A program made the position numbers and the translations under genes. 64,000 nucleotides of DNA, from positions 1 through 64,000 of the IMG/VR virus record IMGVR_UViG_3300025276_000027; one strand, written 5' to 3'. Shown one piece after another: positions 1 through 64,000 of the stretch. Each line of letters starts with the position of its first letter. The stretch's first letter is position 1. Source of the DNA: a virus. The notes under the pieces were generated by a model. The model worked only from the letters and a program-made list of their open reading frames with translations, made no database searches and had not been told where the DNA came from.

Positions 1-1
1 A

Positions 2-181
2 GTAAATCCTTTACAATTTAAAAACAAATTTAGTATAGAGTTTCTGCCTACTGAAACTCTTTTTGGCATCAAACTCATCAACTGTGAGGTGTTATGTACA
101 GATAAAAAATACCGTCCTGTGATGGGCATAGAAGTAGGTTTAATTTTTTTAACAGTAAGTTATGTAAATTTAGTAGATTAG
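2..181 (+). CDS. Unrecognised protein, C-terminal fragment
   Basis: An open frame enters from the left edge and ends at TAG 179-181, leaving 59 residues. The fragment is hydrophobic and strand-like at its end (GIEVGLIFLTVSYVNLVD). I recognise no family. It has the same strand as nrdB and lies 120 nt upstream of it, so it probably belongs to the same plus-strand, metabolic or replication-side module. The start and most of the protein lie outside the window. Confidence 0.55.
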   Translation, partial: VNPLQFKNKFSIEFLPTETLFGIKLINCEVLCTDKKYRPVMGIEVGLIFLTVSYVNLVD

Positions 182-301
182 ATTTTTAAGTCTCATAAAT
201 ATTTCATACTTTATAATTACTTAATAGCTGCATTTTCTACCAGGAGATGTGGCTTTTATATCCTATAGGGAATATATAATCATCACATAAATTAATTTCA
301 T

Positions 302-1282
302 ATGAATAAAAACATTTTTAAAAGCAGAACAAACATATTACCTTATGAATATCCACAATTATTAGCCTATAAAGATGCCATTAGACATTCGTATTGGATT
401 GATACAGAATTTAATTTTACAGAGGACGTACAGGATTTTAAAGTAACTATTACGCCAGCTGAGCGGGATGTTATTAAAAAAACTATGCTTGCTATTGCAC
501 AAATAGAAGTGAATGTAAAAACATTCTGGGCTGATATGTATAAACGTATGCCCATTACTGAAATTGGTGATGTAGGAATGACATTTGCTGAATCAGAAGT
601 AAGACATAAAGATGCTTATGCAAGATTGCTTAGGATACTTGGGCTTGAAAAAGAATTTCAAAGTGTTATAGAAGTACCCGCTATTGCAGGTAGACTTAAG
701 TACCTAAAGAAGTACCTAGATGGTACAAGATCTAGGGATGATAAAATGTATACTAAATCTGTTCTATTATTCTCTTTATTTATAGAACATGTAAGTCTAT
801 TTAGTCAGTTCTTAATTATGATGAGCTTCAATAAAGAAAAGAATGTATTAAAAGGTATTTCTAATGTTGTAGAAGCTACTAGTAAAGAAGAAGAGATTCA
901 TGGTAACTTTGGTGCTGAAATCATTAACATTATTAAGAAAGAAAATCCTGAGTGGTTTGATAAAGAATTTGAAGATCTGATTTACTCTGCATGTATGAAA
1001 GCTTATAGTGCTGAGTGTGATATACTAGATTGGATCTTTGAAAAAGGTGAGCTTAGTTTTTTACCTAAAGAAACTATACAACATTTTATAAGAAACAGAT
1101 TTAATAACTCTCTAGAAAAGATAGGTATGAAACCAATCTTTGATGTTGATGAGGACTTGTTAGAGGCAGTAGAATGGTTTGATATAGAAATAACAGGAAC
1201 CAAAGAAGGAGATTTCTTTTACAAAAAAAGTGTAGATTACAATAAAAAGAGTAAAAGTATAACAATTGATGACATATTTTAA
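302..1282 (+). CDS. nrdB: Class Ia ribonucleotide reductase, small (radical) subunit
   Basis: This is the R2 subunit of ribonucleoside-diphosphate reductase, which houses the di-iron centre and tyrosyl radical needed by NrdA to make deoxyribonucleotides in the cytoplasm. All ligands of a canonical R2 can be seen in order: E69 (AQIEV), E99 and H102 (ESEVRH), the radical tyrosine Y106 four residues after H102, E162 (FIEHVS), and E197 with H200 (EEEIH). The length, 326 residues, is normal for a compact phage R2. The Tyr at 106 argues for class Ia rather than a Phe-type class Ic enzyme. The start ATG at 302 follows an AT-rich leader without a Shine-Dalgarno sequence. It is followed after 1 nt by a 46-codon ORF and then nrdA, so the three are probably one transcript that enlarges the dNTP pool for phage replication. 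Confidence 0.97.
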   Translation: MNKNIFKSRTNILPYEYPQLLAYKDAIRHSYWIDTEFNFTEDVQDFKVTITPAERDVIKKTMLAIAQIEVNVKTFWADMYKRMPITEIGDVGMTFAESEVRHKDAYARLLRILGLEKEFQSVIEVPAIAGRLKYLKKYLDGTRSRDDKMYTKSVLLFSLFIEHVSLFSQFLIMMSFNKEKNVLKGISNVVEATSKEEEIHGNFGAEIINIIKKENPEWFDKEFEDLIYSACMKAYSAECDILDWIFEKGELSFLPKETIQHFIRNRFNNSLEKIGMKPIFDVDEDLLEAVEWFDIEITGTKEGDFFYKKSVDYNKKSKSITIDDIF

Positions 1283-1283
1283 A

Positions 1284-1424
1284 ATGAGTACAGAACAATC
1301 AAACGGAAACACCCAGTTAAATACAGAAAGAAATAAACTTAATAGTAGAGTCTCTAGATATAGAATGCTAGGGCAATCTAAAAAAGTAGTATGGGATGGT
1401 GCAAGAAGAAACAGAACAATTTAA
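1284..1424 (+). CDS. Small basic protein between nrdB and nrdA
   Basis: This 46-codon ORF starts one base after the nrdB stop and ends 10 nt before the nrdA ATG, which is the spacing expected of a real gene in a compact operon. The product is hydrophilic: an Asn/Gln/Thr-rich first third followed by a basic part (SRVSRYRML, then SKKVVWDGARRNRTI) with an Arg-rich end. There is no signal peptide, membrane segment or Cys. I recognise no family. It could be a conserved small phage protein acting with the reductase, or filler. It is in a different frame from both neighbours, so it is not a broken piece of either. Confidence 0.6.
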   Translation: MSTEQSNGNTQLNTERNKLNSRVSRYRMLGQSKKVVWDGARRNRTI

Positions 1425-1434
1425 ATAAACCAAT

Positions 1435-3060
1435 ATGGAGTATAAAAAGTATTACTGGCTCAATGATGATAGCAGACAATTTTTATCAAGAGGGTATATA
1501 ACAGAATTACCGGAACAAAGAATAAAAGATATAGCAAACACTGCTGAAAAATATTTACATATGCCAGGCTTTGCGCAGAAGTTTGAAATGTATATGTCCA
1601 AAGGATTTTATAGTTTATCTACACCCGTATGGATTAACTTTGGTAAACAAAAGGGTTTACCAATTAGTTGTTATGGATCTAATGTAGATGATAACCTAGA
1701 TAGTATACTAAATGCTGGACGTGAAATAGGTATGATGTCTAAGTATGGTGGAGGTACTAGTGTATACTTAGGTAATATAAGACCCAGAGGTACAGAGATT
1801 TCTACAGGAGGATTAGCTGATGGTCCTGTTCATTATGCTAGAATATATGATACTGTTGTAGATGTATGTAAACAATCAGAAGCAAGACGTGGAGCATGTG
1901 CAGGATACTTACCAATAGAACATGCAGACATAGAAGAGTTCTTAGATATAGGAACTGAGGGAAACCCAATACAAAACTTGCAGTATGGAGTTACAGTTAC
2001 AGATAATTGGTTGGAACAAATGCGTTCTGGGGACAAAGCTAAACGTAAAATATGGGCCAAAGTAATACAAAGGAGAAGTGAATTTGGATATCCTTACATT
2101 ATGTTCAAAGACAACTCTAATAACAATACACCATATAAAGAACTAGGAATGGATATTAATGCTTCTAACCTATGTTCTGAGATACAATTACCTACTGACA
2201 CATATAACTCGTTTGTGTGTTGTTTAGGGTCTATAAACTTGTTGCACTGGGATGAAATCATAAAAACAGATGCAATAGAAACATATGTATTCTTTTTGAA
2301 TGCGGTAATGGATGAGTTTATTAAAAAAGCTGAAGTTAAGGCCGGTCTTAAAAGAGCATATAACTTTGCTAGCAAACACAGAGCAATTGGTCTTGGTGTA
2401 TTAGGATATCATAGTCTATTACAGTCAAAACTAATAGAGTTTGAATCTCTTGCGGCTAAATCTTTAAACAATAATATATTTAAAACTTTAAAAGAACTTT
2501 CAAATGAAGCATCAAGATGGTTACACCAACACAGAGGATACAGATCCTTACGTGAAGGATATGCAAACACGACTCTTATGGCTATTGCTCCTACTAAATC
2601 TAGTTCATTTATCCACGGTGCTGTGTCTATGGGAATTGAACCAATAAAATCTAATTACTTTATTAAGGACCTTGCTAAGTCTAAGACTATATATAAGAAC
2701 CCCTTTCTTATTGATGAGTTAGATAAATATGGGTTGAACACAAAGAAAACTTGGACAAGTATATTAAAGAAAGACGGATCTGTCCAACACTTAGACTTTC
2801 CTACCAAAGCTGTATTTAAATCTTTTGTTGAGATTACACCTAAAGAGTTAGTTCTGCAGGCTGCACAAAGACAAAAGTATATTGATCAGTCACAGTCATT
2901 AAACTTAATGATACATCCATCAGTTCCGGCTAAGGATATAAATGCATTATATTTATATGCACATGATGAAGGAGTCAAGACTTTATATTATCAATTTAGT
3001 CAAAGTAGTGCTCAAGATTTTGCACGTAATATATTAGAGTGTTCTAGTTGTGAAGGTTAA
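1435..3060 (+). CDS. nrdA: Class Ia ribonucleotide reductase, large (catalytic) subunit, short form
   Basis: This is the R1 subunit, which reduces ribonucleoside diphosphates using the radical from NrdB. The redox cysteines are C79 (PISCYG) and C262 (CCLGSINL), and the active-site trio is N245-L-C247-S-E249. The radical-transfer tyrosine pair is Y518-Y519 (TLYYQF), and the C-terminal relay pair is C536-S-S-C539. At 541 residues it is about 200 shorter than the enterobacterial enzyme. The missing part is N-terminal: the ATP-cone, through which dATP shuts the enzyme off, is absent, and I see no ATP-cone on NrdB either. Such short NrdA proteins are known in phages and some Bacteroidota. The gene is followed by a 126-nt convergent gap with a terminator hairpin. 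Confidence 0.97.
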   Translation: MEYKKYYWLNDDSRQFLSRGYITELPEQRIKDIANTAEKYLHMPGFAQKFEMYMSKGFYSLSTPVWINFGKQKGLPISCYGSNVDDNLDSILNAGREIGMMSKYGGGTSVYLGNIRPRGTEISTGGLADGPVHYARIYDTVVDVCKQSEARRGACAGYLPIEHADIEEFLDIGTEGNPIQNLQYGVTVTDNWLEQMRSGDKAKRKIWAKVIQRRSEFGYPYIMFKDNSNNNTPYKELGMDINASNLCSEIQLPTDTYNSFVCCLGSINLLHWDEIIKTDAIETYVFFLNAVMDEFIKKAEVKAGLKRAYNFASKHRAIGLGVLGYHSLLQSKLIEFESLAAKSLNNNIFKTLKELSNEASRWLHQHRGYRSLREGYANTTLMAIAPTKSSSFIHGAVSMGIEPIKSNYFIKDLAKSKTIYKNPFLIDELDKYGLNTKKTWTSILKKDGSVQHLDFPTKAVFKSFVEITPKELVLQAAQRQKYIDQSQSLNLMIHPSVPAKDINALYLYAHDEGVKTLYYQFSQSSAQDFARNILECSSCEG

Positions 3061-3119
3061 ATTTTTATTCTTGACAAATGAATAAAATGTACAGAATCAC
3101 ATGATGTACAAAAGAAAAA

Positions 3120-3140
3120 GGGGCCATCTTCAATGGTCCC
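3120..3140 (-). terminator. Intrinsic terminator at the end of the late module
   Basis: An 8-bp stem (3120-3127 with 3133-3140, one G-T pair) encloses a 5-nt loop. On the minus strand the stem runs into a T-rich tract, the complement of the A-rich stretch 3111-3119. It lies 47 nt beyond the last minus-strand gene, so it should end late transcription. Reading from nrdA the stem is also present but lacks a good T-tract, so termination in that direction would be weaker. Confidence 0.75.
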
Positions 3141-3186
3141 TTCATAGTATGTCATGGGTTTACCACAACTACATGTTTGTGAAGAA

Positions 3187-3576
3187 TTAATAACTGTTGG
3201 CTTTAGTTACTGCTTCCTGTAGTTCAGGAAGATCTATTGGGCATACTAGATTAAGACCTGCTCTATAGTCTTTGTACGCAAAACCTTCTGTAAAAATTAT
3301 TATAGTAGGAGCCATCCTAACTTTGTAACTTTTTTTTGCTACAGGTGCTTTTTTAATATCACATTTATAATATTTAACCCCTGTAAGTTTATCCCATTCT
3401 TTAAACTCATTATCTTTATTAAAATCTGCATAAAACTCTACTATTACAACAGCATATGATTCTCCATAGGCATTTGCACCACTAATCTTACTATCAAAAT
3501 CATCATCTGTTATCCATTCTTGTGCATGTATTGTATAACAAGAAATATATAATAGTAATAGTATTAAGTTTTTCAT
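3187..3576 (-). CDS. Exported thioredoxin-fold protein lacking the CXXC pair
   Basis: Residues 1-18 form a signal peptide (hydrophobic LILLLLYISCY, cleavage expected after IHA, mature protein starting QE). The rest matches a thioredoxin fold: a strand VVIVEFYADF at 43-52, a second part KYYKCDIKKAP with a following helix, and the cis-proline segment MAPT (P90) leading to IIIFTEG. Where thioredoxins have W-C-G-P-C this protein has F52-N-K-D-N56, so it cannot do thiol-disulphide exchange. It would act outside the cytoplasm, probably as a binding or structural protein, and cannot be the reductant for the neighbouring NrdA. It is the last gene of the late module, 2 nt after a single-TM protein and near an outer-membrane barrel gene. 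Confidence 0.75.
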   Translation of the reverse strand: MKNLILLLLYISCYTIHAQEWITDDDFDSKISGANAYGESYAVVIVEFYADFNKDNEFKEWDKLTGVKYYKCDIKKAPVAKKSYKVRMAPTIIIFTEGFAYKDYRAGLNLVCPIDLPELQEAVTKANSY

Positions 3577-3578
3577 GA

Positions 3579-3869
3579 CTATTTTCTACTTAGTTCATAT
3601 AAACGCTCTTCTAATCTTGCTAAGGTTTGTTTAATTTCTTCAACATCCTCTTGGGTGGTCATTATAGTTTCTCTAATTAATTCATCTTTTAAATCATACT
3701 CTACCCGTTCAATGGGTGGTTCAGGTAATACCATTGCTTGTGCAATATCTGCTTTAAGTGTAAACCACATGGTTGAAAGAGATACCACGAAGCCTACTAT
3801 CATACCAATTGTTTTTAAATCTAAAACAACTTTAGTTTGTTCCCCAATCTGAGGTGTTTGTTGTGCCAT
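3579..3869 (-). CDS. Single-TM coiled-coil protein, possible lysis or envelope protein
   Basis: The 96-residue product has a short polar N-terminus, one membrane segment at about 19-39 (TIGMIVGFVVSLSTMWFTL), a proline-rich joint (LPEPP, 49-53) and a charged helix to the end (about 58-96) with coiled-coil spacing. That architecture would suit a holin-class or spanin-like lysis protein, but no diagnostic motif proves it. I recall similar proteins in marine phage sequences without an assigned function. It ends with TAG and lies 6 nt after the barrel gene and 2 nt before the thioredoxin-fold gene, suggesting the three are co-expressed. Confidence 0.7.
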   Translation of the reverse strand: MAQQTPQIGEQTKVVLDLKTIGMIVGFVVSLSTMWFTLKADIAQAMVLPEPPIERVEYDLKDELIRETIMTTQEDVEEIKQTLARLEERLYELSRK

Positions 3870-3875
3870 TATTTA

Positions 3876-5135
3876 CTATTTAAATGAAAAGTTTAATCCT
3901 ACTGAAGTATTATATAATTCACTATCCCACATTTTTGCATACTCCCCTTCAAAAAATATACCTAAATTTTTATTTATTTTCCAACCAAAATTAGCTCCAA
4001 AAGAATAGTCTGCCCATTGTTCTGGATCATTATCTAATATTAATCCACCGTTACCCCAGTTGTTTCTATTCAAATAAGAAACTACCTCATCACCTTTTAG
4101 ATATCTATGGTATGGTAATATATAATTAGCATATGCATGCAGCCAAAAGTTTCTTTTATAATGATAAAAGTCTATTCCTACTATTGGTGCTACCTCACCA
4201 AATGCAGGTATCTCTGCCAATGCTTCTCTATTGAAGCGGTTCATCAATTCTGTAAACACACCTTCTCTAAAATCAATATCAGAATAAGCTACTATATTTC
4301 CATCAGCATCTTTCCAAATCCAATCTTGTCTTTCTTCTCCTGTTACTGCATCTGTATAAGTTGTGAAGTGATCTGTGTATCCATATTCAAATCCTAAAGT
4401 ATACCATGGGTGTGATGGAAATTCAACTGGGTTACCATCTTGATCTAAAAAAGGATTACCATTTTCATCATAAAATTGTTCAGTTTCATTAAGCCATATC
4501 TCAATTGGGTTGTAACCATAAGCACGGTCATGAGTTCTATAGATTGCTCCTGCAGAAATACTAAACTTCTCTCCTATAGGTAATCTTAATCTTGCTTCAG
4601 CAGACTGGTAAGCTAAGTTTATCTTTCCTACTTCTCTTGACTCAACTTTAACTATGTGATATTTACCTGTATGTTTTATAAAGAACCTGTGATTTTTAAA
4701 GTTTTCACCTCTCCAGCGTTCTTTCTCCCAATGTAGCTGATACTCTAAACCTTTCAATGCAGAAGTAGGAGCACTAAATGCTAGCTGTTCTTCTGTACCA
4801 TCATAAAAGTTTCTAGGCTTTCTTTCATAACTAAACCTTGCTAGTTTTCTAATACCAAAACCAATTCTATAATCATGTGGATAGTCAGGTGTATTATCTA
4901 CAACAACAGGTATATCATAGAGTCCATCTCCATCCCCTGTTCTAACAAAGTAGGTTGACTCTTCAGCTTCTATTGAGTTGTTTATGTCACCTGCACCGTA
5001 GATAGTACCATACTGTAAAAAGTCTTGATATAATACTTTAAAAAATTTACCTTTTTCTTTTGCTTCTTGTGAGTAAGAAGCATTAGGTAAATTAAGAAGT
5101 ACAACAAAAACCAACAGACTTAAATAATTTTTCAT
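3876..5135 (-). CDS. Predicted outer-membrane beta-barrel protein
   Basis: Residues 1-22 form a signal peptide (YLSLLVFVVLLNL, then SYS before QE). The 397-residue mature part lacks long hydrophobic helices and instead shows alternating, aromatic-rich strand segments, for example YHIVKVESREVG, WLHAYANYILPY and YSFGANFGWKI. The C-terminal strand LYNTSVGLNFSFK resembles the final barrel strand recognised by the outer-membrane assembly machinery, with Phe as penultimate residue. Polar loops carry a repeated D-x-N/D-G-N-P pattern (DENGNPF, DQDGNPV near the middle), possibly calcium-binding or simply loop-forming. A phage-coded barrel could alter the host surface late in infection, for example to block superinfection, or help release progeny. 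It begins a three-gene envelope cassette. A soluble beta-rich protein is not excluded. Confidence 0.7.
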   Translation of the reverse strand: MKNYLSLLVFVVLLNLPNASYSQEAKEKGKFFKVLYQDFLQYGTIYGAGDINNSIEAEESTYFVRTGDGDGLYDIPVVVDNTPDYPHDYRIGFGIRKLARFSYERKPRNFYDGTEEQLAFSAPTSALKGLEYQLHWEKERWRGENFKNHRFFIKHTGKYHIVKVESREVGKINLAYQSAEARLRLPIGEKFSISAGAIYRTHDRAYGYNPIEIWLNETEQFYDENGNPFLDQDGNPVEFPSHPWYTLGFEYGYTDHFTTYTDAVTGEERQDWIWKDADGNIVAYSDIDFREGVFTELMNRFNREALAEIPAFGEVAPIVGIDFYHYKRNFWLHAYANYILPYHRYLKGDEVVSYLNRNNWGNGGLILDNDPEQWADYSFGANFGWKINKNLGIFFEGEYAKMWDSELYNTSVGLNFSFK

Positions 5136-5230
5136 ATTTAAATATTAAAGTTATTTTAAATTCCTTTGGTTTATACTATAATATATATAATATCTCTTAA
5201 GTATTAAAATATTTTGTCTGCAAATTTGTC

Positions 5231-8200
5231 TTATTTTATAAAGTAATTGTTCATTCTTAAATACGCATCATACTTTTGTATAGAATAAAGAACAGGGATT
5301 ACATCTTTCCAGTTTTTATAGACTTTAAGTTGCCCTTTTCTAGGTTTTTGTTGATATACAAAACTAGAGTTAGATTTAAATTCTTCATCACTATAATATA
5401 AATAACCAAGTGGTGTTGTTAAACTCATTGAAAGAGCTTCACCTAATTCACCCATTGTTCTTGTTGCTGCTATTGGAGATTTAAACATTTGATATTGTTG
5501 TGTCAAACCATCAGGCAGTAGTGTAAACATAACAAGTTCTTTATATGTTCTATCTGCTTGATACTTTAAGATATTTTTAAATCTTTTAGTTGTATCACTA
5601 TCATCATCGTCACCAGCAAGTAAACCTTGTAATACTTGAGATAGAACAAATGTAGATAACATAATACCTATCTCACCCATAGTTCTATAGAACCCATATA
5701 ATTTATTAGTGGCTCTTTGATCTAGGTTTCCACCTTCACCTGTATAACCATAAGCATCTAAAAAGCCTTTATTATATGTAGAAAATTCTTTATTTCCTTT
5801 TACTATTTCACTTTTAACATAAGCTAAAAATTTAAATGCAGATATATATCTTCCTTCCATCCAACCTAAGTTCTGATCAAAATATTCTCTTTGATACCTT
5901 GCTCTAATTGCTGGAGCAACCCACTTGTGAAACTGAAAAGCTAACTTACCTATAGTAGTACTTTGCATAACTACTCTATCTTCTTTAGCATAGTTACCGT
6001 GTATTTGTTTATTTACTTCTCTTATTTCATTTCTTAAACTATATCTAAACTCATCAGTATATGCTATCTCTGTACCATTCTTTTTAACTACAGTATCAAA
6101 ACCTTCTTTTAATTCATTTTTATGTGTTGTAGAATTATATTGAAAAGCATCATATAAAGATAATGTTTCACCAGTTACTTTATTTTTAATTTGTGTATCC
6201 ATCAAAATTGCCATGCCCACTTTAGTTTGAACATTATATTCTGCAGCATCTTGAAGTATATAACCCCATTCAGTTGCCTTAGCAAACCAACTTTTACCAC
6301 TACTTGTGTCAGATGTTTGTTCACGTAAATCAGACATCTTATCCATCATTCTAAATAGATCTACAAATGCCTCATACTTACTATTAGGTTTTTTTGCATC
6401 ATATGTTGAAGCTGCAGCACCTTTTACTAAACCAAAAGTTAAGACGTCTCCTAAATCACCTACAACATATGAAGATCTTTGAACTAAATCTGGGACTGCC
6501 CTCTTATTAAATTCCCAAGTTGCTCTTCTATATGCTTTTTTACTAAAGAATCTTGAGCCAAGCATTTCTATATTATTGTTAATTCTACCAATAACGTAGT
6601 TATTAAAGTTACCAAAAGGGTTAAATGCCACATAAGATAATGAAGACAATTGAATCAGACCATCTGATATCTTATCTACTGCTCCTTTACTCATAGTATC
6701 TTCTTCATAGAATGTCATAGACATCCACTTATTTGCTTTTCTTAATATATTAGAATCTTTACCTTTTATTATACCTCTTTTCTGGAAAGCACCATCTATT
6801 CTTGTACCTGTGGTTATAGTTGGGTCAGCCGGTTGATACTCACGTTTCTCAATTACTTTTACAAAAGCATTAAGAGTATCTTCAATAGTACCCATGACTT
6901 CATAATTTTCTGCCATAGCACTAAACTTCATCAATGAGTCACCTAAGTCTCTACTTATCTCACCAGTAGTTGGTTGACTTACTAATTTTGCTCTGTCTCC
7001 TCTTAATTCAGCAAGTTGTGTATTATATACTGAAATATTAATTAAACCTTTTTTCTTTTGATCTTTTAAAGTTGAAATTCTTTTATCTAACTCTTCTATT
7101 GCACCTTCCCTTCTTGCACTACCCACATAATAAATTGGCAATTGACTAACTAGATTTCCATTTTCATCTAATGCAACACCTCTTTGTTGTGATGTACTTT
7201 GAAACATTTTCCATGCTTCAGCACCTACAGTTTTTGCATATGCCCTTGAAAACCAACTAGGTTTCTCTTTTAGGTTATTAATAAAATTACCTTTTACTAA
7301 AGGTGTTTTTCCTAACATCTGTGTAAGATAATCAAGCGGTAACTTTTTTAATAAATCATTTTCAAATACATCTACATACATCTCATAGAATTCCTTTTGA
7401 GCCTGACCTAATGCGTCTGTAGGATTCATTATTGCTCTATACTTTGCACTAGTCATGTCTCTACCATCTGCTGTGACTTCACGTGTTTCTATAAATTGTT
7501 CTTTAACAGCTTTAAAGTCTTGACCACGAACAACTGCACCAGTTGGATTACCTTGTCCATCACGTTGAGCTTTTGTATAACTAATTGATTCATAATATTT
7601 AGCTACATATATAGAATATTCTTTATCTGATACTGCTCTAGAGTCTTTACGTCTCCATGTTCCAAAAGGATTTTTATCAGTGCCAGGAACCCAATATTCA
7701 TACCTTCTTCTTTCTTCTATAAAATCAGATGTATATCTATGATACATTCCATCAACTAATTCACCACTCTCATCTTTAATTTCTGCTCTAAAAAAGTCAC
7801 TAAAGGCACGTTTTTTATTTGCTACGTCTATATTATAATCTATGTCTGCTTGAGATGCAGAATCTAAATCAGTTACATCTCTATATAAATAAGGTTTGCC
7901 ATCATTATCATAAAGGACGTTTCTTATTTCTTCTTGTATTTTTCTATATTGTTTACCAATAACTTTTACATATTCACCATCACCTTCATGCATAAAATCA
8001 TAAATCTTTTGTCTATCATTTGTAGGAGAAAGTCTTAAAACTTTATTGGCTAATTTTGTAATTATTTCATTTCTCTGCCCAATATTATCTAATAACCTTT
8101 GTTTTTTATTTTTAAACAACTTATCCATTACAGCAAGCAAAACCTTTGGGGATGTTGCCATATCTTTAGTTTGTAAATCCATAGTGTCAATATCTTGAAC

Positions 8201-10903
8201 ACCATTACCTTCTATGATATCTATTAGATCTTGTTCACTAAATGCACTACCTACTCCACCAAAATCATTATTTGCATTTAGTCTTACTTGTTCAGTTACA
8301 TAATTAGAAATTGCCTGATCAATAACACCAGATCCATCAGTAGTACTACCTGCAAGTTTATTTAAAGCAAGTTGTAGTGATAATAATAAAGATCTTTGTG
8401 TTGCATTAAGCTCTGATGTTTCTTCAACCGAATACAGACCCTGAAAGGTTTTTATAAACCTATCAAAATTATTTGCATATGTTATATACTCAGGTTTAGA
8501 AAAATTAGCGGGATCTTCAATATATTTTGTAAATTCTTTAATTTGTTTTATTGCATCCATCATTAATGCTGAGTATGCTTGAGATCTAGATATAGGTCCT
8601 TCGCTAATAGCTATACCTATATAAGCCAAGTTACTTGCAATATCTTCTTTCATATCCTTCACACTACGGTCCATGAACACACTGCTGCGTACAGTATCCA
8701 TAGCATCTCTTTTAGAAATTAAGCCTATTCTGTATGTCTCAAGTGCAGTAAGCACAGTATTATATTCAGGATAATTATTTAAATCTATATTATCTGCTTG
8801 TTCTTGATCATTTTCAAATTGTTCTTCTGCAACAAAAGGTGCATCATATTGATCCGCAACAGCTTCTTCAAGCTTTCTTGTTTTGTTTTCAGCACTTAAT
8901 GACTCAGGTACAATCATATTTACCATGTCTTCGTTTTGCATAGGAGGATGATCAACAAGACCATCTTCTTTTATGTTACCACCAAACTTTTGATCTTTAC
9001 CTTTACCTGTAATATCTGCTACAAAGTGTACAGTTGCAGCTGCATAGTCACCTTGATATACTTGATAACCCATGTTTTCAGCCATCCTTCTATAGATGTT
9101 TACCTGTAAATTATGTTGTTCTCTAGTAGATAATGCTTGAATTCCTAGTTGAAATAGTATACTGTCTGTACTTAAATCCCAAGATTTATCATATTTTTTA
9201 AGTGTTAGTGATCCACCCTTTGTAGGTCTAAAGTATCTAGATGAAATTGAGTTTTTACTTGTCTTTAAATCTAATATTCTAACCTTACCGGTTTTGTCAA
9301 TGATCATTAAATCAACTGTGCCTGCTGTTTTAGTTGCATCATCAAATAGAACTACCTGTGATAATGCTATAGAATCTTCAGGCATTAGAAATTTTAGAGC
9401 AGATTGTAATTGATTATATACTTGATTTGCAATTTCAGGAGTAAGTAAGTTTAAACTAACTGTATCTAAAGATTCGCCAGCAATAAGAGCATCTAATAAA
9501 GCATCTACATCATTACCTACATCAAGATTCATCTGTACATCTTCTTGATTTTTTAGTTTACCTTTTATCTGTGTTGTGACAGAGTTATATTGCTCCCCCG
9601 TATTTATATTATAATATGTATGATCTTTTTCATTAAGAATAACAATTGATCCATCAGATGTATCTTTTAAATTTGCTGATAAAAAATCAACATCTGTTTC
9701 TGTTGTCTGTGCAACATGAAACATTTTATCTAGTATAATTTTTTGTACACCATTTGCTGAATTCCTTTGTATATCTAAAGCCTTTTTCTTTTGTGGAGAA
9801 AGGTTATATCTAATTTTACCATTTACCCTACTCTCTAATTTAAATTGTATACCTTCTGTATTTAAGAGTTTAGCAAGATCAGTAAAGTTAGTATCTGAGT
9901 TTATTGCAGATACTGGTACTTCTCTTCCTGTAAGATATTCATTTAAGTTATTTATGACATTCATAAACCACTCTAATGCGTCCTTTATTAAATCTGAAAA
10001 TCTACGTGTGGGTGTAGTTTCATATTCTTCTCTAAAATGTCTAGCTAATGCTTGTGTAACTATCTCTAAATCTCTATCTGTTTCACTAAAGCGTCTTTCT
10101 TTATTATATGAATCAGTGATTTCTTGTACCATCTCTGGAAAATTGATCCTAGCTTCAGCTAATAAATTATTAAACAAAGTATTATTATCTACTTTAATAG
10201 CATCTATAAATGGGTGTAGCATTTCCTCTATTGCTACTTCATTTGTTACTCTTCCTTTTATTAAGTATGCTGTACCATCCACATAAAAAGAGTTCATTTT
10301 ATCAAAAGGAACATTGCTTTTTTTCCATGATGGCATTTCATTATACATAGCTTTAGCATCAGATATAGATAACATTTCAACATTAACTTGAGGAAACATT
10401 CTTTTAAGATGCATTACTACTGCTCTAGCTCTAGGAGTATCCCAAGCTCTTGATGATTCAATCATATCTTTTGTTGTAAACATGTCTTCATTTACAGTTA
10501 CTCTATATGATTGCGTTGTTCTTTCAATTGTTACTCTATTCTCTGGAATATTATTTATAGATAAATACCTTTTAAGTCTTTTTAAATTACTGTTTAAATA
10601 AAACTCATCATACTGTTGAGTATTAGGATTTGAATTATTTATATAAAATTTATTTTGGAAACTATGCCCTATCCTTTCTCTTCGTAAATTATTTAATAAA
10701 CTATCTGAAAAGTTTCTTTGTTTTAAAGAAAATAATAATTTCTGATTACTTACAAATTCACTTGCTTCTAAAGCAGTAGGGAACGTATCTACATTATTAA
10801 GATCTTGCCATTGATTAATAACATTATTAGTGGCAATTTCTGTTTTATATACACCTTGCAATGCTTTATATTCAGCAGTATTTTTATTAGGACATCTAGC
10901 CAT
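5231..10903 (-). CDS. Giant virion protein with zincin-like and PD-(D/E)XK nuclease domains
   Basis: This 1890-residue protein follows the giant polymerase gene after 3 nt and is probably packaged and injected with it. Around 222-330 is a zincin-like region in which the metal motif reads E226-E-M-L-H230, with Glu in place of the first His, followed by an LARHF segment and a Trp-containing helix. At about 525-605 is a PD-(D/E)XK nuclease core: GTVD531, D545-L-K547-T-S and Q600-x3-Y604, the pattern of RecB/Cas4-type enzymes. The long remainder is helical and charged. A hydrophobic segment lies near 1742-1766 (GIMLSTFVLSQVLQGLLAG), just before an Asp run. The nuclease could cut host DNA on entry or process phage DNA. 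This is a fusion of domains rather than one recognised family. Confidence 0.8.
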   Translation of the reverse strand: MARCPNKNTAEYKALQGVYKTEIATNNVINQWQDLNNVDTFPTALEASEFVSNQKLLFSLKQRNFSDSLLNNLRRERIGHSFQNKFYINNSNPNTQQYDEFYLNSNLKRLKRYLSINNIPENRVTIERTTQSYRVTVNEDMFTTKDMIESSRAWDTPRARAVVMHLKRMFPQVNVEMLSISDAKAMYNEMPSWKKSNVPFDKMNSFYVDGTAYLIKGRVTNEVAIEEMLHPFIDAIKVDNNTLFNNLLAEARINFPEMVQEITDSYNKERRFSETDRDLEIVTQALARHFREEYETTPTRRFSDLIKDALEWFMNVINNLNEYLTGREVPVSAINSDTNFTDLAKLLNTEGIQFKLESRVNGKIRYNLSPQKKKALDIQRNSANGVQKIILDKMFHVAQTTETDVDFLSANLKDTSDGSIVILNEKDHTYYNINTGEQYNSVTTQIKGKLKNQEDVQMNLDVGNDVDALLDALIAGESLDTVSLNLLTPEIANQVYNQLQSALKFLMPEDSIALSQVVLFDDATKTAGTVDLMIIDKTGKVRILDLKTSKNSISSRYFRPTKGGSLTLKKYDKSWDLSTDSILFQLGIQALSTREQHNLQVNIYRRMAENMGYQVYQGDYAAATVHFVADITGKGKDQKFGGNIKEDGLVDHPPMQNEDMVNMIVPESLSAENKTRKLEEAVADQYDAPFVAEEQFENDQEQADNIDLNNYPEYNTVLTALETYRIGLISKRDAMDTVRSSVFMDRSVKDMKEDIASNLAYIGIAISEGPISRSQAYSALMMDAIKQIKEFTKYIEDPANFSKPEYITYANNFDRFIKTFQGLYSVEETSELNATQRSLLLSLQLALNKLAGSTTDGSGVIDQAISNYVTEQVRLNANNDFGGVGSAFSEQDLIDIIEGNGVQDIDTMDLQTKDMATSPKVLLAVMDKLFKNKKQRLLDNIGQRNEIITKLANKVLRLSPTNDRQKIYDFMHEGDGEYVKVIGKQYRKIQEEIRNVLYDNDGKPYLYRDVTDLDSASQADIDYNIDVANKKRAFSDFFRAEIKDESGELVDGMYHRYTSDFIEERRRYEYWVPGTDKNPFGTWRRKDSRAVSDKEYSIYVAKYYESISYTKAQRDGQGNPTGAVVRGQDFKAVKEQFIETREVTADGRDMTSAKYRAIMNPTDALGQAQKEFYEMYVDVFENDLLKKLPLDYLTQMLGKTPLVKGNFINNLKEKPSWFSRAYAKTVGAEAWKMFQSTSQQRGVALDENGNLVSQLPIYYVGSARREGAIEELDKRISTLKDQKKKGLINISVYNTQLAELRGDRAKLVSQPTTGEISRDLGDSLMKFSAMAENYEVMGTIEDTLNAFVKVIEKREYQPADPTITTGTRIDGAFQKRGIIKGKDSNILRKANKWMSMTFYEEDTMSKGAVDKISDGLIQLSSLSYVAFNPFGNFNNYVIGRINNNIEMLGSRFFSKKAYRRATWEFNKRAVPDLVQRSSYVVGDLGDVLTFGLVKGAAASTYDAKKPNSKYEAFVDLFRMMDKMSDLREQTSDTSSGKSWFAKATEWGYILQDAAEYNVQTKVGMAILMDTQIKNKVTGETLSLYDAFQYNSTTHKNELKEGFDTVVKKNGTEIAYTDEFRYSLRNEIREVNKQIHGNYAKEDRVVMQSTTIGKLAFQFHKWVAPAIRARYQREYFDQNLGWMEGRYISAFKFLAYVKSEIVKGNKEFSTYNKGFLDAYGYTGEGGNLDQRATNKLYGFYRTMGEIGIMLSTFVLSQVLQGLLAGDDDDSDTTKRFKNILKYQADRTYKELVMFTLLPDGLTQQYQMFKSPIAATRTMGELGEALSMSLTTPLGYLYYSDEEFKSNSSFVYQQKPRKGQLKVYKNWKDVIPVLYSIQKYDAYLRMNNYFIK

Positions 10904-10906
10904 GAT

Positions 10907-13900
10907 TTATAAATTACATTTTTTAATTTGGTCTATAAAACCTTCTTCATTTTCATAGATACCATTATTATATTCTTCAATAAAGTCTTCCAAAGATAGG
11001 ATATTATTTTCTCTGAGAGACGCCATTGCTTCTTTATTTCCTTGTATATTAGAATCCCAAAAATCTGTAAGCATAGGAAACTGCTCATCTAACTCCATTC
11101 CAAAATCTAAAGTTAACTGACTTTCAACTTCATCTACTTCAGGCAATGATGTGTCTACATCATCAATAACGTTTGCTTCAAGTTCACTTTGATCTTGTGC
11201 TTCTTGATTTAAACCAAGCTGCTCCAATAGAAATGCTGTGTCAGCAACATTAGTCATGGTTGCTTCAGGATCAAGTTGTACATCAATACTATTTTCAGTT
11301 GCTTCAATATTTACATTATCAGATTGTAATACCTCTTGTTGTACTGCAAAATCTGATGGATCCATTGCAAAATCCATATATGGATCTTCTTGATTTTTTC
11401 CATTTTTAGAATTTACAAAAGCTCTTATTTCTTTATATGTAGGTCTAGGGCCAAACATAAAACCAATATGCGTTTGTTGATTAGAACCAAATGGATCTAT
11501 TTCCTTATATGTTTTAGATTCTGAATCTAACTTATATGTTTTGATGACACCTTGTACATCAACAACTCTAACATAGTTTGGTGTAGCATCTCTATCTAAA
11601 ACAATTGAAGCCCAATTTACTGTTACTTCATTGTCTTTTACCTGAACACCTGGTTGTAAACTTCCGGTTGTTAAAGATCTTTTAAAAGTCCAAAGTTTAG
11701 ATCCATTAATATTAGACTCAAGAAAACCTTCTGTAAATTCTTTTGTTAACTCTTCTTTAGATAATCCAAATACAGACTCAAAAGAAACATCTCCTCTCAC
11801 TGCTTTTTCAACAGTATTAATATGAGATAAAAATTTATTCATTGTAAATGGAGCAATTGCTTCTAACAAACTACCATACCTCAATTGTAATCCATCTTTA
11901 ACCATCATATAGTTAATTATTGTCTGAGCTTGATTTTTAGTATCTAAAGACCCATATAGTTGTGCAAAACTATTTTGTAAATCTACTTTTTGAGGAGCGG
12001 ATAAATTTCTAAATGTATTTGCCATTGCTATGTTAAGACCTGAATCATTACCTACATCTGTTGCAGATTCTGGTATAACAAAATTATCAATAAAGAAATT
12101 TGATTCACCTTTTGATTCTAATACTTCTTTTATTTCATTTATAACATCTACAATAGATCTATCTGAGTTTGGATATATTAAATCATTACTTAAGACTTTT
12201 TCATTTAATGTACCGTTTTGTAAAAGATTATACTGATAACCTTTTATATTTAAATAAGATAAAAGATCTAGTGCAATATTTTGAACATCTTCTGTTTTTA
12301 ATGTTGTAGCCCTTGTGTCTATATTATCTACTACATTGTTTAATATATCTTGAAAAACCGGAGCAGCAGATAAAAATGTTGCTGGTAATAAATAATCAGT
12401 AACTTGCTTAAACAATTTTAAATATGTACTATACCAAGTATTGCTATTATAAATTTTATTTAAATCTAATGGAGCATCTTCGCTAAGCAAATCTTGTATA
12501 TCTTTTTTCTTATCTAATACAGTTGCAACATCTTTACCTAGACCTTTGGTAAGGCTAGTTGGTGCACCCATCTTATCTGTAAATTGTTTTAAATCCGCTA
12601 GCTGTTTAAAATCTTGTAGGATACTAATATTTACTTCATCAGTTACTTCACCTGGAAAATTAATAGCATCTAATAAAACTGCATTTGTTACTGATATTCC
12701 TCGTGGTAATGTACCTGTCTCTTTTTTTACTTTATCAATTAATCTGAAATATTCCTTTTCTACTAATGTATCAATACCCGGATCAAATTTATCTTTTTTG
12801 TTTAATGCTTGAGAATATAAATCTTGTATAACCGGATTATTTATTAATAATATAGATGTTTTAATAGGTATACTTAATGAAGTCATCATTGATACTAAAC
12901 CTAATGCATGTCTATTTAAACCTAACTTTGCAAACAAACGCTCCTTGGCATTATCTGTAGCCATAGTAATAAGAGAGGATATTGTATCTTGATTTCTTTG
13001 ATCACCCTCATTCTTTTTCTCTGTAGTATATTTAAATGAATCATATGTTACCCCATCTATGATAATTGGAGATTTCAAATCAATCTTATATTCAGTAAGC
13101 AAACTAAGATATAAGTTAGGTAATACAGCAGCTCCAATAGAAGCTCCTTTATTTGCTTTAAAAGCAAGTATTTTACCAACCAAGTCATCTACATCATTGT
13201 TTTCTTCTAACATTCTATTTTTAAATATATCAGAAACTTCTGCTAAATCTGCCAGTGTACTATTAAGTATATCCAAAGCAGCAGGAGAATAAGAAATAGG
13301 ATTTTCACCAGATGCTACACTATCATTTCCAAGCAATGCATATTTATAATCTAGTATTTTATTATTTAAAGGAGCAGCATATGGTTCTCCAAACTTAGCA
13401 ACATATTCACCATACTGAGCTTTAGTAATAGGCAGGCCAAGTAATTGTAATGCTTTTACACCTGCCTCTTTTAATCCTGCATCTGTAACAATATTTTGTT
13501 TTGTTAAAAATTGATAGTATGCTTTTTCTTCAGATTCTGTAAGGCTATTTTCAATTTTAGCAGCATCTAAATTTTCATCATAAGTCAAATAGGCTTCAGA
13601 GTATATTGTTCCAGATTTATTTACATTAGCATTTATATATCTAATGTAATCTGAATAATTTTCTTCAAGCTTATTTTTATTACCATACTCAAAAAACTCT
13701 CCATCTTTTACATAAAAGTCCTTAAACTGTGCAAAAACTTTATCAATATCAAAATCTGCACCAGATACCTCAACTAACTCTCTAGCAAACATTGCTGAAG
13801 AACCATAAAACACCGGCATGAAATCAACCCATTTAATATTCATTGCAGAATGATTATCTTGAGATGGTATTCTTACACCAAACATTTTTGATATTGCTTC

Positions 13901-16900
13901 AGGCATAGTTGCTGAAGGTGTATTTTCAATTAAATCCATTACAGATTTATGGTGTGCTGGCATCATCATCTCAGTATACCTTTGACCTGTAGGTTCACCA
14001 TTAGAGTCATATTCCATTATACCATGTCTCAATCTATCTAATACAACAACTCCTTCTGGGCCAATATTTTCTTGTGTTAATGAATCAATGTTAAATAAGT
14101 CATTTTCAGTTCCTTGCCAAGCAGCTCTTCTTATAATTTCAGATCTAATTGGTACTCCATCTTTAATTTCAAATACTCTTCTATAAACTTTATTTCCAAA
14201 GTCTGATACTAAAGTAAGTCCTAATCCAGGAGTTCTTTCTGAGAAAACCCCTTTACTAAAATAAGATAAAAACAACTGTTCAAATTTTCTTACTATTATT
14301 TGATTGTTCAGATTATAATTTGGTATTCCTTCAGTCATAGAAAAGAACTCTAGTATTTGACTGCTAGACTGAGAAGCCTTAAGACCACTTAATGCAAACT
14401 GTAAAAATGCAGCAAGTTTAGGTGTAATTTTACCAGAAGCTTGAGATATACTTAACTCATCCATTGCATTTTCAAAACTAAATATCAAGTTCGTTTTATC
14501 ATTAAATTTTAAAGTAACTCTTTGTGATATAGCTTTATTATATTCTGTTCTAATTTCCTTAACAGACATATTTAATGCTGGAACAAATTGTTTATCATTT
14601 TGTTCAGAAGTTAGTATCTGTTTTATTTGTGTAGGATCAATCTGCTCTAATTTATTAGATGGGTTTAATTGCTGAAGACCCATAAATCTTGCATCCAATG
14701 TAGTAACACCGTTAGTGAATGGATCTGTATTATCTAATTCTTCAAGTAAATTAACACGTTGTTTCTTCATTTTAACTGCACTTAATGGCGCAGCAATTGC
14801 AATTGTTTCTTTTTCTTTCTCAATAGCTTCTAACTTCAATCTTAAATTATGAAGTGTTTCTTTTCCTGGTAGAGCAACCCAAGATTTTATATCATCATTC
14901 CATTCAGACGTATATTGCGGTGTTAATGTAAATGCAGACATTTTAAGAAATGTACTACCATCACCATAAACAAGTTTTTTTGAATTTAATAAAGCTTGCA
15001 TCTTAGCATACCCTTCTGGTGTAGCCTCATTTCCAAATACTGAATCAGAGGTTATTGTTTGACCAGCTTCAATTCTATTAATAAATTCTGCTTGAGCTGC
15101 AGATAACTTTCCAAAACCAAACCACATGTACCTAAATGCTTTTGTTGTAATATACATTTGAGCATCAGCAAAATCAATCCCACTGTCTTGAGGCTCTGTT
15201 AATGTAACTAAGCTTATATCATCTACAGGATGTATTACTCCATGCTCTGGTGCTGTTATTGCTGAGTATGCGCTATAGTATGCACCATTCTGCATTTTAG
15301 CTCTTTTAATTTGATCTACTGAATCTTTTAAAGAAACAGCCTGATCACCTAAGAGAATCTCATTTATAGAGTATGAATTTATAGCATCATTAAAGAATAT
15401 CTGTTTAAGGTTGTGCCTAAAGTTATTATTAAGATTCAGTAATGAAGCTGATTGTACAAGAGCTCCTCTACTAACTCCAGCTGCTATAACGGGACCATTC
15501 TTAACTTGATTAGATATTTGATCTTCTATTTTTAATTCATCTATTAACTGTTCAAATACTTGAAAACGGCTTTCTAAATTATCAACTAAATTATTTCGTA
15601 ATGCTGTCATTCCTGATACTTCATCAGTAACCTCACTAGTTTGTTGTGTAACTGTTCCTGCTAAAGCATCATCAAGAGTTATAATATTACCTGCTTTACC
15701 AGCTTTGATTGCTGCGTTAATAAGAAAGGTCTGTTGTTCCACAGACATTAATGTCTTAGTATTAAAGAATGTAAGTGCTCTTCCGTCTGTATATCCTAAT
15801 ATATCTTCTTGAGTCTTTGTTATATCATTTGCTTCTCTGTTTATTCTAGCAAACTCAGTTCTAATTTTATCTATATATATATCTACAGCCTCTTCAGTTA
15901 AAACAGCTTCACCATTAACCATTTCTACAGTCTTAATTACAGGTAATGCAGCCATATCACCTGTATTAGATGCTTCCATTACTCTTATAAGTATTGGTGC
16001 TAATGCTGAAATAATTTTATTACCTTCTCTATCTAAACTCTCTACTCTAGATACCTTATAACTTTTAGAATTTAAAAGAGCCCCATAATTATTTATTAAG
16101 TTAAGAGCAAACTCTTGTGGAGTAAAGTCACCATATGTTGAGGTTTGTTTAATACCCTGTAAACCATCATTTAATTCTTCTTCTGTAGATATTAAATCTC
16201 CTATCTTATTTCCTGCTACTCTTATTACTTGCAATCTTGATTCTAATGATAACTGTTTGAAAGCAGAACTATTCAATAAATAGTTATTTGCTAAATATGG
16301 ATCAGACTCAAGAAGGTCTACTAAAGCTTCAGGGTTGTTTAACTGAGCAATCTTTTTTAAATGATATGTAGGTAATTGATGTGCATAAATTAAATCCCCA
16401 TTAGGATTTTTAAATACAGATGCTCCAATTGTTTCATCAAATGGTGCATTAGCTATAGACATATTTTTTAATCTACTGTCCATACCATCTTTACCAACAG
16501 AAAATATATCTTCATTAGATTGTATCAACTGATTCATTAAAGCTATAGAGCTTTCTTTGTAAGCTGATCCATCTAAATCATGTGTCAGTGCTGCACTTTC
16601 ATTTTTATTTAATTTTAGAAAAACGCTTTGGTCTTCCTTTAAATTAGTTCTGTTATACAGCATACTATACTGAAGAAATAATGGGCTAATCTTAATACCA
16701 GAAAGCTCAAATAATTCTTGTGAATATTTCTTAGAATCTTTTTTAAGTTTAGCACTTGTAATTGCTTTATCTGTAGGTAAAATATCCTTTTGTATTTGTG
16801 AAAGTAAATTTATTAGTAAATCCTTTCTCTTAGGATCAATGATTAATTGTTTTCTTTTACTTATAAAACCTTGGTTCCATCTATCCAATTGAGAATTTAC

Positions 16901-19900
16901 ATCATCTCTTTCAGATGCAGAGTATACTATAGTATTACCAGCATTATCTCTTTCATTAAATAAATAATCTACCCTAAAGTTTTCAAAACCTTTAAGTATA
17001 GATTGAAATAAAAGAGGAGATTGTATTTCAGTAGGTATACCATTATCTTTTAATAACTGTTCTTTGGTTATTCCAACATCATTTAAAATTCTTTGTACTA
17101 TAGCTCCAGTTTCTGAATTGTCTTGTCCAAAGAAATACATACTTTGAAGTATCTGTTTAGGGTCAGTTAAATTCTTTACAGCTTTTAATAAACCATTATA
17201 TGCTTCTACAAAATCAACAGCTATTATTAATGGCTCACCATTTGTTAATTCTACATTTCCAAAGTAATCTGTTGCTTCTACAGAAGTTGTTGCAATATAA
17301 GCTCTAAGTTGACTAGATAGAGATCTAAAACCACCAATCATTGATGCATCCTTTTCATACTCTGTTGTAGATCTTATACCCGTTGCGTCTTCAAATTCTT
17401 CTACTTCATATCGTTCATTATCTGATTTGTCACTTATTTGATTTATGTATGCTATACTTTGTTCTCTTATTGTGGCACTATAATTATCAAACGCTGATTG
17501 TATTTCATTTAACTTCACCTTCTGCAGATCAGTCTTATTTTCATTAATTGGATTATCAATACTGTATAACCATTCAAAGTCATCCAATACAGAATCCATT
17601 TGATTTTTAGGGTTATAAGATTCTGTTAATTTAGATACACGTTGTAAAAACATAGCTGATATATTTCTGACTAATGGATCTGCTATATCACTTTCTAAAT
17701 AAATAAATCCTAAATTTCCTTTCTCAGTTATTGAGTTATAAGGTATTAATGCATTTGCTTCTATTGTAGCTCCAACGTTTAATGCTGTAGTAAATTCATT
17801 ATTTGCTATTTGTGCTCCTTTAAATTTACCACTATCAATATTTTCAAATAGAGTACGCAATTCATTTTTTGAATATGAATTAAATACAGACTGAATCCAA
17901 TCTAGAATTCTAGTAAATAAAGATTTAACACTTGCATCAGTATTGGTATTCTTAGGGTTTATTTTAAACTTGTTAAATTCATCTGCTAGATATTCTTCAT
18001 AGTATTGATTCTCTAGTTCTTGCCTAGTCATGTTACTATATGTATCTGCAGAGTTTTTAAATTTCTGTAGTTCTTTCTCAAAGCTTTTTCCTTCAGCTCT
18101 AAGTTTAGCTCTTACTTCTTTTCTAGCAATATTTCTATATCTTTTTATTTCTTCATCACTAAGTAGCATTCTAAATACACCGTGAAAAGCTTCATGATAT
18201 TTATAAGGAGAAAGTGCACCAGTATAAATAGTTCCAGATACCTTTTGTCCACCAGCCACATGATTTAACCCTAATACAAAGGCACCAACACGTACACCCC
18301 CTGCTTTTAAATTATTACCTAATGTAGTTATATCAGATATATTCATATAACCAGGTAAGTTGTTTGCAGCCCAATCAGTAAAGACATCTATATCCTCTAC
18401 ATCTGTCAAACTAAAATCAGAAGAAGACATAATTTTATTAGCTTCTTTTTCAATTGCTTTTCTTTGAGCTAATAATTTTTGATACTCTTCACTTGTTCTA
18501 AGAGTCTTACCTCTATCTTTAGGTGCTACACCCTCTAATAGCTGCGTCTTAACAGTTTCAAGTTGTTGTTTTATATCTTCAAGATTATTGATTTGTTGTG
18601 TTGCTGGCTGCTTACCGTCTCTAAACATTTGCCAGCTAGATTTATTATTTCCAACTTGTGGAATACTATCATCTAATCTATCTTGAATATAGTCAACTAT
18701 GATACCCATTTTGTCCATAGTAAAATCATAGTTCTTGTTTATTCTATTCAGAACCATTTGTCTACCTACTTCTTGTGTTATCTTTCCGTTCTTTATGCTT
18801 TTCTCTATTATCTTTATGTAATTCTCTATAGAGTTATCTTCTTCAGCTTTTGCTTCTTTACCATAATATATGGTACTACCATCCACGTCTTTATTTTTAG
18901 TCTTAGTTCCAAGAGGTTGTGTACTATTACCTCTACTTGCAGCACGTTTTGCTTCATATAACTTAGTAATAAGACTCTGGAATTTAGCTCTATCTTTATC
19001 AGCAACCTCTGATGTAACAGGATCTCTTAAAGCTTGAATCTGTTCCTCAATAGTAGATACAGCATCATCAAACTTTTGATTTGGATTAGATGTTGAAACT
19101 TGCTCACTAGTGTTAAGTCCTAAGAAATTTTGAGCTTTAACTCCTAATTGATTTAATACAGCGTCTATTTCCTTCTGAGAAGTAGCAAGACCATTCATTT
19201 GGTTAGGTACTCCTTCAAACTTACCAATTAAAAAGAATTTTACAGATCCATCTGGACTTGTTGCTTTTATTATCTCGGATCCATTTTCATTGTTTTTAAT
19301 TATTTGATTTACAATACCTCCTTTTATGTTCTTTTGTTCAAAAGTATAAATACCTTCTACCCTAGAAAAAGCTTCAACCCCACTAGTTTGTTGTAAACCT
19401 TCTCCACCTCTTTGAGATACCATTACATTAATAGTAGCAGCTCTCATATTATAAACTTCTACTTCTCTTGATGTTAAATTATCTACACCCTCTTTAACAA
19501 TTTTATTTGCTATATGGTTAATAAATTCAGAAGGGAGTGTAAGGAAATCTTTAGCTGCAAATTCAGCAAATGCGAGATCACTTAAGTCTAATAAACTAAA
19601 CTCTGCTTCTTCTGAAGTAAAATTAGATTCATCTATTTCAGTATTTTCTACTACATCTTCTTTTATATTACCCTTATCTATTTCAGCTTGAATAGCAGAA
19701 GACTCACCTGTAGCTCTAGCAGAACTATTTAATACTACTTCAGGTCTTACATTAGTTGTTGTTAAATCAATAATTTCATTAGCAGATGTTGCTGTAGGAA
19801 AAGATTCTCTAAAGTTCTTATTTGATAAAGTAACTTTTGTTGCTTTAATGTCGGCATCATTATTAAAATCTTTTATTAATGACTGTATAAATCCAGTAGC

Positions 19901-22900
19901 AGAATTTTGATTTACAAAAGATGTACTATTTGCAGCAGGTATATCTATTGTAATGGTTTGACCTACTTGTTTAGAAGTATTTTTATCAAATAATTGTAAC
20001 TGCAATTTACCCCACGGAGAAACTTGCAATGAAATATTATAATCAGAATTACTTGAAATAAAAACTTTATCTGGTACAGTAGTATCATTGAAATCTCTAT
20101 TATAAGCTTCATCTTTTACTTTACCATCTTTATCTAGATTTTCCTTTTTTGTTTTCTGTGCACGCTCTACAAGATCAACAGCTAAAGAACCTCTTTGATC
20201 TTTAGTTAATGAACGTGCTTTTAAATTAATAGGTCTGTAAGATCCATCTGGTAATTGAACTATAGCCACATACCTATCTGAACCAGTTATTATATTATCC
20301 CACATCAAATCCTTTTGTAATCTGGACTTTATTTTATTATATAGTTTAACATTTTCTTCTGCTGTAGTAATATATTCTATTGTTCTTGACCCTTTTTTTC
20401 TCTTTAAATCAAATATAAAGTAGCTTCCATTTTCATCAGCATGCTCATAACGTAAATCTTTTAAAGATCTTGTATTACTATTATCAATAGATCTACCACC
20501 CTTTTGTGTTATAAAGTTTAAACCAAAAGGTAATTGATTTATTCCAATCACAGATTTTGGATTACTATCTGCATAAGCAAGTAACAATGCATTAAGTGCA
20601 AAATTATTTCTTACTAATTCTAAAGTTTGTTTTTGATCTAATGTAGCCTTAAGTTCAGGGCTTACAAAAATACTATTAAGAGCTTGTTCTCTTGACATAT
20701 TAGCTAAAGAAGTAACGTCTTTTATTTGTATGTTACCATTAGGAATATATGCAAATATCCCATCTGCATTATCTGTGATAGGTACACCATTATCTTTTAA
20801 TATTTTATTAATTCTATTTTTTATCTTCCCGTTAGGAATAGAAAGCCCTATGCTATACTTAGATTGTACTATAGTAACATATGGGTTTTGTTCTTTACCT
20901 TTTATAACATAATTTCCAATATTGTTACCACCCTCATTATTAACATTTATAACAAGTTCTAAAGTATTAATCTCTTCTTGAGTTAAATTATCTAGTATAA
21001 TATTTAATCTATCATCCGCACCTTCATAATCTCTTTTACCATTTTCATCTGTATTAGCATGTGGATATACTTTATTAATATCAGTTATATTTACTCTAGC
21101 TACATTTGACGGTAGCAGATCAAATTTTATTTCTTGTGTAGTATATGAATTTTTAAATTGACCAGATTGTAATGTTACAGGTTTGCCCTCAAAATTATTA
21201 GGAACTAAACGCAGGTTTCCTCCTTGTACAAATTTTGGTGTACTTATAACTCTATATTCTTTACCATCACTATCATAAACCAATTGTCCCTGAAATAACA
21301 TTACTCCATCAAAAGGAAAAGGAGTACTATCTGGAGCACGCTTATCTAACTTTCTCATACTTGCAATAGCAGTACCAGAATTATTAAATGCATTACGGGT
21401 AATTCCTATTTGTAATAATAATTCTGGAGATACATTATTTCCATTTTTATCAACTAATTTAAAAAATGCTTCAACTTCACCCTGAGAATTGAATGTTGTT
21501 ATTTTTAATACATCTACTATAGTCCCCTCCTGAAAAACTCTAGGTTTTGGTGGATTAGCAGGATCTATATTATCTTCATCATCTTCATTTGCAACTTTAG
21601 GTGTAACAAGAGTAGGATCAGATTTAACTGGCTCAGTATAATACATTTCATTTAATGGAATACCCGCTGCTTGAAGTATATCTCTTACTAAAGGATTTTC
21701 TAAAACCTCTCTGCTTCTCAACCATTGATCAAAACCTGCTTCTGCTTTTATGTCTGCATCTGATAACTCAGTAAATATAGGATTACCTTTAGCATCCATA
21801 ACAGGTAGCTTACCAGATATCCATAGTTTCTTTAATGCATTAAATGAATTTTGCCAGTTTAGACCTTCTGTATTTCTCCATTCCTCAAAAGTCTTAACTG
21901 TCTCACCAAGTACTGTCTGTGTTCCTGAATACTTTCTGTATTGTCTGTCCAATAATTTTTGTAATAATATACTATTATTTGCATCAGGTAATATAACATC
22001 TATATTTGCGTCTTCTAAAATTTCATCTTGATTATTTTTTGTCTCCTTTACTTCAACATCTTTACCCTTTTCTTCAGTTGTGTCTGTTGACTCATCAGTT
22101 TTTTCTGACATACTTCTGTACGTCTCAAGAAGTCTTTGGATTTGATCATACTTTACTTTATCTAAGTTAGGATCTATATCTCCCTGGTCATCATAAAAAT
22201 TCTTTAATTCATTTACATTACCAGAAATTAGAAACTTCTTAACTTGTTCAGGATCACCAACATAACCAGCTTCAAATAACTTATTCATTAATACATTAGC
22301 TTCTTTTATATTAATGTATTTTTCTATTTGTTGTTTATGTATTTTACTAAGGTTCTTATATATATTTTTATTAACCTCTATCTGTCTATCTACAATATCA
22401 CTAAGCCTTTGTGGATTATTTAAATACTCAATAGCTTTATCATATACTTTAGCTCTACCATTTAATGCTTTGTAATCTACTATTTCTTTAAGCGCATCTT
22501 GCATTTTTGATCTATCAACAAATGAATTAGTTGAATTTGCCATAAACTGCACATACTTTTCAAAAGCAGATGTTAATTTATTTATTTTTCTTCTATCAAA
22601 TGAACCATCCTTAGTTAGGTTTTTTGGATCATTTAATATTTTTTCAATAGCACTAAGATTTTTTATTTTGTTTGTTGCTTTTTCTATAGCTTTTTTTCCT
22701 TCACTTGTTTCTTTATCTTGAACTGCAATATCTTGTAGTAATAATCCTATTTCATTATTTATAGAGTCTATATCTAATAATACTGTAATATCATTAGCTG
22801 CCATTCCTTCAAATAATGGCTCATTACTCAACTTAGTATAAATACCAAGTTGTCTTTCTGTTGCACGTTTAAACCCGTCTTCAGTAAACATTTGAAGATA

Positions 22901-25234
22901 TGTAATATGTTCAAAAGCTTTTTCTTTAATAGCTTCAAGAATATATGCTCTAGAACCCTTATCATATTGTGTTCTATCATAAGGATTTGTAAATTTATCT
23001 TTATTTTTCTCAAAACTAAGTTCAAATTTATCTAGGTTATTGATCATCTTCTGAAGTCTTTCCCTAGCTTTACCATTTTTAATATCACTTTTTGGACCAG
23101 GAAACGCTTGTCCTAATTCTTCATCACTCATTTGCATAAAATCTGTAAGCTGAGTTCTAAAATAATTAGATGTTCCGTTTGAAAAAATTGTATAAAGCTG
23201 TTGAAACTTTCCAAAATCTTTTTCATCTGTAAAACCAAATCTATCTTGAGCAAAAGCATTTTCCTTCATTGCTCCAGCAACTTGTTTTTGAATTTTAAAG
23301 TTTAATTCATTTAGGTCAAACAAAGAAGAAGGATTATCAACTGAACTATTCCATGCTTCATTATGTACTTTAACTAAATCCTTTACATAATTCTTCTTTG
23401 TTTCTTGATATTCTTTAAATGCCTTTGGATCACTAATTCTATTATATAAAGCCGGCATTCCTTGAAATACTAGTTTTTGAGGTCCTTGTACAATTCCCCC
23501 CATTAAAAATCCAGATAGGAATGTCTCTACACCTTGTCCACTAAATTGAGAGCCCATACCAGCACGTATCATATCATTTTGTAATGCTATTCCACCTGAT
23601 AACGGATCTTCCATTACAGTAGTATAGTAACCTTTAGTACCTACAGCAATAGCTTCTTGTCCTATTTCTTGTAAACCCTCAGCTACATTCGCTGCAAAGT
23701 ATCTTGCTGTTGCTGATATAGCCATTCCGGTATTACCTTTAATTCCACCAGCTTTTACTTTAGTCCACCAACCTCTAATCCCAGGTCCCGCATCTTCAAA
23801 TACATCTTTGATTTTACCAGTAACAGCATCTTTTACACCTTTACCTTTAAACAATCTTCCGTTTAAACCTTTTTTAAATGTATCATTAAAAACTCTACCT
23901 AATGATCTATTAAATCCACCCATTGCATTTCCTAATACAATCTGATTACTTAGAAAAATTAATGGAGCATTAGTCATTGTAGTATAAAAAGCACCTTCTC
24001 CTGCTTGAGATTGTATAAGTGCCATTTGTTCAGGTGTAACATTACCTGTTTTTTTCTTTTGTATATCTACCCCTTCTCTTACAAGTTCATTGTAGACCAT
24101 ACCACCTTCAAGCTTACTTTCAGCTAATGCTAAATTTACTGCTCTAAAGTCTCTATAAAATCCACCAAATCCTGCTTTTGCTTTTGCTAAATTGTTTGCA
24201 TTTTGTGTAGCATTTTTAGCAGTCTTAAAGTTTTTAAGTGCAGAATAAGTTTGTGGTGTTAATATATTACCAACTACTTTAGTACCAGACTTTGCTGCTG
24301 CCCAGAAAGATTTAGCTGCATCATAATTTTTTAATTGATTAAGCAATGCTCTTGTGCTAGCCTGCATATTTTTTATATTAAAAAAGTTTTTTGCACCTTT
24401 TACAATTCTACCAGCATTTTGTGCTGTTCTTACTGCAGCAAGCCCACTTGTAGCACCACCAGAAAGATATGTTGCACCAGCAAGTATCAATTCTTCTACA
24501 GCAATAGATCCAATTATACCAAATGTATAACCACTATTTAAAAGTAAATTATTTGTAAAAGCTAATGCACCGCCTCTTGTTGAATTACCAATAGCCATAG
24601 CATCTTCAAACTCCATTGCAGAATCAATATCTGGTGCAGAAAAATATGCATCATCATCAAACATGTCTCCTAAAGATCTATATACACTTGAAAATCCAGA
24701 ACCTACTAAACTACTAAACTCACCACGCATTCTAGACATATCATCCCAAATTGTAGAGTTTGCATTATAGTATCCTTCCATATCAGCATAGGGTGTAAAA
24801 CCTAGCTGAGCAAAATCAGGATGCTCATAGTATCTCATAAAATTACTTTGTCTAATATTTGCAAAACGTTTATCTACAACGTCTGCAGCAGGTCCTTTAG
24901 ACTCAGCCTTTAAAATTTTAGAAACAGTATTATATGTATCTTGAGGAGGATTTTGTTGAGCAACTGGATCAAATGTACCAGTAGCTAAAGTTGGTCTTGC
25001 TACACCTAAACTTGCCATAGCAGGTATACCATATCTATCTATAGCTGATTTATATGCACCAACATTAGCAATTGCACCAGGATCAGTAGCTAATACATCA
25101 GCTATCTGAGTTTCTGGCCCATCAAACATTTCTTCAATAGGTATAAAGTTAAATCCATCAGTTGGAATTACAGATTCTTGTCTTTGATTACTATTTACAG
25201 CATTTGTCAAAGATGTATTCGCTTGATTCTCCAT
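10907..25234 (-). CDS. Giant fused virion RNA polymerase with zincin domain
   Basis: At 4775 residues this is the largest gene in the window. The polymerase centre is D3827-F-D3829-I-D3831, preceded 39 residues earlier by R3788-I-P. This matches the R-x-P ... NADFDGD layout of the second double-psi barrel in cellular and QDE-1-like RNA polymerases and the DFDID motif of crAss-like virion polymerases, which are injected to transcribe early genes. An intact zinc-peptidase motif H2347-E-A-F-H2351 with a downstream EEYLADEF segment lies mid-protein and may serve self-processing. The first 600 residues are Ala/Gly-rich with hydrophobic stretches near 215-265, 425 and 570, as in ejection proteins. 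An acidic linker lies near 1050-1100, and the last 150 residues are very acidic. Polymerases of this group are known both as separate proteins of about 2200 aa and as larger fusions. Translation may be followed by cleavage. Confidence 0.9.
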   Translation of the reverse strand: MENQANTSLTNAVNSNQRQESVIPTDGFNFIPIEEMFDGPETQIADVLATDPGAIANVGAYKSAIDRYGIPAMASLGVARPTLATGTFDPVAQQNPPQDTYNTVSKILKAESKGPAADVVDKRFANIRQSNFMRYYEHPDFAQLGFTPYADMEGYYNANSTIWDDMSRMRGEFSSLVGSGFSSVYRSLGDMFDDDAYFSAPDIDSAMEFEDAMAIGNSTRGGALAFTNNLLLNSGYTFGIIGSIAVEELILAGATYLSGGATSGLAAVRTAQNAGRIVKGAKNFFNIKNMQASTRALLNQLKNYDAAKSFWAAAKSGTKVVGNILTPQTYSALKNFKTAKNATQNANNLAKAKAGFGGFYRDFRAVNLALAESKLEGGMVYNELVREGVDIQKKKTGNVTPEQMALIQSQAGEGAFYTTMTNAPLIFLSNQIVLGNAMGGFNRSLGRVFNDTFKKGLNGRLFKGKGVKDAVTGKIKDVFEDAGPGIRGWWTKVKAGGIKGNTGMAISATARYFAANVAEGLQEIGQEAIAVGTKGYYTTVMEDPLSGGIALQNDMIRAGMGSQFSGQGVETFLSGFLMGGIVQGPQKLVFQGMPALYNRISDPKAFKEYQETKKNYVKDLVKVHNEAWNSSVDNPSSLFDLNELNFKIQKQVAGAMKENAFAQDRFGFTDEKDFGKFQQLYTIFSNGTSNYFRTQLTDFMQMSDEELGQAFPGPKSDIKNGKARERLQKMINNLDKFELSFEKNKDKFTNPYDRTQYDKGSRAYILEAIKEKAFEHITYLQMFTEDGFKRATERQLGIYTKLSNEPLFEGMAANDITVLLDIDSINNEIGLLLQDIAVQDKETSEGKKAIEKATNKIKNLSAIEKILNDPKNLTKDGSFDRRKINKLTSAFEKYVQFMANSTNSFVDRSKMQDALKEIVDYKALNGRAKVYDKAIEYLNNPQRLSDIVDRQIEVNKNIYKNLSKIHKQQIEKYINIKEANVLMNKLFEAGYVGDPEQVKKFLISGNVNELKNFYDDQGDIDPNLDKVKYDQIQRLLETYRSMSEKTDESTDTTEEKGKDVEVKETKNNQDEILEDANIDVILPDANNSILLQKLLDRQYRKYSGTQTVLGETVKTFEEWRNTEGLNWQNSFNALKKLWISGKLPVMDAKGNPIFTELSDADIKAEAGFDQWLRSREVLENPLVRDILQAAGIPLNEMYYTEPVKSDPTLVTPKVANEDDEDNIDPANPPKPRVFQEGTIVDVLKITTFNSQGEVEAFFKLVDKNGNNVSPELLLQIGITRNAFNNSGTAIASMRKLDKRAPDSTPFPFDGVMLFQGQLVYDSDGKEYRVISTPKFVQGGNLRLVPNNFEGKPVTLQSGQFKNSYTTQEIKFDLLPSNVARVNITDINKVYPHANTDENGKRDYEGADDRLNIILDNLTQEEINTLELVINVNNEGGNNIGNYVIKGKEQNPYVTIVQSKYSIGLSIPNGKIKNRINKILKDNGVPITDNADGIFAYIPNGNIQIKDVTSLANMSREQALNSIFVSPELKATLDQKQTLELVRNNFALNALLLAYADSNPKSVIGINQLPFGLNFITQKGGRSIDNSNTRSLKDLRYEHADENGSYFIFDLKRKKGSRTIEYITTAEENVKLYNKIKSRLQKDLMWDNIITGSDRYVAIVQLPDGSYRPINLKARSLTKDQRGSLAVDLVERAQKTKKENLDKDGKVKDEAYNRDFNDTTVPDKVFISSNSDYNISLQVSPWGKLQLQLFDKNTSKQVGQTITIDIPAANSTSFVNQNSATGFIQSLIKDFNNDADIKATKVTLSNKNFRESFPTATSANEIIDLTTTNVRPEVVLNSSARATGESSAIQAEIDKGNIKEDVVENTEIDESNFTSEEAEFSLLDLSDLAFAEFAAKDFLTLPSEFINHIANKIVKEGVDNLTSREVEVYNMRAATINVMVSQRGGEGLQQTSGVEAFSRVEGIYTFEQKNIKGGIVNQIIKNNENGSEIIKATSPDGSVKFFLIGKFEGVPNQMNGLATSQKEIDAVLNQLGVKAQNFLGLNTSEQVSTSNPNQKFDDAVSTIEEQIQALRDPVTSEVADKDRAKFQSLITKLYEAKRAASRGNSTQPLGTKTKNKDVDGSTIYYGKEAKAEEDNSIENYIKIIEKSIKNGKITQEVGRQMVLNRINKNYDFTMDKMGIIVDYIQDRLDDSIPQVGNNKSSWQMFRDGKQPATQQINNLEDIKQQLETVKTQLLEGVAPKDRGKTLRTSEEYQKLLAQRKAIEKEANKIMSSSDFSLTDVEDIDVFTDWAANNLPGYMNISDITTLGNNLKAGGVRVGAFVLGLNHVAGGQKVSGTIYTGALSPYKYHEAFHGVFRMLLSDEEIKRYRNIARKEVRAKLRAEGKSFEKELQKFKNSADTYSNMTRQELENQYYEEYLADEFNKFKINPKNTNTDASVKSLFTRILDWIQSVFNSYSKNELRTLFENIDSGKFKGAQIANNEFTTALNVGATIEANALIPYNSITEKGNLGFIYLESDIADPLVRNISAMFLQRVSKLTESYNPKNQMDSVLDDFEWLYSIDNPINENKTDLQKVKLNEIQSAFDNYSATIREQSIAYINQISDKSDNERYEVEEFEDATGIRSTTEYEKDASMIGGFRSLSSQLRAYIATTSVEATDYFGNVELTNGEPLIIAVDFVEAYNGLLKAVKNLTDPKQILQSMYFFGQDNSETGAIVQRILNDVGITKEQLLKDNGIPTEIQSPLLFQSILKGFENFRVDYLFNERDNAGNTIVYSASERDDVNSQLDRWNQGFISKRKQLIIDPKRKDLLINLLSQIQKDILPTDKAITSAKLKKDSKKYSQELFELSGIKISPLFLQYSMLYNRTNLKEDQSVFLKLNKNESAALTHDLDGSAYKESSIALMNQLIQSNEDIFSVGKDGMDSRLKNMSIANAPFDETIGASVFKNPNGDLIYAHQLPTYHLKKIAQLNNPEALVDLLESDPYLANNYLLNSSAFKQLSLESRLQVIRVAGNKIGDLISTEEELNDGLQGIKQTSTYGDFTPQEFALNLINNYGALLNSKSYKVSRVESLDREGNKIISALAPILIRVMEASNTGDMAALPVIKTVEMVNGEAVLTEEAVDIYIDKIRTEFARINREANDITKTQEDILGYTDGRALTFFNTKTLMSVEQQTFLINAAIKAGKAGNIITLDDALAGTVTQQTSEVTDEVSGMTALRNNLVDNLESRFQVFEQLIDELKIEDQISNQVKNGPVIAAGVSRGALVQSASLLNLNNNFRHNLKQIFFNDAINSYSINEILLGDQAVSLKDSVDQIKRAKMQNGAYYSAYSAITAPEHGVIHPVDDISLVTLTEPQDSGIDFADAQMYITTKAFRYMWFGFGKLSAAQAEFINRIEAGQTITSDSVFGNEATPEGYAKMQALLNSKKLVYGDGSTFLKMSAFTLTPQYTSEWNDDIKSWVALPGKETLHNLRLKLEAIEKEKETIAIAAPLSAVKMKKQRVNLLEELDNTDPFTNGVTTLDARFMGLQQLNPSNKLEQIDPTQIKQILTSEQNDKQFVPALNMSVKEIRTEYNKAISQRVTLKFNDKTNLIFSFENAMDELSISQASGKITPKLAAFLQFALSGLKASQSSSQILEFFSMTEGIPNYNLNNQIIVRKFEQLFLSYFSKGVFSERTPGLGLTLVSDFGNKVYRRVFEIKDGVPIRSEIIRRAAWQGTENDLFNIDSLTQENIGPEGVVVLDRLRHGIMEYDSNGEPTGQRYTEMMMPAHHKSVMDLIENTPSATMPEAISKMFGVRIPSQDNHSAMNIKWVDFMPVFYGSSAMFARELVEVSGADFDIDKVFAQFKDFYVKDGEFFEYGNKNKLEENYSDYIRYINANVNKSGTIYSEAYLTYDENLDAAKIENSLTESEEKAYYQFLTKQNIVTDAGLKEAGVKALQLLGLPITKAQYGEYVAKFGEPYAAPLNNKILDYKYALLGNDSVASGENPISYSPAALDILNSTLADLAEVSDIFKNRMLEENNDVDDLVGKILAFKANKGASIGAAVLPNLYLSLLTEYKIDLKSPIIIDGVTYDSFKYTTEKKNEGDQRNQDTISSLITMATDNAKERLFAKLGLNRHALGLVSMMTSLSIPIKTSILLINNPVIQDLYSQALNKKDKFDPGIDTLVEKEYFRLIDKVKKETGTLPRGISVTNAVLLDAINFPGEVTDEVNISILQDFKQLADLKQFTDKMGAPTSLTKGLGKDVATVLDKKKDIQDLLSEDAPLDLNKIYNSNTWYSTYLKLFKQVTDYLLPATFLSAAPVFQDILNNVVDNIDTRATTLKTEDVQNIALDLLSYLNIKGYQYNLLQNGTLNEKVLSNDLIYPNSDRSIVDVINEIKEVLESKGESNFFIDNFVIPESATDVGNDSGLNIAMANTFRNLSAPQKVDLQNSFAQLYGSLDTKNQAQTIINYMMVKDGLQLRYGSLLEAIAPFTMNKFLSHINTVEKAVRGDVSFESVFGLSKEELTKEFTEGFLESNINGSKLWTFKRSLTTGSLQPGVQVKDNEVTVNWASIVLDRDATPNYVRVVDVQGVIKTYKLDSESKTYKEIDPFGSNQQTHIGFMFGPRPTYKEIRAFVNSKNGKNQEDPYMDFAMDPSDFAVQQEVLQSDNVNIEATENSIDVQLDPEATMTNVADTAFLLEQLGLNQEAQDQSELEANVIDDVDTSLPEVDEVESQLTLDFGMELDEQFPMLTDFWDSNIQGNKEAMASLRENNILSLEDFIEEYNNGIYENEEGFIDQIKKCNL

Positions 25235-25242
25235 TTAGTTTT

Positions 25243-28200
25243 TTATTTTATACCGTATTCCTTTTGATCTTTATCTCTAGCTAATCTGTTTTGTGTTCTT
25301 ATACTTACAAAGTAATTATGTAATGAATTTATTTGAGAATCCATACCTCTTACTCCCAACTCCATATCTACAGGTTGTGTAAACTCAGAAGATGTGTATG
25401 TACCTCCTAATTTAGTTTCCGGATTATAAGGAACATATGTATTAACTGTATAATTAACCATATATTTATTATTATTTACTCTTGAAACTCTATAGTTAGC
25501 TGTAGGTGTTATCATATCAGGAACTGTATAATCTGCATATCCATTTTCACTAGTTATTATATCTGTATTAATAGCAGAATAATAAGAATTCCTTTCTGCC
25601 TTAACATTTATATCTTCTGATTGATTAAATAAAAATGTTATACCATCAGTACTCATTTTTGCAATATCATCTGTAGTTAATGCACCATATTGATCACTTA
25701 CATCTGCACCTCCTTTTTTCTTTGAAGCTCCCCATTCTTTATTTGGCATAATTTTATATCCAAATGTTACTTTATTACCATCTTGAGATCTACCAAGTAT
25801 AGGTTTGTATTCAAATCTGCTTTTAGGTGTAGTTGCATTTGAATTAGATCTTTTAGGATTATTATAAGCAGTGTTTAAATCTTCTCTATAAAGATTCCAT
25901 ATTTTTGTAGCAATAGGATCATCCTTAAATAATTCATCACTGTCTAAGTTATCTATAGAACCTGTAAAAAGACCATAAGGTTTTCCAGATAAATCCATTT
26001 CTTTAATTTGATCTAATAAATTACCTAGCTCTGCATCTGCTTGTGGATTATTTACTAATGGATTAAGAGTATAACTATATGTAGGTGACATTTGTAATCC
26101 ATCTGAACTATCACCATAACCAGCTAATAAAGAATCTACTGTACCGGTAGCTAGATCTCCCTGTGTTCCTATTAATCCCTGTTGAAATAAAGTATACAAT
26201 TTATCATAGTATTCATTAGCTTCAGATCTAATTTCGTCTTCATCAAATCCTATCATGTGATTACCCTGAGCATCCGTTAGAGGAACTGTTAAAGTTGAAG
26301 TACTATAATTACTACCTGTATAATTTGGATTAGGTACTTCTTTATATAAATACTTTTTATATTTTTCATTTTCATTTCCATCCCATCCCCATAGATCTGG
26401 ATTTTTTATTTCTCCAGCATCTATTCTTTCTTTTACTAATTCATAGTATTCTGCTTTGGGTATAATCTGATTTTGATCATTCATAATAGTTGGAAAACCA
26501 GCATCAGCAAGAATTTTAGCATTTTTATCAAATCCTGATTCACCTCTGCTTTCTAAATTAGCTTTCATAAGATCATATGTCTCCCTATGATTTCCAAGTA
26601 CTGTAGTCATTGCTGCATTTAATCCTAACATTTGAGTATTAGTACTATTTTCAGGACCAACCATATTATTATATAAATCTTGATATGGTGCAAATGATGC
26701 ATCATTACCTGTTAAATTTGCATTTTGCTTAGTTTGGTTATATGTATTAATAAAAGCATCTCTAGTTTTAGTATATAAACCTGATACTAAAGATCTGTTT
26801 GCATACCCAGCAATTTTAGCATCTTCACCTTCACCTTCTATTATAGGTGCCATGAGTTTTTCTCTAATTTTCTCAATGGTTCCTCTAAACTCCACTTCTT
26901 TACCATCTTGCATTATAGTAACACCCCATTTACCATCTTGAGCAGCATCATCACCTCTAGGGTTTATTATCATTTTAGCATCTAAAATATTATTTACTTG
27001 TCTTTCAAATAAACTATTATCTCTACGTAAAAATGCATCATTATTCATTATAGTAACATCAGTATCTGGATCAATTTCTCCTTTGCTATCTACTGCTACC
27101 TGAAGTGAATCACTATCACCAAAACGTGTACTTGTTCCTTTTAATTTATTACCTATTGAGTTTGGATCTCCATCTACTATTTCTCCTTTTGCTGCTGCTA
27201 AAGCTCTAGCATCCTTAGCTTTTTGAGCTTGTAAGATCAATCCATTTCTTGCATTAGCTCTTATCTTAGCCATGTCATACATCTGTTGCTTTTCTTGTTT
27301 AGCATATTCATTGACCCTCATAGTATACTCTTGATCACGTGCACCAAAATTAACAGCTGCTTTTTTCATGTCACCACTTATATTGTAGTTCATTAACATG
27401 TTATATGCTTTATTAAGTGTTCCCTGTGAACTCTTTGATGGCGTATTACCAATACTTTGTAAATTTACCTTAGCATCTAATGCAGCTTGCATTGCTTCAG
27501 CAGCACTTAATTGTTCTTCCATTGCTTGTTCTAACTCAGAACCAGGAACAATACCATTATTTGCTTTATAATTTTGCCAATTTACATTAGCATTCTCTGC
27601 TTTTTTTAATTCTTTAGTTGCCTGTTGAATTAAAGGTTCATTTAATGTATTAATTCTTTCAATAGTTTCTTGTGCCCAGGTATCTTGTCCTTGTTGAACT
27701 GATGAAAATTGACCTGCTTGCATACCTTGTGCTGCAAAATTTCTACTTTTAACAAATGCATCTTCTTGATATGCTCTTTGAACTGTAGGATTATCTAATA
27801 ATGCTGATTGTACAGCTTGTAATGCTGCTCCTGTAATTAATCTACCATTTTGTTCAGTTATAATCCAATCTGTATTTGCAGTACCATCTGCATTTTCCCC
27901 ATAATGATCTACTTTCATTTTAAGAGGGGGATCCATACCTTCTAAATATTCGGTTGCTAACTCAAATAAGTCTGCATCTTGTATATACTTTGGTAATTGT
28001 GCTTGTAAAGCTTGCTGCTCAGACCCATTTATAAAATCATTCATTCTATATTGCATTCCTTGTATACCAGTTTCCCAGTATTTTTCATGCATTGCTGTGT
28101 CTGTAGAATCAAGCAATCTATTGGCATAAGCCATTTCATCTCTATATTTAGATGTAAACACAATATCCTTAACAGTTAAATCATCTTGATAAAAAGGTGC

Positions 28201-28488
28201 AAATACACTTTGTGCACTAGCAGCATTTTGCTGTAATGATAAATCCATCCCTGATATCTTTTCTATTTGTGGTCCTATCTGATCTGCAAATTGATCTCTT
28301 CGTTCTTTTGTATCTTCTCTAGATAAATCTGCATATACAACTTTATTGTATATATCATTTGTTGCTTTAAAATTAGCATCATACTTATCAGTTCTGGTTT
28401 CTAAAACAGCTGATAAAAATTTATAGTCTGGAGTAAACGGTTTAATATCCGGTACGTAAGATTTGCTTCCTTTAATGTATGTTGCCAT
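25243..28488 (-). CDS. crAss-like cargo/ejection-type virion protein
   Basis: The 1081-residue product begins MATYIKGSKSYVPDIKPF and continues with a helical segment containing DKYD and LSREDTKERRDQF, then SGMDLSLQQN. I recall this pattern from a conserved large protein encoded next to the virion polymerase in crAss-like phages. The rest is rich in Gln, Asn and Asp, mostly helical in character, without signal peptide, membrane segment or catalytic motif. It precedes the polymerase gene by 8 nt in the same direction, so both are probably made together and packed in the head or tail as cargo delivered to the cell. It could alternatively be a tail-interior structural protein. Confidence 0.72.
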   Translation of the reverse strand: MATYIKGSKSYVPDIKPFTPDYKFLSAVLETRTDKYDANFKATNDIYNKVVYADLSREDTKERRDQFADQIGPQIEKISGMDLSLQQNAASAQSVFAPFYQDDLTVKDIVFTSKYRDEMAYANRLLDSTDTAMHEKYWETGIQGMQYRMNDFINGSEQQALQAQLPKYIQDADLFELATEYLEGMDPPLKMKVDHYGENADGTANTDWIITEQNGRLITGAALQAVQSALLDNPTVQRAYQEDAFVKSRNFAAQGMQAGQFSSVQQGQDTWAQETIERINTLNEPLIQQATKELKKAENANVNWQNYKANNGIVPGSELEQAMEEQLSAAEAMQAALDAKVNLQSIGNTPSKSSQGTLNKAYNMLMNYNISGDMKKAAVNFGARDQEYTMRVNEYAKQEKQQMYDMAKIRANARNGLILQAQKAKDARALAAAKGEIVDGDPNSIGNKLKGTSTRFGDSDSLQVAVDSKGEIDPDTDVTIMNNDAFLRRDNSLFERQVNNILDAKMIINPRGDDAAQDGKWGVTIMQDGKEVEFRGTIEKIREKLMAPIIEGEGEDAKIAGYANRSLVSGLYTKTRDAFINTYNQTKQNANLTGNDASFAPYQDLYNNMVGPENSTNTQMLGLNAAMTTVLGNHRETYDLMKANLESRGESGFDKNAKILADAGFPTIMNDQNQIIPKAEYYELVKERIDAGEIKNPDLWGWDGNENEKYKKYLYKEVPNPNYTGSNYSTSTLTVPLTDAQGNHMIGFDEDEIRSEANEYYDKLYTLFQQGLIGTQGDLATGTVDSLLAGYGDSSDGLQMSPTYSYTLNPLVNNPQADAELGNLLDQIKEMDLSGKPYGLFTGSIDNLDSDELFKDDPIATKIWNLYREDLNTAYNNPKRSNSNATTPKSRFEYKPILGRSQDGNKVTFGYKIMPNKEWGASKKKGGADVSDQYGALTTDDIAKMSTDGITFLFNQSEDINVKAERNSYYSAINTDIITSENGYADYTVPDMITPTANYRVSRVNNNKYMVNYTVNTYVPYNPETKLGGTYTSSEFTQPVDMELGVRGMDSQINSLHNYFVSIRTQNRLARDKDQKEYGIK

Positions 28489-28511
28489 AATTCAAAATTA
28501 ATATAATTTAA

Positions 28512-28523
28512 TAAGTTTACAAA
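28512..28523 (-). promoter_or_regulatory. Degenerate copy of the late promoter-like motif
   Basis: On the minus strand this reads TTTGTAAACTTA, resembling the TTTGTATATTA motif but with an extra base and mismatches. It lies 23 nt upstream of the 28488 start codon, in a 59-nt gap after the preceding gene. If real it would drive the 1081-aa, polymerase and nuclease genes. Confidence 0.3.
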
Positions 28524-28547
28524 GTATTCATTATAAACTGTTTAAGT

Positions 28548-31500
28548 TTACATACCCATCTTTCCACTATAAAATGGAAATGATTTTGGTAACTTTTTTA
28601 TTTCTTTTCCTTTTTTAAGCTGTACATTTGATCCAGGATATCCAGGAATACCACGTTGTTGCATATCAGCTTGACCCTTTGTAGTTCCAATAGCAGGTAT
28701 ACTACTATTACCTAAAGATAAATACCTATCTAAAAAAGCAGCATCTATCTTTTGATCTGCCGGTAAATTCTTTCTTAGCTTAGTATATGCATTTAAAAAA
28801 GCTTCTTGTTGATCTACCTGATTTGATTTGTATAATTGCTGACCATTTTCAGTAAACTCTACATCACCATCCTCTTGTGGGTTAATATTATAATAAGGAT
28901 ATAATGTGTTTAAATTATTAGTAGTTGATGCATTAGTTATCATTGCATTAAAGAGTTCATTGTTTTTAGCAATTTTTTCATTGTCAAAATTTGTTTTATT
29001 TTGCAATGCTAACACTGTATCATCATATAAACCTTTGTCAATAGCCTTATTTCTCATATCTGTTTGTGCTTTCATTTGAGCATCCATAGATGCAGCACGG
29101 TTCATGAATTGAAGGTTTGTTCTGTTTGTTGTCTCCTGTGCTTGTGTTATAGCATTTAAACTTTTTCCTTGAACATTATTTCTTGCTATTGCTTGAGGAC
29201 CACCATAAGCGCCTAATGCATTTACCATAGTGTTTTGTGCTCCCATGATTGCATTAACTTTACCAGTATAATCATCTAATACATAATCAATTTTCTGTTC
29301 ATCAAGTTTAGGTGACCAAGGTAAATACAAATCATCTTGTATAGCTGCTAAAGCCATTAAGTTATTTTGATCTTGTCTCCATACTTCTTTTACAGGACCA
29401 GGTGTATTTTCTATCTCTGTAGTTGTAATCTTTTCTGGTTCTTTAGGTAAATCAATAAAGCCTTCTTGTTCTGCTACAAAGTCTACATCAAATCCAGGAG
29501 CATTAAATACTTTTGTTCCCGCTTTTCCATCAGCCTTAGATGCAGTTTCCCCACTTCCAAAATAAGATCTATACGGTGCACCTACTTTTTTATAGAATTT
29601 CTTTCTTTCTTCTTCATATAAATTTTGAAACTTTAACCATTGAGGGTCTTTCTTTCCTTTATTATAATCAAAGCCTTCTATTTTTGCAGCTATCTTACCA
29701 TTCCTTCTCATCCAATCTTCCTTGGCTGCATCTGATGCATATGCGTCTGAACCATACCAACTATCCTGATTACCTGTAGAATATTGTTTTACAGGTATTT
29801 TACCATCAGCGTACATCCCATAATCAAAATAACCTATATCTGATGAATTAATTACATCACCAGCACCCCTTTCATCATCACTATATATTGGATCTCCTAT
29901 TTCAGATGAACCAATTATATCTATTGATGTAGTATCTTCATTACCTTTTTTACCTTCAAAGTTAGAAGATGGTCCTTTATAATATCTTAATTTACCATCA
30001 TCAGTTACATTAAATGTAAACCCTTGAGATTGTTTTTGTTTAATAAGGTTATAGGTATCACTTCCTACTGGAAAATATGACAATGGATCACCACTATTAT
30101 TAGATGATGGTTTTTGTTTTATTTCTTCTATGTTATTATTAACTTCAGTTATTACTTCTTCAGACTGAGTATTATTAACGCTACTATAAGTTTCATTAAA
30201 TACTTCTTCTGTAATGCTTAAATCTCCAGTAGTATTCCTATTTTTATCATCAAACACATCATAATCTTCTATATTAACTAAAGCTTTACCATACATTTTA
30301 ATCTCATCATCAGATAAACCTTCTATAAATTCTGAACTTACTTCACCATCAAAATTTCTATGCATGTTACCTCTAATCATTCTATCAACATATGCAGCTC
30401 TATCAACAGGTTGCCCATTTATTTGATAGTTTGTATTACCGGTTAGTACTTGTGAACCATCTGATAAATTCATAACAGTATCAGATGCATTATTATTTTC
30501 TCCTACTGTTTCTTCTTCTGTTTCTAAACCTTCTTGTATTTGAGGTCTAACCAGTTTACCTTCACTATCAAAAGTAACTTGTTCTATTTCAACATATTCA
30601 CCATCTTTAAACTGATAACCTTGACCTGTGTTTTTATTTAGATAATACTTACCTTCTTCAGCTAGTCTAGTTGGAGGTATAAAATATGTACCAGGTTCAG
30701 TGTTAAGAACTCTGAAACGTGCATCTTCTTCATCTACTGTTTCATATACTATTTCTTCACCTGCTTGTGCTCTCTTTAAAAAGTCTGACATTTCATTACC
30801 AAACCTAGCCATAGGCATTATATCATTATTTGCTTGAGCAAGTTGCATTTGATTAGCAGAATCTATTGGTGGTGCTTGCATATTTTGTGGAGGCATAACT
30901 TCCTGTTGTTCAGATTGAGATATCATCTGCTGTAACATCCTTAACTGATCTTGTTCTTCTTGTGGTAATTTATCTATTGCATTTTGTTGAGCTTGCTGCA
31001 TAGATATTTGTTCAACACTAGCTGTAAACTCTAATGGATTTAAACCTTGAGATACTAAAAAAGGATGTGATGCTAAAGGAACACCATCCTCAAAATTCTT
31101 TTTTGCTTCTTGCATAAAAGATAATTTAGAAAGATCCTCCATGTTTTTCTTTAACATTAATTCAGCACTTCTAGAAGAAATGTTATCTGAAAATTGTGAA
31201 TTTAGTTCACCATAAAAATCATTTAATCCAAACTTTTTAGAAATTTTAGCTGGTGTCTTTTTAGATCCACCCATATCAAACTCAGCCATCTCATTTTTAG
31301 TAAATTTTAATTTAGGTGTATCAGAATAAATAAAAGACTGTTCAGGTAAAAACATAGGTACACCACCTTGTGAGTGTCTTGGACCTGTAATGTTATAAAG
31401 ACCAAAGTCTCCATTGTTATTTAAATCAGATAAAACTGTTTCTCCACCTTCAGCTTCTATATTAGCCTCATCTCTTGGAACACTAGATAAACTATGTCTA

Positions 31501-31688
31501 ACAGATTCATCATTTGTATTATTAAACATTGTTTGTCCATAATATTCTTGTGGGGTTGTTACCAAACCATAATCAGCTTGATCACCAGATCTTAAACTGC
31601 CACCATCTTGCATTACTTGATCTTCAACAACTTTGCCGTCAACAAGTTTAAATCCTTTTGGTAGTTTATTTATTTTAATCTTTGCCAT
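28548..31688 (-). CDS. Cargo-type virion protein, Gln-rich
   Basis: This 1046-residue protein starts MAKIKINKLPKGFKLVDGK. Residues 75-125 contain EAEGGETVLSD, GPRHSQGGVP and FLPEQSFIYSDT, a pattern I remember from large virion proteins encoded beside the polymerase in crAss-like phages. A Gln/Met-rich low-complexity stretch runs from about 225 to 290 and acidic, Asn/Ser-rich stretches follow. It carries copies of the recurrent Gln-x-Gly-Gly motif (MQDGG at 26-30, SQGG at 107-109). The C-terminus is basic (KLPKSFPFYSGKMGM). No enzyme motif is visible. The gene starts 2 nt after the stop of the 1307-aa gene, so the two are translated from one message. The likely role is a packaged internal protein. 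Confidence 0.7.
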   Translation of the reverse strand: MAKIKINKLPKGFKLVDGKVVEDQVMQDGGSLRSGDQADYGLVTTPQEYYGQTMFNNTNDESVRHSLSSVPRDEANIEAEGGETVLSDLNNNGDFGLYNITGPRHSQGGVPMFLPEQSFIYSDTPKLKFTKNEMAEFDMGGSKKTPAKISKKFGLNDFYGELNSQFSDNISSRSAELMLKKNMEDLSKLSFMQEAKKNFEDGVPLASHPFLVSQGLNPLEFTASVEQISMQQAQQNAIDKLPQEEQDQLRMLQQMISQSEQQEVMPPQNMQAPPIDSANQMQLAQANNDIMPMARFGNEMSDFLKRAQAGEEIVYETVDEEDARFRVLNTEPGTYFIPPTRLAEEGKYYLNKNTGQGYQFKDGEYVEIEQVTFDSEGKLVRPQIQEGLETEEETVGENNNASDTVMNLSDGSQVLTGNTNYQINGQPVDRAAYVDRMIRGNMHRNFDGEVSSEFIEGLSDDEIKMYGKALVNIEDYDVFDDKNRNTTGDLSITEEVFNETYSSVNNTQSEEVITEVNNNIEEIKQKPSSNNSGDPLSYFPVGSDTYNLIKQKQSQGFTFNVTDDGKLRYYKGPSSNFEGKKGNEDTTSIDIIGSSEIGDPIYSDDERGAGDVINSSDIGYFDYGMYADGKIPVKQYSTGNQDSWYGSDAYASDAAKEDWMRRNGKIAAKIEGFDYNKGKKDPQWLKFQNLYEEERKKFYKKVGAPYRSYFGSGETASKADGKAGTKVFNAPGFDVDFVAEQEGFIDLPKEPEKITTTEIENTPGPVKEVWRQDQNNLMALAAIQDDLYLPWSPKLDEQKIDYVLDDYTGKVNAIMGAQNTMVNALGAYGGPQAIARNNVQGKSLNAITQAQETTNRTNLQFMNRAASMDAQMKAQTDMRNKAIDKGLYDDTVLALQNKTNFDNEKIAKNNELFNAMITNASTTNNLNTLYPYYNINPQEDGDVEFTENGQQLYKSNQVDQQEAFLNAYTKLRKNLPADQKIDAAFLDRYLSLGNSSIPAIGTTKGQADMQQRGIPGYPGSNVQLKKGKEIKKLPKSFPFYSGKMGM

Positions 31689-31690
31689 AA

Positions 31691-34600
31691 CTATAACATT
31701 TCTATATCAGCTCCCGCTGCAATTAATTTAGCTAACATTTTAGGATCTACATTTACTGTCTCTCCTCCTTTTTTTAACCCTTTCAATTTCATTGCTTGTC
31801 TAATACCAAATTTTGTTATTCCACTAGCATCATCATAAAAAGGTTGTTCATAAACATAATCTCTTACTTCTTCTTTATTTATACCTGATTCTTCTAAATA
31901 TTTTTTAATATCTCTTTTCTTAACGTTACTAAAGAAGTCTATACCTTCACTAATACTGCCAATATTCTGTGCTTCATTATAAATATTAATAATTTCTTCC
32001 TCACTTCCAGGAGATAAGTTAAGTAATTTTTGCATCATAGGATTAGCCATCATACCACTACCTAATACAGTTGCTAAATTAGAACTACCAGGTATTCCTC
32101 CCTGAGCTTTAGATAGTTCTCTTTGTATAACTTTATTTCTATTAGCTAAGTAAGCAGCCTCACCTCTTTCACCACCATATTCATTCTTTGGAAGCATCTT
32201 TAACTTAGATAAATTATCTTTTAAAGACATTTCAAGCGGCTCAATACCCATTGGTTCAAGAGTACTTATAGATTCAGGTGGTATAAAAAATTTACCAGAA
32301 TCTAATTCAGATTGTAAACCAGCTAATTTATCATTTAAATTATTTGTTGAGCCAACATATCTTGTTACTCTTAGTCCTGAATTAGGATCACTAGTATCTT
32401 GAATACCCTTTATTGCATTTAAAGATCTATAGTTAACACCACCATCTACTCTACCACCACTATTTTCCATCATTATAGGAGAACCACTTTCATCATAATC
32501 TCCAGTAAATATCATTGTGTGAGCATTTCCCTCTCCACCAGAAGTACTATAATTAGATACAATTCTATCACCCGGTTGTAAATCTGAATATCCAGCATCC
32601 ATCAATTGCATTTGTAATCCACCTCTATTATTTTCAATCATACCATTTAATTGACTGTTACCAGAAATAATTGGAATTGGTTTGCCATCAGCAGTTGTTG
32701 CACCTGCTGATCTCATTATACCACAACCATAACTTGTACACCCATAACCAGCAGTTGTACCACTTTTTAACCAATTTCTAGTTACTGAAGGTACGGTATC
32801 TAACCCAGATACCTTGTCTCCATACTCGTCCACACTTACATCAAATATAGAACGTTTAATAGTACTATCATCTCCTAGTATCTCTGTTAGTTGCTTTTGA
32901 ATTTCTTCATCATTTTCTCCTTCTTTACTAGTTATAAGTCCACGGTATATTTTATCAATGTTTGATTGATAGCTTAAAAGTCTTTCTTGTTCTGTAGTAA
33001 GCTGACCTTGTGTTGCTGCAATCTCTGCTTCAATCATTGCTTTAGTTCTACGATTATTTAGAGGCGTTTCACCTTTCACTTGATATTCTTCTAAATCACC
33101 TGTAAAAAGTTTTAATGGATTAAATGGATTACCACCCATTTGCATTCTTTTCTGAAAATTGTCTAACTCAAAGTTTTCAGACTGTGATGGTAATTGCATT
33201 AGTTGTGAATTATTAAATAATCTAGTAACTAACATTTTATCATATGAAGAATCTTTCTTAAAGTTTGGTAATTGAAAATCTACTGATTGTTCTGCTAAAG
33301 ATGTTAAGAATTCATACTGTGGAGTCATTGGTACAAACTCTATTTCATTAGCTCCTGTAATAGCATCTAATTGTGCTTTAGTTGGCATACCTGGTATCTG
33401 TTGTCCAGGAACACCCCCACGTTGCATGTTTTGTAATATGTTTGCTTGTGCTTCTGGGGGCAATGCTTTAAATCCAGCATTATTTGTACCACCACCATAC
33501 TTTGATAGTTGAGTATATCCAGTTACTTTATCTGCTTCAGGATATAGACCGCTGTTAATATCAGGGCCTTTACCTCTTTTAAATAAAGGATCGGTTGAAG
33601 TAGCATATGTGTTATCCGCATTTAAGTTGTTTAAAAAATTAATTGCTCTATCATCATCAATCTCATCTTCTAAATAATCATTAACGTTACTTGCTGCTCT
33701 TACTGCAAAAGAACTACCTCTTTTTGCAGCTTTTGCAAACGCTGTATCTGGGAATCTAGATATTCCTCCTAGTATACCACCTGAATCAATATCTATACTT
33801 GGAAAGTTTATATTACCAAATAATGAATCAGCACTCTCTTGATCTTCATCTTCACCTGTTTCCAAAACACTAAAAGTATTTACATATGCTTCATACTCTT
33901 GTGGTGCATTAGCACCAGTTCTCCTAACAGTATCTTGCATAACCCACTCTTTAAAAGTTAATGGTTGCCCACCATTTTGAGCCATGGGTATTGAACTAAA
34001 ACCAGGAGTGTTAATTATAGCATCATATGTACTTTGTGCTGATGTACCTAATTTACTAAGATTTTCCTTAAGCCAATCTTTGCCTTTATTTAGTTTGCTA
34101 TTTATATCATTCTGATTAATCTGCACCTTATCTTTAAGGTTAGGTAAATTACCTCCGTTTGGATTTTCTATATTATATTGTGTTAAATAATCATTTACAG
34201 CCTTTACATTTTCTTCTGAATCATCTACATTTATATTATAAACTGAATTAGCATATTTATTTGCTTGATTAGCTGCAGCATCTGCTGCTAAAGTATCAGG
34301 AGCACTTTGTATACCAGTAAATAATTCTCCTGCTAAACCAACTGCTTCACCAAAAGACCATCTTTTTCCACTATGAAACATATTAGGTGAAACATAAAAA
34401 GGATTTGTAACATCACCATTATCTACTTTTACCTCTTCTTTATTTATTACATCTCCCTTATTATTTTTTATAACAGTATTACCTTTGTTAGCAAATTGAT
34501 TAGCTAAATCAAGTATTTCTTGGCCTGTTTCTGCTTTATCAGTATAGCCAGCTTCTTCAAGTCTAAGTTGTGTTTCTATATCCTTAGCTCTTATCTTTCT

Positions 34601-35614
34601 TTTACCCTTATACATAAAGCGTGGTTCAAACGCACCACCTGCTTTAAATTGAAGTTCTTCAGATTCAGGAGGAAATAATGGTTTATCTTTTTTTGATGGA
34701 TTTATTAAAGGTAAATTTTTATAAACTTGTTTTAAAGAATCCACCTCAGATTGTCTAGGATATATATTGTCACTAAACATATTATTATCTTTGTCTTCCC
34801 ATTCACGCTTAAGGTTTTGTGCATTCCTCCAATTTTGATATTGTGTTGGAAATTGTTGTTCTTTACTTGCGTTATTTTGATTTATTATATTTTGTTCAGC
34901 ATCAGTATTACCAAATTGATTTACTGCAGGTGAAGAACCACCTTGTTGTTTAAATCTTGGATCTAAAGTGTACTTTCTATTAGGGGCATTATAAGAACCT
35001 TCTCTTTGTCTTACTCCTTCTGTATAGCCTGTTCCTCCACCTTCTTGTTTTTTAAACTTAGCAGCATTCTTTGCAAAATTAGCCATCTTAACTATAGATG
35101 GGGGGTATCTATCTTTATTAGACATAACCTTCCTAGCTGCTTCTTGAACGCTCATACCACGTGCCTTAGCCCATGCTGTAAACTTACCTTTATTTTCAGG
35201 TTTAATCTCTATCCCAGATTTAGCCATTTCAACAGGATCTATATTTATATCTAATCCTTCTTGTCCTTCTTGTATGTCTTGTTGTCTTGCTAACTGTTGA
35301 GGGTCTTGATTTATTTGTTGAGGTGTTGGATCAGCAGGTTGTTGTTGTTGTTGAATATTTTGAAATAAAAGTTCTAGATCTTTCTCTTGATAACCTATTG
35401 CCATAAGTGCTTGTACAATAGTATTTTGATCTACTTCTTGTTCAATTAACCCCATTACAACTTCTTCAGGTTTACCTCCTTGGTCAATGGATTCTTTAAA
35501 AAACATGCTAATTTGTTGAATAGCAGGATCAACCTTTGGTTGTTGTTGCATACCAGGTTGTTGAGGAATCATTTGTCCACCTTGCTGTTTTACACTTTTT
35601 TTGTTTAAATCCAT
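31691..35614 (-). CDS. Cargo-type virion protein with NlpC/P60-like cysteine peptidase domain
   Basis: The 1307-residue product opens with a Gln-rich low-complexity region (1-125). Next is a compact basic-helical motif at 141-190 (NKGKFTAWAKARGMSV ... MANFAKNAAKF) that I recall from phage virion proteins. Around 940-1060 lies a papain-like fold: GYGCTSYGC (C959, less likely C964) at the start of a helix ending RSAG, LQPGDRIV (1012-1019), AHTMIFTGD (H1032) and N1051. This is the Cys/His/polar order of NlpC/P60 and CHAP peptidoglycan hydrolases. It could open the cell wall during entry, or cleave virion proteins. Ten or so Q-x-G-G-type motifs are spread through the chain, for example IPMAQNGG at 542-549 and MQRGG at 730-734. 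The gene has its own upstream promoter-like motif and ends in TAG. Confidence 0.75.
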   Translation of the reverse strand: MDLNKKSVKQQGGQMIPQQPGMQQQPKVDPAIQQISMFFKESIDQGGKPEEVVMGLIEQEVDQNTIVQALMAIGYQEKDLELLFQNIQQQQQPADPTPQQINQDPQQLARQQDIQEGQEGLDINIDPVEMAKSGIEIKPENKGKFTAWAKARGMSVQEAARKVMSNKDRYPPSIVKMANFAKNAAKFKKQEGGGTGYTEGVRQREGSYNAPNRKYTLDPRFKQQGGSSPAVNQFGNTDAEQNIINQNNASKEQQFPTQYQNWRNAQNLKREWEDKDNNMFSDNIYPRQSEVDSLKQVYKNLPLINPSKKDKPLFPPESEELQFKAGGAFEPRFMYKGKRKIRAKDIETQLRLEEAGYTDKAETGQEILDLANQFANKGNTVIKNNKGDVINKEEVKVDNGDVTNPFYVSPNMFHSGKRWSFGEAVGLAGELFTGIQSAPDTLAADAAANQANKYANSVYNINVDDSEENVKAVNDYLTQYNIENPNGGNLPNLKDKVQINQNDINSKLNKGKDWLKENLSKLGTSAQSTYDAIINTPGFSSIPMAQNGGQPLTFKEWVMQDTVRRTGANAPQEYEAYVNTFSVLETGEDEDQESADSLFGNINFPSIDIDSGGILGGISRFPDTAFAKAAKRGSSFAVRAASNVNDYLEDEIDDDRAINFLNNLNADNTYATSTDPLFKRGKGPDINSGLYPEADKVTGYTQLSKYGGGTNNAGFKALPPEAQANILQNMQRGGVPGQQIPGMPTKAQLDAITGANEIEFVPMTPQYEFLTSLAEQSVDFQLPNFKKDSSYDKMLVTRLFNNSQLMQLPSQSENFELDNFQKRMQMGGNPFNPLKLFTGDLEEYQVKGETPLNNRRTKAMIEAEIAATQGQLTTEQERLLSYQSNIDKIYRGLITSKEGENDEEIQKQLTEILGDDSTIKRSIFDVSVDEYGDKVSGLDTVPSVTRNWLKSGTTAGYGCTSYGCGIMRSAGATTADGKPIPIISGNSQLNGMIENNRGGLQMQLMDAGYSDLQPGDRIVSNYSTSGGEGNAHTMIFTGDYDESGSPIMMENSGGRVDGGVNYRSLNAIKGIQDTSDPNSGLRVTRYVGSTNNLNDKLAGLQSELDSGKFFIPPESISTLEPMGIEPLEMSLKDNLSKLKMLPKNEYGGERGEAAYLANRNKVIQRELSKAQGGIPGSSNLATVLGSGMMANPMMQKLLNLSPGSEEEIINIYNEAQNIGSISEGIDFFSNVKKRDIKKYLEESGINKEEVRDYVYEQPFYDDASGITKFGIRQAMKLKGLKKGGETVNVDPKMLAKLIAAGADIEML

Positions 35615-35633
35615 TTCACTAATATTATATTAT

Positions 35634-35644
35634 TAATATACAAA
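35634..35644 (-). promoter_or_regulatory. Late promoter-like motif
   Basis: An exact copy of TTTGTATATTA on the minus strand, followed by ATAATATAAT and the start codon at 35614, which is 19 nt away. It lies in the 61-nt gap after the 655-aa gene and would drive the 1307- and 1046-aa genes. Confidence 0.55.
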
Positions 35645-35675
35645 TTCTCTAGGAGATTTGCTAATCTTTAAAGGT

Positions 35676-37643
35676 TTAAGAGTTTGAAATTATATAAGAT
35701 GCAATAAAATTAGTAACACCAATTCCACGTTCTTTTGCATCTTTATAATACATTCTATTTAGTTTATCATATACTTTTTTAGCATACTGACTTTCATCTT
35801 CTCCATTTATATAATTCATGTATGTTTTACTTACATCTTCAGTTGATCCTCCATCTTGTTGAATTTGTATAAATCCATTACGTTGAATTTGTGGTGAAAA
35901 TTCTTCGGGAGGATCTGGTGCAAATACTTTACCATCTGCAAATACTCCTGATTTATATTTTTCTACTAATTTATTAATTGTATCTTTTTCATTTAAATTT
36001 TGATTCCCAACTAATGATCCTACATAATTATTATATATATCTTGTAGTGACTCTTTGCCTTTTATTGACCAAGGGCGTTCATCTTTTCCAATAGTTACTG
36101 CTTCATGACCTATTCCAGCTAAATTTGAACCAATAAACCCTGCTGCATTATCAACACCAAAAAAATCTAATACACCACCTACATAAGGAATATCTCTTAC
36201 TTTTTGTTGTAGAACTTTAGATGTTTTTGCAGAAGATGATGAATGTCTTAATGGATCCATTCCTTCATTTATTAAATCTTTTGTTTCTTGATATATAGGA
36301 TTTGCCACATTCCAATCTGCTTGTTGTTTTCTAAGTGCAACAACTCTTTTATCCATTTCAAAGTCCCTTCCCCTTTTCAAACCATTATCATAATCTTTAT
36401 CTCTATATTCTTGATAAATAGTAGCAATCTGGTTTTCTATATTTTCATCAAAATCATGAAATGTTTTCATTTGATCTTCTGAGAGTATTTGGCCAATATT
36501 ATTTATTTTACCCATACTATAACCTAACCACTCATTTACATCTTTTTCTGCATCTCTTAATGAATAATCATATGAACTACCTTTTTGTCCATCTAAGTTT
36601 ATACTATCTTGAGCTTTAGGTAATGTTTTAACTTTACCGTTCTTAGTTCTAGCATATCTATTTGATTCTGTTTCCATGCTAGGAATAAGTGAACCTGAAT
36701 ATGATTTACCTTTCCATTTCCAACTTACTGAGCCACCTCCTTTTTTCTTTTGAATATATTTTCCTGAATCTTTATCTTTTTCTACATATATTCTATCATA
36801 TATTTCAAAAGGTTTAGTTAAACCTAATTTCTCACCAAAGTTTATATTACCACCTAAACCTCCGGCTTGGTCAAACTTATCATAATAAGATATATACATA
36901 CCATTTTCATCTTCCCCAAATCCTGTAAAATAATTACCAATAGCATTTAATTGGTGATCATCAATATCATTTACTTCTTTATAGCCTGTAACTTTATAAT
37001 TATTTTTATCTAGTTGTTTTTCATTATCATTTACATCCAGTATTAAATCAGGTTTAGTTTCATTGGTATAAAAATTTCCATTACTAACTCTATTATAATT
37101 ATCTATAACTTCTTGAACAAGTTGTTGATTTTTATTTAGTGATATATATTTAGCATCTGGATCTTTTGCTTTTGTAGGTTTAGTATTACTAACTTGAAGA
37201 ATATTATCTTCTAATGGTCTACCAGAATAGTATCTATATAAGTCAGCCAATCTACTGTTATGATGTTGATGATTTGCAAAATCTCCTGCAGCTAAAGCAC
37301 TTAAAAAAGGAATACCTTTAAAATCTCTAAATTCTCCATTACCTCCCTGTGCCATAGGTATTTCAAGTACTTGATCTCCTGGAAAACTATAATTTGTACC
37401 AGGTGTCATTACTTCTTTATTGCCTAAATTATCTATACCAAGTAAAGGTCCTTTTTTTAATGGGCTACCATCATTTTCACTCATGCTAATATTACCTGAC
37501 TCAATAAGATTAACTGAATTGTTTTTATCAGGACTATCATATCTATATCCCTCAACAGAAGCAATACCTGTAACATATGTTATATCTTCATTAGGTCCTC
37601 CGGGTAATCCACGGCTTTTTATGTAATTAAAATCTTCTCTCAT
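35676..37643 (-). CDS. Cargo-type virion protein, unrecognised
   Basis: The 655-residue product begins MREDFNYIKSRGLPGGPNED. It shares with its downstream neighbours the motif IPMAQGG (95-101), a second form LPKAQDS further in, and QQDGG near the C-terminus (about 50 residues before the end), which suggests the same class of internal virion protein. The middle is charged and helical (for example DFDENIENQIATIYQEYRDK). A small Gly/Ala hydrophobic patch (GFIGSNLAGIGHEAV) lies in the last third. No enzyme motif is visible. Its start codon overlaps the stop of the 2117-aa gene as TAATG, so translation is coupled to the tail protein. Confidence 0.65.
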   Translation of the reverse strand: MREDFNYIKSRGLPGGPNEDITYVTGIASVEGYRYDSPDKNNSVNLIESGNISMSENDGSPLKKGPLLGIDNLGNKEVMTPGTNYSFPGDQVLEIPMAQGGNGEFRDFKGIPFLSALAAGDFANHQHHNSRLADLYRYYSGRPLEDNILQVSNTKPTKAKDPDAKYISLNKNQQLVQEVIDNYNRVSNGNFYTNETKPDLILDVNDNEKQLDKNNYKVTGYKEVNDIDDHQLNAIGNYFTGFGEDENGMYISYYDKFDQAGGLGGNINFGEKLGLTKPFEIYDRIYVEKDKDSGKYIQKKKGGGSVSWKWKGKSYSGSLIPSMETESNRYARTKNGKVKTLPKAQDSINLDGQKGSSYDYSLRDAEKDVNEWLGYSMGKINNIGQILSEDQMKTFHDFDENIENQIATIYQEYRDKDYDNGLKRGRDFEMDKRVVALRKQQADWNVANPIYQETKDLINEGMDPLRHSSSSAKTSKVLQQKVRDIPYVGGVLDFFGVDNAAGFIGSNLAGIGHEAVTIGKDERPWSIKGKESLQDIYNNYVGSLVGNQNLNEKDTINKLVEKYKSGVFADGKVFAPDPPEEFSPQIQRNGFIQIQQDGGSTEDVSKTYMNYINGEDESQYAKKVYDKLNRMYYKDAKERGIGVTNFIASYIISNS

Positions 37644-40600
37644 TACCTCATTGATAATTGTAGTTTAGTATTGTTTAATCTTAATAGCATTTTTCTATTA
37701 TCACCACCTTTAGTTATTGATCTATTTTTTCTCAATATAACATGATTTGAATAATGTCTAAATTTCTTACGTTGTGTTGCAGATTTTTGATAATTTAAAT
37801 TAATAGGATTTAATGGTCTTATATACCCGTTACAATCAGTATTAAATATAGATTGTTCAGCATTAGTAAATTCACCTCTATCATTAGTAATATCCCAAAA
37901 TTGATTAAACCTAAATTTATGCTCCACCTTTGAAACTTCTATATTAATATCATCAGTACCTATACTTGGATATTGTAAATTACCCCAAGGATCATTATAC
38001 AATGCATTATTTAAAAGTAATAAACCAGATGTTTGATCATTATTATATACAATAGCTGCATCAAAATTATAATCTAAATCCTCCCATTTATCACCACCAC
38101 ACATGTTATATTGTGGATCTCCTTTGTATACATATGTTTCTAATTGATATTCAAAACTTCTTACAGTATTAACTGCTTGTCCTGTATTAGATATTAAATC
38201 TATTTCCCATGGATAATTAATATTATAAAAATTGGCATATGAATCACATCTTATATTATGTCTCCAGAATCCACCTACTTCAAAATTTGGTTGTGTACTC
38301 TCAAAAAAGAAATAATTACATCTTCTTGGATCTGGTTGTATAAATGCAGGATCTCCTATTTGATATATTAAAGGTGCTGAATCTGGACATGTACCAACAG
38401 CAGTCACAACTGTACCAGGAATTGTTACAGGTGGACAAGAGCAAGTTACCTTTTTACATATTGGTTGAAGTACATCATTACACTCACCTGATGACTCTGT
38501 ATAATTAAATGTTGTTGGATTAGGATAAACTATTGTATAACCTGCAGGACATGCACAAACAAAATCTGTTCCACATACTGATCCACCAATTGCTGTTGCA
38601 ACAGGCGTTATAGTAGTTGGGTCTGCAGCATTAATTCCAAATTGATATGGATCAACATTTACAGGACCAGAAGTCATTGATATATGACCTAACACATCAG
38701 CATCAGTAGGTGCAGAATTAGTAGCACCACAAAATATTGCATATAAAAATTGGTTTGCAGGTCCAAATCCAGTTCCAACTGTATTAGATTGATATGGTCC
38801 ACCCACTACACCTGGGTCAGTTGTTGTATCAGTAACAAATAATATTACTCTTCTATAGTTTGCGTTACCACTTCTATCACCTAATTCAGAAGCATTTGCA
38901 GCATTTAGTACACCTACAGCACCATTTAATCCAGCAACAACTTCAGTACCTGGATAACTACCCCAGTTATCATCATACCATTGATCTACATATGCTATAT
39001 TAATATTAGAAGACATACTAAAATTACCACCAGCACCATTTGGAAGAGGCACTGTTTCACTTCCAACTCCCCATTGAGTAAAACCAATTTGCATTTGATC
39101 ATTATTCATAAAAGTTTGAATTTGAGGATCATTTAAAAAACCATTTAAAAGAGCCAATTGTGCTCCTCTTCTTCCTGCCCGATCAGTACTACCTGATGTA
39201 TCCATAGCAAATACTACATCAACTAAACAATTTGTAGGCCCACCAGTTACTACTCCATCAGTAATAATATCTACTAATACTGTAGCATCTTTAGTTTCAT
39301 TATTTGCTATTTCACATAGTTCTGTAACAGGATTATAAGTATATCCAGGAGGACATTGTGGTATAGTAGTAGTTAAAGTTTTTGTAGTAAAGAAATGATT
39401 AATACTTGGTAAAGCTAACTCAGGATGCCAGTCATGAAAAGATATCCATGCTTTAACCTTTGGATCATAACTTATAGTCCATGAACAATCATCAAAGTAA
39501 AGCGGATCTCCTATATCTATTGGAGCTGAAATACCTGTTAATGTATTAATAGTAATTGGCTTAATATCTCTATCTATAAATGTAGCTGTACTAATAAATT
39601 CTGGTTTAAGTTGGTAATCTTTCTTCATAAAATAAACAAGATCATCAACAGAATCATACATGACTTGACAACCAACACCAAATACGGGGTTATCTGTCCA
39701 CACTGAAGTTTCTGAATTTGGAAATTGTTTTATAAATCTTGATGGTAAATACTTAGCAAACCACCATTTCATGCCTGCATTAGATATAGGGCTGAGCCCT
39801 TTACCACCGTATTGAAATATTTTACCTTGTTGTTGTGATATAAAAAATAAACCTACTGGTGTATTTATTACACCTCTTATACTTTCACATGATCCAAACT
39901 CAGTTGATATATCTGCATTAGCTACATTTTGAAATGGTTGACTAAATAATCCACCATCACCAATAGTTAATTTAGTATCTAATTGAGTTTTTAAAGTATC
40001 TAATCCTTGGAACATCTGTGGTGACAAATGTGGGAAAAATATTAGTGCACCACTTTTATTTATAGGTTTAATTACACTAACATCATTTTTAAAATCTTTA
40101 TAATTATTATTTAAAAACACTCTCCAAAAATCTTTTCTGGATTCTTCTTGTGCTTGTAAAGAATATATAAGTCTCTTTGGATATGATACAAAACAATTTT
40201 CTGCAACTAATGGATCATAATACGTAGGTTGTACTTGACCAAAAGAAGTTAATTGCGTAGCAAATTTAGAAGGACTTAATGACTCATCATATTTATAAAA
40301 ATTACCTTCTTTTTCTATTTTTGCATGAAAGAGTTCATCAATATCATTATAGTCATATACATTGTATATTCTTTTTGCAGGCTCATCTTTCCATTCTCTT
40401 TGGGTTAAATTTATTTCTGTTTCAACAAAGAAATCCGTTATGCCATTTACATGAGTATACATATATGCATACTCCATATTAAATGCAGGATTAGGATCAG
40501 ATGAATTAAATATTGCAGCAAATCCAGATGAACATGAATCATTACCTCTATCTAAATAAAATAAATCATTTGGTATTAAGTTATCTAGAGCACTTGTATT

Positions 40601-43600
40601 AACAATTGATAAAGAAGCTATCTCTGAAGCTAGTGGGGTAATATCATATCTTTGTGAGTTTAACCAAAATCTTGGATATGGTATATTTACATACAATGAA
40701 TAATTATATGTAAAGTCATCAGGTTGTCCTAATAAATAATTTGTAAATATAGGCATGATAACTTTTTCAGTATATCTACATATAAATGTATCACCAGCAA
40801 AAATAGGATCACTACTATATAAATACTCATCCGGTTTAGTTGAATCTAAAAGTTCAACACAACCTCTAAGTTGTACTTGTTTTATTCCAGCAAGTTGACC
40901 ATATTGATTATCAAAGTTAAATTTAAGAGCTCCGTATTTAGCGGATATATTTGTTTTTCTTGTTTGTCTTGGATCTAATAAATATTGATCACTAAATTCA
41001 TTTACAACAGATTGATCTACATTAGTAAATTCACCATCTGCATTTAAATTTAATGACATGTCTCCACCAATTACATATCTTGATTCATCAATTACAGATG
41101 GATCTCTAAGAGGATTTTCTAGACTTACAGCTACTGTCTCAGGTCTAAATAAATTATTTATTTTATATTGTCCACTATCAAATGTTTGGAATGAAGCACC
41201 TATATAATTAGATGCGTTATTTTTAATTCTCCATAAACCATTTGTTTGATTTGAAAAATCTGAAAAGAAACCTAAAGAATTATGTTTCCAAACAAAATCT
41301 GAATGATTAATCATATTATAAAACAGATCAATAATTTCATTTCCCCCTATAGCTATATTTGCTTGTAAAGTAAATATACTTGTAAGTGTTCTAAATACCT
41401 GTGGTAAGTTTGTTTCAGATGAATCTCTATCTCTGTTAGTTTCCAAGGCACCTGAATTAACACCAGGAATTCTTCCTTTTAATCCTTCTGCTGTTGTTGC
41501 AGCTTTTTCAGTTATAGCCGTAGCTAATCCACCAGTATATAAATCTACTATTCCACCTAAAGTATCTAGCAAAATACTTATTACTGTACTAGTTGTTGCT
41601 GAAGTAGTAGTAGCTGCACCTGCGGCTGCTACATATGCTGTTTGTTTAGAAGCCCACGGTTGTTTCCAATCACCACCTCTTATTGCTCCACCAGATCTAC
41701 CATTTAAGTTTACAGTAGCAACACCAGGTGGTACGGTTAGAGAAATAAATCCTCCACCACCACCTTGTGCATCACCATCAATTTCTTCCCCTATTCCAGA
41801 CTGACTAGTTAAATTACCAGTTGAATAAGTTTGTTTACGGGAAGTTGTTCCTTTTAGTTTATGACAGGCATAACCAAAACCTATGATAGCTCCAATCCAT
41901 GCACCACCACCTCTTAATAATTTAAATTGCGGATGATCTTCTGATGGTTTAAAAAACCCAGATGCTGCTCCACTTACCTCTCCATATATTCTAGATTCAT
42001 ATGCATTTAAGAAAGGTTGAGTAAACATTAAATCTGGTGAGTGAAATGTAAATACTTTTCTTGAAAATCCTGTTGGCTCACCATCTACATCAACTCTATC
42101 ACCTAAAGGCTTAAAATAATCACAAGACTCTTGAAAAGTATTACAGCCATCTGTTCTATTTAAAGCATCACCATTTATACCATCATGAAAATATACATCT
42201 GGTCTCAAATCATTATAAGGATAGTTAGGATATAACCCCTGTACATCTCCACCTATTAAGTTTTCAGTATCAGGAATAGTATACTTACGCATATTTTTAA
42301 ATAAACCTTTTGCCAATATAGACTTTGCTCCTAATCTTGATCCTTTTAATATTTCATAACCAACAACATTTTGAATAAATGAACCATCATTATATTTTGG
42401 ACGTGCTATATTATCAAATTGTACACCAAGGATGTTTATTAAATCTCCTGATGTATTACTTATATTTAATGGTGAACCAATAGATTCATCCGGCATCTTA
42501 TGATGCCTTATTGGAACACCACATAAGTCTCCCCATATATCTGGTCTATTTGATGGATATCTTTCAGTAGATTCCCAATATCCCATCTTCCCTTTTGCTA
42601 TTATATTAGTACCATCCCCAAGTGGTTCAGAAGCTACTGAAGTTATTGATGCAGTATTATAAACTTTAAATAAAGGGTCTCCAGAAGAATCTAATACATT
42701 TGAACCAAATATATCTGCATTTTCTAATTCTATTGAACCATTCGGTAATGTATAATTTTGTGGAGCTCTACCTGGTATATGATATGAGGATGATCTTTCT
42801 CCAGTGTTATATATCCATCTTATAAAAAATGCATATTGTTCATCTCTCAAGAAATTCATTTTATTACCCCCTTTAGAATAATAATCATCTTGAACACTAT
42901 TAATACACCAATTTACTTGAATGTTATTAGCATCTGGTTGATAGTTAAAATCAAATTGTTCGGTTGGTCCTTGTCTTATTAACCAATCATTCACAACAAA
43001 CATTGATTCAGATTTTTCATATGCAGGACTACGTAAAGGTATTTGTACTAAATCTATAGCTATTAATGATTCATCTATATAATCAATATTAATATTCTTT
43101 TGTTGTGTGTTATAAATCCCTAATCTTTTTGCAGATGTTTGTCCCTGGTTTCTTCTAAGTATTACTAATTCATAAAATTCATAATCTTTATCTAAATTTG
43201 AAATAGATATATCAAGTGAACCGGCTGTACCATCAATATTCCATAATGTTTGAATATTAGATATACCTATATAGTCAGTTACTTTAATTTCATTTTCAGT
43301 ATATGCAATAAATGCTTGATATGCTCCATTAGCTAACATACCACCATCAGTTGCTTTACTTAATGCAACACATGGTGTATCAACTAATGGTGCTAATCTA
43401 ATTTGTTCACAATCTAATCGTTTAGGTTGTTGATCTTCATATACAACACATGGGTCACCATCAATATCTGGCCCCGATATCTGTATTTGTTTATATGGTA
43501 TTTTATCTATATTTAATGCTCTTGATGGATTGTTACCATCATCCCAATATACTTCCCAAGTACAATCAAAGTTTTCTTTTGCTGCACCGGTAATTAAATA

Positions 43601-43996
43601 CTTTCTATTAAAACTTAAACAAGTGTCATTAACTAATGTAGTATATTTACATTGGCTATCATCAAATGTTCCTATTTCTGAATTAATATCATCTGTAGAA
43701 TATATTATCCATTCATCACCATATCTATGTATAGCTCCAATAACTGTATATGGTATTACACCACATTGTAAATTTGATGGCTCATTACCTACAACACCTA
43801 AGTCTCCATCTAAAGAATTGTTTACTAAATTTCGTGCATGCCACCATGATTGGTTACTTTCCAAAGATGGAGTAATATCCTTATTCATTCCTTTACTAAA
43901 GGAATTTGTTTGTATAGATGAACTGCTTTGGGATCTAGGACTTCTCCTGGATCCCTTACGGTTACTATTAGAAGAAGAGTTTCTCTTTTTAGCCAT
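37643..43996 (-). CDS. Large tail (muzzle-like) protein with vWA insert
   Basis: The 2117-residue protein begins with a basic Ser/Arg-rich tail (1-30) followed by FSKGMNKDITPSL and HARNLVNNSLDGDLG, a start pattern I associate with the large tail-tip or muzzle protein of crAss-like phages. It is beta-rich and aromatic throughout, with Cys pairs. Residues 1590-1790 form a von Willebrand A domain with metal site D1599-T-S-G-S1603. It is flanked by Cys-rich pieces of the form CPxGY (QCPPGYTYNPVTELCE before, CACPAGYTIVYP after), resembling small disulphide knots. The vWA could bind a surface protein or glycan through Mg2+. It follows the ring-like gene after 14 nt and is coupled to the next gene by TAATG. 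The identification as muzzle is by size, start motif and order. Confidence 0.73.
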   Translation of the reverse strand: MAKKRNSSSNSNRKGSRRSPRSQSSSSIQTNSFSKGMNKDITPSLESNQSWWHARNLVNNSLDGDLGVVGNEPSNLQCGVIPYTVIGAIHRYGDEWIIYSTDDINSEIGTFDDSQCKYTTLVNDTCLSFNRKYLITGAAKENFDCTWEVYWDDGNNPSRALNIDKIPYKQIQISGPDIDGDPCVVYEDQQPKRLDCEQIRLAPLVDTPCVALSKATDGGMLANGAYQAFIAYTENEIKVTDYIGISNIQTLWNIDGTAGSLDISISNLDKDYEFYELVILRRNQGQTSAKRLGIYNTQQKNINIDYIDESLIAIDLVQIPLRSPAYEKSESMFVVNDWLIRQGPTEQFDFNYQPDANNIQVNWCINSVQDDYYSKGGNKMNFLRDEQYAFFIRWIYNTGERSSSYHIPGRAPQNYTLPNGSIELENADIFGSNVLDSSGDPLFKVYNTASITSVASEPLGDGTNIIAKGKMGYWESTERYPSNRPDIWGDLCGVPIRHHKMPDESIGSPLNISNTSGDLINILGVQFDNIARPKYNDGSFIQNVVGYEILKGSRLGAKSILAKGLFKNMRKYTIPDTENLIGGDVQGLYPNYPYNDLRPDVYFHDGINGDALNRTDGCNTFQESCDYFKPLGDRVDVDGEPTGFSRKVFTFHSPDLMFTQPFLNAYESRIYGEVSGAASGFFKPSEDHPQFKLLRGGGAWIGAIIGFGYACHKLKGTTSRKQTYSTGNLTSQSGIGEEIDGDAQGGGGGFISLTVPPGVATVNLNGRSGGAIRGGDWKQPWASKQTAYVAAAGAATTTSATTSTVISILLDTLGGIVDLYTGGLATAITEKAATTAEGLKGRIPGVNSGALETNRDRDSSETNLPQVFRTLTSIFTLQANIAIGGNEIIDLFYNMINHSDFVWKHNSLGFFSDFSNQTNGLWRIKNNASNYIGASFQTFDSGQYKINNLFRPETVAVSLENPLRDPSVIDESRYVIGGDMSLNLNADGEFTNVDQSVVNEFSDQYLLDPRQTRKTNISAKYGALKFNFDNQYGQLAGIKQVQLRGCVELLDSTKPDEYLYSSDPIFAGDTFICRYTEKVIMPIFTNYLLGQPDDFTYNYSLYVNIPYPRFWLNSQRYDITPLASEIASLSIVNTSALDNLIPNDLFYLDRGNDSCSSGFAAIFNSSDPNPAFNMEYAYMYTHVNGITDFFVETEINLTQREWKDEPAKRIYNVYDYNDIDELFHAKIEKEGNFYKYDESLSPSKFATQLTSFGQVQPTYYDPLVAENCFVSYPKRLIYSLQAQEESRKDFWRVFLNNNYKDFKNDVSVIKPINKSGALIFFPHLSPQMFQGLDTLKTQLDTKLTIGDGGLFSQPFQNVANADISTEFGSCESIRGVINTPVGLFFISQQQGKIFQYGGKGLSPISNAGMKWWFAKYLPSRFIKQFPNSETSVWTDNPVFGVGCQVMYDSVDDLVYFMKKDYQLKPEFISTATFIDRDIKPITINTLTGISAPIDIGDPLYFDDCSWTISYDPKVKAWISFHDWHPELALPSINHFFTTKTLTTTIPQCPPGYTYNPVTELCEIANNETKDATVLVDIITDGVVTGGPTNCLVDVVFAMDTSGSTDRAGRRGAQLALLNGFLNDPQIQTFMNNDQMQIGFTQWGVGSETVPLPNGAGGNFSMSSNINIAYVDQWYDDNWGSYPGTEVVAGLNGAVGVLNAANASELGDRSGNANYRRVILFVTDTTTDPGVVGGPYQSNTVGTGFGPANQFLYAIFCGATNSAPTDADVLGHISMTSGPVNVDPYQFGINAADPTTITPVATAIGGSVCGTDFVCACPAGYTIVYPNPTTFNYTESSGECNDVLQPICKKVTCSCPPVTIPGTVVTAVGTCPDSAPLIYQIGDPAFIQPDPRRCNYFFFESTQPNFEVGGFWRHNIRCDSYANFYNINYPWEIDLISNTGQAVNTVRSFEYQLETYVYKGDPQYNMCGGDKWEDLDYNFDAAIVYNNDQTSGLLLLNNALYNDPWGNLQYPSIGTDDINIEVSKVEHKFRFNQFWDITNDRGEFTNAEQSIFNTDCNGYIRPLNPINLNYQKSATQRKKFRHYSNHVILRKNRSITKGGDNRKMLLRLNNTKLQLSMR

Positions 43997-44010
43997 AATA
44001 GATTACGTAT

Positions 44011-44964
44011 TTAACAAGTTGTGGATGTAGATGAAGAAGTTGTATTCCCTGTTAAGTTAGGAGCTGAAACAACTCTTGGTTGAACTGGTGCATAACTTAA
44101 AAACATATTATAATAATTATGATATTGAGCTCTTCTGTTCATAGTCCACACTTTTCTCATTTCAGCAAAGTCTGGTGTATTTACAAAAGTAAGTGCATTG
44201 TTTCTTGCACCCCTTAATCTAGTTTCAATTAAATTTAATTGTTGAGAAACATTTTCACCTTGCCAAACCATATTTTCTAATATCCTTTGTTTTACTGCAT
44301 ATTCATAATACTCATTACAGTATGGATGATCTAAAACTAATAGATCCCCAAAGGTATCTTCCATAGCTCCTTGAAAACTTAAATATACTTTACCTGTTTT
44401 AAATGTTGTTATTAAATAACCATCTTTTACTTCTGCAATATCTAATGCTTGAGCTCCTAAACTTGGACAATAACATACTGCATCATTTACATCTCTTATA
44501 CGTAATTGTGTCCAGTTTTCAAAAGATCTAAATTGATTGGGTCCTATTCTTTGTACCAATTGATAACTGTTTTTGTCATCACATGTTTTAATAACACATA
44601 CATCTTTACATGTATCATCTTTACTACATGGAGATTTTTCTCCAGGAGCTGGTACATAAGGAACATCATTAAATGTTTCTACATGTGTACCTGATGGCAT
44701 AGTATTATTTATTGTATAACTACCACATCTAAATGCATAATTTACATATTTAAAATCTGTAGGTAATTGACCACGTCCATGCTCAATATCTATAATAACT
44801 TGTTTAGTCCTATGTATTTTTAAACCTAAATCATAATTAACTCTTTGAGCAACTTTAATAAGTTGTTGTGGTTCTATCATACCCTCAAGAGCATATGTAG
44901 AAAAATCAATTGATACATCATCCATCAATTGACTAAACGTTCTATATTTTTGTGAAACTCCCAT
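44011..44964 (-). CDS. Ring/connector-like tail protein
   Basis: The 317-residue product begins with helical segments (FSQLMDDVSIDFSTYALEG, then EPQQLIKVAQRVNYDLGLKI), followed by a beta region with LPTDFKYVNYAF. I recall this layout from ring or adaptor proteins that join portal and tail in crAss-like phages. A Cys cluster (CSKDDTCKDVCVIKTC) lies near 114-130 and might bind zinc. The C-terminal part has helices (EYAVKQRILENMVWQG, QQLNLIETRLRGARNNAL) and a Ser/Thr-rich end. Its start overlaps the preceding stop as TAATG, coupling the two proteins. Exact placement among the rings cannot be decided here. Confidence 0.65.
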   Translation of the reverse strand: MGVSQKYRTFSQLMDDVSIDFSTYALEGMIEPQQLIKVAQRVNYDLGLKIHRTKQVIIDIEHGRGQLPTDFKYVNYAFRCGSYTINNTMPSGTHVETFNDVPYVPAPGEKSPCSKDDTCKDVCVIKTCDDKNSYQLVQRIGPNQFRSFENWTQLRIRDVNDAVCYCPSLGAQALDIAEVKDGYLITTFKTGKVYLSFQGAMEDTFGDLLVLDHPYCNEYYEYAVKQRILENMVWQGENVSQQLNLIETRLRGARNNALTFVNTPDFAEMRKVWTMNRRAQYHNYYNMFLSYAPVQPRVVSAPNLTGNTTSSSTSTTC

Positions 44965-45635
44965 TATTGTCTATTTATATTACGTTTATTATCAGAATCT
45001 TCTGATGGAATCTGCATAGTACCCATCATAGTTTGAATAACTTGACTCTCTATTTCTGCAAATAAAGCTTCAGGTATAAATATTTGTTGTTCATATCTGG
45101 GTGTACAATTGTTTTCTGTATCACAATCCCATGCTGTAATATCTGAATCAAATACACCTTCTACTTTAATTGCATCCCATGCTATGTTTGGACAATAAAT
45201 ATATCCATCCAACCACCAAAAATATAATGTATTATTATATTTAAAAGTAGTTGTTTTAGTCATAGATGTATATGTACCAGGTTGAGTTGCTTGCATTTCT
45301 TGTGAACTATCAATAGAACTTACTGTACGAATTAATGGTCCCCAATAACCTTCAAACATGGAAGGGAGTTTAGTTTTTGTACGTTTAATTGTACAACCAC
45401 TCTGAATACCTGAACAATGTGCTTCTACTTTATCTACTTCAATTAATTCTACATAAGGTAATGTTTTCCATACTGAATTAAATTTCATAAGTTTATTTGC
45501 ATAGTCTTGTCTTCTCATTAAAAATTGAGCATACTTTTCTATTAAACTATATATATATCTATCTGTAACAAAAGCATCTTGAACCTCAGCTTTAACTTGA
45601 CCTCTTATCCTAGATATTGTTTCTGCTATTGTCAT
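44964..45635 (-). CDS. Ring/neck-like virion protein
   Basis: The 223-residue protein starts with a helix (TIAETISRIRGQVKAEVQDAF) and a second helical part (YIYSLIEKYAQFLMRRQDYANK). A beta-rich middle with aromatic residues follows (YLYFWWLDGYIYCPN-like order around 140-155), and then a C-terminal helix (EALFAEIESQVIQTMMG). This resembles small neck or ring proteins of podovirus-like tails. It is 5 nt after the 188-aa gene and overlaps the next gene by one base. No enzyme motif is seen. Confidence 0.58.
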   Translation of the reverse strand: MTIAETISRIRGQVKAEVQDAFVTDRYIYSLIEKYAQFLMRRQDYANKLMKFNSVWKTLPYVELIEVDKVEAHCSGIQSGCTIKRTKTKLPSMFEGYWGPLIRTVSSIDSSQEMQATQPGTYTSMTKTTTFKYNNTLYFWWLDGYIYCPNIAWDAIKVEGVFDSDITAWDCDTENNCTPRYEQQIFIPEALFAEIESQVIQTMMGTMQIPSEDSDNKRNINRQ

Positions 45636-45640
45636 TTTTT

Positions 45641-46207
45641 TTATTTTTCAAATTCATTATAATATTTTAAAGCTTTGTTGGTCTCTTCAAAGTTTTCATC
45701 ATATAAATGAGCAACTCTATATTTATTTTTCATTACTACATACTTTGTCCAATTGGTAGGATATTGTTTAGCTACTGATCTTTTAAAATCTCTACATGCT
45801 ACAAAACGCCACAATTCTCTATTTTTAAATCTATATTTTGTAGAGTAGTTTGTATAAAATATCTTTCCTAAATTACCATCTGTTTCCCAATTTTTATTTT
45901 GTAACACTTTACCATATTCTTTTGATAATGCATAATCTGTATTAACTGTCCTTGAAGGTTTACATGTTCCTATAAATAAAAATCCAAGTGAGTCAGGTAA
46001 TTCTACACCATTTCTATTTTGTATAACTGTATTCCAAATTTTTGTATTATATAATTTTATTATCTTTTTTAACTTTGCATTATCAATATCAGAATACATA
46101 GGTTTTTTATCCTTAAATTCTTTTATTGTTTTCTCATTTAATAACCCTAATCTTTTTTGCCTATACCTAGGAGCATTAAGATTAGGCTTTTTAAAATTAT
46201 TAATCAT
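45641..46207 (-). CDS. Small basic conserved-looking protein of the tail block
   Basis: The 188-residue product is rich in Lys, Asn, Tyr and Arg. The central part LPDSLGFLFIGTCKPS followed by NTDYALSKEYGK and YSTKYRFKNRELWRFVACRDFKRSVAKQ looks like a compact domain, and I have the impression of a conserved protein found beside tail genes in crAss-like phages. I cannot assign a function. There are no membrane segments. It is the first gene after the metallophosphoesterase and leads a run of closely spaced tail genes. Its basic surface would suit nucleic-acid contact or assembly. Confidence 0.6.
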   Translation of the reverse strand: MINNFKKPNLNAPRYRQKRLGLLNEKTIKEFKDKKPMYSDIDNAKLKKIIKLYNTKIWNTVIQNRNGVELPDSLGFLFIGTCKPSRTVNTDYALSKEYGKVLQNKNWETDGNLGKIFYTNYSTKYRFKNRELWRFVACRDFKRSVAKQYPTNWTKYVVMKNKYRVAHLYDENFEETNKALKYYNEFEK

Positions 46208-46220
46208 ATGTCTACATTTA

Positions 46221-46231
46221 TAATTTACAAA
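46221..46231 (-). promoter_or_regulatory. Late promoter-like motif, one mismatch
   Basis: The minus strand reads TTTGTAAATTA followed by TAAATG, one mismatch from TTTGTATATTA. It lies 14 nt upstream of the 46207 start codon and just after the hairpin that follows the phosphoesterase gene. It would drive the 188-, 223-, 317-, 2117- and 655-aa genes. Confidence 0.5.
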
Positions 46232-46236
46232 AAAAA

Positions 46237-46260
46237 CCCCATTAAATGAAATTTAACAGG
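46237..46260 (-). terminator. Weak hairpin with T-tract after the phosphoesterase gene
   Basis: Around 46239-46259 a 6-bp TTAAAT/ATTTAA stem with a 3-nt GAA loop is extended, across a small internal loop, by CC/GG pairs. On the minus strand it is followed directly by a run of eight T. It lies 6 nt after the 46266 stop codon and just before the next promoter-like motif. The AT-only stem core makes it a weak candidate. Confidence 0.4.
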
Positions 46261-46265
46261 TGTCT

Positions 46266-47486
46266 TTATAATACTTGATGTGCAAATTCAGCTATATTAC
46301 CCAAAGTAGGATGCTGAAGTTCTAATTTTCCTGTTCTTCTATTACCTACAAATTTGTTAGAATAGTGATAATAATCAGTTTTACCTAAACTAGGTAATGT
46401 TTTTTCTATAAAACCTGCTGTCTCATTAGATGTCATATATTCTACTTTTCTATCTGTATGTATATGACCTTTAAATAATGTTCTGTTTACTGTGTTACCC
46501 CATTGTTTTGGATATTCACTAGCATAAATTAATGGATTATTTTTACTTTTTTTATCTCCATGTTCAAATGCATTAAAATTATTATGCCATACGTGTACCT
46601 TACGTTCTTCATATTTTATATCCCAACTTATTTCTTTACTCTCTATTGATTGAGATAATGCATGTACTAAATGAAATGAAGATAACCTGTCATGATTACC
46701 AGGAACATATACTATTACTAATTCAACGCAAAACCTCTTTATATACCCAATAGCCCAGTGCATTGCATTAAATGCCTGTACGTAAGCCTCAGTAGCCGTC
46801 ATGCAGTTGTCTAATGGTGTTCCTGATGTTGTTGTACCATCAAAGGTATCCATGTTGATTAAATCACCTCCTATTACAAAAAACATTTTTTGAATGCTAT
46901 GTGATGGAGTTGCACGCTCAAGTAAGTTTATAATTGTTTCTTCAAAATCATTATCTATTGTTTGATTACCTTGCTTTCCAAAATGTATATCTTGTAAAGA
47001 CATGACTCCGCAAACCTTTTCTCCTTTATTAGATAATTTAGTTTTTGGTAACTTATATGTTTTAGGTTTCCAGTTACTCAATAAATCTTCAAAATGTTTT
47101 TCATCAAAGTTTTTAATCTGTGAAATTAATGCAGATACTCTCCAATGATCACCCATTTGTTTATTCCAATATTGTGATAGTTTCCATTTTTTAGTATCTA
47201 TCTTTAATAATGAAATAATTTCTTCAGGGCTTTTAGGTTCATGGTCAAACGTACCAGATATCTTTCCTTGACCTTTTTCTAAATCAATTGACTCAACTAA
47301 TTGAGAATTATCTGCTGCTTTTTTAAAAAACCCACTTATTTTTTTTTCTTTCTTTCTTTCTTTTAATATTTGTTTTTTTAATTTGATATACTCTTCTTCA
47401 GAAATACCCACTCTTGATGCAGATATGCTTGGATGTTTTTTCCATTTAAGAGATTCAATAATTCTTTGTTTTAAGGTATTTGACAT
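46266..47486 (-). CDS. Calcineurin-like metallophosphoesterase
   Basis: All five metal-binding blocks of the metallophosphoesterase superfamily are present in order in this 406-residue protein: D166-I-H168, G-G-D208-L-I-N, G263-N-H-D266, E-H309-G-D311 and G340-H-I-H343. The family hydrolyses phosphodiesters or phosphomonoesters with two divalent metals, usually Mn2+ or Fe. The N-terminal 50 residues look like a helix-turn-helix (HPSISASRVGISEEEYIKLKKQ), so the enzyme may act on nucleic acid, as Mre11/SbcD relatives do, though no capping domain is evident. It is placed among tail genes but separated from them by hairpins on both sides. Its substrate cannot be told from sequence. Confidence 0.9.
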   Translation of the reverse strand: MSNTLKQRIIESLKWKKHPSISASRVGISEEEYIKLKKQILKERKKEKKISGFFKKAADNSQLVESIDLEKGQGKISGTFDHEPKSPEEIISLLKIDTKKWKLSQYWNKQMGDHWRVSALISQIKNFDEKHFEDLLSNWKPKTYKLPKTKLSNKGEKVCGVMSLQDIHFGKQGNQTIDNDFEETIINLLERATPSHSIQKMFFVIGGDLINMDTFDGTTTSGTPLDNCMTATEAYVQAFNAMHWAIGYIKRFCVELVIVYVPGNHDRLSSFHLVHALSQSIESKEISWDIKYEERKVHVWHNNFNAFEHGDKKSKNNPLIYASEYPKQWGNTVNRTLFKGHIHTDRKVEYMTSNETAGFIEKTLPSLGKTDYYHYSNKFVGNRRTGKLELQHPTLGNIAEFAHQVL

Positions 47487-47556
47487 AAGAAATCTTTTTG
47501 TGGTTCTCGTAAAAATAAGTATAAATAATTAAAAACCAGTGTGTTTAATAAAAAAA

Positions 47557-47580
47557 AGAGACTGAGTTGCCCCAGTCTCT
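47557..47580 (-). terminator. Intrinsic terminator after the vWA/Fn3 gene pair
   Basis: A perfect 8-bp stem AGAGACTG/CAGTCTCT with an 8-nt loop is followed on the minus strand by seven T and a T/A-rich stretch. It lies 50 nt after the 47630 stop codon, ahead of the phosphoesterase gene. Confidence 0.82.
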
Positions 47581-47629
47581 CCCAACGTTTGTAGTAGAAA
47601 AACCAACAAACCACCACCTGTTGTTTCTT

Positions 47630-48193
47630 TTAACTAGCCGCTAATGTAGAAAATAATATTTCTATTGGTTTACAAGCAGCACTATTACCATTATCAACTA
47701 CCTTAACTTTATACGCAGTTGATGCTGTTAAATTAGTTATCTTATAATTAAATACAGTTGTTACTATTGGAGTACTATTAGCTAATGTCCATCCTGATGG
47801 AGATATCTGTGTATCAAAATAAATATTAATACCAGTACTTGAACTCCATATACTATTCCATAATATTTCAGCAGTTGAACTTGTTATAGTAGTTGCATAT
47901 ACATTATATGGATCATGTTGTAAATCATTAGAAGTACATGCACCTAATCCATTAGATAGTATCATAGCATACTTTTGTATAATTGAATCTAAACGTTCAC
48001 CAGAAGTTATAACTATTTGACTACCAGCTGCACCAATTTGAAAAGATGTTCCTGTATAACTCACACATGCTGCGCTTTGTATATCATCACATCTCTCACT
48101 ACCTACACTACAATCAGTGTATGTACATGGATTGGTTAATGCTGTATCAGCACAACTACATTTTTCACTACATTTTGTACAATTACATGCCAT
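47630..48193 (-). CDS. Small virion protein with Cys-rich N-terminus and Fn3-like domain
   Basis: The 187-residue protein opens MACNCTKCSEKCSCAD with more Cys up to residue 43, then the module CVSYTG (C43-G48) that also occurs as CVIWQG in the 736-aa neighbour. Residues 95-185 resemble a fibronectin type III domain (AEILWNS, then YKITNLTASTAYKVKVVD). The likely role is a decoration or tail-fibre component held to the virion by the Cys-containing part. It starts 20 nt after its neighbour's stop and is followed by a strong terminator. Without the Cys pattern the Fn3 call alone would be moderate. Confidence 0.65.
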   Translation of the reverse strand: MACNCTKCSEKCSCADTALTNPCTYTDCSVGSERCDDIQSAACVSYTGTSFQIGAAGSQIVITSGERLDSIIQKYAMILSNGLGACTSNDLQHDPYNVYATTITSSTAEILWNSIWSSSTGINIYFDTQISPSGWTLANSTPIVTTVFNYKITNLTASTAYKVKVVDNGNSAACKPIEILFSTLAAS

Positions 48194-48212
48194 TCTTTTA
48201 ATTTTTAATTTA

Positions 48213-50423
48213 TTAACAAGCAGATGTTATTTCCGCCTGTATATTAGCTGCATCAAAGGTATTATTATAATTTCCACCAGTTGTTGTTGCTAAATATCTC
48301 CATGGATAAACTAATGATCCACCTGGAGGAGTATAACCTGCATCAACACCTGGGCCTAATATAAATATCTTAACTCCTTGAGTTAAAGCTTGAGTTGCTA
48401 ATGTTTGAATAAATGTCCAATCATTTGCATCAAACTTTCCATCATCACCACCTGGTAATACATCTGTTCCTACAATTATAAATCTAGCAACACCCACTCT
48501 CCATATTCCAGTAAAATTGTTATTCAATACTCTATTAATAGCTTGATCTGTACATTCTGGTCCGGTAGATCCACCATACCCAATTTGTACACATGTTCCT
48601 ACTCCACCTGGGCTATTTAATAAATTTAATTGTGTTGTTGCAGTTGTTGCATTGTTAGTTTGAAACATTTCCCATGCAGAAATAAATAATTGATGACCAC
48701 TATTTCCTGGATAATTTAATCTTTGTGCTGCTGGTAAACTTGTATATTCTGTACAAGCATTATAATTAGGTGTAACACCAAAATTATCTTCATCAGCTGT
48801 TGTAATAGATATTCTATATTCATTTCCAGCTGAAACTTGATTTTGTATAGTAGTAATTAAACTTGCAAAACCAGTTTTAAGAGCATTAATTGAAGTACCC
48901 ATACTACCTGAATAATCCATAATAAATGCTACGTCCATTCCATCATCACAGGCAGCTGCTGCAGATGTTGTTTTAAAGTTTGTTTTAGCAGTACACACTT
49001 CTACTACACCTCCAAATGTATTTGTTATTCTTACATCATATGATGTTCCAGGTGTTAAGCCTGTAAATGTATGACTTGGTGTAGGAGTTGGATTAGTTAA
49101 AGTAGTTGTTGCTACAACAACTGCACCATCTAAAATATCTACTATATAAGTTGCTGTTGTTCCTAATGTATTTGTTAATGTTACTGTTGCTTGAGTACTT
49201 GTTATTGCACTTACAACAACTGCTGGACATGGTACTATACCACCTACAACACTACTTTGATCATTTTGACAAGTATTTACACCATCAGTAAAACTATATG
49301 AGACAGCTATATTTATATTCCCAGAAGTATTTAATGATCCTGTACTAAATAAATATCCGCCTGCATTATTTTGTAGAGATGATATACTAACTGTTGTTGT
49401 TAAACTACTTCCAAGTGAATCTGTTATTGTTATATTACTAAAACCAGATGAGTCACTATATGTAGCAGGTATACTTGAACCTGTAAAATTAAACAAAATA
49501 CCATTTATTGTTCCGTTAGCTGCTAATGATTTAGATGTTGTATAATTATATACTATAGCATCACATGCACCAGGGCAACAATTTGTTTGTATAGCCGCAA
49601 CTGCAGTATATAAATCATCAATTACCACCCATGCATTTTGAACTGATTGAGCTAAATTAGATGGGGAATTATTATATCCTGCAATTGATCCATAAGATAC
49701 TGCAGAATTTGTTAAAGTTAAATATGAACCTGTAATTACTGTTTGAGCAATTGCAGATGAAATAGCTGATGGTGTTCCCACAGCTGTTTGCAATGCACAA
49801 AATGCACTTTCAAGTGCTGTAACTACTACTGATACATTTGTTAGTTGACCTATCGTACTTGTTACACAAGTTGGTACAATTTGAACTTCTGTTATAGCTC
49901 CACTACAAGGTAATACACATGCTTCTAATACATCTATTCTAGTATCTAAACTAGTTAATGTTGTATTGATTGTTGTTATACTTGCTAAATTTGTACATAC
50001 CTGATTTGCTATAAGTAAAGCAAAAGCATCTAAACGTAACTCAGTTACTGGATTACCACTTGCATCATTATATTTCAAACATGCAGGTAATGTCATCATT
50101 GGTAGTGGAGTACTAGGACCAAGTGATGAAATGCTATTAGCACAAATTTGAGTAACCATAGCCTGTAATACAGGAACTAAAGTTGTAGGAGTTGTACCTT
50201 GAATGTTTAAACATGATAAATCTAACCCTGTAAGACTTGGGTTAGCTGATACTCCGTCTGTTATTATTTTACAAACTTTATCACCAATCTTTTTAGTAAC
50301 TTCACTGATTGTATCACCAGTACAAAGCTCTATACATGCAATGTCCGGCCCTTGCCATATTACACAATTAGATGATATGTTATTACATCCATTTGTAGTT
50401 ATACTTGAATTCGTTGGGATCAT
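48213..50423 (-). CDS. Tail fibre-type protein with Fn3 and vWA domains
   Basis: The 736-residue product begins with a Cys-bearing attachment-like module (NCVIWQGPDIACIELCTGD, 19-37) of a type I recall from crAss-like tail proteins. A Ser/Thr-rich, probably trimeric helical and beta region follows. Residues about 400-490 are Fn3-like (ATVTLTNTLG, FTGLTPGTSYDVRI). The last 240 residues form a von Willebrand A domain with metal site D503-Y-S-G-S507-M and a later strand RFIIVGTDVLPGGDDG. The vWA would sit at the distal end and could bind a surface ligand via Mg2+. It has its own promoter-like motif 52 nt upstream. This is a second vWA in the same virion gene set. Confidence 0.75.
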   Translation of the reverse strand: MIPTNSSITTNGCNNISSNCVIWQGPDIACIELCTGDTISEVTKKIGDKVCKIITDGVSANPSLTGLDLSCLNIQGTTPTTLVPVLQAMVTQICANSISSLGPSTPLPMMTLPACLKYNDASGNPVTELRLDAFALLIANQVCTNLASITTINTTLTSLDTRIDVLEACVLPCSGAITEVQIVPTCVTSTIGQLTNVSVVVTALESAFCALQTAVGTPSAISSAIAQTVITGSYLTLTNSAVSYGSIAGYNNSPSNLAQSVQNAWVVIDDLYTAVAAIQTNCCPGACDAIVYNYTTSKSLAANGTINGILFNFTGSSIPATYSDSSGFSNITITDSLGSSLTTTVSISSLQNNAGGYLFSTGSLNTSGNINIAVSYSFTDGVNTCQNDQSSVVGGIVPCPAVVVSAITSTQATVTLTNTLGTTATYIVDILDGAVVVATTTLTNPTPTPSHTFTGLTPGTSYDVRITNTFGGVVEVCTAKTNFKTTSAAAACDDGMDVAFIMDYSGSMGTSINALKTGFASLITTIQNQVSAGNEYRISITTADEDNFGVTPNYNACTEYTSLPAAQRLNYPGNSGHQLFISAWEMFQTNNATTATTQLNLLNSPGGVGTCVQIGYGGSTGPECTDQAINRVLNNNFTGIWRVGVARFIIVGTDVLPGGDDGKFDANDWTFIQTLATQALTQGVKIFILGPGVDAGYTPPGGSLVYPWRYLATTTGGNYNNTFDAANIQAEITSAC

Positions 50424-50474
50424 AAATATTTTATTTAATTATAATGCACTGATTGGTTAAAGACTGTACAATTA

Positions 50475-50485
50475 TAATATACAAA
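50475..50485 (-). promoter_or_regulatory. Late promoter-like motif
   Basis: An exact TTTGTATATTA on the minus strand, followed by TAATTG, 52 nt upstream of the 50423 start codon and beyond the stop of the 82-aa gene. It would drive the 736- and 187-aa genes up to the terminator at 47557-47580. Confidence 0.55.
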
Positions 50486-50554
50486 AATTTTTAAAACCAA
50501 ACAAGAAAGTGAAGTCTTAAAAATTTTTGAAAATATTTATATAAGTAAGAAAGT

Positions 50555-50803
50555 TTATCCTTCTTGCACTTCTAATTCTTTTATTTCTCCTGATGCTAAA
50601 TCAACATTAACTCTACCATAAACTTCCTCCAATGCTTTTGCATTTTCATTCCATCTTTCTTGGATTTCTAAATGTTTAGATAAGAGTTGAGACTTAACTA
50701 CTTCCGCATTACCCAATTGACCAAGTATGTTGTTTACTTCTTGTTGTAATTCTGTAAGAGTTTCTAATTCTTTTTTAGAAATCTTTTTTGTTTTTTTTGC
50801 CAT
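50555..50803 (-). CDS. Small coiled-coil protein next to the long fibre gene
   Basis: The 82-residue protein has a Lys-rich start (MAKKTKKISKKEL), a long heptad-like helix (about 10-62, LTELQQEVNNILGQLGN to ERWNENAKALEEVYG) and a short strand end (RVNVDLASGEIKELEV). I have the impression of a recurrent small phage protein but know no function. It has a promoter-like motif of its own and lies between the 1998-aa fibre and the 736-aa vWA protein, so a fibre chaperone or minor structural role is plausible. Confidence 0.6.
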   Translation of the reverse strand: MAKKTKKISKKELETLTELQQEVNNILGQLGNAEVVKSQLLSKHLEIQERWNENAKALEEVYGRVNVDLASGEIKELEVQEG

Positions 50804-50830
50804 GGTTTTAATTTTAAAATTATATATATA

Positions 50831-50841
50831 TATTATACAAA
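50831..50841 (-). promoter_or_regulatory. Late promoter-like motif, one mismatch
   Basis: The minus strand reads TTTGTATAATA, one base from the consensus, with the TATAAT portion identical to a bacterial -10 box. It lies 28 nt upstream of the 50803 start codon in a very AT-rich gap of 80 nt. Confidence 0.5.
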
Positions 50842-50883
50842 TATAATAAAATAATATTAATTGTTATTGTTATTTTTATTTAT

Positions 50884-53800
50884 TTAAAAAGTTGCAGTAT
50901 CCCAAACTCTGTATCTAAGTTTTATTCTTATTGATGTAACGGCTGTGGATATATTCAAGCTGGAAGAAACTCTTCTGAGTGTAGTTTCCTTATCAGGTCT
51001 GTAAGTTCTATTTAAAGTAGATCGGCCAGTGTCATTTTCATACATTCCAGAACTATAAGCACTAGCAGCACCATTTGCATAAGTTATACTGTTTAATGTT
51101 TCTCCAGTTATATAAGCTACAAGATCCGCATCATTAGCGTCATTTGAATCCTGATCAATTTCATACCGTTGATTTATTGATGTTTGATTTGTGTTGTAAC
51201 TATAGTTTACTAAAAAAGTAGCTTTTTCTACTATAACATATTTATTTGTTCCTGGTGATTTTAAAAGTGTAATTCCACTACCATTTGCTGTAGGTAGGGC
51301 ATTCATTTCAGCTCTAGTAAATTCAAATGTTGCCTCTTGAGCTGTTCTTACTACATTACCATTTGCCATCGTACCTAAATCAGATGTAGTATCTGACATA
51401 TTACCACCTGATGGACTAAAGTTTTGAATTGGTCCTACTCCTGAATTGGGAGTACTTGAAGTATTTGTTGCTATATAACCGTTTAAAAGTAAATTACTAG
51501 AACAACCTAAAGTACCTAATGAATTAATTATATTACCTCTAAGAGTTCCCTCTACATTTACGTTTTGTACATATGATGCAGGAGCTCCAAAGTATATGGT
51601 GTTCCCTGAAGCTCCTCCTTGAATAAAAGCATATCCAGATGATTTATAAATAGTTAAATAGTTGGTTCCAGCATCTTGTATAGTTAATGAACCTGTATTT
51701 CCCTCTCCTATTGTCATAGAACCACCCAGGTTTAAATTACCTGCAAATTTACTATTAGAATTAGTATCTATAGAATAAGTCGTACTATTATTCATAAACA
51801 GACTACCACCTTTTGTTTTTCTTAAATCCCAAGAAGCCCAATTAGCATTTAAAAAACCATAGTCAGTACCAGCTCCATATATTTGCCAAACGTGATTACC
51901 ATTTCCTGCAAATGCAGAAAACCCAGCATCTGAACTTGAGCCACCAGCTTGATAATAAAGATTTTGAACAGTATTTCCTTTTGCTAAATAACCTTGAGTA
52001 TTGCCTCCAATTTGTACATACCCGGCTGTTGTAAGATTCCCACCTGTAGTCATATTTCCTGAAAGGTCTATATCTCCAGCTGTACTAATAGTTAATCTTT
52101 TTATACCGGTACTTGCTGTTCCAGAAGAAGCTGGTCCAGTATATATCTCAAATGCTCCAGCAATAAACCTAATATATGTTTGTCCTTGTGCTGCAACTTT
52201 TCTTCCGTAATAAGGAGAACCCGCTATATTTGCACCAATACCAGAGCCATTATATGTTACACCAGGCTCAGAACACCACATGTCTATAAAAGCTTTACGG
52301 TCATCAAGAGCATCATTATAAAATAAATTAAATCGTGATGTACTATGACCACCTTCTAATGTAAGAAGTGTTGAAGGACTGGCAGTTCCAATACCTAATC
52401 TATTATTACTATCATCCCAGTATAGAGCAGCATCTGCACTTAAAGAAGTAGTTCCACTCCAAAAAGCAACTCTTGTAGCAACACCAGAACCTGTCAATGT
52501 ACCTGTATTTGTAGTATAACCTTGATTTTTTACAAATGCTGTAGTAGCTAAATAAGTAGAGCTATCTGCTGTTGATCTTGTTACAGATATTGGCGTTGTT
52601 GTAAATGTTTTTGCTCCTGCTATAGATTGCGTACCTGAAGTTCTAACAACTGTACTGTCTACTAATAATCCTGTAGATGATTGTGATAATCCATCACCTG
52701 CTCCTACAGTTAAAGTACCAGTTGAAGTTATTGTACCACCTGATATTCCGTTACCAGTTGCAACTGATGTTACACCTGAACTACTTGAAGTACCAGCTCC
52801 AATTAGACTTCTTACTTCTGCGGCTGAAATACCTGTATTTAACGAAGGTAATGAACCGTCACTTAATATTGCAGCTGTTGATGTACCATCACCACCTCCA
52901 CCTCCAGAACTTACATTTGGTATTTTTATTAAAACCCAGGCTGCAGAGCTAAAATCAACTCCACCTTGCATGTTATTAGTTTCACTTGGATACTCATCAA
53001 AGAATCCATATATGTTATCATCATTACCAAACCCAGCAGTTTCAAAACTATCTTGCCCACTAAAAGTTCTTGTAGCAGTAACAGTTATTTTTGCATCATC
53101 TGCAGTATCCCAAGCAAAGGCACTTGCAGTTGCTGTTGTATAAGCTGCAGATGGATTTGTAACATTAGCATCTGACATACCCACAGACGTTTGAAGAGGA
53201 TTTATCCATCTTCCAAAACCATCATAACTACCATTTATATTCCAACCAAATTTATTATTACCACTATGGTTAGGGCCAACAGATGTCATACCATTTGTTG
53301 CTCCACCACTAAAAAAGAATTTCCATTTTCTACCTTGTGGAACACCATAAATAAAATCAATTGTTCTAGTATCTCTCCATCTAGAAAAATCAGTAGCACC
53401 CATTATTCTAACTTCTGTAGGAAAACTATCACCAAAATCAGCTGAAAATGAAGTTGTTTCATTTTGTGCTGTACCCAAAGATAATCCACTTACAGAACCC
53501 CATGTACCATTTAGTGCTATAGTATTCATTGCACTAGCAGCAAATCTACCTACTAAAATCCATTCACCATAATCATCTGTAATTACTCTACATTTTTGTA
53601 AACCTCCATTAGGTGTATCTATTAATCTAACTGAAGATGTATATACACCAAAACTTTTTACAGTAGCTACAGCTTCAAGATTGCTTTCAGGAGTTGTTAT
53701 ATTGTTTGTAAAAGTTGCAGGGCCATCAGCTGCTATAGTTAATCTTGTACCAAATCCAGCTGAACCATTTTGTGTTTGAAAAACTAAAGAACCTTTATCA

Positions 53801-56800
53801 TCTGCCCCATCCCTAAAGCCTGCTACTGTTGCTACACTATCACCATTATTACTAAATATTATTTCTCCAAATGCACCATTTGTACCATTTGTTCTTTTAC
53901 CATACATAATCATAGTAGCTACTGAAGATGTAGTGCCTACACTTGATACAGTTAAATTAGCATCTATTGTAGTATTTCCATTTAAATAACTTGTACCATT
54001 GTTGTAAAAATCATAACTTGTATTTGCTGCTCCTACATATACTCCTGGAGCTACTATATCTCCTAGAAAAGCTGCACCTTGATTAAAACTAAAAGCACTT
54101 CCAGCATTTATATTACCATCTGTTATAGTAATAGTATTATTAAAATATCCAAAATTCCATCTTTTGGTTGATCCACCAAGTGTTGAAGCAGCATCCGCTG
54201 CGGGTAAAATATCTCCTTGAAAAGTTACAGTAGCACTGCCATATCCATATCTAAATACTTCACTATTAGTTCCTGCTTCTCTACGGTAAAAAGAAATTGT
54301 ATCTGTTGTACTATTTCCAAAAGCAGGACTACCGTCACCATTGTAAACTATACCACCCCCATAAGTTGTAGATTGCCCTACGTAAACTACACCAGTTCCT
54401 TGTGAATCTCCATAAGCTTCTAAACTTGCTTGATAGCTATCTCCAGCCAAAGATCTAATAGCTCTATTTTGAGTAGCTGATGTTGTTCCAGCCTCTAAGT
54501 CTGCACCTGAAGTAATAAATACACTCGTTGATGATATATTATTAAGGCCTGTCCAAACTGCAACACCTCTTGTTGTCAAACGTTGACCTTGCACATTACC
54601 TACTTGTGTATTGTCAATTTTTTGCCATGTGTCTGTAGCTAAATCTGCCCTTATACACCAATCTCCAACTGCCCAAACATTAGGTGTTGTACCATTACCA
54701 TTTGGTGCAGAACTACCAGCAACACTTACTATATAATAATTACCTGGTATATGTGTTGCTACAGCTTGTAAATCTGGAGATCCACCACCACTAATACCTG
54801 AAGCATCCCATTCACTTACAAATTTTACAGCTCCTGTTGTAGCTGTATCAATAGCTGTTTGTATTTGCGCTCCCGTTGCTAAATTAGCAGAAGATGAACT
54901 TACCGTACCAGTTATAGCTGATACTACACGAGCAGTTGATGAACCACTTACGTTTATTGTACTTCCTCCGTCATCACTAACACTTGTAACTCCTGAACTA
55001 CTAGATGTTCCTGCACCTATTAAAGTTCTAACTTCAAGACCTGTAATTCCACTGTTTAAAGTAGGAGTACTTCCATTAGAAATTATTGCAGGAGTTTCTC
55101 CTGAACCATCATTAGTTGTTAAGTTTCTATATTGAGTAGTATCACCTCCTGAGTACACAGGTCCAGTAGTTACAATACCACCTTGATCTACTTGATCTAA
55201 ATCTACTTGTCCTGCTGTTGTAAAACTTGCCCATGCTGCTGCTGATATACCTCCGGGAGGATCAGCGTCTGGAGTAAAATCTTCTCTTACCCAACCATTA
55301 GATTGGAAGTCATCTCCAAGTATTGCAATATTAAGATTGTTTGTAGCATCATCAATATATACTTGAAGTGCAGCCCCCTGATATGTAGTATCATCTTTAA
55401 TTCTTAGGTATCTAAGAACTGATGTACCAAATCTATTGTTGGCTAAAACTGTAATTGTGTTTGAACCATCTGTTCCAAACATATGACCTGCATAAAAAAT
55501 AACAGATTGATGTCTTGAACTTGCTGTATCCCATAACCCAAATCTACCAATTGCTCTGTCTCCACCATTTGTTGCTATAGTATACCATCCAATTGCTGTA
55601 TTATCAATTGAATCTTTTTGAACATAGCCTCTTTCCAAAAAGGTTTCTATGTTTACAGTATCTAAACCTGTAACATGACCAAACCCATCTAATGTTACAT
55701 CTTGTATTACTACTCCATTTGATCCATTCACGGAACCTTGACTTGATGTATCTGCGTGAGATAAACTTCCCGTACTTGTTATTGTACCACCTGTTAAACC
55801 TGCTCCAGATCCTACAGCAGTTACTGTACCTGTACCAACACCTGAAGTAACAGAAGTTATATTACCAGAAGCATCAGAACGTAAAGTACCTGCACCATAA
55901 GTGTTAAATCTAATAGCACCAGCTGTAGAAACTCCAAATCTTGGTTGTCCGCTTGTTTCAAGTTGAAAAGGAACATAAGAGCCAGTACTTCCATAAGTAA
56001 CTGCAAGATTACCTACAGTATCATTAACTGCCATTAATATTTGATTATCATTAGTGCCAGTATTATCTAAAGCTGCAATTTCTCCTTTTACTAATAACTC
56101 TCTACCAAGTGCAGGACCTGTGCCAATACCAACGCTTTTAGAAAAGTAATTACCTATACCAGTTTCTCCCCATGACCATAGCCCTGTTGAGCTGGCTTCT
56201 ATACCTCTCCAGTCTGTAGCTCCACCGCCACTCATGTATATTCTTTCGTTACCCCCTCTTATATATAAACTTGAATTAACATACAAATCACCTGTTAGTG
56301 GTTTTGTATTTCCAGCTGTTAGTGGTAAGAAAACTCCGTCACCTGGCGTAAGAGCATCAGCATATGCTTTGGTGACAAAGTTAGCAGCAGCAGTAGGGGT
56401 AATACCAGATACTAAACCTGTAAAAGTTGCGTTTTGTGATGTGTCAATTGTTAACGCTTTAATACTATTTGTGTCAAAAACTAAATCATGATTTGAATAA
56501 GTTCCAACGTGTGCGTTTCCATCTTGTGCATAAAGCAATAATTTAACATTATTAGTCGTATCTTGTATTGTTAATATTGGGGTACCTGCACTTATTAAAC
56601 TAACATTTCCTGCAAAAGTTGAGAGTGCTTGCTGATTTATAAATAAAGCGTTGGTAGTTGTTGATCCGTTTGTTATTTGAAAATTATATTGACCCGTACT
56701 ATTAGTACCACCTCTTGATTTAAAAACAGAAGTTGAACCAGATTGCTTTATTACAAGTTGTAAGTCACTTGCAACAGTGTCGTTTATTGTTAGTTCAGGT

Positions 56801-56880
56801 TGGTTTTTAGTTATTGTTATATTTCCAGCAATAGTTGCACTACCTGTTACATTAAGACCATTATAAAACTGTATTGCCAT
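50884..56880 (-). CDS. Long fibre protein
   Basis: This 1998-residue protein is a typical long phage fibre: Gly/Ser/Thr/Asn-rich, with repeated short beta elements (TFAGNVSL, TFQGDI, KFAGNLN), the fibre motif NRLGIGTASPSTLL, and several GVTSV-type repeats. Its first 14 residues, MAIQF then GLNVTG, match those of the 642-aa fibre gene just upstream, so both probably attach to the same virion site. A 103-nt segment is duplicated (residues about 597-631 and 1336-1370). Near 780 is the element NYYIVSVAG with WAVGDW, also seen in the 642-aa protein. The C-terminal 150 residues are a distinct globular part (EFTRAEMNALPTANGSG) and probably form the tip. Head or tail attachment cannot be told from sequence. 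It has its own promoter-like motif. Confidence 0.85.
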   Translation of the reverse strand: MAIQFYNGLNVTGSATIAGNITITKNQPELTINDTVASDLQLVIKQSGSTSVFKSRGGTNSTGQYNFQITNGSTTTNALFINQQALSTFAGNVSLISAGTPILTIQDTTNNVKLLLYAQDGNAHVGTYSNHDLVFDTNSIKALTIDTSQNATFTGLVSGITPTAAANFVTKAYADALTPGDGVFLPLTAGNTKPLTGDLYVNSSLYIRGGNERIYMSGGGATDWRGIEASSTGLWSWGETGIGNYFSKSVGIGTGPALGRELLVKGEIAALDNTGTNDNQILMAVNDTVGNLAVTYGSTGSYVPFQLETSGQPRFGVSTAGAIRFNTYGAGTLRSDASGNITSVTSGVGTGTVTAVGSGAGLTGGTITSTGSLSHADTSSQGSVNGSNGVVIQDVTLDGFGHVTGLDTVNIETFLERGYVQKDSIDNTAIGWYTIATNGGDRAIGRFGLWDTASSRHQSVIFYAGHMFGTDGSNTITVLANNRFGTSVLRYLRIKDDTTYQGAALQVYIDDATNNLNIAILGDDFQSNGWVREDFTPDADPPGGISAAAWASFTTAGQVDLDQVDQGGIVTTGPVYSGGDTTQYRNLTTNDGSGETPAIISNGSTPTLNSGITGLEVRTLIGAGTSSSSGVTSVSDDGGSTINVSGSSTARVVSAITGTVSSSSANLATGAQIQTAIDTATTGAVKFVSEWDASGISGGGSPDLQAVATHIPGNYYIVSVAGSSAPNGNGTTPNVWAVGDWCIRADLATDTWQKIDNTQVGNVQGQRLTTRGVAVWTGLNNISSTSVFITSGADLEAGTTSATQNRAIRSLAGDSYQASLEAYGDSQGTGVVYVGQSTTYGGGIVYNGDGSPAFGNSTTDTISFYRREAGTNSEVFRYGYGSATVTFQGDILPAADAASTLGGSTKRWNFGYFNNTITITDGNINAGSAFSFNQGAAFLGDIVAPGVYVGAANTSYDFYNNGTSYLNGNTTIDANLTVSSVGTTSSVATMIMYGKRTNGTNGAFGEIIFSNNGDSVATVAGFRDGADDKGSLVFQTQNGSAGFGTRLTIAADGPATFTNNITTPESNLEAVATVKSFGVYTSSVRLIDTPNGGLQKCRVITDDYGEWILVGRFAASAMNTIALNGTWGSVSGLSLGTAQNETTSFSADFGDSFPTEVRIMGATDFSRWRDTRTIDFIYGVPQGRKWKFFFSGGATNGMTSVGPNHSGNNKFGWNINGSYDGFGRWINPLQTSVGMSDANVTNPSAAYTTATASAFAWDTADDAKITVTATRTFSGQDSFETAGFGNDDNIYGFFDEYPSETNNMQGGVDFSSAAWVLIKIPNVSSGGGGGDGTSTAAILSDGSLPSLNTGISAAEVRSLIGAGTSSSSGVTSVATGNGISGGTITSTGTLTVGAGDGLSQSSTGLLVDSTVVRTSGTQSIAGAKTFTTTPISVTRSTADSSTYLATTAFVKNQGYTTNTGTLTGSGVATRVAFWSGTTSLSADAALYWDDSNNRLGIGTASPSTLLTLEGGHSTSRFNLFYNDALDDRKAFIDMWCSEPGVTYNGSGIGANIAGSPYYGRKVAAQGQTYIRFIAGAFEIYTGPASSGTASTGIKRLTISTAGDIDLSGNMTTGGNLTTAGYVQIGGNTQGYLAKGNTVQNLYYQAGGSSSDAGFSAFAGNGNHVWQIYGAGTDYGFLNANWASWDLRKTKGGSLFMNNSTTYSIDTNSNSKFAGNLNLGGSMTIGEGNTGSLTIQDAGTNYLTIYKSSGYAFIQGGASGNTIYFGAPASYVQNVNVEGTLRGNIINSLGTLGCSSNLLLNGYIATNTSSTPNSGVGPIQNFSPSGGNMSDTTSDLGTMANGNVVRTAQEATFEFTRAEMNALPTANGSGITLLKSPGTNKYVIVEKATFLVNYSYNTNQTSINQRYEIDQDSNDANDADLVAYITGETLNSITYANGAASAYSSGMYENDTGRSTLNRTYRPDKETTLRRVSSSLNISTAVTSIRIKLRYRVWDTATF
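52772..52874 (-). repeat. 103-nt intragenic repeat, copy 2 of the long fibre gene
   Basis: Codes for roughly residues 1336-1370, including NTGISAAEVRSLIGAG and the TSSSSGV stretch. About three quarters of the residues match copy 1 at 54989-55091, counted by eye. Confidence 0.7.
54989..55091 (-). repeat. 103-nt intragenic repeat, copy 1 of the long fibre gene
   Basis: Codes for roughly residues 597-631, including NSGITGLEVRTLIGAG and TSSSSGV. It is equal in length to copy 2 and lies about 2.2 kb from it in the same frame and direction. Confidence 0.7.
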
Positions 56881-56916
56881 TTTTAATAAATTAAGTTACT
56901 ATATGTTAGAAACTGC

Positions 56917-56927
56917 TAATATACAAA
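56917..56927 (-). promoter_or_regulatory. Late promoter-like motif
   Basis: An exact TTTGTATATTA on the minus strand, 37 nt upstream of the 56880 start of the long fibre and only 11 nt beyond the stop of the preceding fibre gene. Confidence 0.55.
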
Positions 56928-56937
56928 TATCCATTAA

Positions 56938-58866
56938 CTACCCAACATATGTAAGTAACACTTTATGTGTACTATCACCAATTGTTCCATTAAATTGAAC
57001 AATTAAATCAGCAGAAGATCTTGAAATACCTGCATATACAGTTTCACCTGCGTTAGTTATAACTTCACATTTTACATCTATGGCATTTGCTCCAGAAAAT
57101 GATGTAGTAACATCATATTTAAATGTAGTTACTCCACTTGCAGTAACACCACCTGTTAAAGCTACATTATCTCCTGTAACTCCTTGTTCTACACTAGTAA
57201 TTGTTATTGTGTCTGTACCGTTTGATGCTAATGTAATACCTGTTCCTTCTGCTAATTTAACAGTACTATCTGCACCACCATCTGTTCCATCTAAAAATAT
57301 TGGAACATTTATTCCAGATTTTGCTTGAGCTTTTAATTCATACTTAGCATCTGAATTATTAGTATAAAAAGGTACAGCCCATTTATTATCTTTAGTTAAA
57401 AATTTAGTTGCTGATCCGGATATCCCATCAACAGCTGTTAAATCTACATCTCCTATATTTATACTTCCTGCTTGTGCACTAAATGTAGTTTCATAAGCTA
57501 CATAAGTACCACCATTTTTATTAGTAAAATCAGTGACACCTTCATCAGACTGTACAACTGACCAATCAGCAACAAGTGAAGCATTAGCTGCTCTAACTAC
57601 TGTAGCTATAATTGAATCACCTATATCTAACACAGGACCAGAACAATAAAAAGATCCAGCAGTTGCAACTACATAGTAATCTCCAATAGCTACAGCAACT
57701 CTAGTTCCTGCACCACCTGGACAGTTATATAAATTAGATCCTGAATTACTTCCTGATACAATAGCACCAGTGGAAGCATTAAATGTTCCTTTAAACGTTA
57801 GACCACCTGAAACTAAACCATCAACATATCCTTTTGAAGCTGCATCTGTTGATGCTAAAGGTGTTCCTGGAATTGTTACTTGATATCCAAAAGAAGATCT
57901 AGTTGCTGCTCCTCCTGAATTAACCACTAAACTAGTTGTAACTGCTATATCATTCGGTAAACCAAATACATATGCATCTTCCGCTGTACCTGTTACTGTT
58001 ACTTGACTTCCTGTTCCACTAAATGATATTGTATCTTGAGTTGTACCATTAGCTGATAATATTAAATCAGTTGAACCTGCTGCTTTATCTAAAGCATATG
58101 TAGTATTTACATTTGGATTAGATGGCAATGTAAATGTTGTTTCCTTATGGCCTGTAACGTGTCCTGTTGCATTGGTTGTTACGTCTGTATACGCATCAAA
58201 TGTTCCCCCAAACGCTAAAGTAGCAGTATCTGTAGTTCCTGTATCAGTTTGAGTGGCGTGACCTATAGTTACATCGCCAGATGATCCACCACCAGTAATT
58301 GGAGCTGTAACTAAAACAGCTGTAATATCACCTTGCGGTATTGCTGGAAAACCAACTAAATCTCCTTGACCATTTATATATTGTGTAACTGCACCATTCA
58401 TTGTTATATCAACAGATGGGTTAACTGAAGCTACATTTCCAATAGCTGCAGTAAATGCATTACCAGCATGTGTAGCTGCTACTGAAGTAACAGTACCAGC
58501 TGCTGAATCAGTTCCTGTAACTGTAAGTGTATTTCCACTCCTTGTTACTCCTACTGTACCTGCACCAACTACTAATACATCATCGTGATTACTTGTCCCT
58601 GTTTCAGTTAATCTTACACCTGCTGTTCCATTTGTAGAACCAACACCTGTAAGGTCATATAATGTATCATTATCACTTGTTGCTATTGTAACCCATGATG
58701 AACCATTATACAATTTTAAAGCATTACTAGCTGAATTATAATAAACTCTACCAGAAATACCAGCAGGATCAGAACCCAATGGTTGAACTATAAAGTTTTG
58801 TAATTGGTTCTCATTTAAATTTACATTCCCTGTAACATTTAAACCTGTTAAAAATTGTATTGCCAT
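56938..58866 (-). CDS. Second fibre protein sharing its N-terminus with the long fibre
   Basis: The 642-residue protein begins MAIQFLTGLNVTG, then has the fibre element GRVYYNSASNALKLYNGSSW (about 41-60), typical of phage fibre and spike shafts. Gly/Thr-rich repeats follow (TGTVTSVAATHAG-like, and TTNATGHVTGHKETT). Near 370-440 is the element IGDYYVVATAG with DIGDSIIA that recurs in the long fibre. The C-terminal part (TSFSGANAIDVKCEVITNAG to the end) looks like a distinct tip. It lies between the 181-aa fibre-tip protein (21-nt gap) and the long fibre and probably belongs to the same transcript as the small genes upstream. It may be a head or tail fibre. Confidence 0.8.
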   Translation of the reverse strand: MAIQFLTGLNVTGNVNLNENQLQNFIVQPLGSDPAGISGRVYYNSASNALKLYNGSSWVTIATSDNDTLYDLTGVGSTNGTAGVRLTETGTSNHDDVLVVGAGTVGVTRSGNTLTVTGTDSAAGTVTSVAATHAGNAFTAAIGNVASVNPSVDITMNGAVTQYINGQGDLVGFPAIPQGDITAVLVTAPITGGGSSGDVTIGHATQTDTGTTDTATLAFGGTFDAYTDVTTNATGHVTGHKETTFTLPSNPNVNTTYALDKAAGSTDLILSANGTTQDTISFSGTGSQVTVTGTAEDAYVFGLPNDIAVTTSLVVNSGGAATRSSFGYQVTIPGTPLASTDAASKGYVDGLVSGGLTFKGTFNASTGAIVSGSNSGSNLYNCPGGAGTRVAVAIGDYYVVATAGSFYCSGPVLDIGDSIIATVVRAANASLVADWSVVQSDEGVTDFTNKNGGTYVAYETTFSAQAGSINIGDVDLTAVDGISGSATKFLTKDNKWAVPFYTNNSDAKYELKAQAKSGINVPIFLDGTDGGADSTVKLAEGTGITLASNGTDTITITSVEQGVTGDNVALTGGVTASGVTTFKYDVTTSFSGANAIDVKCEVITNAGETVYAGISRSSADLIVQFNGTIGDSTHKVLLTYVG

Positions 58867-58887
58867 TTTATTTTATTTTATATTTTT

Positions 58888-59433
58888 TTAATTTAAATAA
58901 ACACAACCTGAAAATGCTGCATTAAACGTTATAACTAATTGTTGTGAACTTTTATAATCTACATTCCCTATAACTACAGTATTTCCACTATCTACTACAG
59001 TTACTGAAGGATATCCTCCTAAGTTATGAGTTACTGTCCATACACTAGATGCAACTTCAAAGCACTCAGCATATGTTCCATCATCTGCTAATATGTCTTC
59101 TAAATCTATTATAGTACAAACATTAGATGGTGTAGCAGGACAACTCATGCTTGCTTTAGCATTTATTTTTGCTAAAGGTTCTACAAATACTCCTGGAGTT
59201 TCTGTAGCTACTACAACATTACTGCTTGCTCCATTTTGCCAATCACATAATTCTTTCTCAATTACAGCATCTGCAAAATCCGTATAACAACATGAAGCAA
59301 TTCCAAACCTAATTGATTTAAAATTAGCATAAGCTTGTTTTGCAAAATTTTGCTCAACTTTAATCCGCTTTAACAATTTTATTTCTTTTTGTTGAGCAGT
59401 GTTAGATGTAGCCACTATTGTTGATGATGCCAT
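58888..59433 (-). CDS. Short protein with fibre-tip-like C-terminal domain
   Basis: Residues 14-65 are helical and basic, with a Cys pair (KQAYANFKSIRFGIASCC). Residues 131-181 match a domain often found at the end of phage fibres: W132-T-V-T-H136-N-L-G, PSVTVVDSG, then VDYKSSQQLVITF and the ending SGCVYLN. The protein is thus probably a small virion appendage or tip protein with a helical base. The gene sits 7 nt after the zinc-ribbon gene and 21 nt before a fibre gene. Assignment is by motif memory. Confidence 0.7.
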   Translation of the reverse strand: MASSTIVATSNTAQQKEIKLLKRIKVEQNFAKQAYANFKSIRFGIASCCYTDFADAVIEKELCDWQNGASSNVVVATETPGVFVEPLAKINAKASMSCPATPSNVCTIIDLEDILADDGTYAECFEVASSVWTVTHNLGGYPSVTVVDSGNTVVIGNVDYKSSQQLVITFNAAFSGCVYLN

Positions 59434-59440
59434 ATTTTAC

Positions 59441-59620
59441 TTACTTATTTCTTAAATCTTGTATCTGTTGTTTAGCTAATTCTAGATTCAAATCTCTTGG
59501 TGTGGATACATTTGCTTCAGCTAAAGCTTTACAATTTTTACACACAATAACCCCATTCCCCATACTAGCTTTTTGACATCCACAAGAAAATACTCTATTA
59601 CAATGAGCACAATTTGCCAT
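59441..59620 (-). CDS. Small Cys-rich (zinc-ribbon-like) protein
   Basis: I take ATG 59620 as start, giving 59 residues beginning MANCAHC. The in-frame ATG at 59662 would overlap the previous gene and adds a non-conserved-looking stretch. Cysteines C4, C7, C13, C15, C27 and C30 (CAHC, CGC, CKNC) fit a zinc ribbon or knuckle, followed by a charged helix (LNLELAKQQIQDLRN). It lies 11 nt after the 191-aa gene in the capsid-proximal block. A minor structural or assembly role is likely, but no function is known to me. Confidence 0.65.
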   Translation of the reverse strand: MANCAHCNRVFSCGCQKASMGNGVIVCKNCKALAEANVSTPRDLNLELAKQQIQDLRNK

Positions 59621-59631
59621 TTTATGTTGGT

Positions 59632-60207
59632 TTAAATTAAATATTTTGAACTTGATCCGCAATTCCCTGAAGGACAGCTTACCTTATTCAATCTTTGTTT
59701 AGCATAACTATAAAGTTGCATACCTTGAGCAGATGATTGACAGTATTCTACATTAGCTACTGCTGCATCAATCATTGTCTTAATGTAATACATCTCTGAT
59801 AGTAATTCTTGTTTATCTGAATCTGGTTGACATGCCTGTACATTTAAATCACATAATACTTCATAATATGTAGTAAGTAATTTAGTTACTCTTAAGTGAT
59901 TATATTCTACATAAACTTTAGAGTTAGGAGATACACTATATTTAATAATATATATTCCATCAGGTATGTTAGATTGTTTTGTTCCACAATCTACAGTTTG
60001 TAATGCCATAGTACATGCAGTAAGACACATGTCAAAATTTTTATCAACTTTAATTAGAACTGGAACAGAATATCCCGGTAATGTAATTAAAAGCTCTTCA
60101 CAATCTACAGCTAACTCTTTGGAATATTGACTTGTATCCTTAATACACAATAAATCACAGTTAGATACTGTAGGTATTTCTAAACTTAATATATGTCTGC
60201 TTGCCAT
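59632..60207 (-). CDS. Virion-block protein following the capsid gene
   Basis: The 191-residue protein has a beta-rich first half (SRHILSLEIPT, LLITLPGYSVPVLIKV, GIYIIKYSVSPNSKVYVEYNHLR) and a helical second half (LLSEMYYIKTMIDAAVANVEYC, MQLYSYAKQRLNKV), with eight or more Cys. I recall this arrangement as a conserved protein coded close to the capsid gene in crAss-like phages, with no established function known to me. It has its own exact promoter-like motif 31 nt upstream and follows the terminator of the capsid gene, so it starts a new transcript with the small Cys-rich gene and the fibre genes. Confidence 0.65.
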   Translation of the reverse strand: MASRHILSLEIPTVSNCDLLCIKDTSQYSKELAVDCEELLITLPGYSVPVLIKVDKNFDMCLTACTMALQTVDCGTKQSNIPDGIYIIKYSVSPNSKVYVEYNHLRVTKLLTTYYEVLCDLNVQACQPDSDKQELLSEMYYIKTMIDAAVANVEYCQSSAQGMQLYSYAKQRLNKVSCPSGNCGSSSKYLI

Positions 60208-60237
60208 TTTTCTATTTACTTTAATACACTATATAGA

Positions 60238-60248
60238 TAATATACAAA
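60238..60248 (-). promoter_or_regulatory. Late promoter-like motif
   Basis: An exact TTTGTATATTA on the minus strand, preceded by a T-run and followed by TCTATA, 31 nt upstream of the 60207 start codon and 26 nt downstream of the capsid-gene terminator. Confidence 0.58.
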
Positions 60249-60273
60249 AAAAACAAGAATATATAAAATAAAA

Positions 60274-60300
60274 AGAGCAGGAGTTTGATACCCCTGCTCT
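60274..60300 (-). terminator. Intrinsic terminator after the major capsid gene
   Basis: A perfect 8-bp stem AGAGCAGG/CCTGCTCT with an 11-nt loop is followed on the minus strand by TTTTATTTTATATATTC. It lies 31 nt after the capsid stop codon and insulates this highly expressed gene from the next promoter. Confidence 0.85.
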
Positions 60301-60330
60301 AATTAATTATTTAAGATATTAAACTATATC

Positions 60331-61869
60331 TTACCAGTAAATATTTGTATCTTCAAATACAACTTTATTACCATTGTCACCAGCCCATGCTTCTAGAGCT
60401 TCCATAAGATCTACAACTAGAAGTTGAACAGCAGCATCACTACATTTTGCGTAGATTTTATAAACATACTGGTCATTGTCAAATACACCAGTTGGATTAT
60501 TAAATCTTGGTACAGAATGTTGAATATAATAAGCTCTATAAGTAGCCGTTCTATCAACTGCAGCTAAAAGTTCATCAGACATTTCAATTTCTCTGATTCT
60601 AGCACTGTCAGCATTTCCTTGGTTATAAGGAGATTGACGGTATCTTTCAGACATAATTAATTCTCTAATTACTTCTTCACCTTGAGTTTGTTGCATTGAA
60701 CCAGGACTTTGCGTTGCAACACCACAGTCATTACATGGGTTACCAGTTTCATCCAATTGAGAAACAATGATTTCAACAGGCTCAGCATTATAATGATCTC
60801 TTGTATCAAAAGAACAGTTACCAAACGTAGTATCTACATAAGCTCCTACAAATTCAACTCTAGCACTTACCTTAGTAGCTCCATTAGGATCAGTTGAAGG
60901 AACATAAGCTCCTGCACCTTTACCTTTAGCTTGTGCTATACTATATACTGCATTAGTTACTACAGCACCGGTTGTTTTAGTTATAACAACACCACCAGCA
61001 GTTAAACCTGCAGCAGCAACAGTTAATGTAGCATCCGTAGTTGCAGCAGCATCTATAACAGTTATAACATCACCTACTTTGTATTTTTCCCCTGCTTGAG
61101 CAATATCAAAAGTAAGTATTACTCCAGTACCACTTATAGTTAATACACTAACTTCTGCATCAACAAAACCTGTACGGCTTGAAGCTGTAATAGCAGTTCC
61201 TAATGAATCAACAGCAGATGTTTTATGCTGTGCTACAGTATAACCTACTCCAGCAGATAATGTTAAACCAGCTCCTTCAAGAAGCCCGTCAATATCACCT
61301 TCAGCTACAAATGGTTTGATTAATGGATCTGTAAGAGCCATATCAGCCATAGTTGCTAAAACAACAGCAGGATCAATATATTCTTGTCCATCAATACAAC
61401 ATACATTTGCTGAATCAGCAATTGCATATGCATTGTGGTTTAAGAATCTTAGTGCAGGTGAACCCTTCACGTCAATTCTCATAAATTGTGTTTTACCACA
61501 TGGAGCACAATCAGAAGCCAATGAAAGACTTGCTGTTGCTTGACTTGCGTCAAAGCAATTTGCAGCCCATAATCTAGTAATATATCTAGGGTTAATACCT
61601 TTAGATTTTACTGATTCTTTGTACCCACCATGTCCAGGATTGTTACCAATTGTATCTTTAGTATAAAAAGATCCTTCAACAACGTAAGCTAATGAGCCTG
61701 CTGCTATTGCTGGTACAGCTCCACCACCGGCTACGGCTACAGAGTTCCAGTCAGATCCTTGAACTAAAGCTAATTGTCCTGCGGTAAGAGCACTTGATGC
61801 AGTTCCTCCAGCTGCGTCAACTGAAGCTACAACAAACGTCTTGTTAAACGCATTATTAAAATAAGCCAT
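60331..61869 (-). CDS. Major capsid protein (HK97-like), by context
   Basis: I choose ATG 61869 (512 residues, MAYFNNAFNK), preceded by a T-rich leader ending TTATT. An in-frame ATG at 61905 would add 12 hydrophobic residues. The protein has the size and composition of a crAss-like capsid subunit. The conserved-looking C-terminal part reads EEVIRELIMSERYRQSPY, YRAYYIQHSVPRF and NDQYVYKIYAKC. Residues about 210-330 (VSVLTISGTGVILTFDIAQAG, KYKVGDVITVI, then Ala/Thr-rich) look like an inserted beta domain. A capsid identity is supported by its own promoter-like motif, a strong terminator and its place between connector-like and fibre genes. No sequence search was done, so another abundant structural protein is possible. 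Confidence 0.75.
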   Translation of the reverse strand: MAYFNNAFNKTFVVASVDAAGGTASSALTAGQLALVQGSDWNSVAVAGGGAVPAIAAGSLAYVVEGSFYTKDTIGNNPGHGGYKESVKSKGINPRYITRLWAANCFDASQATASLSLASDCAPCGKTQFMRIDVKGSPALRFLNHNAYAIADSANVCCIDGQEYIDPAVVLATMADMALTDPLIKPFVAEGDIDGLLEGAGLTLSAGVGYTVAQHKTSAVDSLGTAITASSRTGFVDAEVSVLTISGTGVILTFDIAQAGEKYKVGDVITVIDAAATTDATLTVAAAGLTAGGVVITKTTGAVVTNAVYSIAQAKGKGAGAYVPSTDPNGATKVSARVEFVGAYVDTTFGNCSFDTRDHYNAEPVEIIVSQLDETGNPCNDCGVATQSPGSMQQTQGEEVIRELIMSERYRQSPYNQGNADSARIREIEMSDELLAAVDRTATYRAYYIQHSVPRFNNPTGVFDNDQYVYKIYAKCSDAAVQLLVVDLMEALEAWAGDNGNKVVFEDTNIYW

Positions 61870-61964
61870 AATAAAAAAAATTTGTGTGAGGACCATTACC
61901 CCCACTAGTTATAAATAAATGATTTAATCAGTTTACTCTGTTCGTGACGTCATTGTCACTATAA

Positions 61965-61975
61965 TAATATACAAC
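61965..61975 (-). promoter_or_regulatory. Late promoter-like motif
   Basis: The minus strand reads GTTGTATATTATTATAG, differing from TTTGTATATTA only in its first base. It lies 96 nt upstream of the chosen capsid start (60 nt upstream of the alternative ATG) and 25 nt beyond the preceding stop codon. The longer leader may allow translational control of the capsid gene. Confidence 0.52.
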
Positions 61976-62000
61976 AAAATAAATAACATTATATTATATA

Positions 62001-62705
62001 TTAATTATTTCTTTCTGCTGCTTGAGTGCCTCTTTGTTGCTGATATATATTTTCTATATCACCAGCAATTAATGCAGCTGTATCATCAAGCATAACTTCT
62101 ACTAAATCATCTTTAAATTCACAATTTACATTGGTAGTACTTACCAAACCTGTATATGGATTTACACAATTTAATACTTGTATCAATATTGGTTTTCTAT
62201 AATATGTTAATACAGGATTTACAATAGTAAACTTAGTATTCCTATAGATCCTAATAGTATTATTTAACATAGTACAAAATGTTTCACCCCATTCAAAATC
62301 TGGATTTTTTAACGGATCCCTTAATAGTAATGGAACATTTGCTTCTTCAGCTAAATAAACTGTCATAGATCTAGGCTCACAACAGTCATCTTTTGCTTGT
62401 GTACCAACTCTTTTAAATTCTAAATATTCATCAACTGGAAAATTATCAGTCTGAAAGTATGTATCTGTACTTGTTCCAGTTAATGATAATTCAATAAGTA
62501 AAGGTTGGAGATCATCTATTCTTTTTTTAGATAGCTCATCTCCTTCCTTATACATATTACCACCATGTAGATTACGTCTACACCACTCTATTTGTGCTTT
62601 ATTAAAAGCCTCAATAAATTGCCAACACTCAATATTATCATAATCATTGCTATCAAGTTTGTTTAACCTTTGCTTAAGTTTTATTAAGAGTGTATTATTT
62701 TCCAT
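62001..62705 (-). CDS. Connector/neck-like virion protein
   Basis: The 234-residue protein begins with helices (TLLIKLKQRLNKLDSNDYDNI, then WQFIEAFNKAQIEWCRRNL), followed by a beta-rich part (MTVYLAEEANVPLLLRDP, TIRIYRNTKFTIVNPVLTYYRKP) and a C-terminal helix (DDLVEVMLDDTAALIAGDIENI). This helix-beta-helix plan, with length near 230, resembles head-completion or ring proteins, and I recall related starts in crAss-like phages. It directly precedes the capsid gene and begins 9 nt after the 339-aa gene. The role as connector is inferred from pattern and position. Confidence 0.6.
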   Translation of the reverse strand: MENNTLLIKLKQRLNKLDSNDYDNIECWQFIEAFNKAQIEWCRRNLHGGNMYKEGDELSKKRIDDLQPLLIELSLTGTSTDTYFQTDNFPVDEYLEFKRVGTQAKDDCCEPRSMTVYLAEEANVPLLLRDPLKNPDFEWGETFCTMLNNTIRIYRNTKFTIVNPVLTYYRKPILIQVLNCVNPYTGLVSTTNVNCEFKDDLVEVMLDDTAALIAGDIENIYQQQRGTQAAERNN

Positions 62706-62714
62706 TTTTATATA

Positions 62715-63734
62715 TTATGCATTCCAATATGGTTCAATTTTATCTAATAAAGATAATAGCACTTCTTCATTTGCAGGATCTTTTAAAAACTCCAAACATT
62801 CATTAGGTCTTTTACCTAGTCTAACACCGCTATCCATAGGTTCAATCCATCCTCCTGCTTTAGTTAATAGAAATCTATAGTATAATGAATCTTTTACTAA
62901 AGCTCTAAGCTTTAATTCTTCCATATCTAATGCAGAAACATCTAAAAAGTTTTGTGCAGCACGTTTTTTATTACTTTCTGCTCCATCACCAACAATATAA
63001 ACATCCATATTTTCATACATGATATCATTAGGTGTATTTTTAGTATATTGTACACTATCTATATCTACAACTTTAGCAACATACATTAACTTAGTTGTAT
63101 TTGTATCATACAACTTTTGCAATTGTGAAATTGATTTATTTTTTAATTTAGTAAATTCTGTTCTAGTACTTAATGTTTCTTGTACAGTATCTAAATAAAA
63201 CTTTGGTTGAGTTTGTAACTTTTTTGCTACTGCAAGTGATTTAGCTACAATAGAAAATCCACCAGCCTTTATTGCATATATTTTTATTTTGTCATATGGA
63301 TCAACATCTGGTTCTAAAAATACAGGATCATTCCCACATCTTAATTCAATCTTATCCCAAAATTTAGAATTATCAGGTTTCATAACAGTTAGTTTATTCC
63401 AAAAATCTTTATCCTTTGGATCTACTACATTAGCTGCTAAATCAGCTTCTAATTCAGAAACTACTTTTCTGATTTCTGCAATTTTTGCCTTTTTCTTATC
63501 TGGAGGTAACATCTTTACATCAGGTGCAAATTCATTAAGTCCTGTTAAGTATCTCTTTACCCCATTCATTTCTAAACAAGCTAAACTTTCTTGATGCCAT
63601 ACCCCATCATGTAAAGATAGTCCATATGATTCTAACCCCATATTTTCTATATCTTGGTTAAAGTAAGGGCGTATAGCTATTGAGCTATTTTTTTTTGTGT
63701 GTTGATACTTTTCAACAATAGTGTAATCTTCCAT
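62715..63734 (-). CDS. Virion-block protein of unknown function
   Basis: The 339-residue product is charged and largely helical after about residue 75 (KAKIAEIRKVVSELEADLA at 83-101 looks like a coiled coil). It has strand-like segments (SIAIRPYFN, KIKIYAIKAGG, TKLMYVAKVVDID) and no signal peptide, membrane segment or catalytic motif. In position it lies just upstream of the connector-like and capsid genes, where tailed phages often code scaffold, protease or portal-associated proteins. It is too short for a portal and lacks visible protease motifs. I do not recognise it. The gap upstream holds a hairpin and a weak version of the promoter-like motif. Confidence 0.6.
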   Translation of the reverse strand: MEDYTIVEKYQHTKKNSSIAIRPYFNQDIENMGLESYGLSLHDGVWHQESLACLEMNGVKRYLTGLNEFAPDVKMLPPDKKKAKIAEIRKVVSELEADLAANVVDPKDKDFWNKLTVMKPDNSKFWDKIELRCGNDPVFLEPDVDPYDKIKIYAIKAGGFSIVAKSLAVAKKLQTQPKFYLDTVQETLSTRTEFTKLKNKSISQLQKLYDTNTTKLMYVAKVVDIDSVQYTKNTPNDIMYENMDVYIVGDGAESNKKRAAQNFLDVSALDMEELKLRALVKDSLYYRFLLTKAGGWIEPMDSGVRLGKRPNECLEFLKDPANEEVLLSLLDKIEPYWNA

Positions 63735-63819
63735 TTTGTGGTTTTTAAAAATTAATAATTATTACTCAAGTCAAATAATGCAAACTAATGCACATTTTAT
63801 TATTACTAATATTTCTTAA

Positions 63820-63837
63820 GCAAGGTTTTACCCTTGC
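63820..63837 (-). terminator. Hairpin after the truncated gene at the right edge
   Basis: A 6-bp stem GCAAGG/CCTTGC with a 6-nt loop lies 18 nt after the stop codon at 63855-63857. The tract behind it on the minus strand (TTAAGAAATATT) is only partly T, so termination may be inefficient. The 120-nt gap 63735-63854 holds nothing else clear apart from a poor match to the promoter-like motif at 63774-63784. Confidence 0.45.
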
Positions 63838-63854
63838 AAAGTTTTTGACTTTTA

Positions 63855-64000
63855 TTACACTACAACCTTCAAATCTCCTGTGGAATGATATAGATCACCT
63901 TTAACTAAGCCTGCTGTAACTGCTGCAGCATTATTTGCATAGTCTCTGACTAATATATCTTTTCCAACTGATTTTGAAGAGATAATTTTAGACACACTTG
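63855..64000 (-). CDS. Unrecognised protein, C-terminal fragment
   Basis: An open frame enters from the right edge and ends at TAA (63855-63857), leaving 48 residues. The end reads NNAAAVTAGLVKGDLYHS then TGDLKVVV, a pattern (GLxxGDxYxxxGxLKVV) common at the C-terminus of small phage structural proteins and fibres. It is on the same strand as the late genes and is therefore probably another virion protein. Most of it lies outside the window. Confidence 0.55.
   Translation of the reverse strand, partial: SVSKIISSKSVGKDILVRDYANNAAAVTAGLVKGDLYHSTGDLKVVV

Follow-up and report, generated by a model that had tools for sequence, protein, structure and literature searches.

We found a short, conserved sequence motif, (L-P-K-)A-Q-x-G-(G-E), at the joints between interchangeable modules in two large proteins that a clade of phages related to the Crassvirales probably ejects into its bacterial hosts. 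These joints, which we call seams, seem to follow a single standard across the clade in how they are built or read.

The window analyzed here spans 64 kb out of a virus record of 77.8 kb; all coordinates below are window positions, and all of the features described lie on the minus strand. Sequence matches place this phage with the Crassvirales, since we detected the Crassvirus major capsid protein (PF23898, 105 bits) and tail ring proteins 1 and 2 (PF24228, 28.4 bits, and PF25702, 68.8 bits), each against a cut-off of 27 bits. Along the minus strand, the genes for ring proteins are followed by those for a probable muzzle protein (2117 aa; 37643..43996), C (655 aa; 35676..37643), B (1307 aa; 31691..35614), A (1046 aa; 28548..31688), E (1081 aa), and F (a 4775-aa polymerase-type protein). 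The muzzle assignment reflects similarity to structural proteins of phages phi4:1 and Fpv1 and to the annotated muzzle of csAssE-Sib. A profile scan of public viral contigs yielded 80 loci in which this gene order is almost perfectly retained, and C and B are syntenic in the relatives, with C lying between the muzzle and B genes at about 85 loci overall. Protein A resembles cargo protein C1 (gp45) of crAss001 in a profile-profile comparison covering residues 75 to 181 (hhalign probability of 83% over 95 columns against a mixed set of C1-like proteins), and E resembles cargo protein C2 as judged by eye; the profiles of A and E gave no relevant match to PDB sequences. C and B are additional proteins between the muzzle and the C1-like protein, and their synteny and their relatives point to a place in the virion, probably as cargo ejected into the bacterial host.

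An earlier note on this DNA had drawn attention to a recurrent Q-x-G-G motif, and all 13 of the strings it listed are found at the residues it gave in the minus-strand 1307-, 655-, and 1046-aa open reading frames. Relative to composition-preserving shuffles, Q.GG is in excess in the 1307-aa protein (6 versus 0.76 expected, P = 4e-4; P = 0.004 when the shuffles hold every Gly fixed) and in the 655-aa protein (2 versus 0.28, P = 0.03), but the 1046-aa protein, taken by itself, shows no significant excess (1 versus 0.45). In dereplicated relatives, observed and shuffled counts of Q.GG were 69 and 14.7 for the C family, 104 and 18.7 for B, and 25 and 15.4 for A, with control values of 12 and 10.2 for the muzzle, 13 and 10.9 for the 1081-aa family, and 10 and 19.0 for the polymerase. 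The pattern P-x-[AMY]-Q-x-G was found 102 times in the dereplicated C and B families versus 3.0 expected (66 versus 1.3 in C and 36 versus 1.7 in B) and 11 times versus 1.5 in A, while the muzzle (1 versus 0.8), 1081-aa (2 versus 0.9), and polymerase (0 versus 1.2) families showed no excess. Enrichment is limited to the C and B families and, weakly, A. Both patterns were again in excess in C and B from ten previously unused contigs from which similar sequences had been removed (12 versus 0.55 for P.[AMY]Q.G and 28 versus 5.8 for Q.GG), with counts of 0 versus 0.31 and 2 versus 3.7, respectively, for the E and F controls.

The longest form of the motif is [YK]GGxLPKAQxG(G)E. When Q-x-G alone is used as an anchor, positions -4 to -1 favor L, P, K, and A, in that order, with 2.9- to 4.2-fold enrichment, and positions +3 and +4 favor G and E. 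Two places upstream of Gly-Gly-Glu, Lys, Gln, and Glu are preferred, so that Gln is common at this key position without being its invariant element. The motif proposed in the earlier note is real, but its definition as Q-x-G-G was too narrow for the clade consensus, and alignment of homologues retains the motif with Gly-Gly conserved more strongly than the Gln. The suggestion that a short motif is kept while its flanks change is borne out for these cargo-like proteins. The noted spacing through otherwise unrelated sequence also holds, and its cause, the borders of exchangeable modules, was not among the explanations offered. Two of the functions that the note did suggest, a processing site and a tether to a partner, are kept as candidates below. 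The number of motif copies is weakly related to protein length in C (Spearman 0.39, P = 0.012) and shows no significant correlation with it in B.

Our strongest test of position examined large insertions in pairs of relatives whose sequences align on either side of the insert. Of 34 cases in C, 20 had the indel border within 10 residues of a motif copy (5% expected, a 12-fold excess), as did 22 of 60 in B (7% expected, 5.6-fold), although certain relatives contributed more than once and the cases are therefore partly dependent. The control patterns PP, DG/NG, and QGxG occurred at indel borders at about the expected rate or below, and no such large indels were seen in the 1081-aa family. At one empty site there is a single motif copy (L058, VVKAQAGKEVKENTSWTAY), and filled sites have a copy at both ends of the insert, which measures 390 to 862 residues (L064, L061, L055, and L063). 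The edges of local similarity between relatives lie within 15 aa of a motif in 23% of cases versus 8% expected (2.8-fold), and most of the edge peaks in the window's C and B proteins coincide with motif copies, although an edge may also arise trivially where a linker aligns poorly.

The 655-aa protein C consists of a conserved N-terminal cap, a variable middle, and a conserved C-terminal cap. Among its relatives the total length ranges from 406 to 2185 aa, and the middle can be as short as a few hundred residues or as long as about 2000. Similarity to most relatives stops at about residue 101, just past the N-cap module (residues 9 to 94; 37362..37619) and at the end of the seam IPMAQGG (residues 95 to 101; 37341..37361), and 51 homology edges lie within 6 residues of position 107. 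A motif copy comes after the N-cap in 34 of 37 relatives, compared to 11% at random positions. Small edge peaks are seen at the seams KKKGGG (residues 299 to 304; 36732..36749), whose module comes right after the N-cap in L010, and LPKAQD (residues 341 to 346; 36606..36623), which matches P.AQ. The last seam, QQDGG (residues 595 to 599; 35847..35861; 31 edges at 593), precedes a helical C-cap (residues 600 to 655; 35679..35846; pLDDT 80 to 90) that is conserved in 44 relatives, all 44 of which have GG or AQxG ahead of it, 24 in the Gln- or Lys-anchored form. In the AlphaFold model, which predicts an N-cap beta domain at residues 42 to 99 (pLDDT 75 to 94), confident folding ends at residue 99 and resumes at 601, on two motif copies. 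A fold search with this model gave no significant match, and no named domain was found in the window's own 655-aa protein. Its relatives, however, carry lytic transglycosylase (SLT), LysM, and L,D-transpeptidase (YkuD) domains, including all three combined in one protein, as well as a peptidoglycan-binding domain, and 15 of 44 C proteins have an HExxH segment of their own.

Protein B is also modular. Its first seam string, QQGG (residues 10 to 13; 35576..35587), is present upstream of a small module, KGKFTAWAKARG (residues 131 to 189; 35048..35224), which is shared with Crassvirales members cr127_1, cr108_1, and jaberico and, by eye, with gp45 of crAss001. This module ends at QEGG (residues 190 to 193; 35036..35047), with 42 homology edges at residue 198. 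Further seams are found at QQGG (residues 223 to 226; 34937..34948; a minor edge peak at 220), IPMAQNGG (residues 542 to 549; 33968..33991; 27 edges at 546), MQRGG (residues 730 to 734; 33413..33427; 33 edges at 736), and MQMGG (residues 824 to 828; 33131..33145), the last of which precedes a mobile Cys/His module resembling CHAP or NlpC/P60 domains (residues 955 to 1075; 32390..32752). GYGCT and AHTMIF are invariant in this module in 7 relatives, and the best Foldseek match to its low-confidence model (pLDDT 41) is a CHAP domain (E = 0.13). We considered whether it could be a dedicated seam protease and rejected this idea; because few relatives have the module and it looks CHAP-like, it is more likely a cell wall hydrolase. 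The seam EYGG (residues 1145 to 1148; 32171..32182) has 14 edges at 1145. Near the C terminus, AQGG (residues 1170 to 1173; 32096..32107) and KKGG (residues 1281 to 1284; 31763..31774; edges at 1275) form the left and right borders of a module insertion about 110 aa long (residues 1174 to 1280; 31775..32095). The module is missing from L009 and L010, which have a single uninterrupted KAQGGETINVD at this site. It is followed by the B C-cap, ETVNVDPKMLAKLIAAGADIEML (residues 1285 to 1307; 31694..31762), conserved in L009, L010, L012, and L014.

In protein A, the GG but not the Q of MQDGG (residues 26 to 30; 31599..31613) is retained in relatives. A seam absent from the earlier note, RAQAGEE (residues 306 to 312; 30753..30773), coincides with 36 homology edges at residue 312. 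SQGG at residues 106 to 109 was rejected as a joint, as it falls within a folded domain whose sequence there, GPRH[SG][SQ]GGVPM, is conserved.

Downstream of the cargo genes, the 4775-aa protein F is conserved in 82 matched relatives; a Pfam scan of this open reading frame gave no polymerase match. It contains a putative zincin-like segment, HEAFH...EEYLADEF (17915..18247), a candidate processing peptidase assigned from its motif residues, HExxH and a downstream Glu. The HExxH is kept in all 30 relatives that reach this position, and a similar one is present in gp47 of crAss001. No Pfam peptidase model matched the window's HExxH region above the cut-off, and no SUMO-type cysteine protease was among the Pfam or PHROG matches of the scanned open reading frames.

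Since modules do move at the motif, it could be a side effect of recombination at short DNA repeats. However, codon usage at the motif is near background, the agreement of a genome's motif copies at synonymous positions is what codon usage predicts (identity of 0.52 versus 0.50 expected), and only 1% of copy pairs share 17 of 18 nucleotides. The random synonymous codons indicate that selection acts on the peptide and not on the DNA, and we regard the recombination explanation as very improbable. Chance occurrence in Gln- and Gly-rich proteins would agree with the unremarkable count in the 1046-aa protein alone, but it is hardly credible given the excess of 102 over 3.0 across the clade and its recurrence in the held-out contigs.

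How the peptide acts is less certain. In our first choice, with about as much to be said for it as against it, each seam would be an exposed flexible joint that lets each folded unit unfold and pass the narrow tail separately. Cargo proteins are believed to be partially unfolded in order to pass a tail less than 50 Å wide (PMC10172136), and an exposed flexible joint fits cargo for which the passage is this narrow. The stop and restart of confident folding on the seams of C and the starts of the resolved gp45 segments of crAss001, given below, also speak for this reading. Lysozyme, LysM, L,D-transpeptidase, CHAP-like, and metallopeptidase-like modules could then, we infer, be swapped without disturbing their neighbors. 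Flexibility, however, needs none of the L, P, K, A, and Q that are enriched around Q-x-G, and these side-chain preferences make recognition by something likely. The main rival, because of the conserved zincin-like motif in the co-encoded giant polymerase, is that each cargo protein is a polyprotein with cleavage sites at its seams, where the payload modules would be released from N- and C-caps serving as packaging tags; we consider this possible, though on balance improbable. The cutting agent would be the zincin-like peptidase of F or the peptidase modules of the cargo itself. Specificity around both Q-x-G and Gly-Gly-Glu, the nearly constant separation of caps from payload by a motif copy, the copies at both sides of inserted modules, and the HExxH segments of F and of the C proteins all favor processing, as does a proposal of zincin cutting for polyvalent proteins (PMC5512222). 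Against it, the polymerase has no motif excess, its HExxH region lacks a Pfam peptidase match, and gut crassviruses retain a similar HExxH without the LPKAQ form, so peptidase and motif are not tightly linked. Unlikely, in our estimate, is a third mechanism, in which each copy docks to a partner such as the ring proteins, the portal, or a chaperone and holds the chain in the tail or capsid. Docking would account for the specific residues and for the confinement of the motif to cargo, and portions of crAss001 gp45 do bind the portal and the tail barrel (PMC10172136). Yet the bound segments of gp45 that were resolved by cryo-EM start at or after Gly-Gly rather than being centered there: 425 to 552 starts at AFGG (425 to 428), and 214 to 245 starts four residues after AYGG (segment ranges from PMC10172136). 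Copy number also shifts with module insertions.

In crAss001, as in this phage, gp45 is encoded after the muzzle; it contains a KGKFTA module, and A resembles its family over the region given above. Unlike this clade, crAss001 has no LPKAQxG form, and the clade adds C and B between the muzzle and the C1-like protein. QxGG or LPKAQxG copies are also found just after the muzzle homologue in Cellulophaga phage phi4:1 (gp040 and gp041, annotated from virion MS/MS) and Leptolyngbya phage Lbo-JY46; these phages are distant, since neither the 1046- nor the 1081-aa protein has a tblastn match in them, and we found no description of their seams in the literature. Gly-Gly at unit borders is common to the seams of this clade and the polyproteins of African swine fever virus. 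In that virus, pp220 and pp62 have Gly-Gly before a variable residue at the unit borders of virion-internal proteins, and a cysteine protease of the SUMO type cuts the polyproteins. The polyvalent proteins known from phages and conjugative elements are large, multidomain, predicted to be injected, and equipped with peptidoglycan-active domains and zincin-like peptidases, and their processing by zincins is a standing proposal (Iyer et al. 2017, PMC5512222). The relatives described here share their trait of several disparate enzymatic domains per polypeptide, but a text search of that paper gave no repeated junction peptide, in contrast to this clade. Nor did we find a junction motif, polyprotein, or protease described for crass-like phages in the literature that we searched. 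Modular injected phage proteins are known; a clade-wide, standard seam at the peptide level appears to be new.

The domain content of the relatives suggests that this clade delivers cell wall-active modules into the host envelope. A more far-reaching idea, about which we are doubtful, is that this clade of DNA phages makes true polyproteins, with exchangeable cell wall-attacking modules held between packaging caps and cut at a standard seam, probably by a co-packaged zincin. The seam provides a sequence rule that divides otherwise unannotatable cargo proteins into units and should thereby aid in finding and naming their modules. It also makes testable the processing of ejected proteins in crass-like phages and the way in which a narrow tail lets long modular chains pass. 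Should cutting at the seams take place, these phages would possess a polyprotein system of a virus-like kind whose payloads can be swapped.

The C family comprises the 655-aa cargo-like protein and its relatives. Its conserved N-cap is also found at the beginning of phi4:1 gp040 (L092:28737-31424), a protein resembling C1 (gp45, a cargo protein of crAss001), and Leptolyngbya phage Lbo-JY46 has a short protein that starts with it as well (L094:24566-26053). In both proteins, the N-cap is followed by a Q-A-G-G seam, the short peptide found at module joints of the cargo-like proteins. In C-family relatives including L062, L078, and L079, the seam is immediately preceded by a Cys-rich element (...CNSC... 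...CHKCGGEALP[KTI]AQ), which is mobile and probably a small zinc ribbon serving as a module.

Within the 4775-aa polymerase-type protein, a zincin-like HEAFH...EEYLADEF segment (window 17915-18247, minus strand) had no Pfam match above the cut-off. It was conserved in every one of the 30 relatives whose sequence extends to this position, and crAss001 gp47 also has it.

The 419-aa protein (window 3876-5135, minus strand), without a PHROG or Pfam match, has a signal-peptide-like start and a barrel-like C terminus ending in F-S-F-K and could be a phage-encoded outer-membrane protein. Nearby, a gene for a small secreted thioredoxin-like protein (3187-3576, minus strand) adjoins ribonucleotide reductase subunit genes (302-3060, plus strand).

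Outside the window, L007 encodes a GroES/Cpn10 homologue (45 bits; L007:9168-9443, record 72167-72442) that overlaps the end of a terminase-like gene, and four successive small, very Lys-rich ORFs (63 to 96 aa; record 76431-77349) whose products possibly bind DNA.
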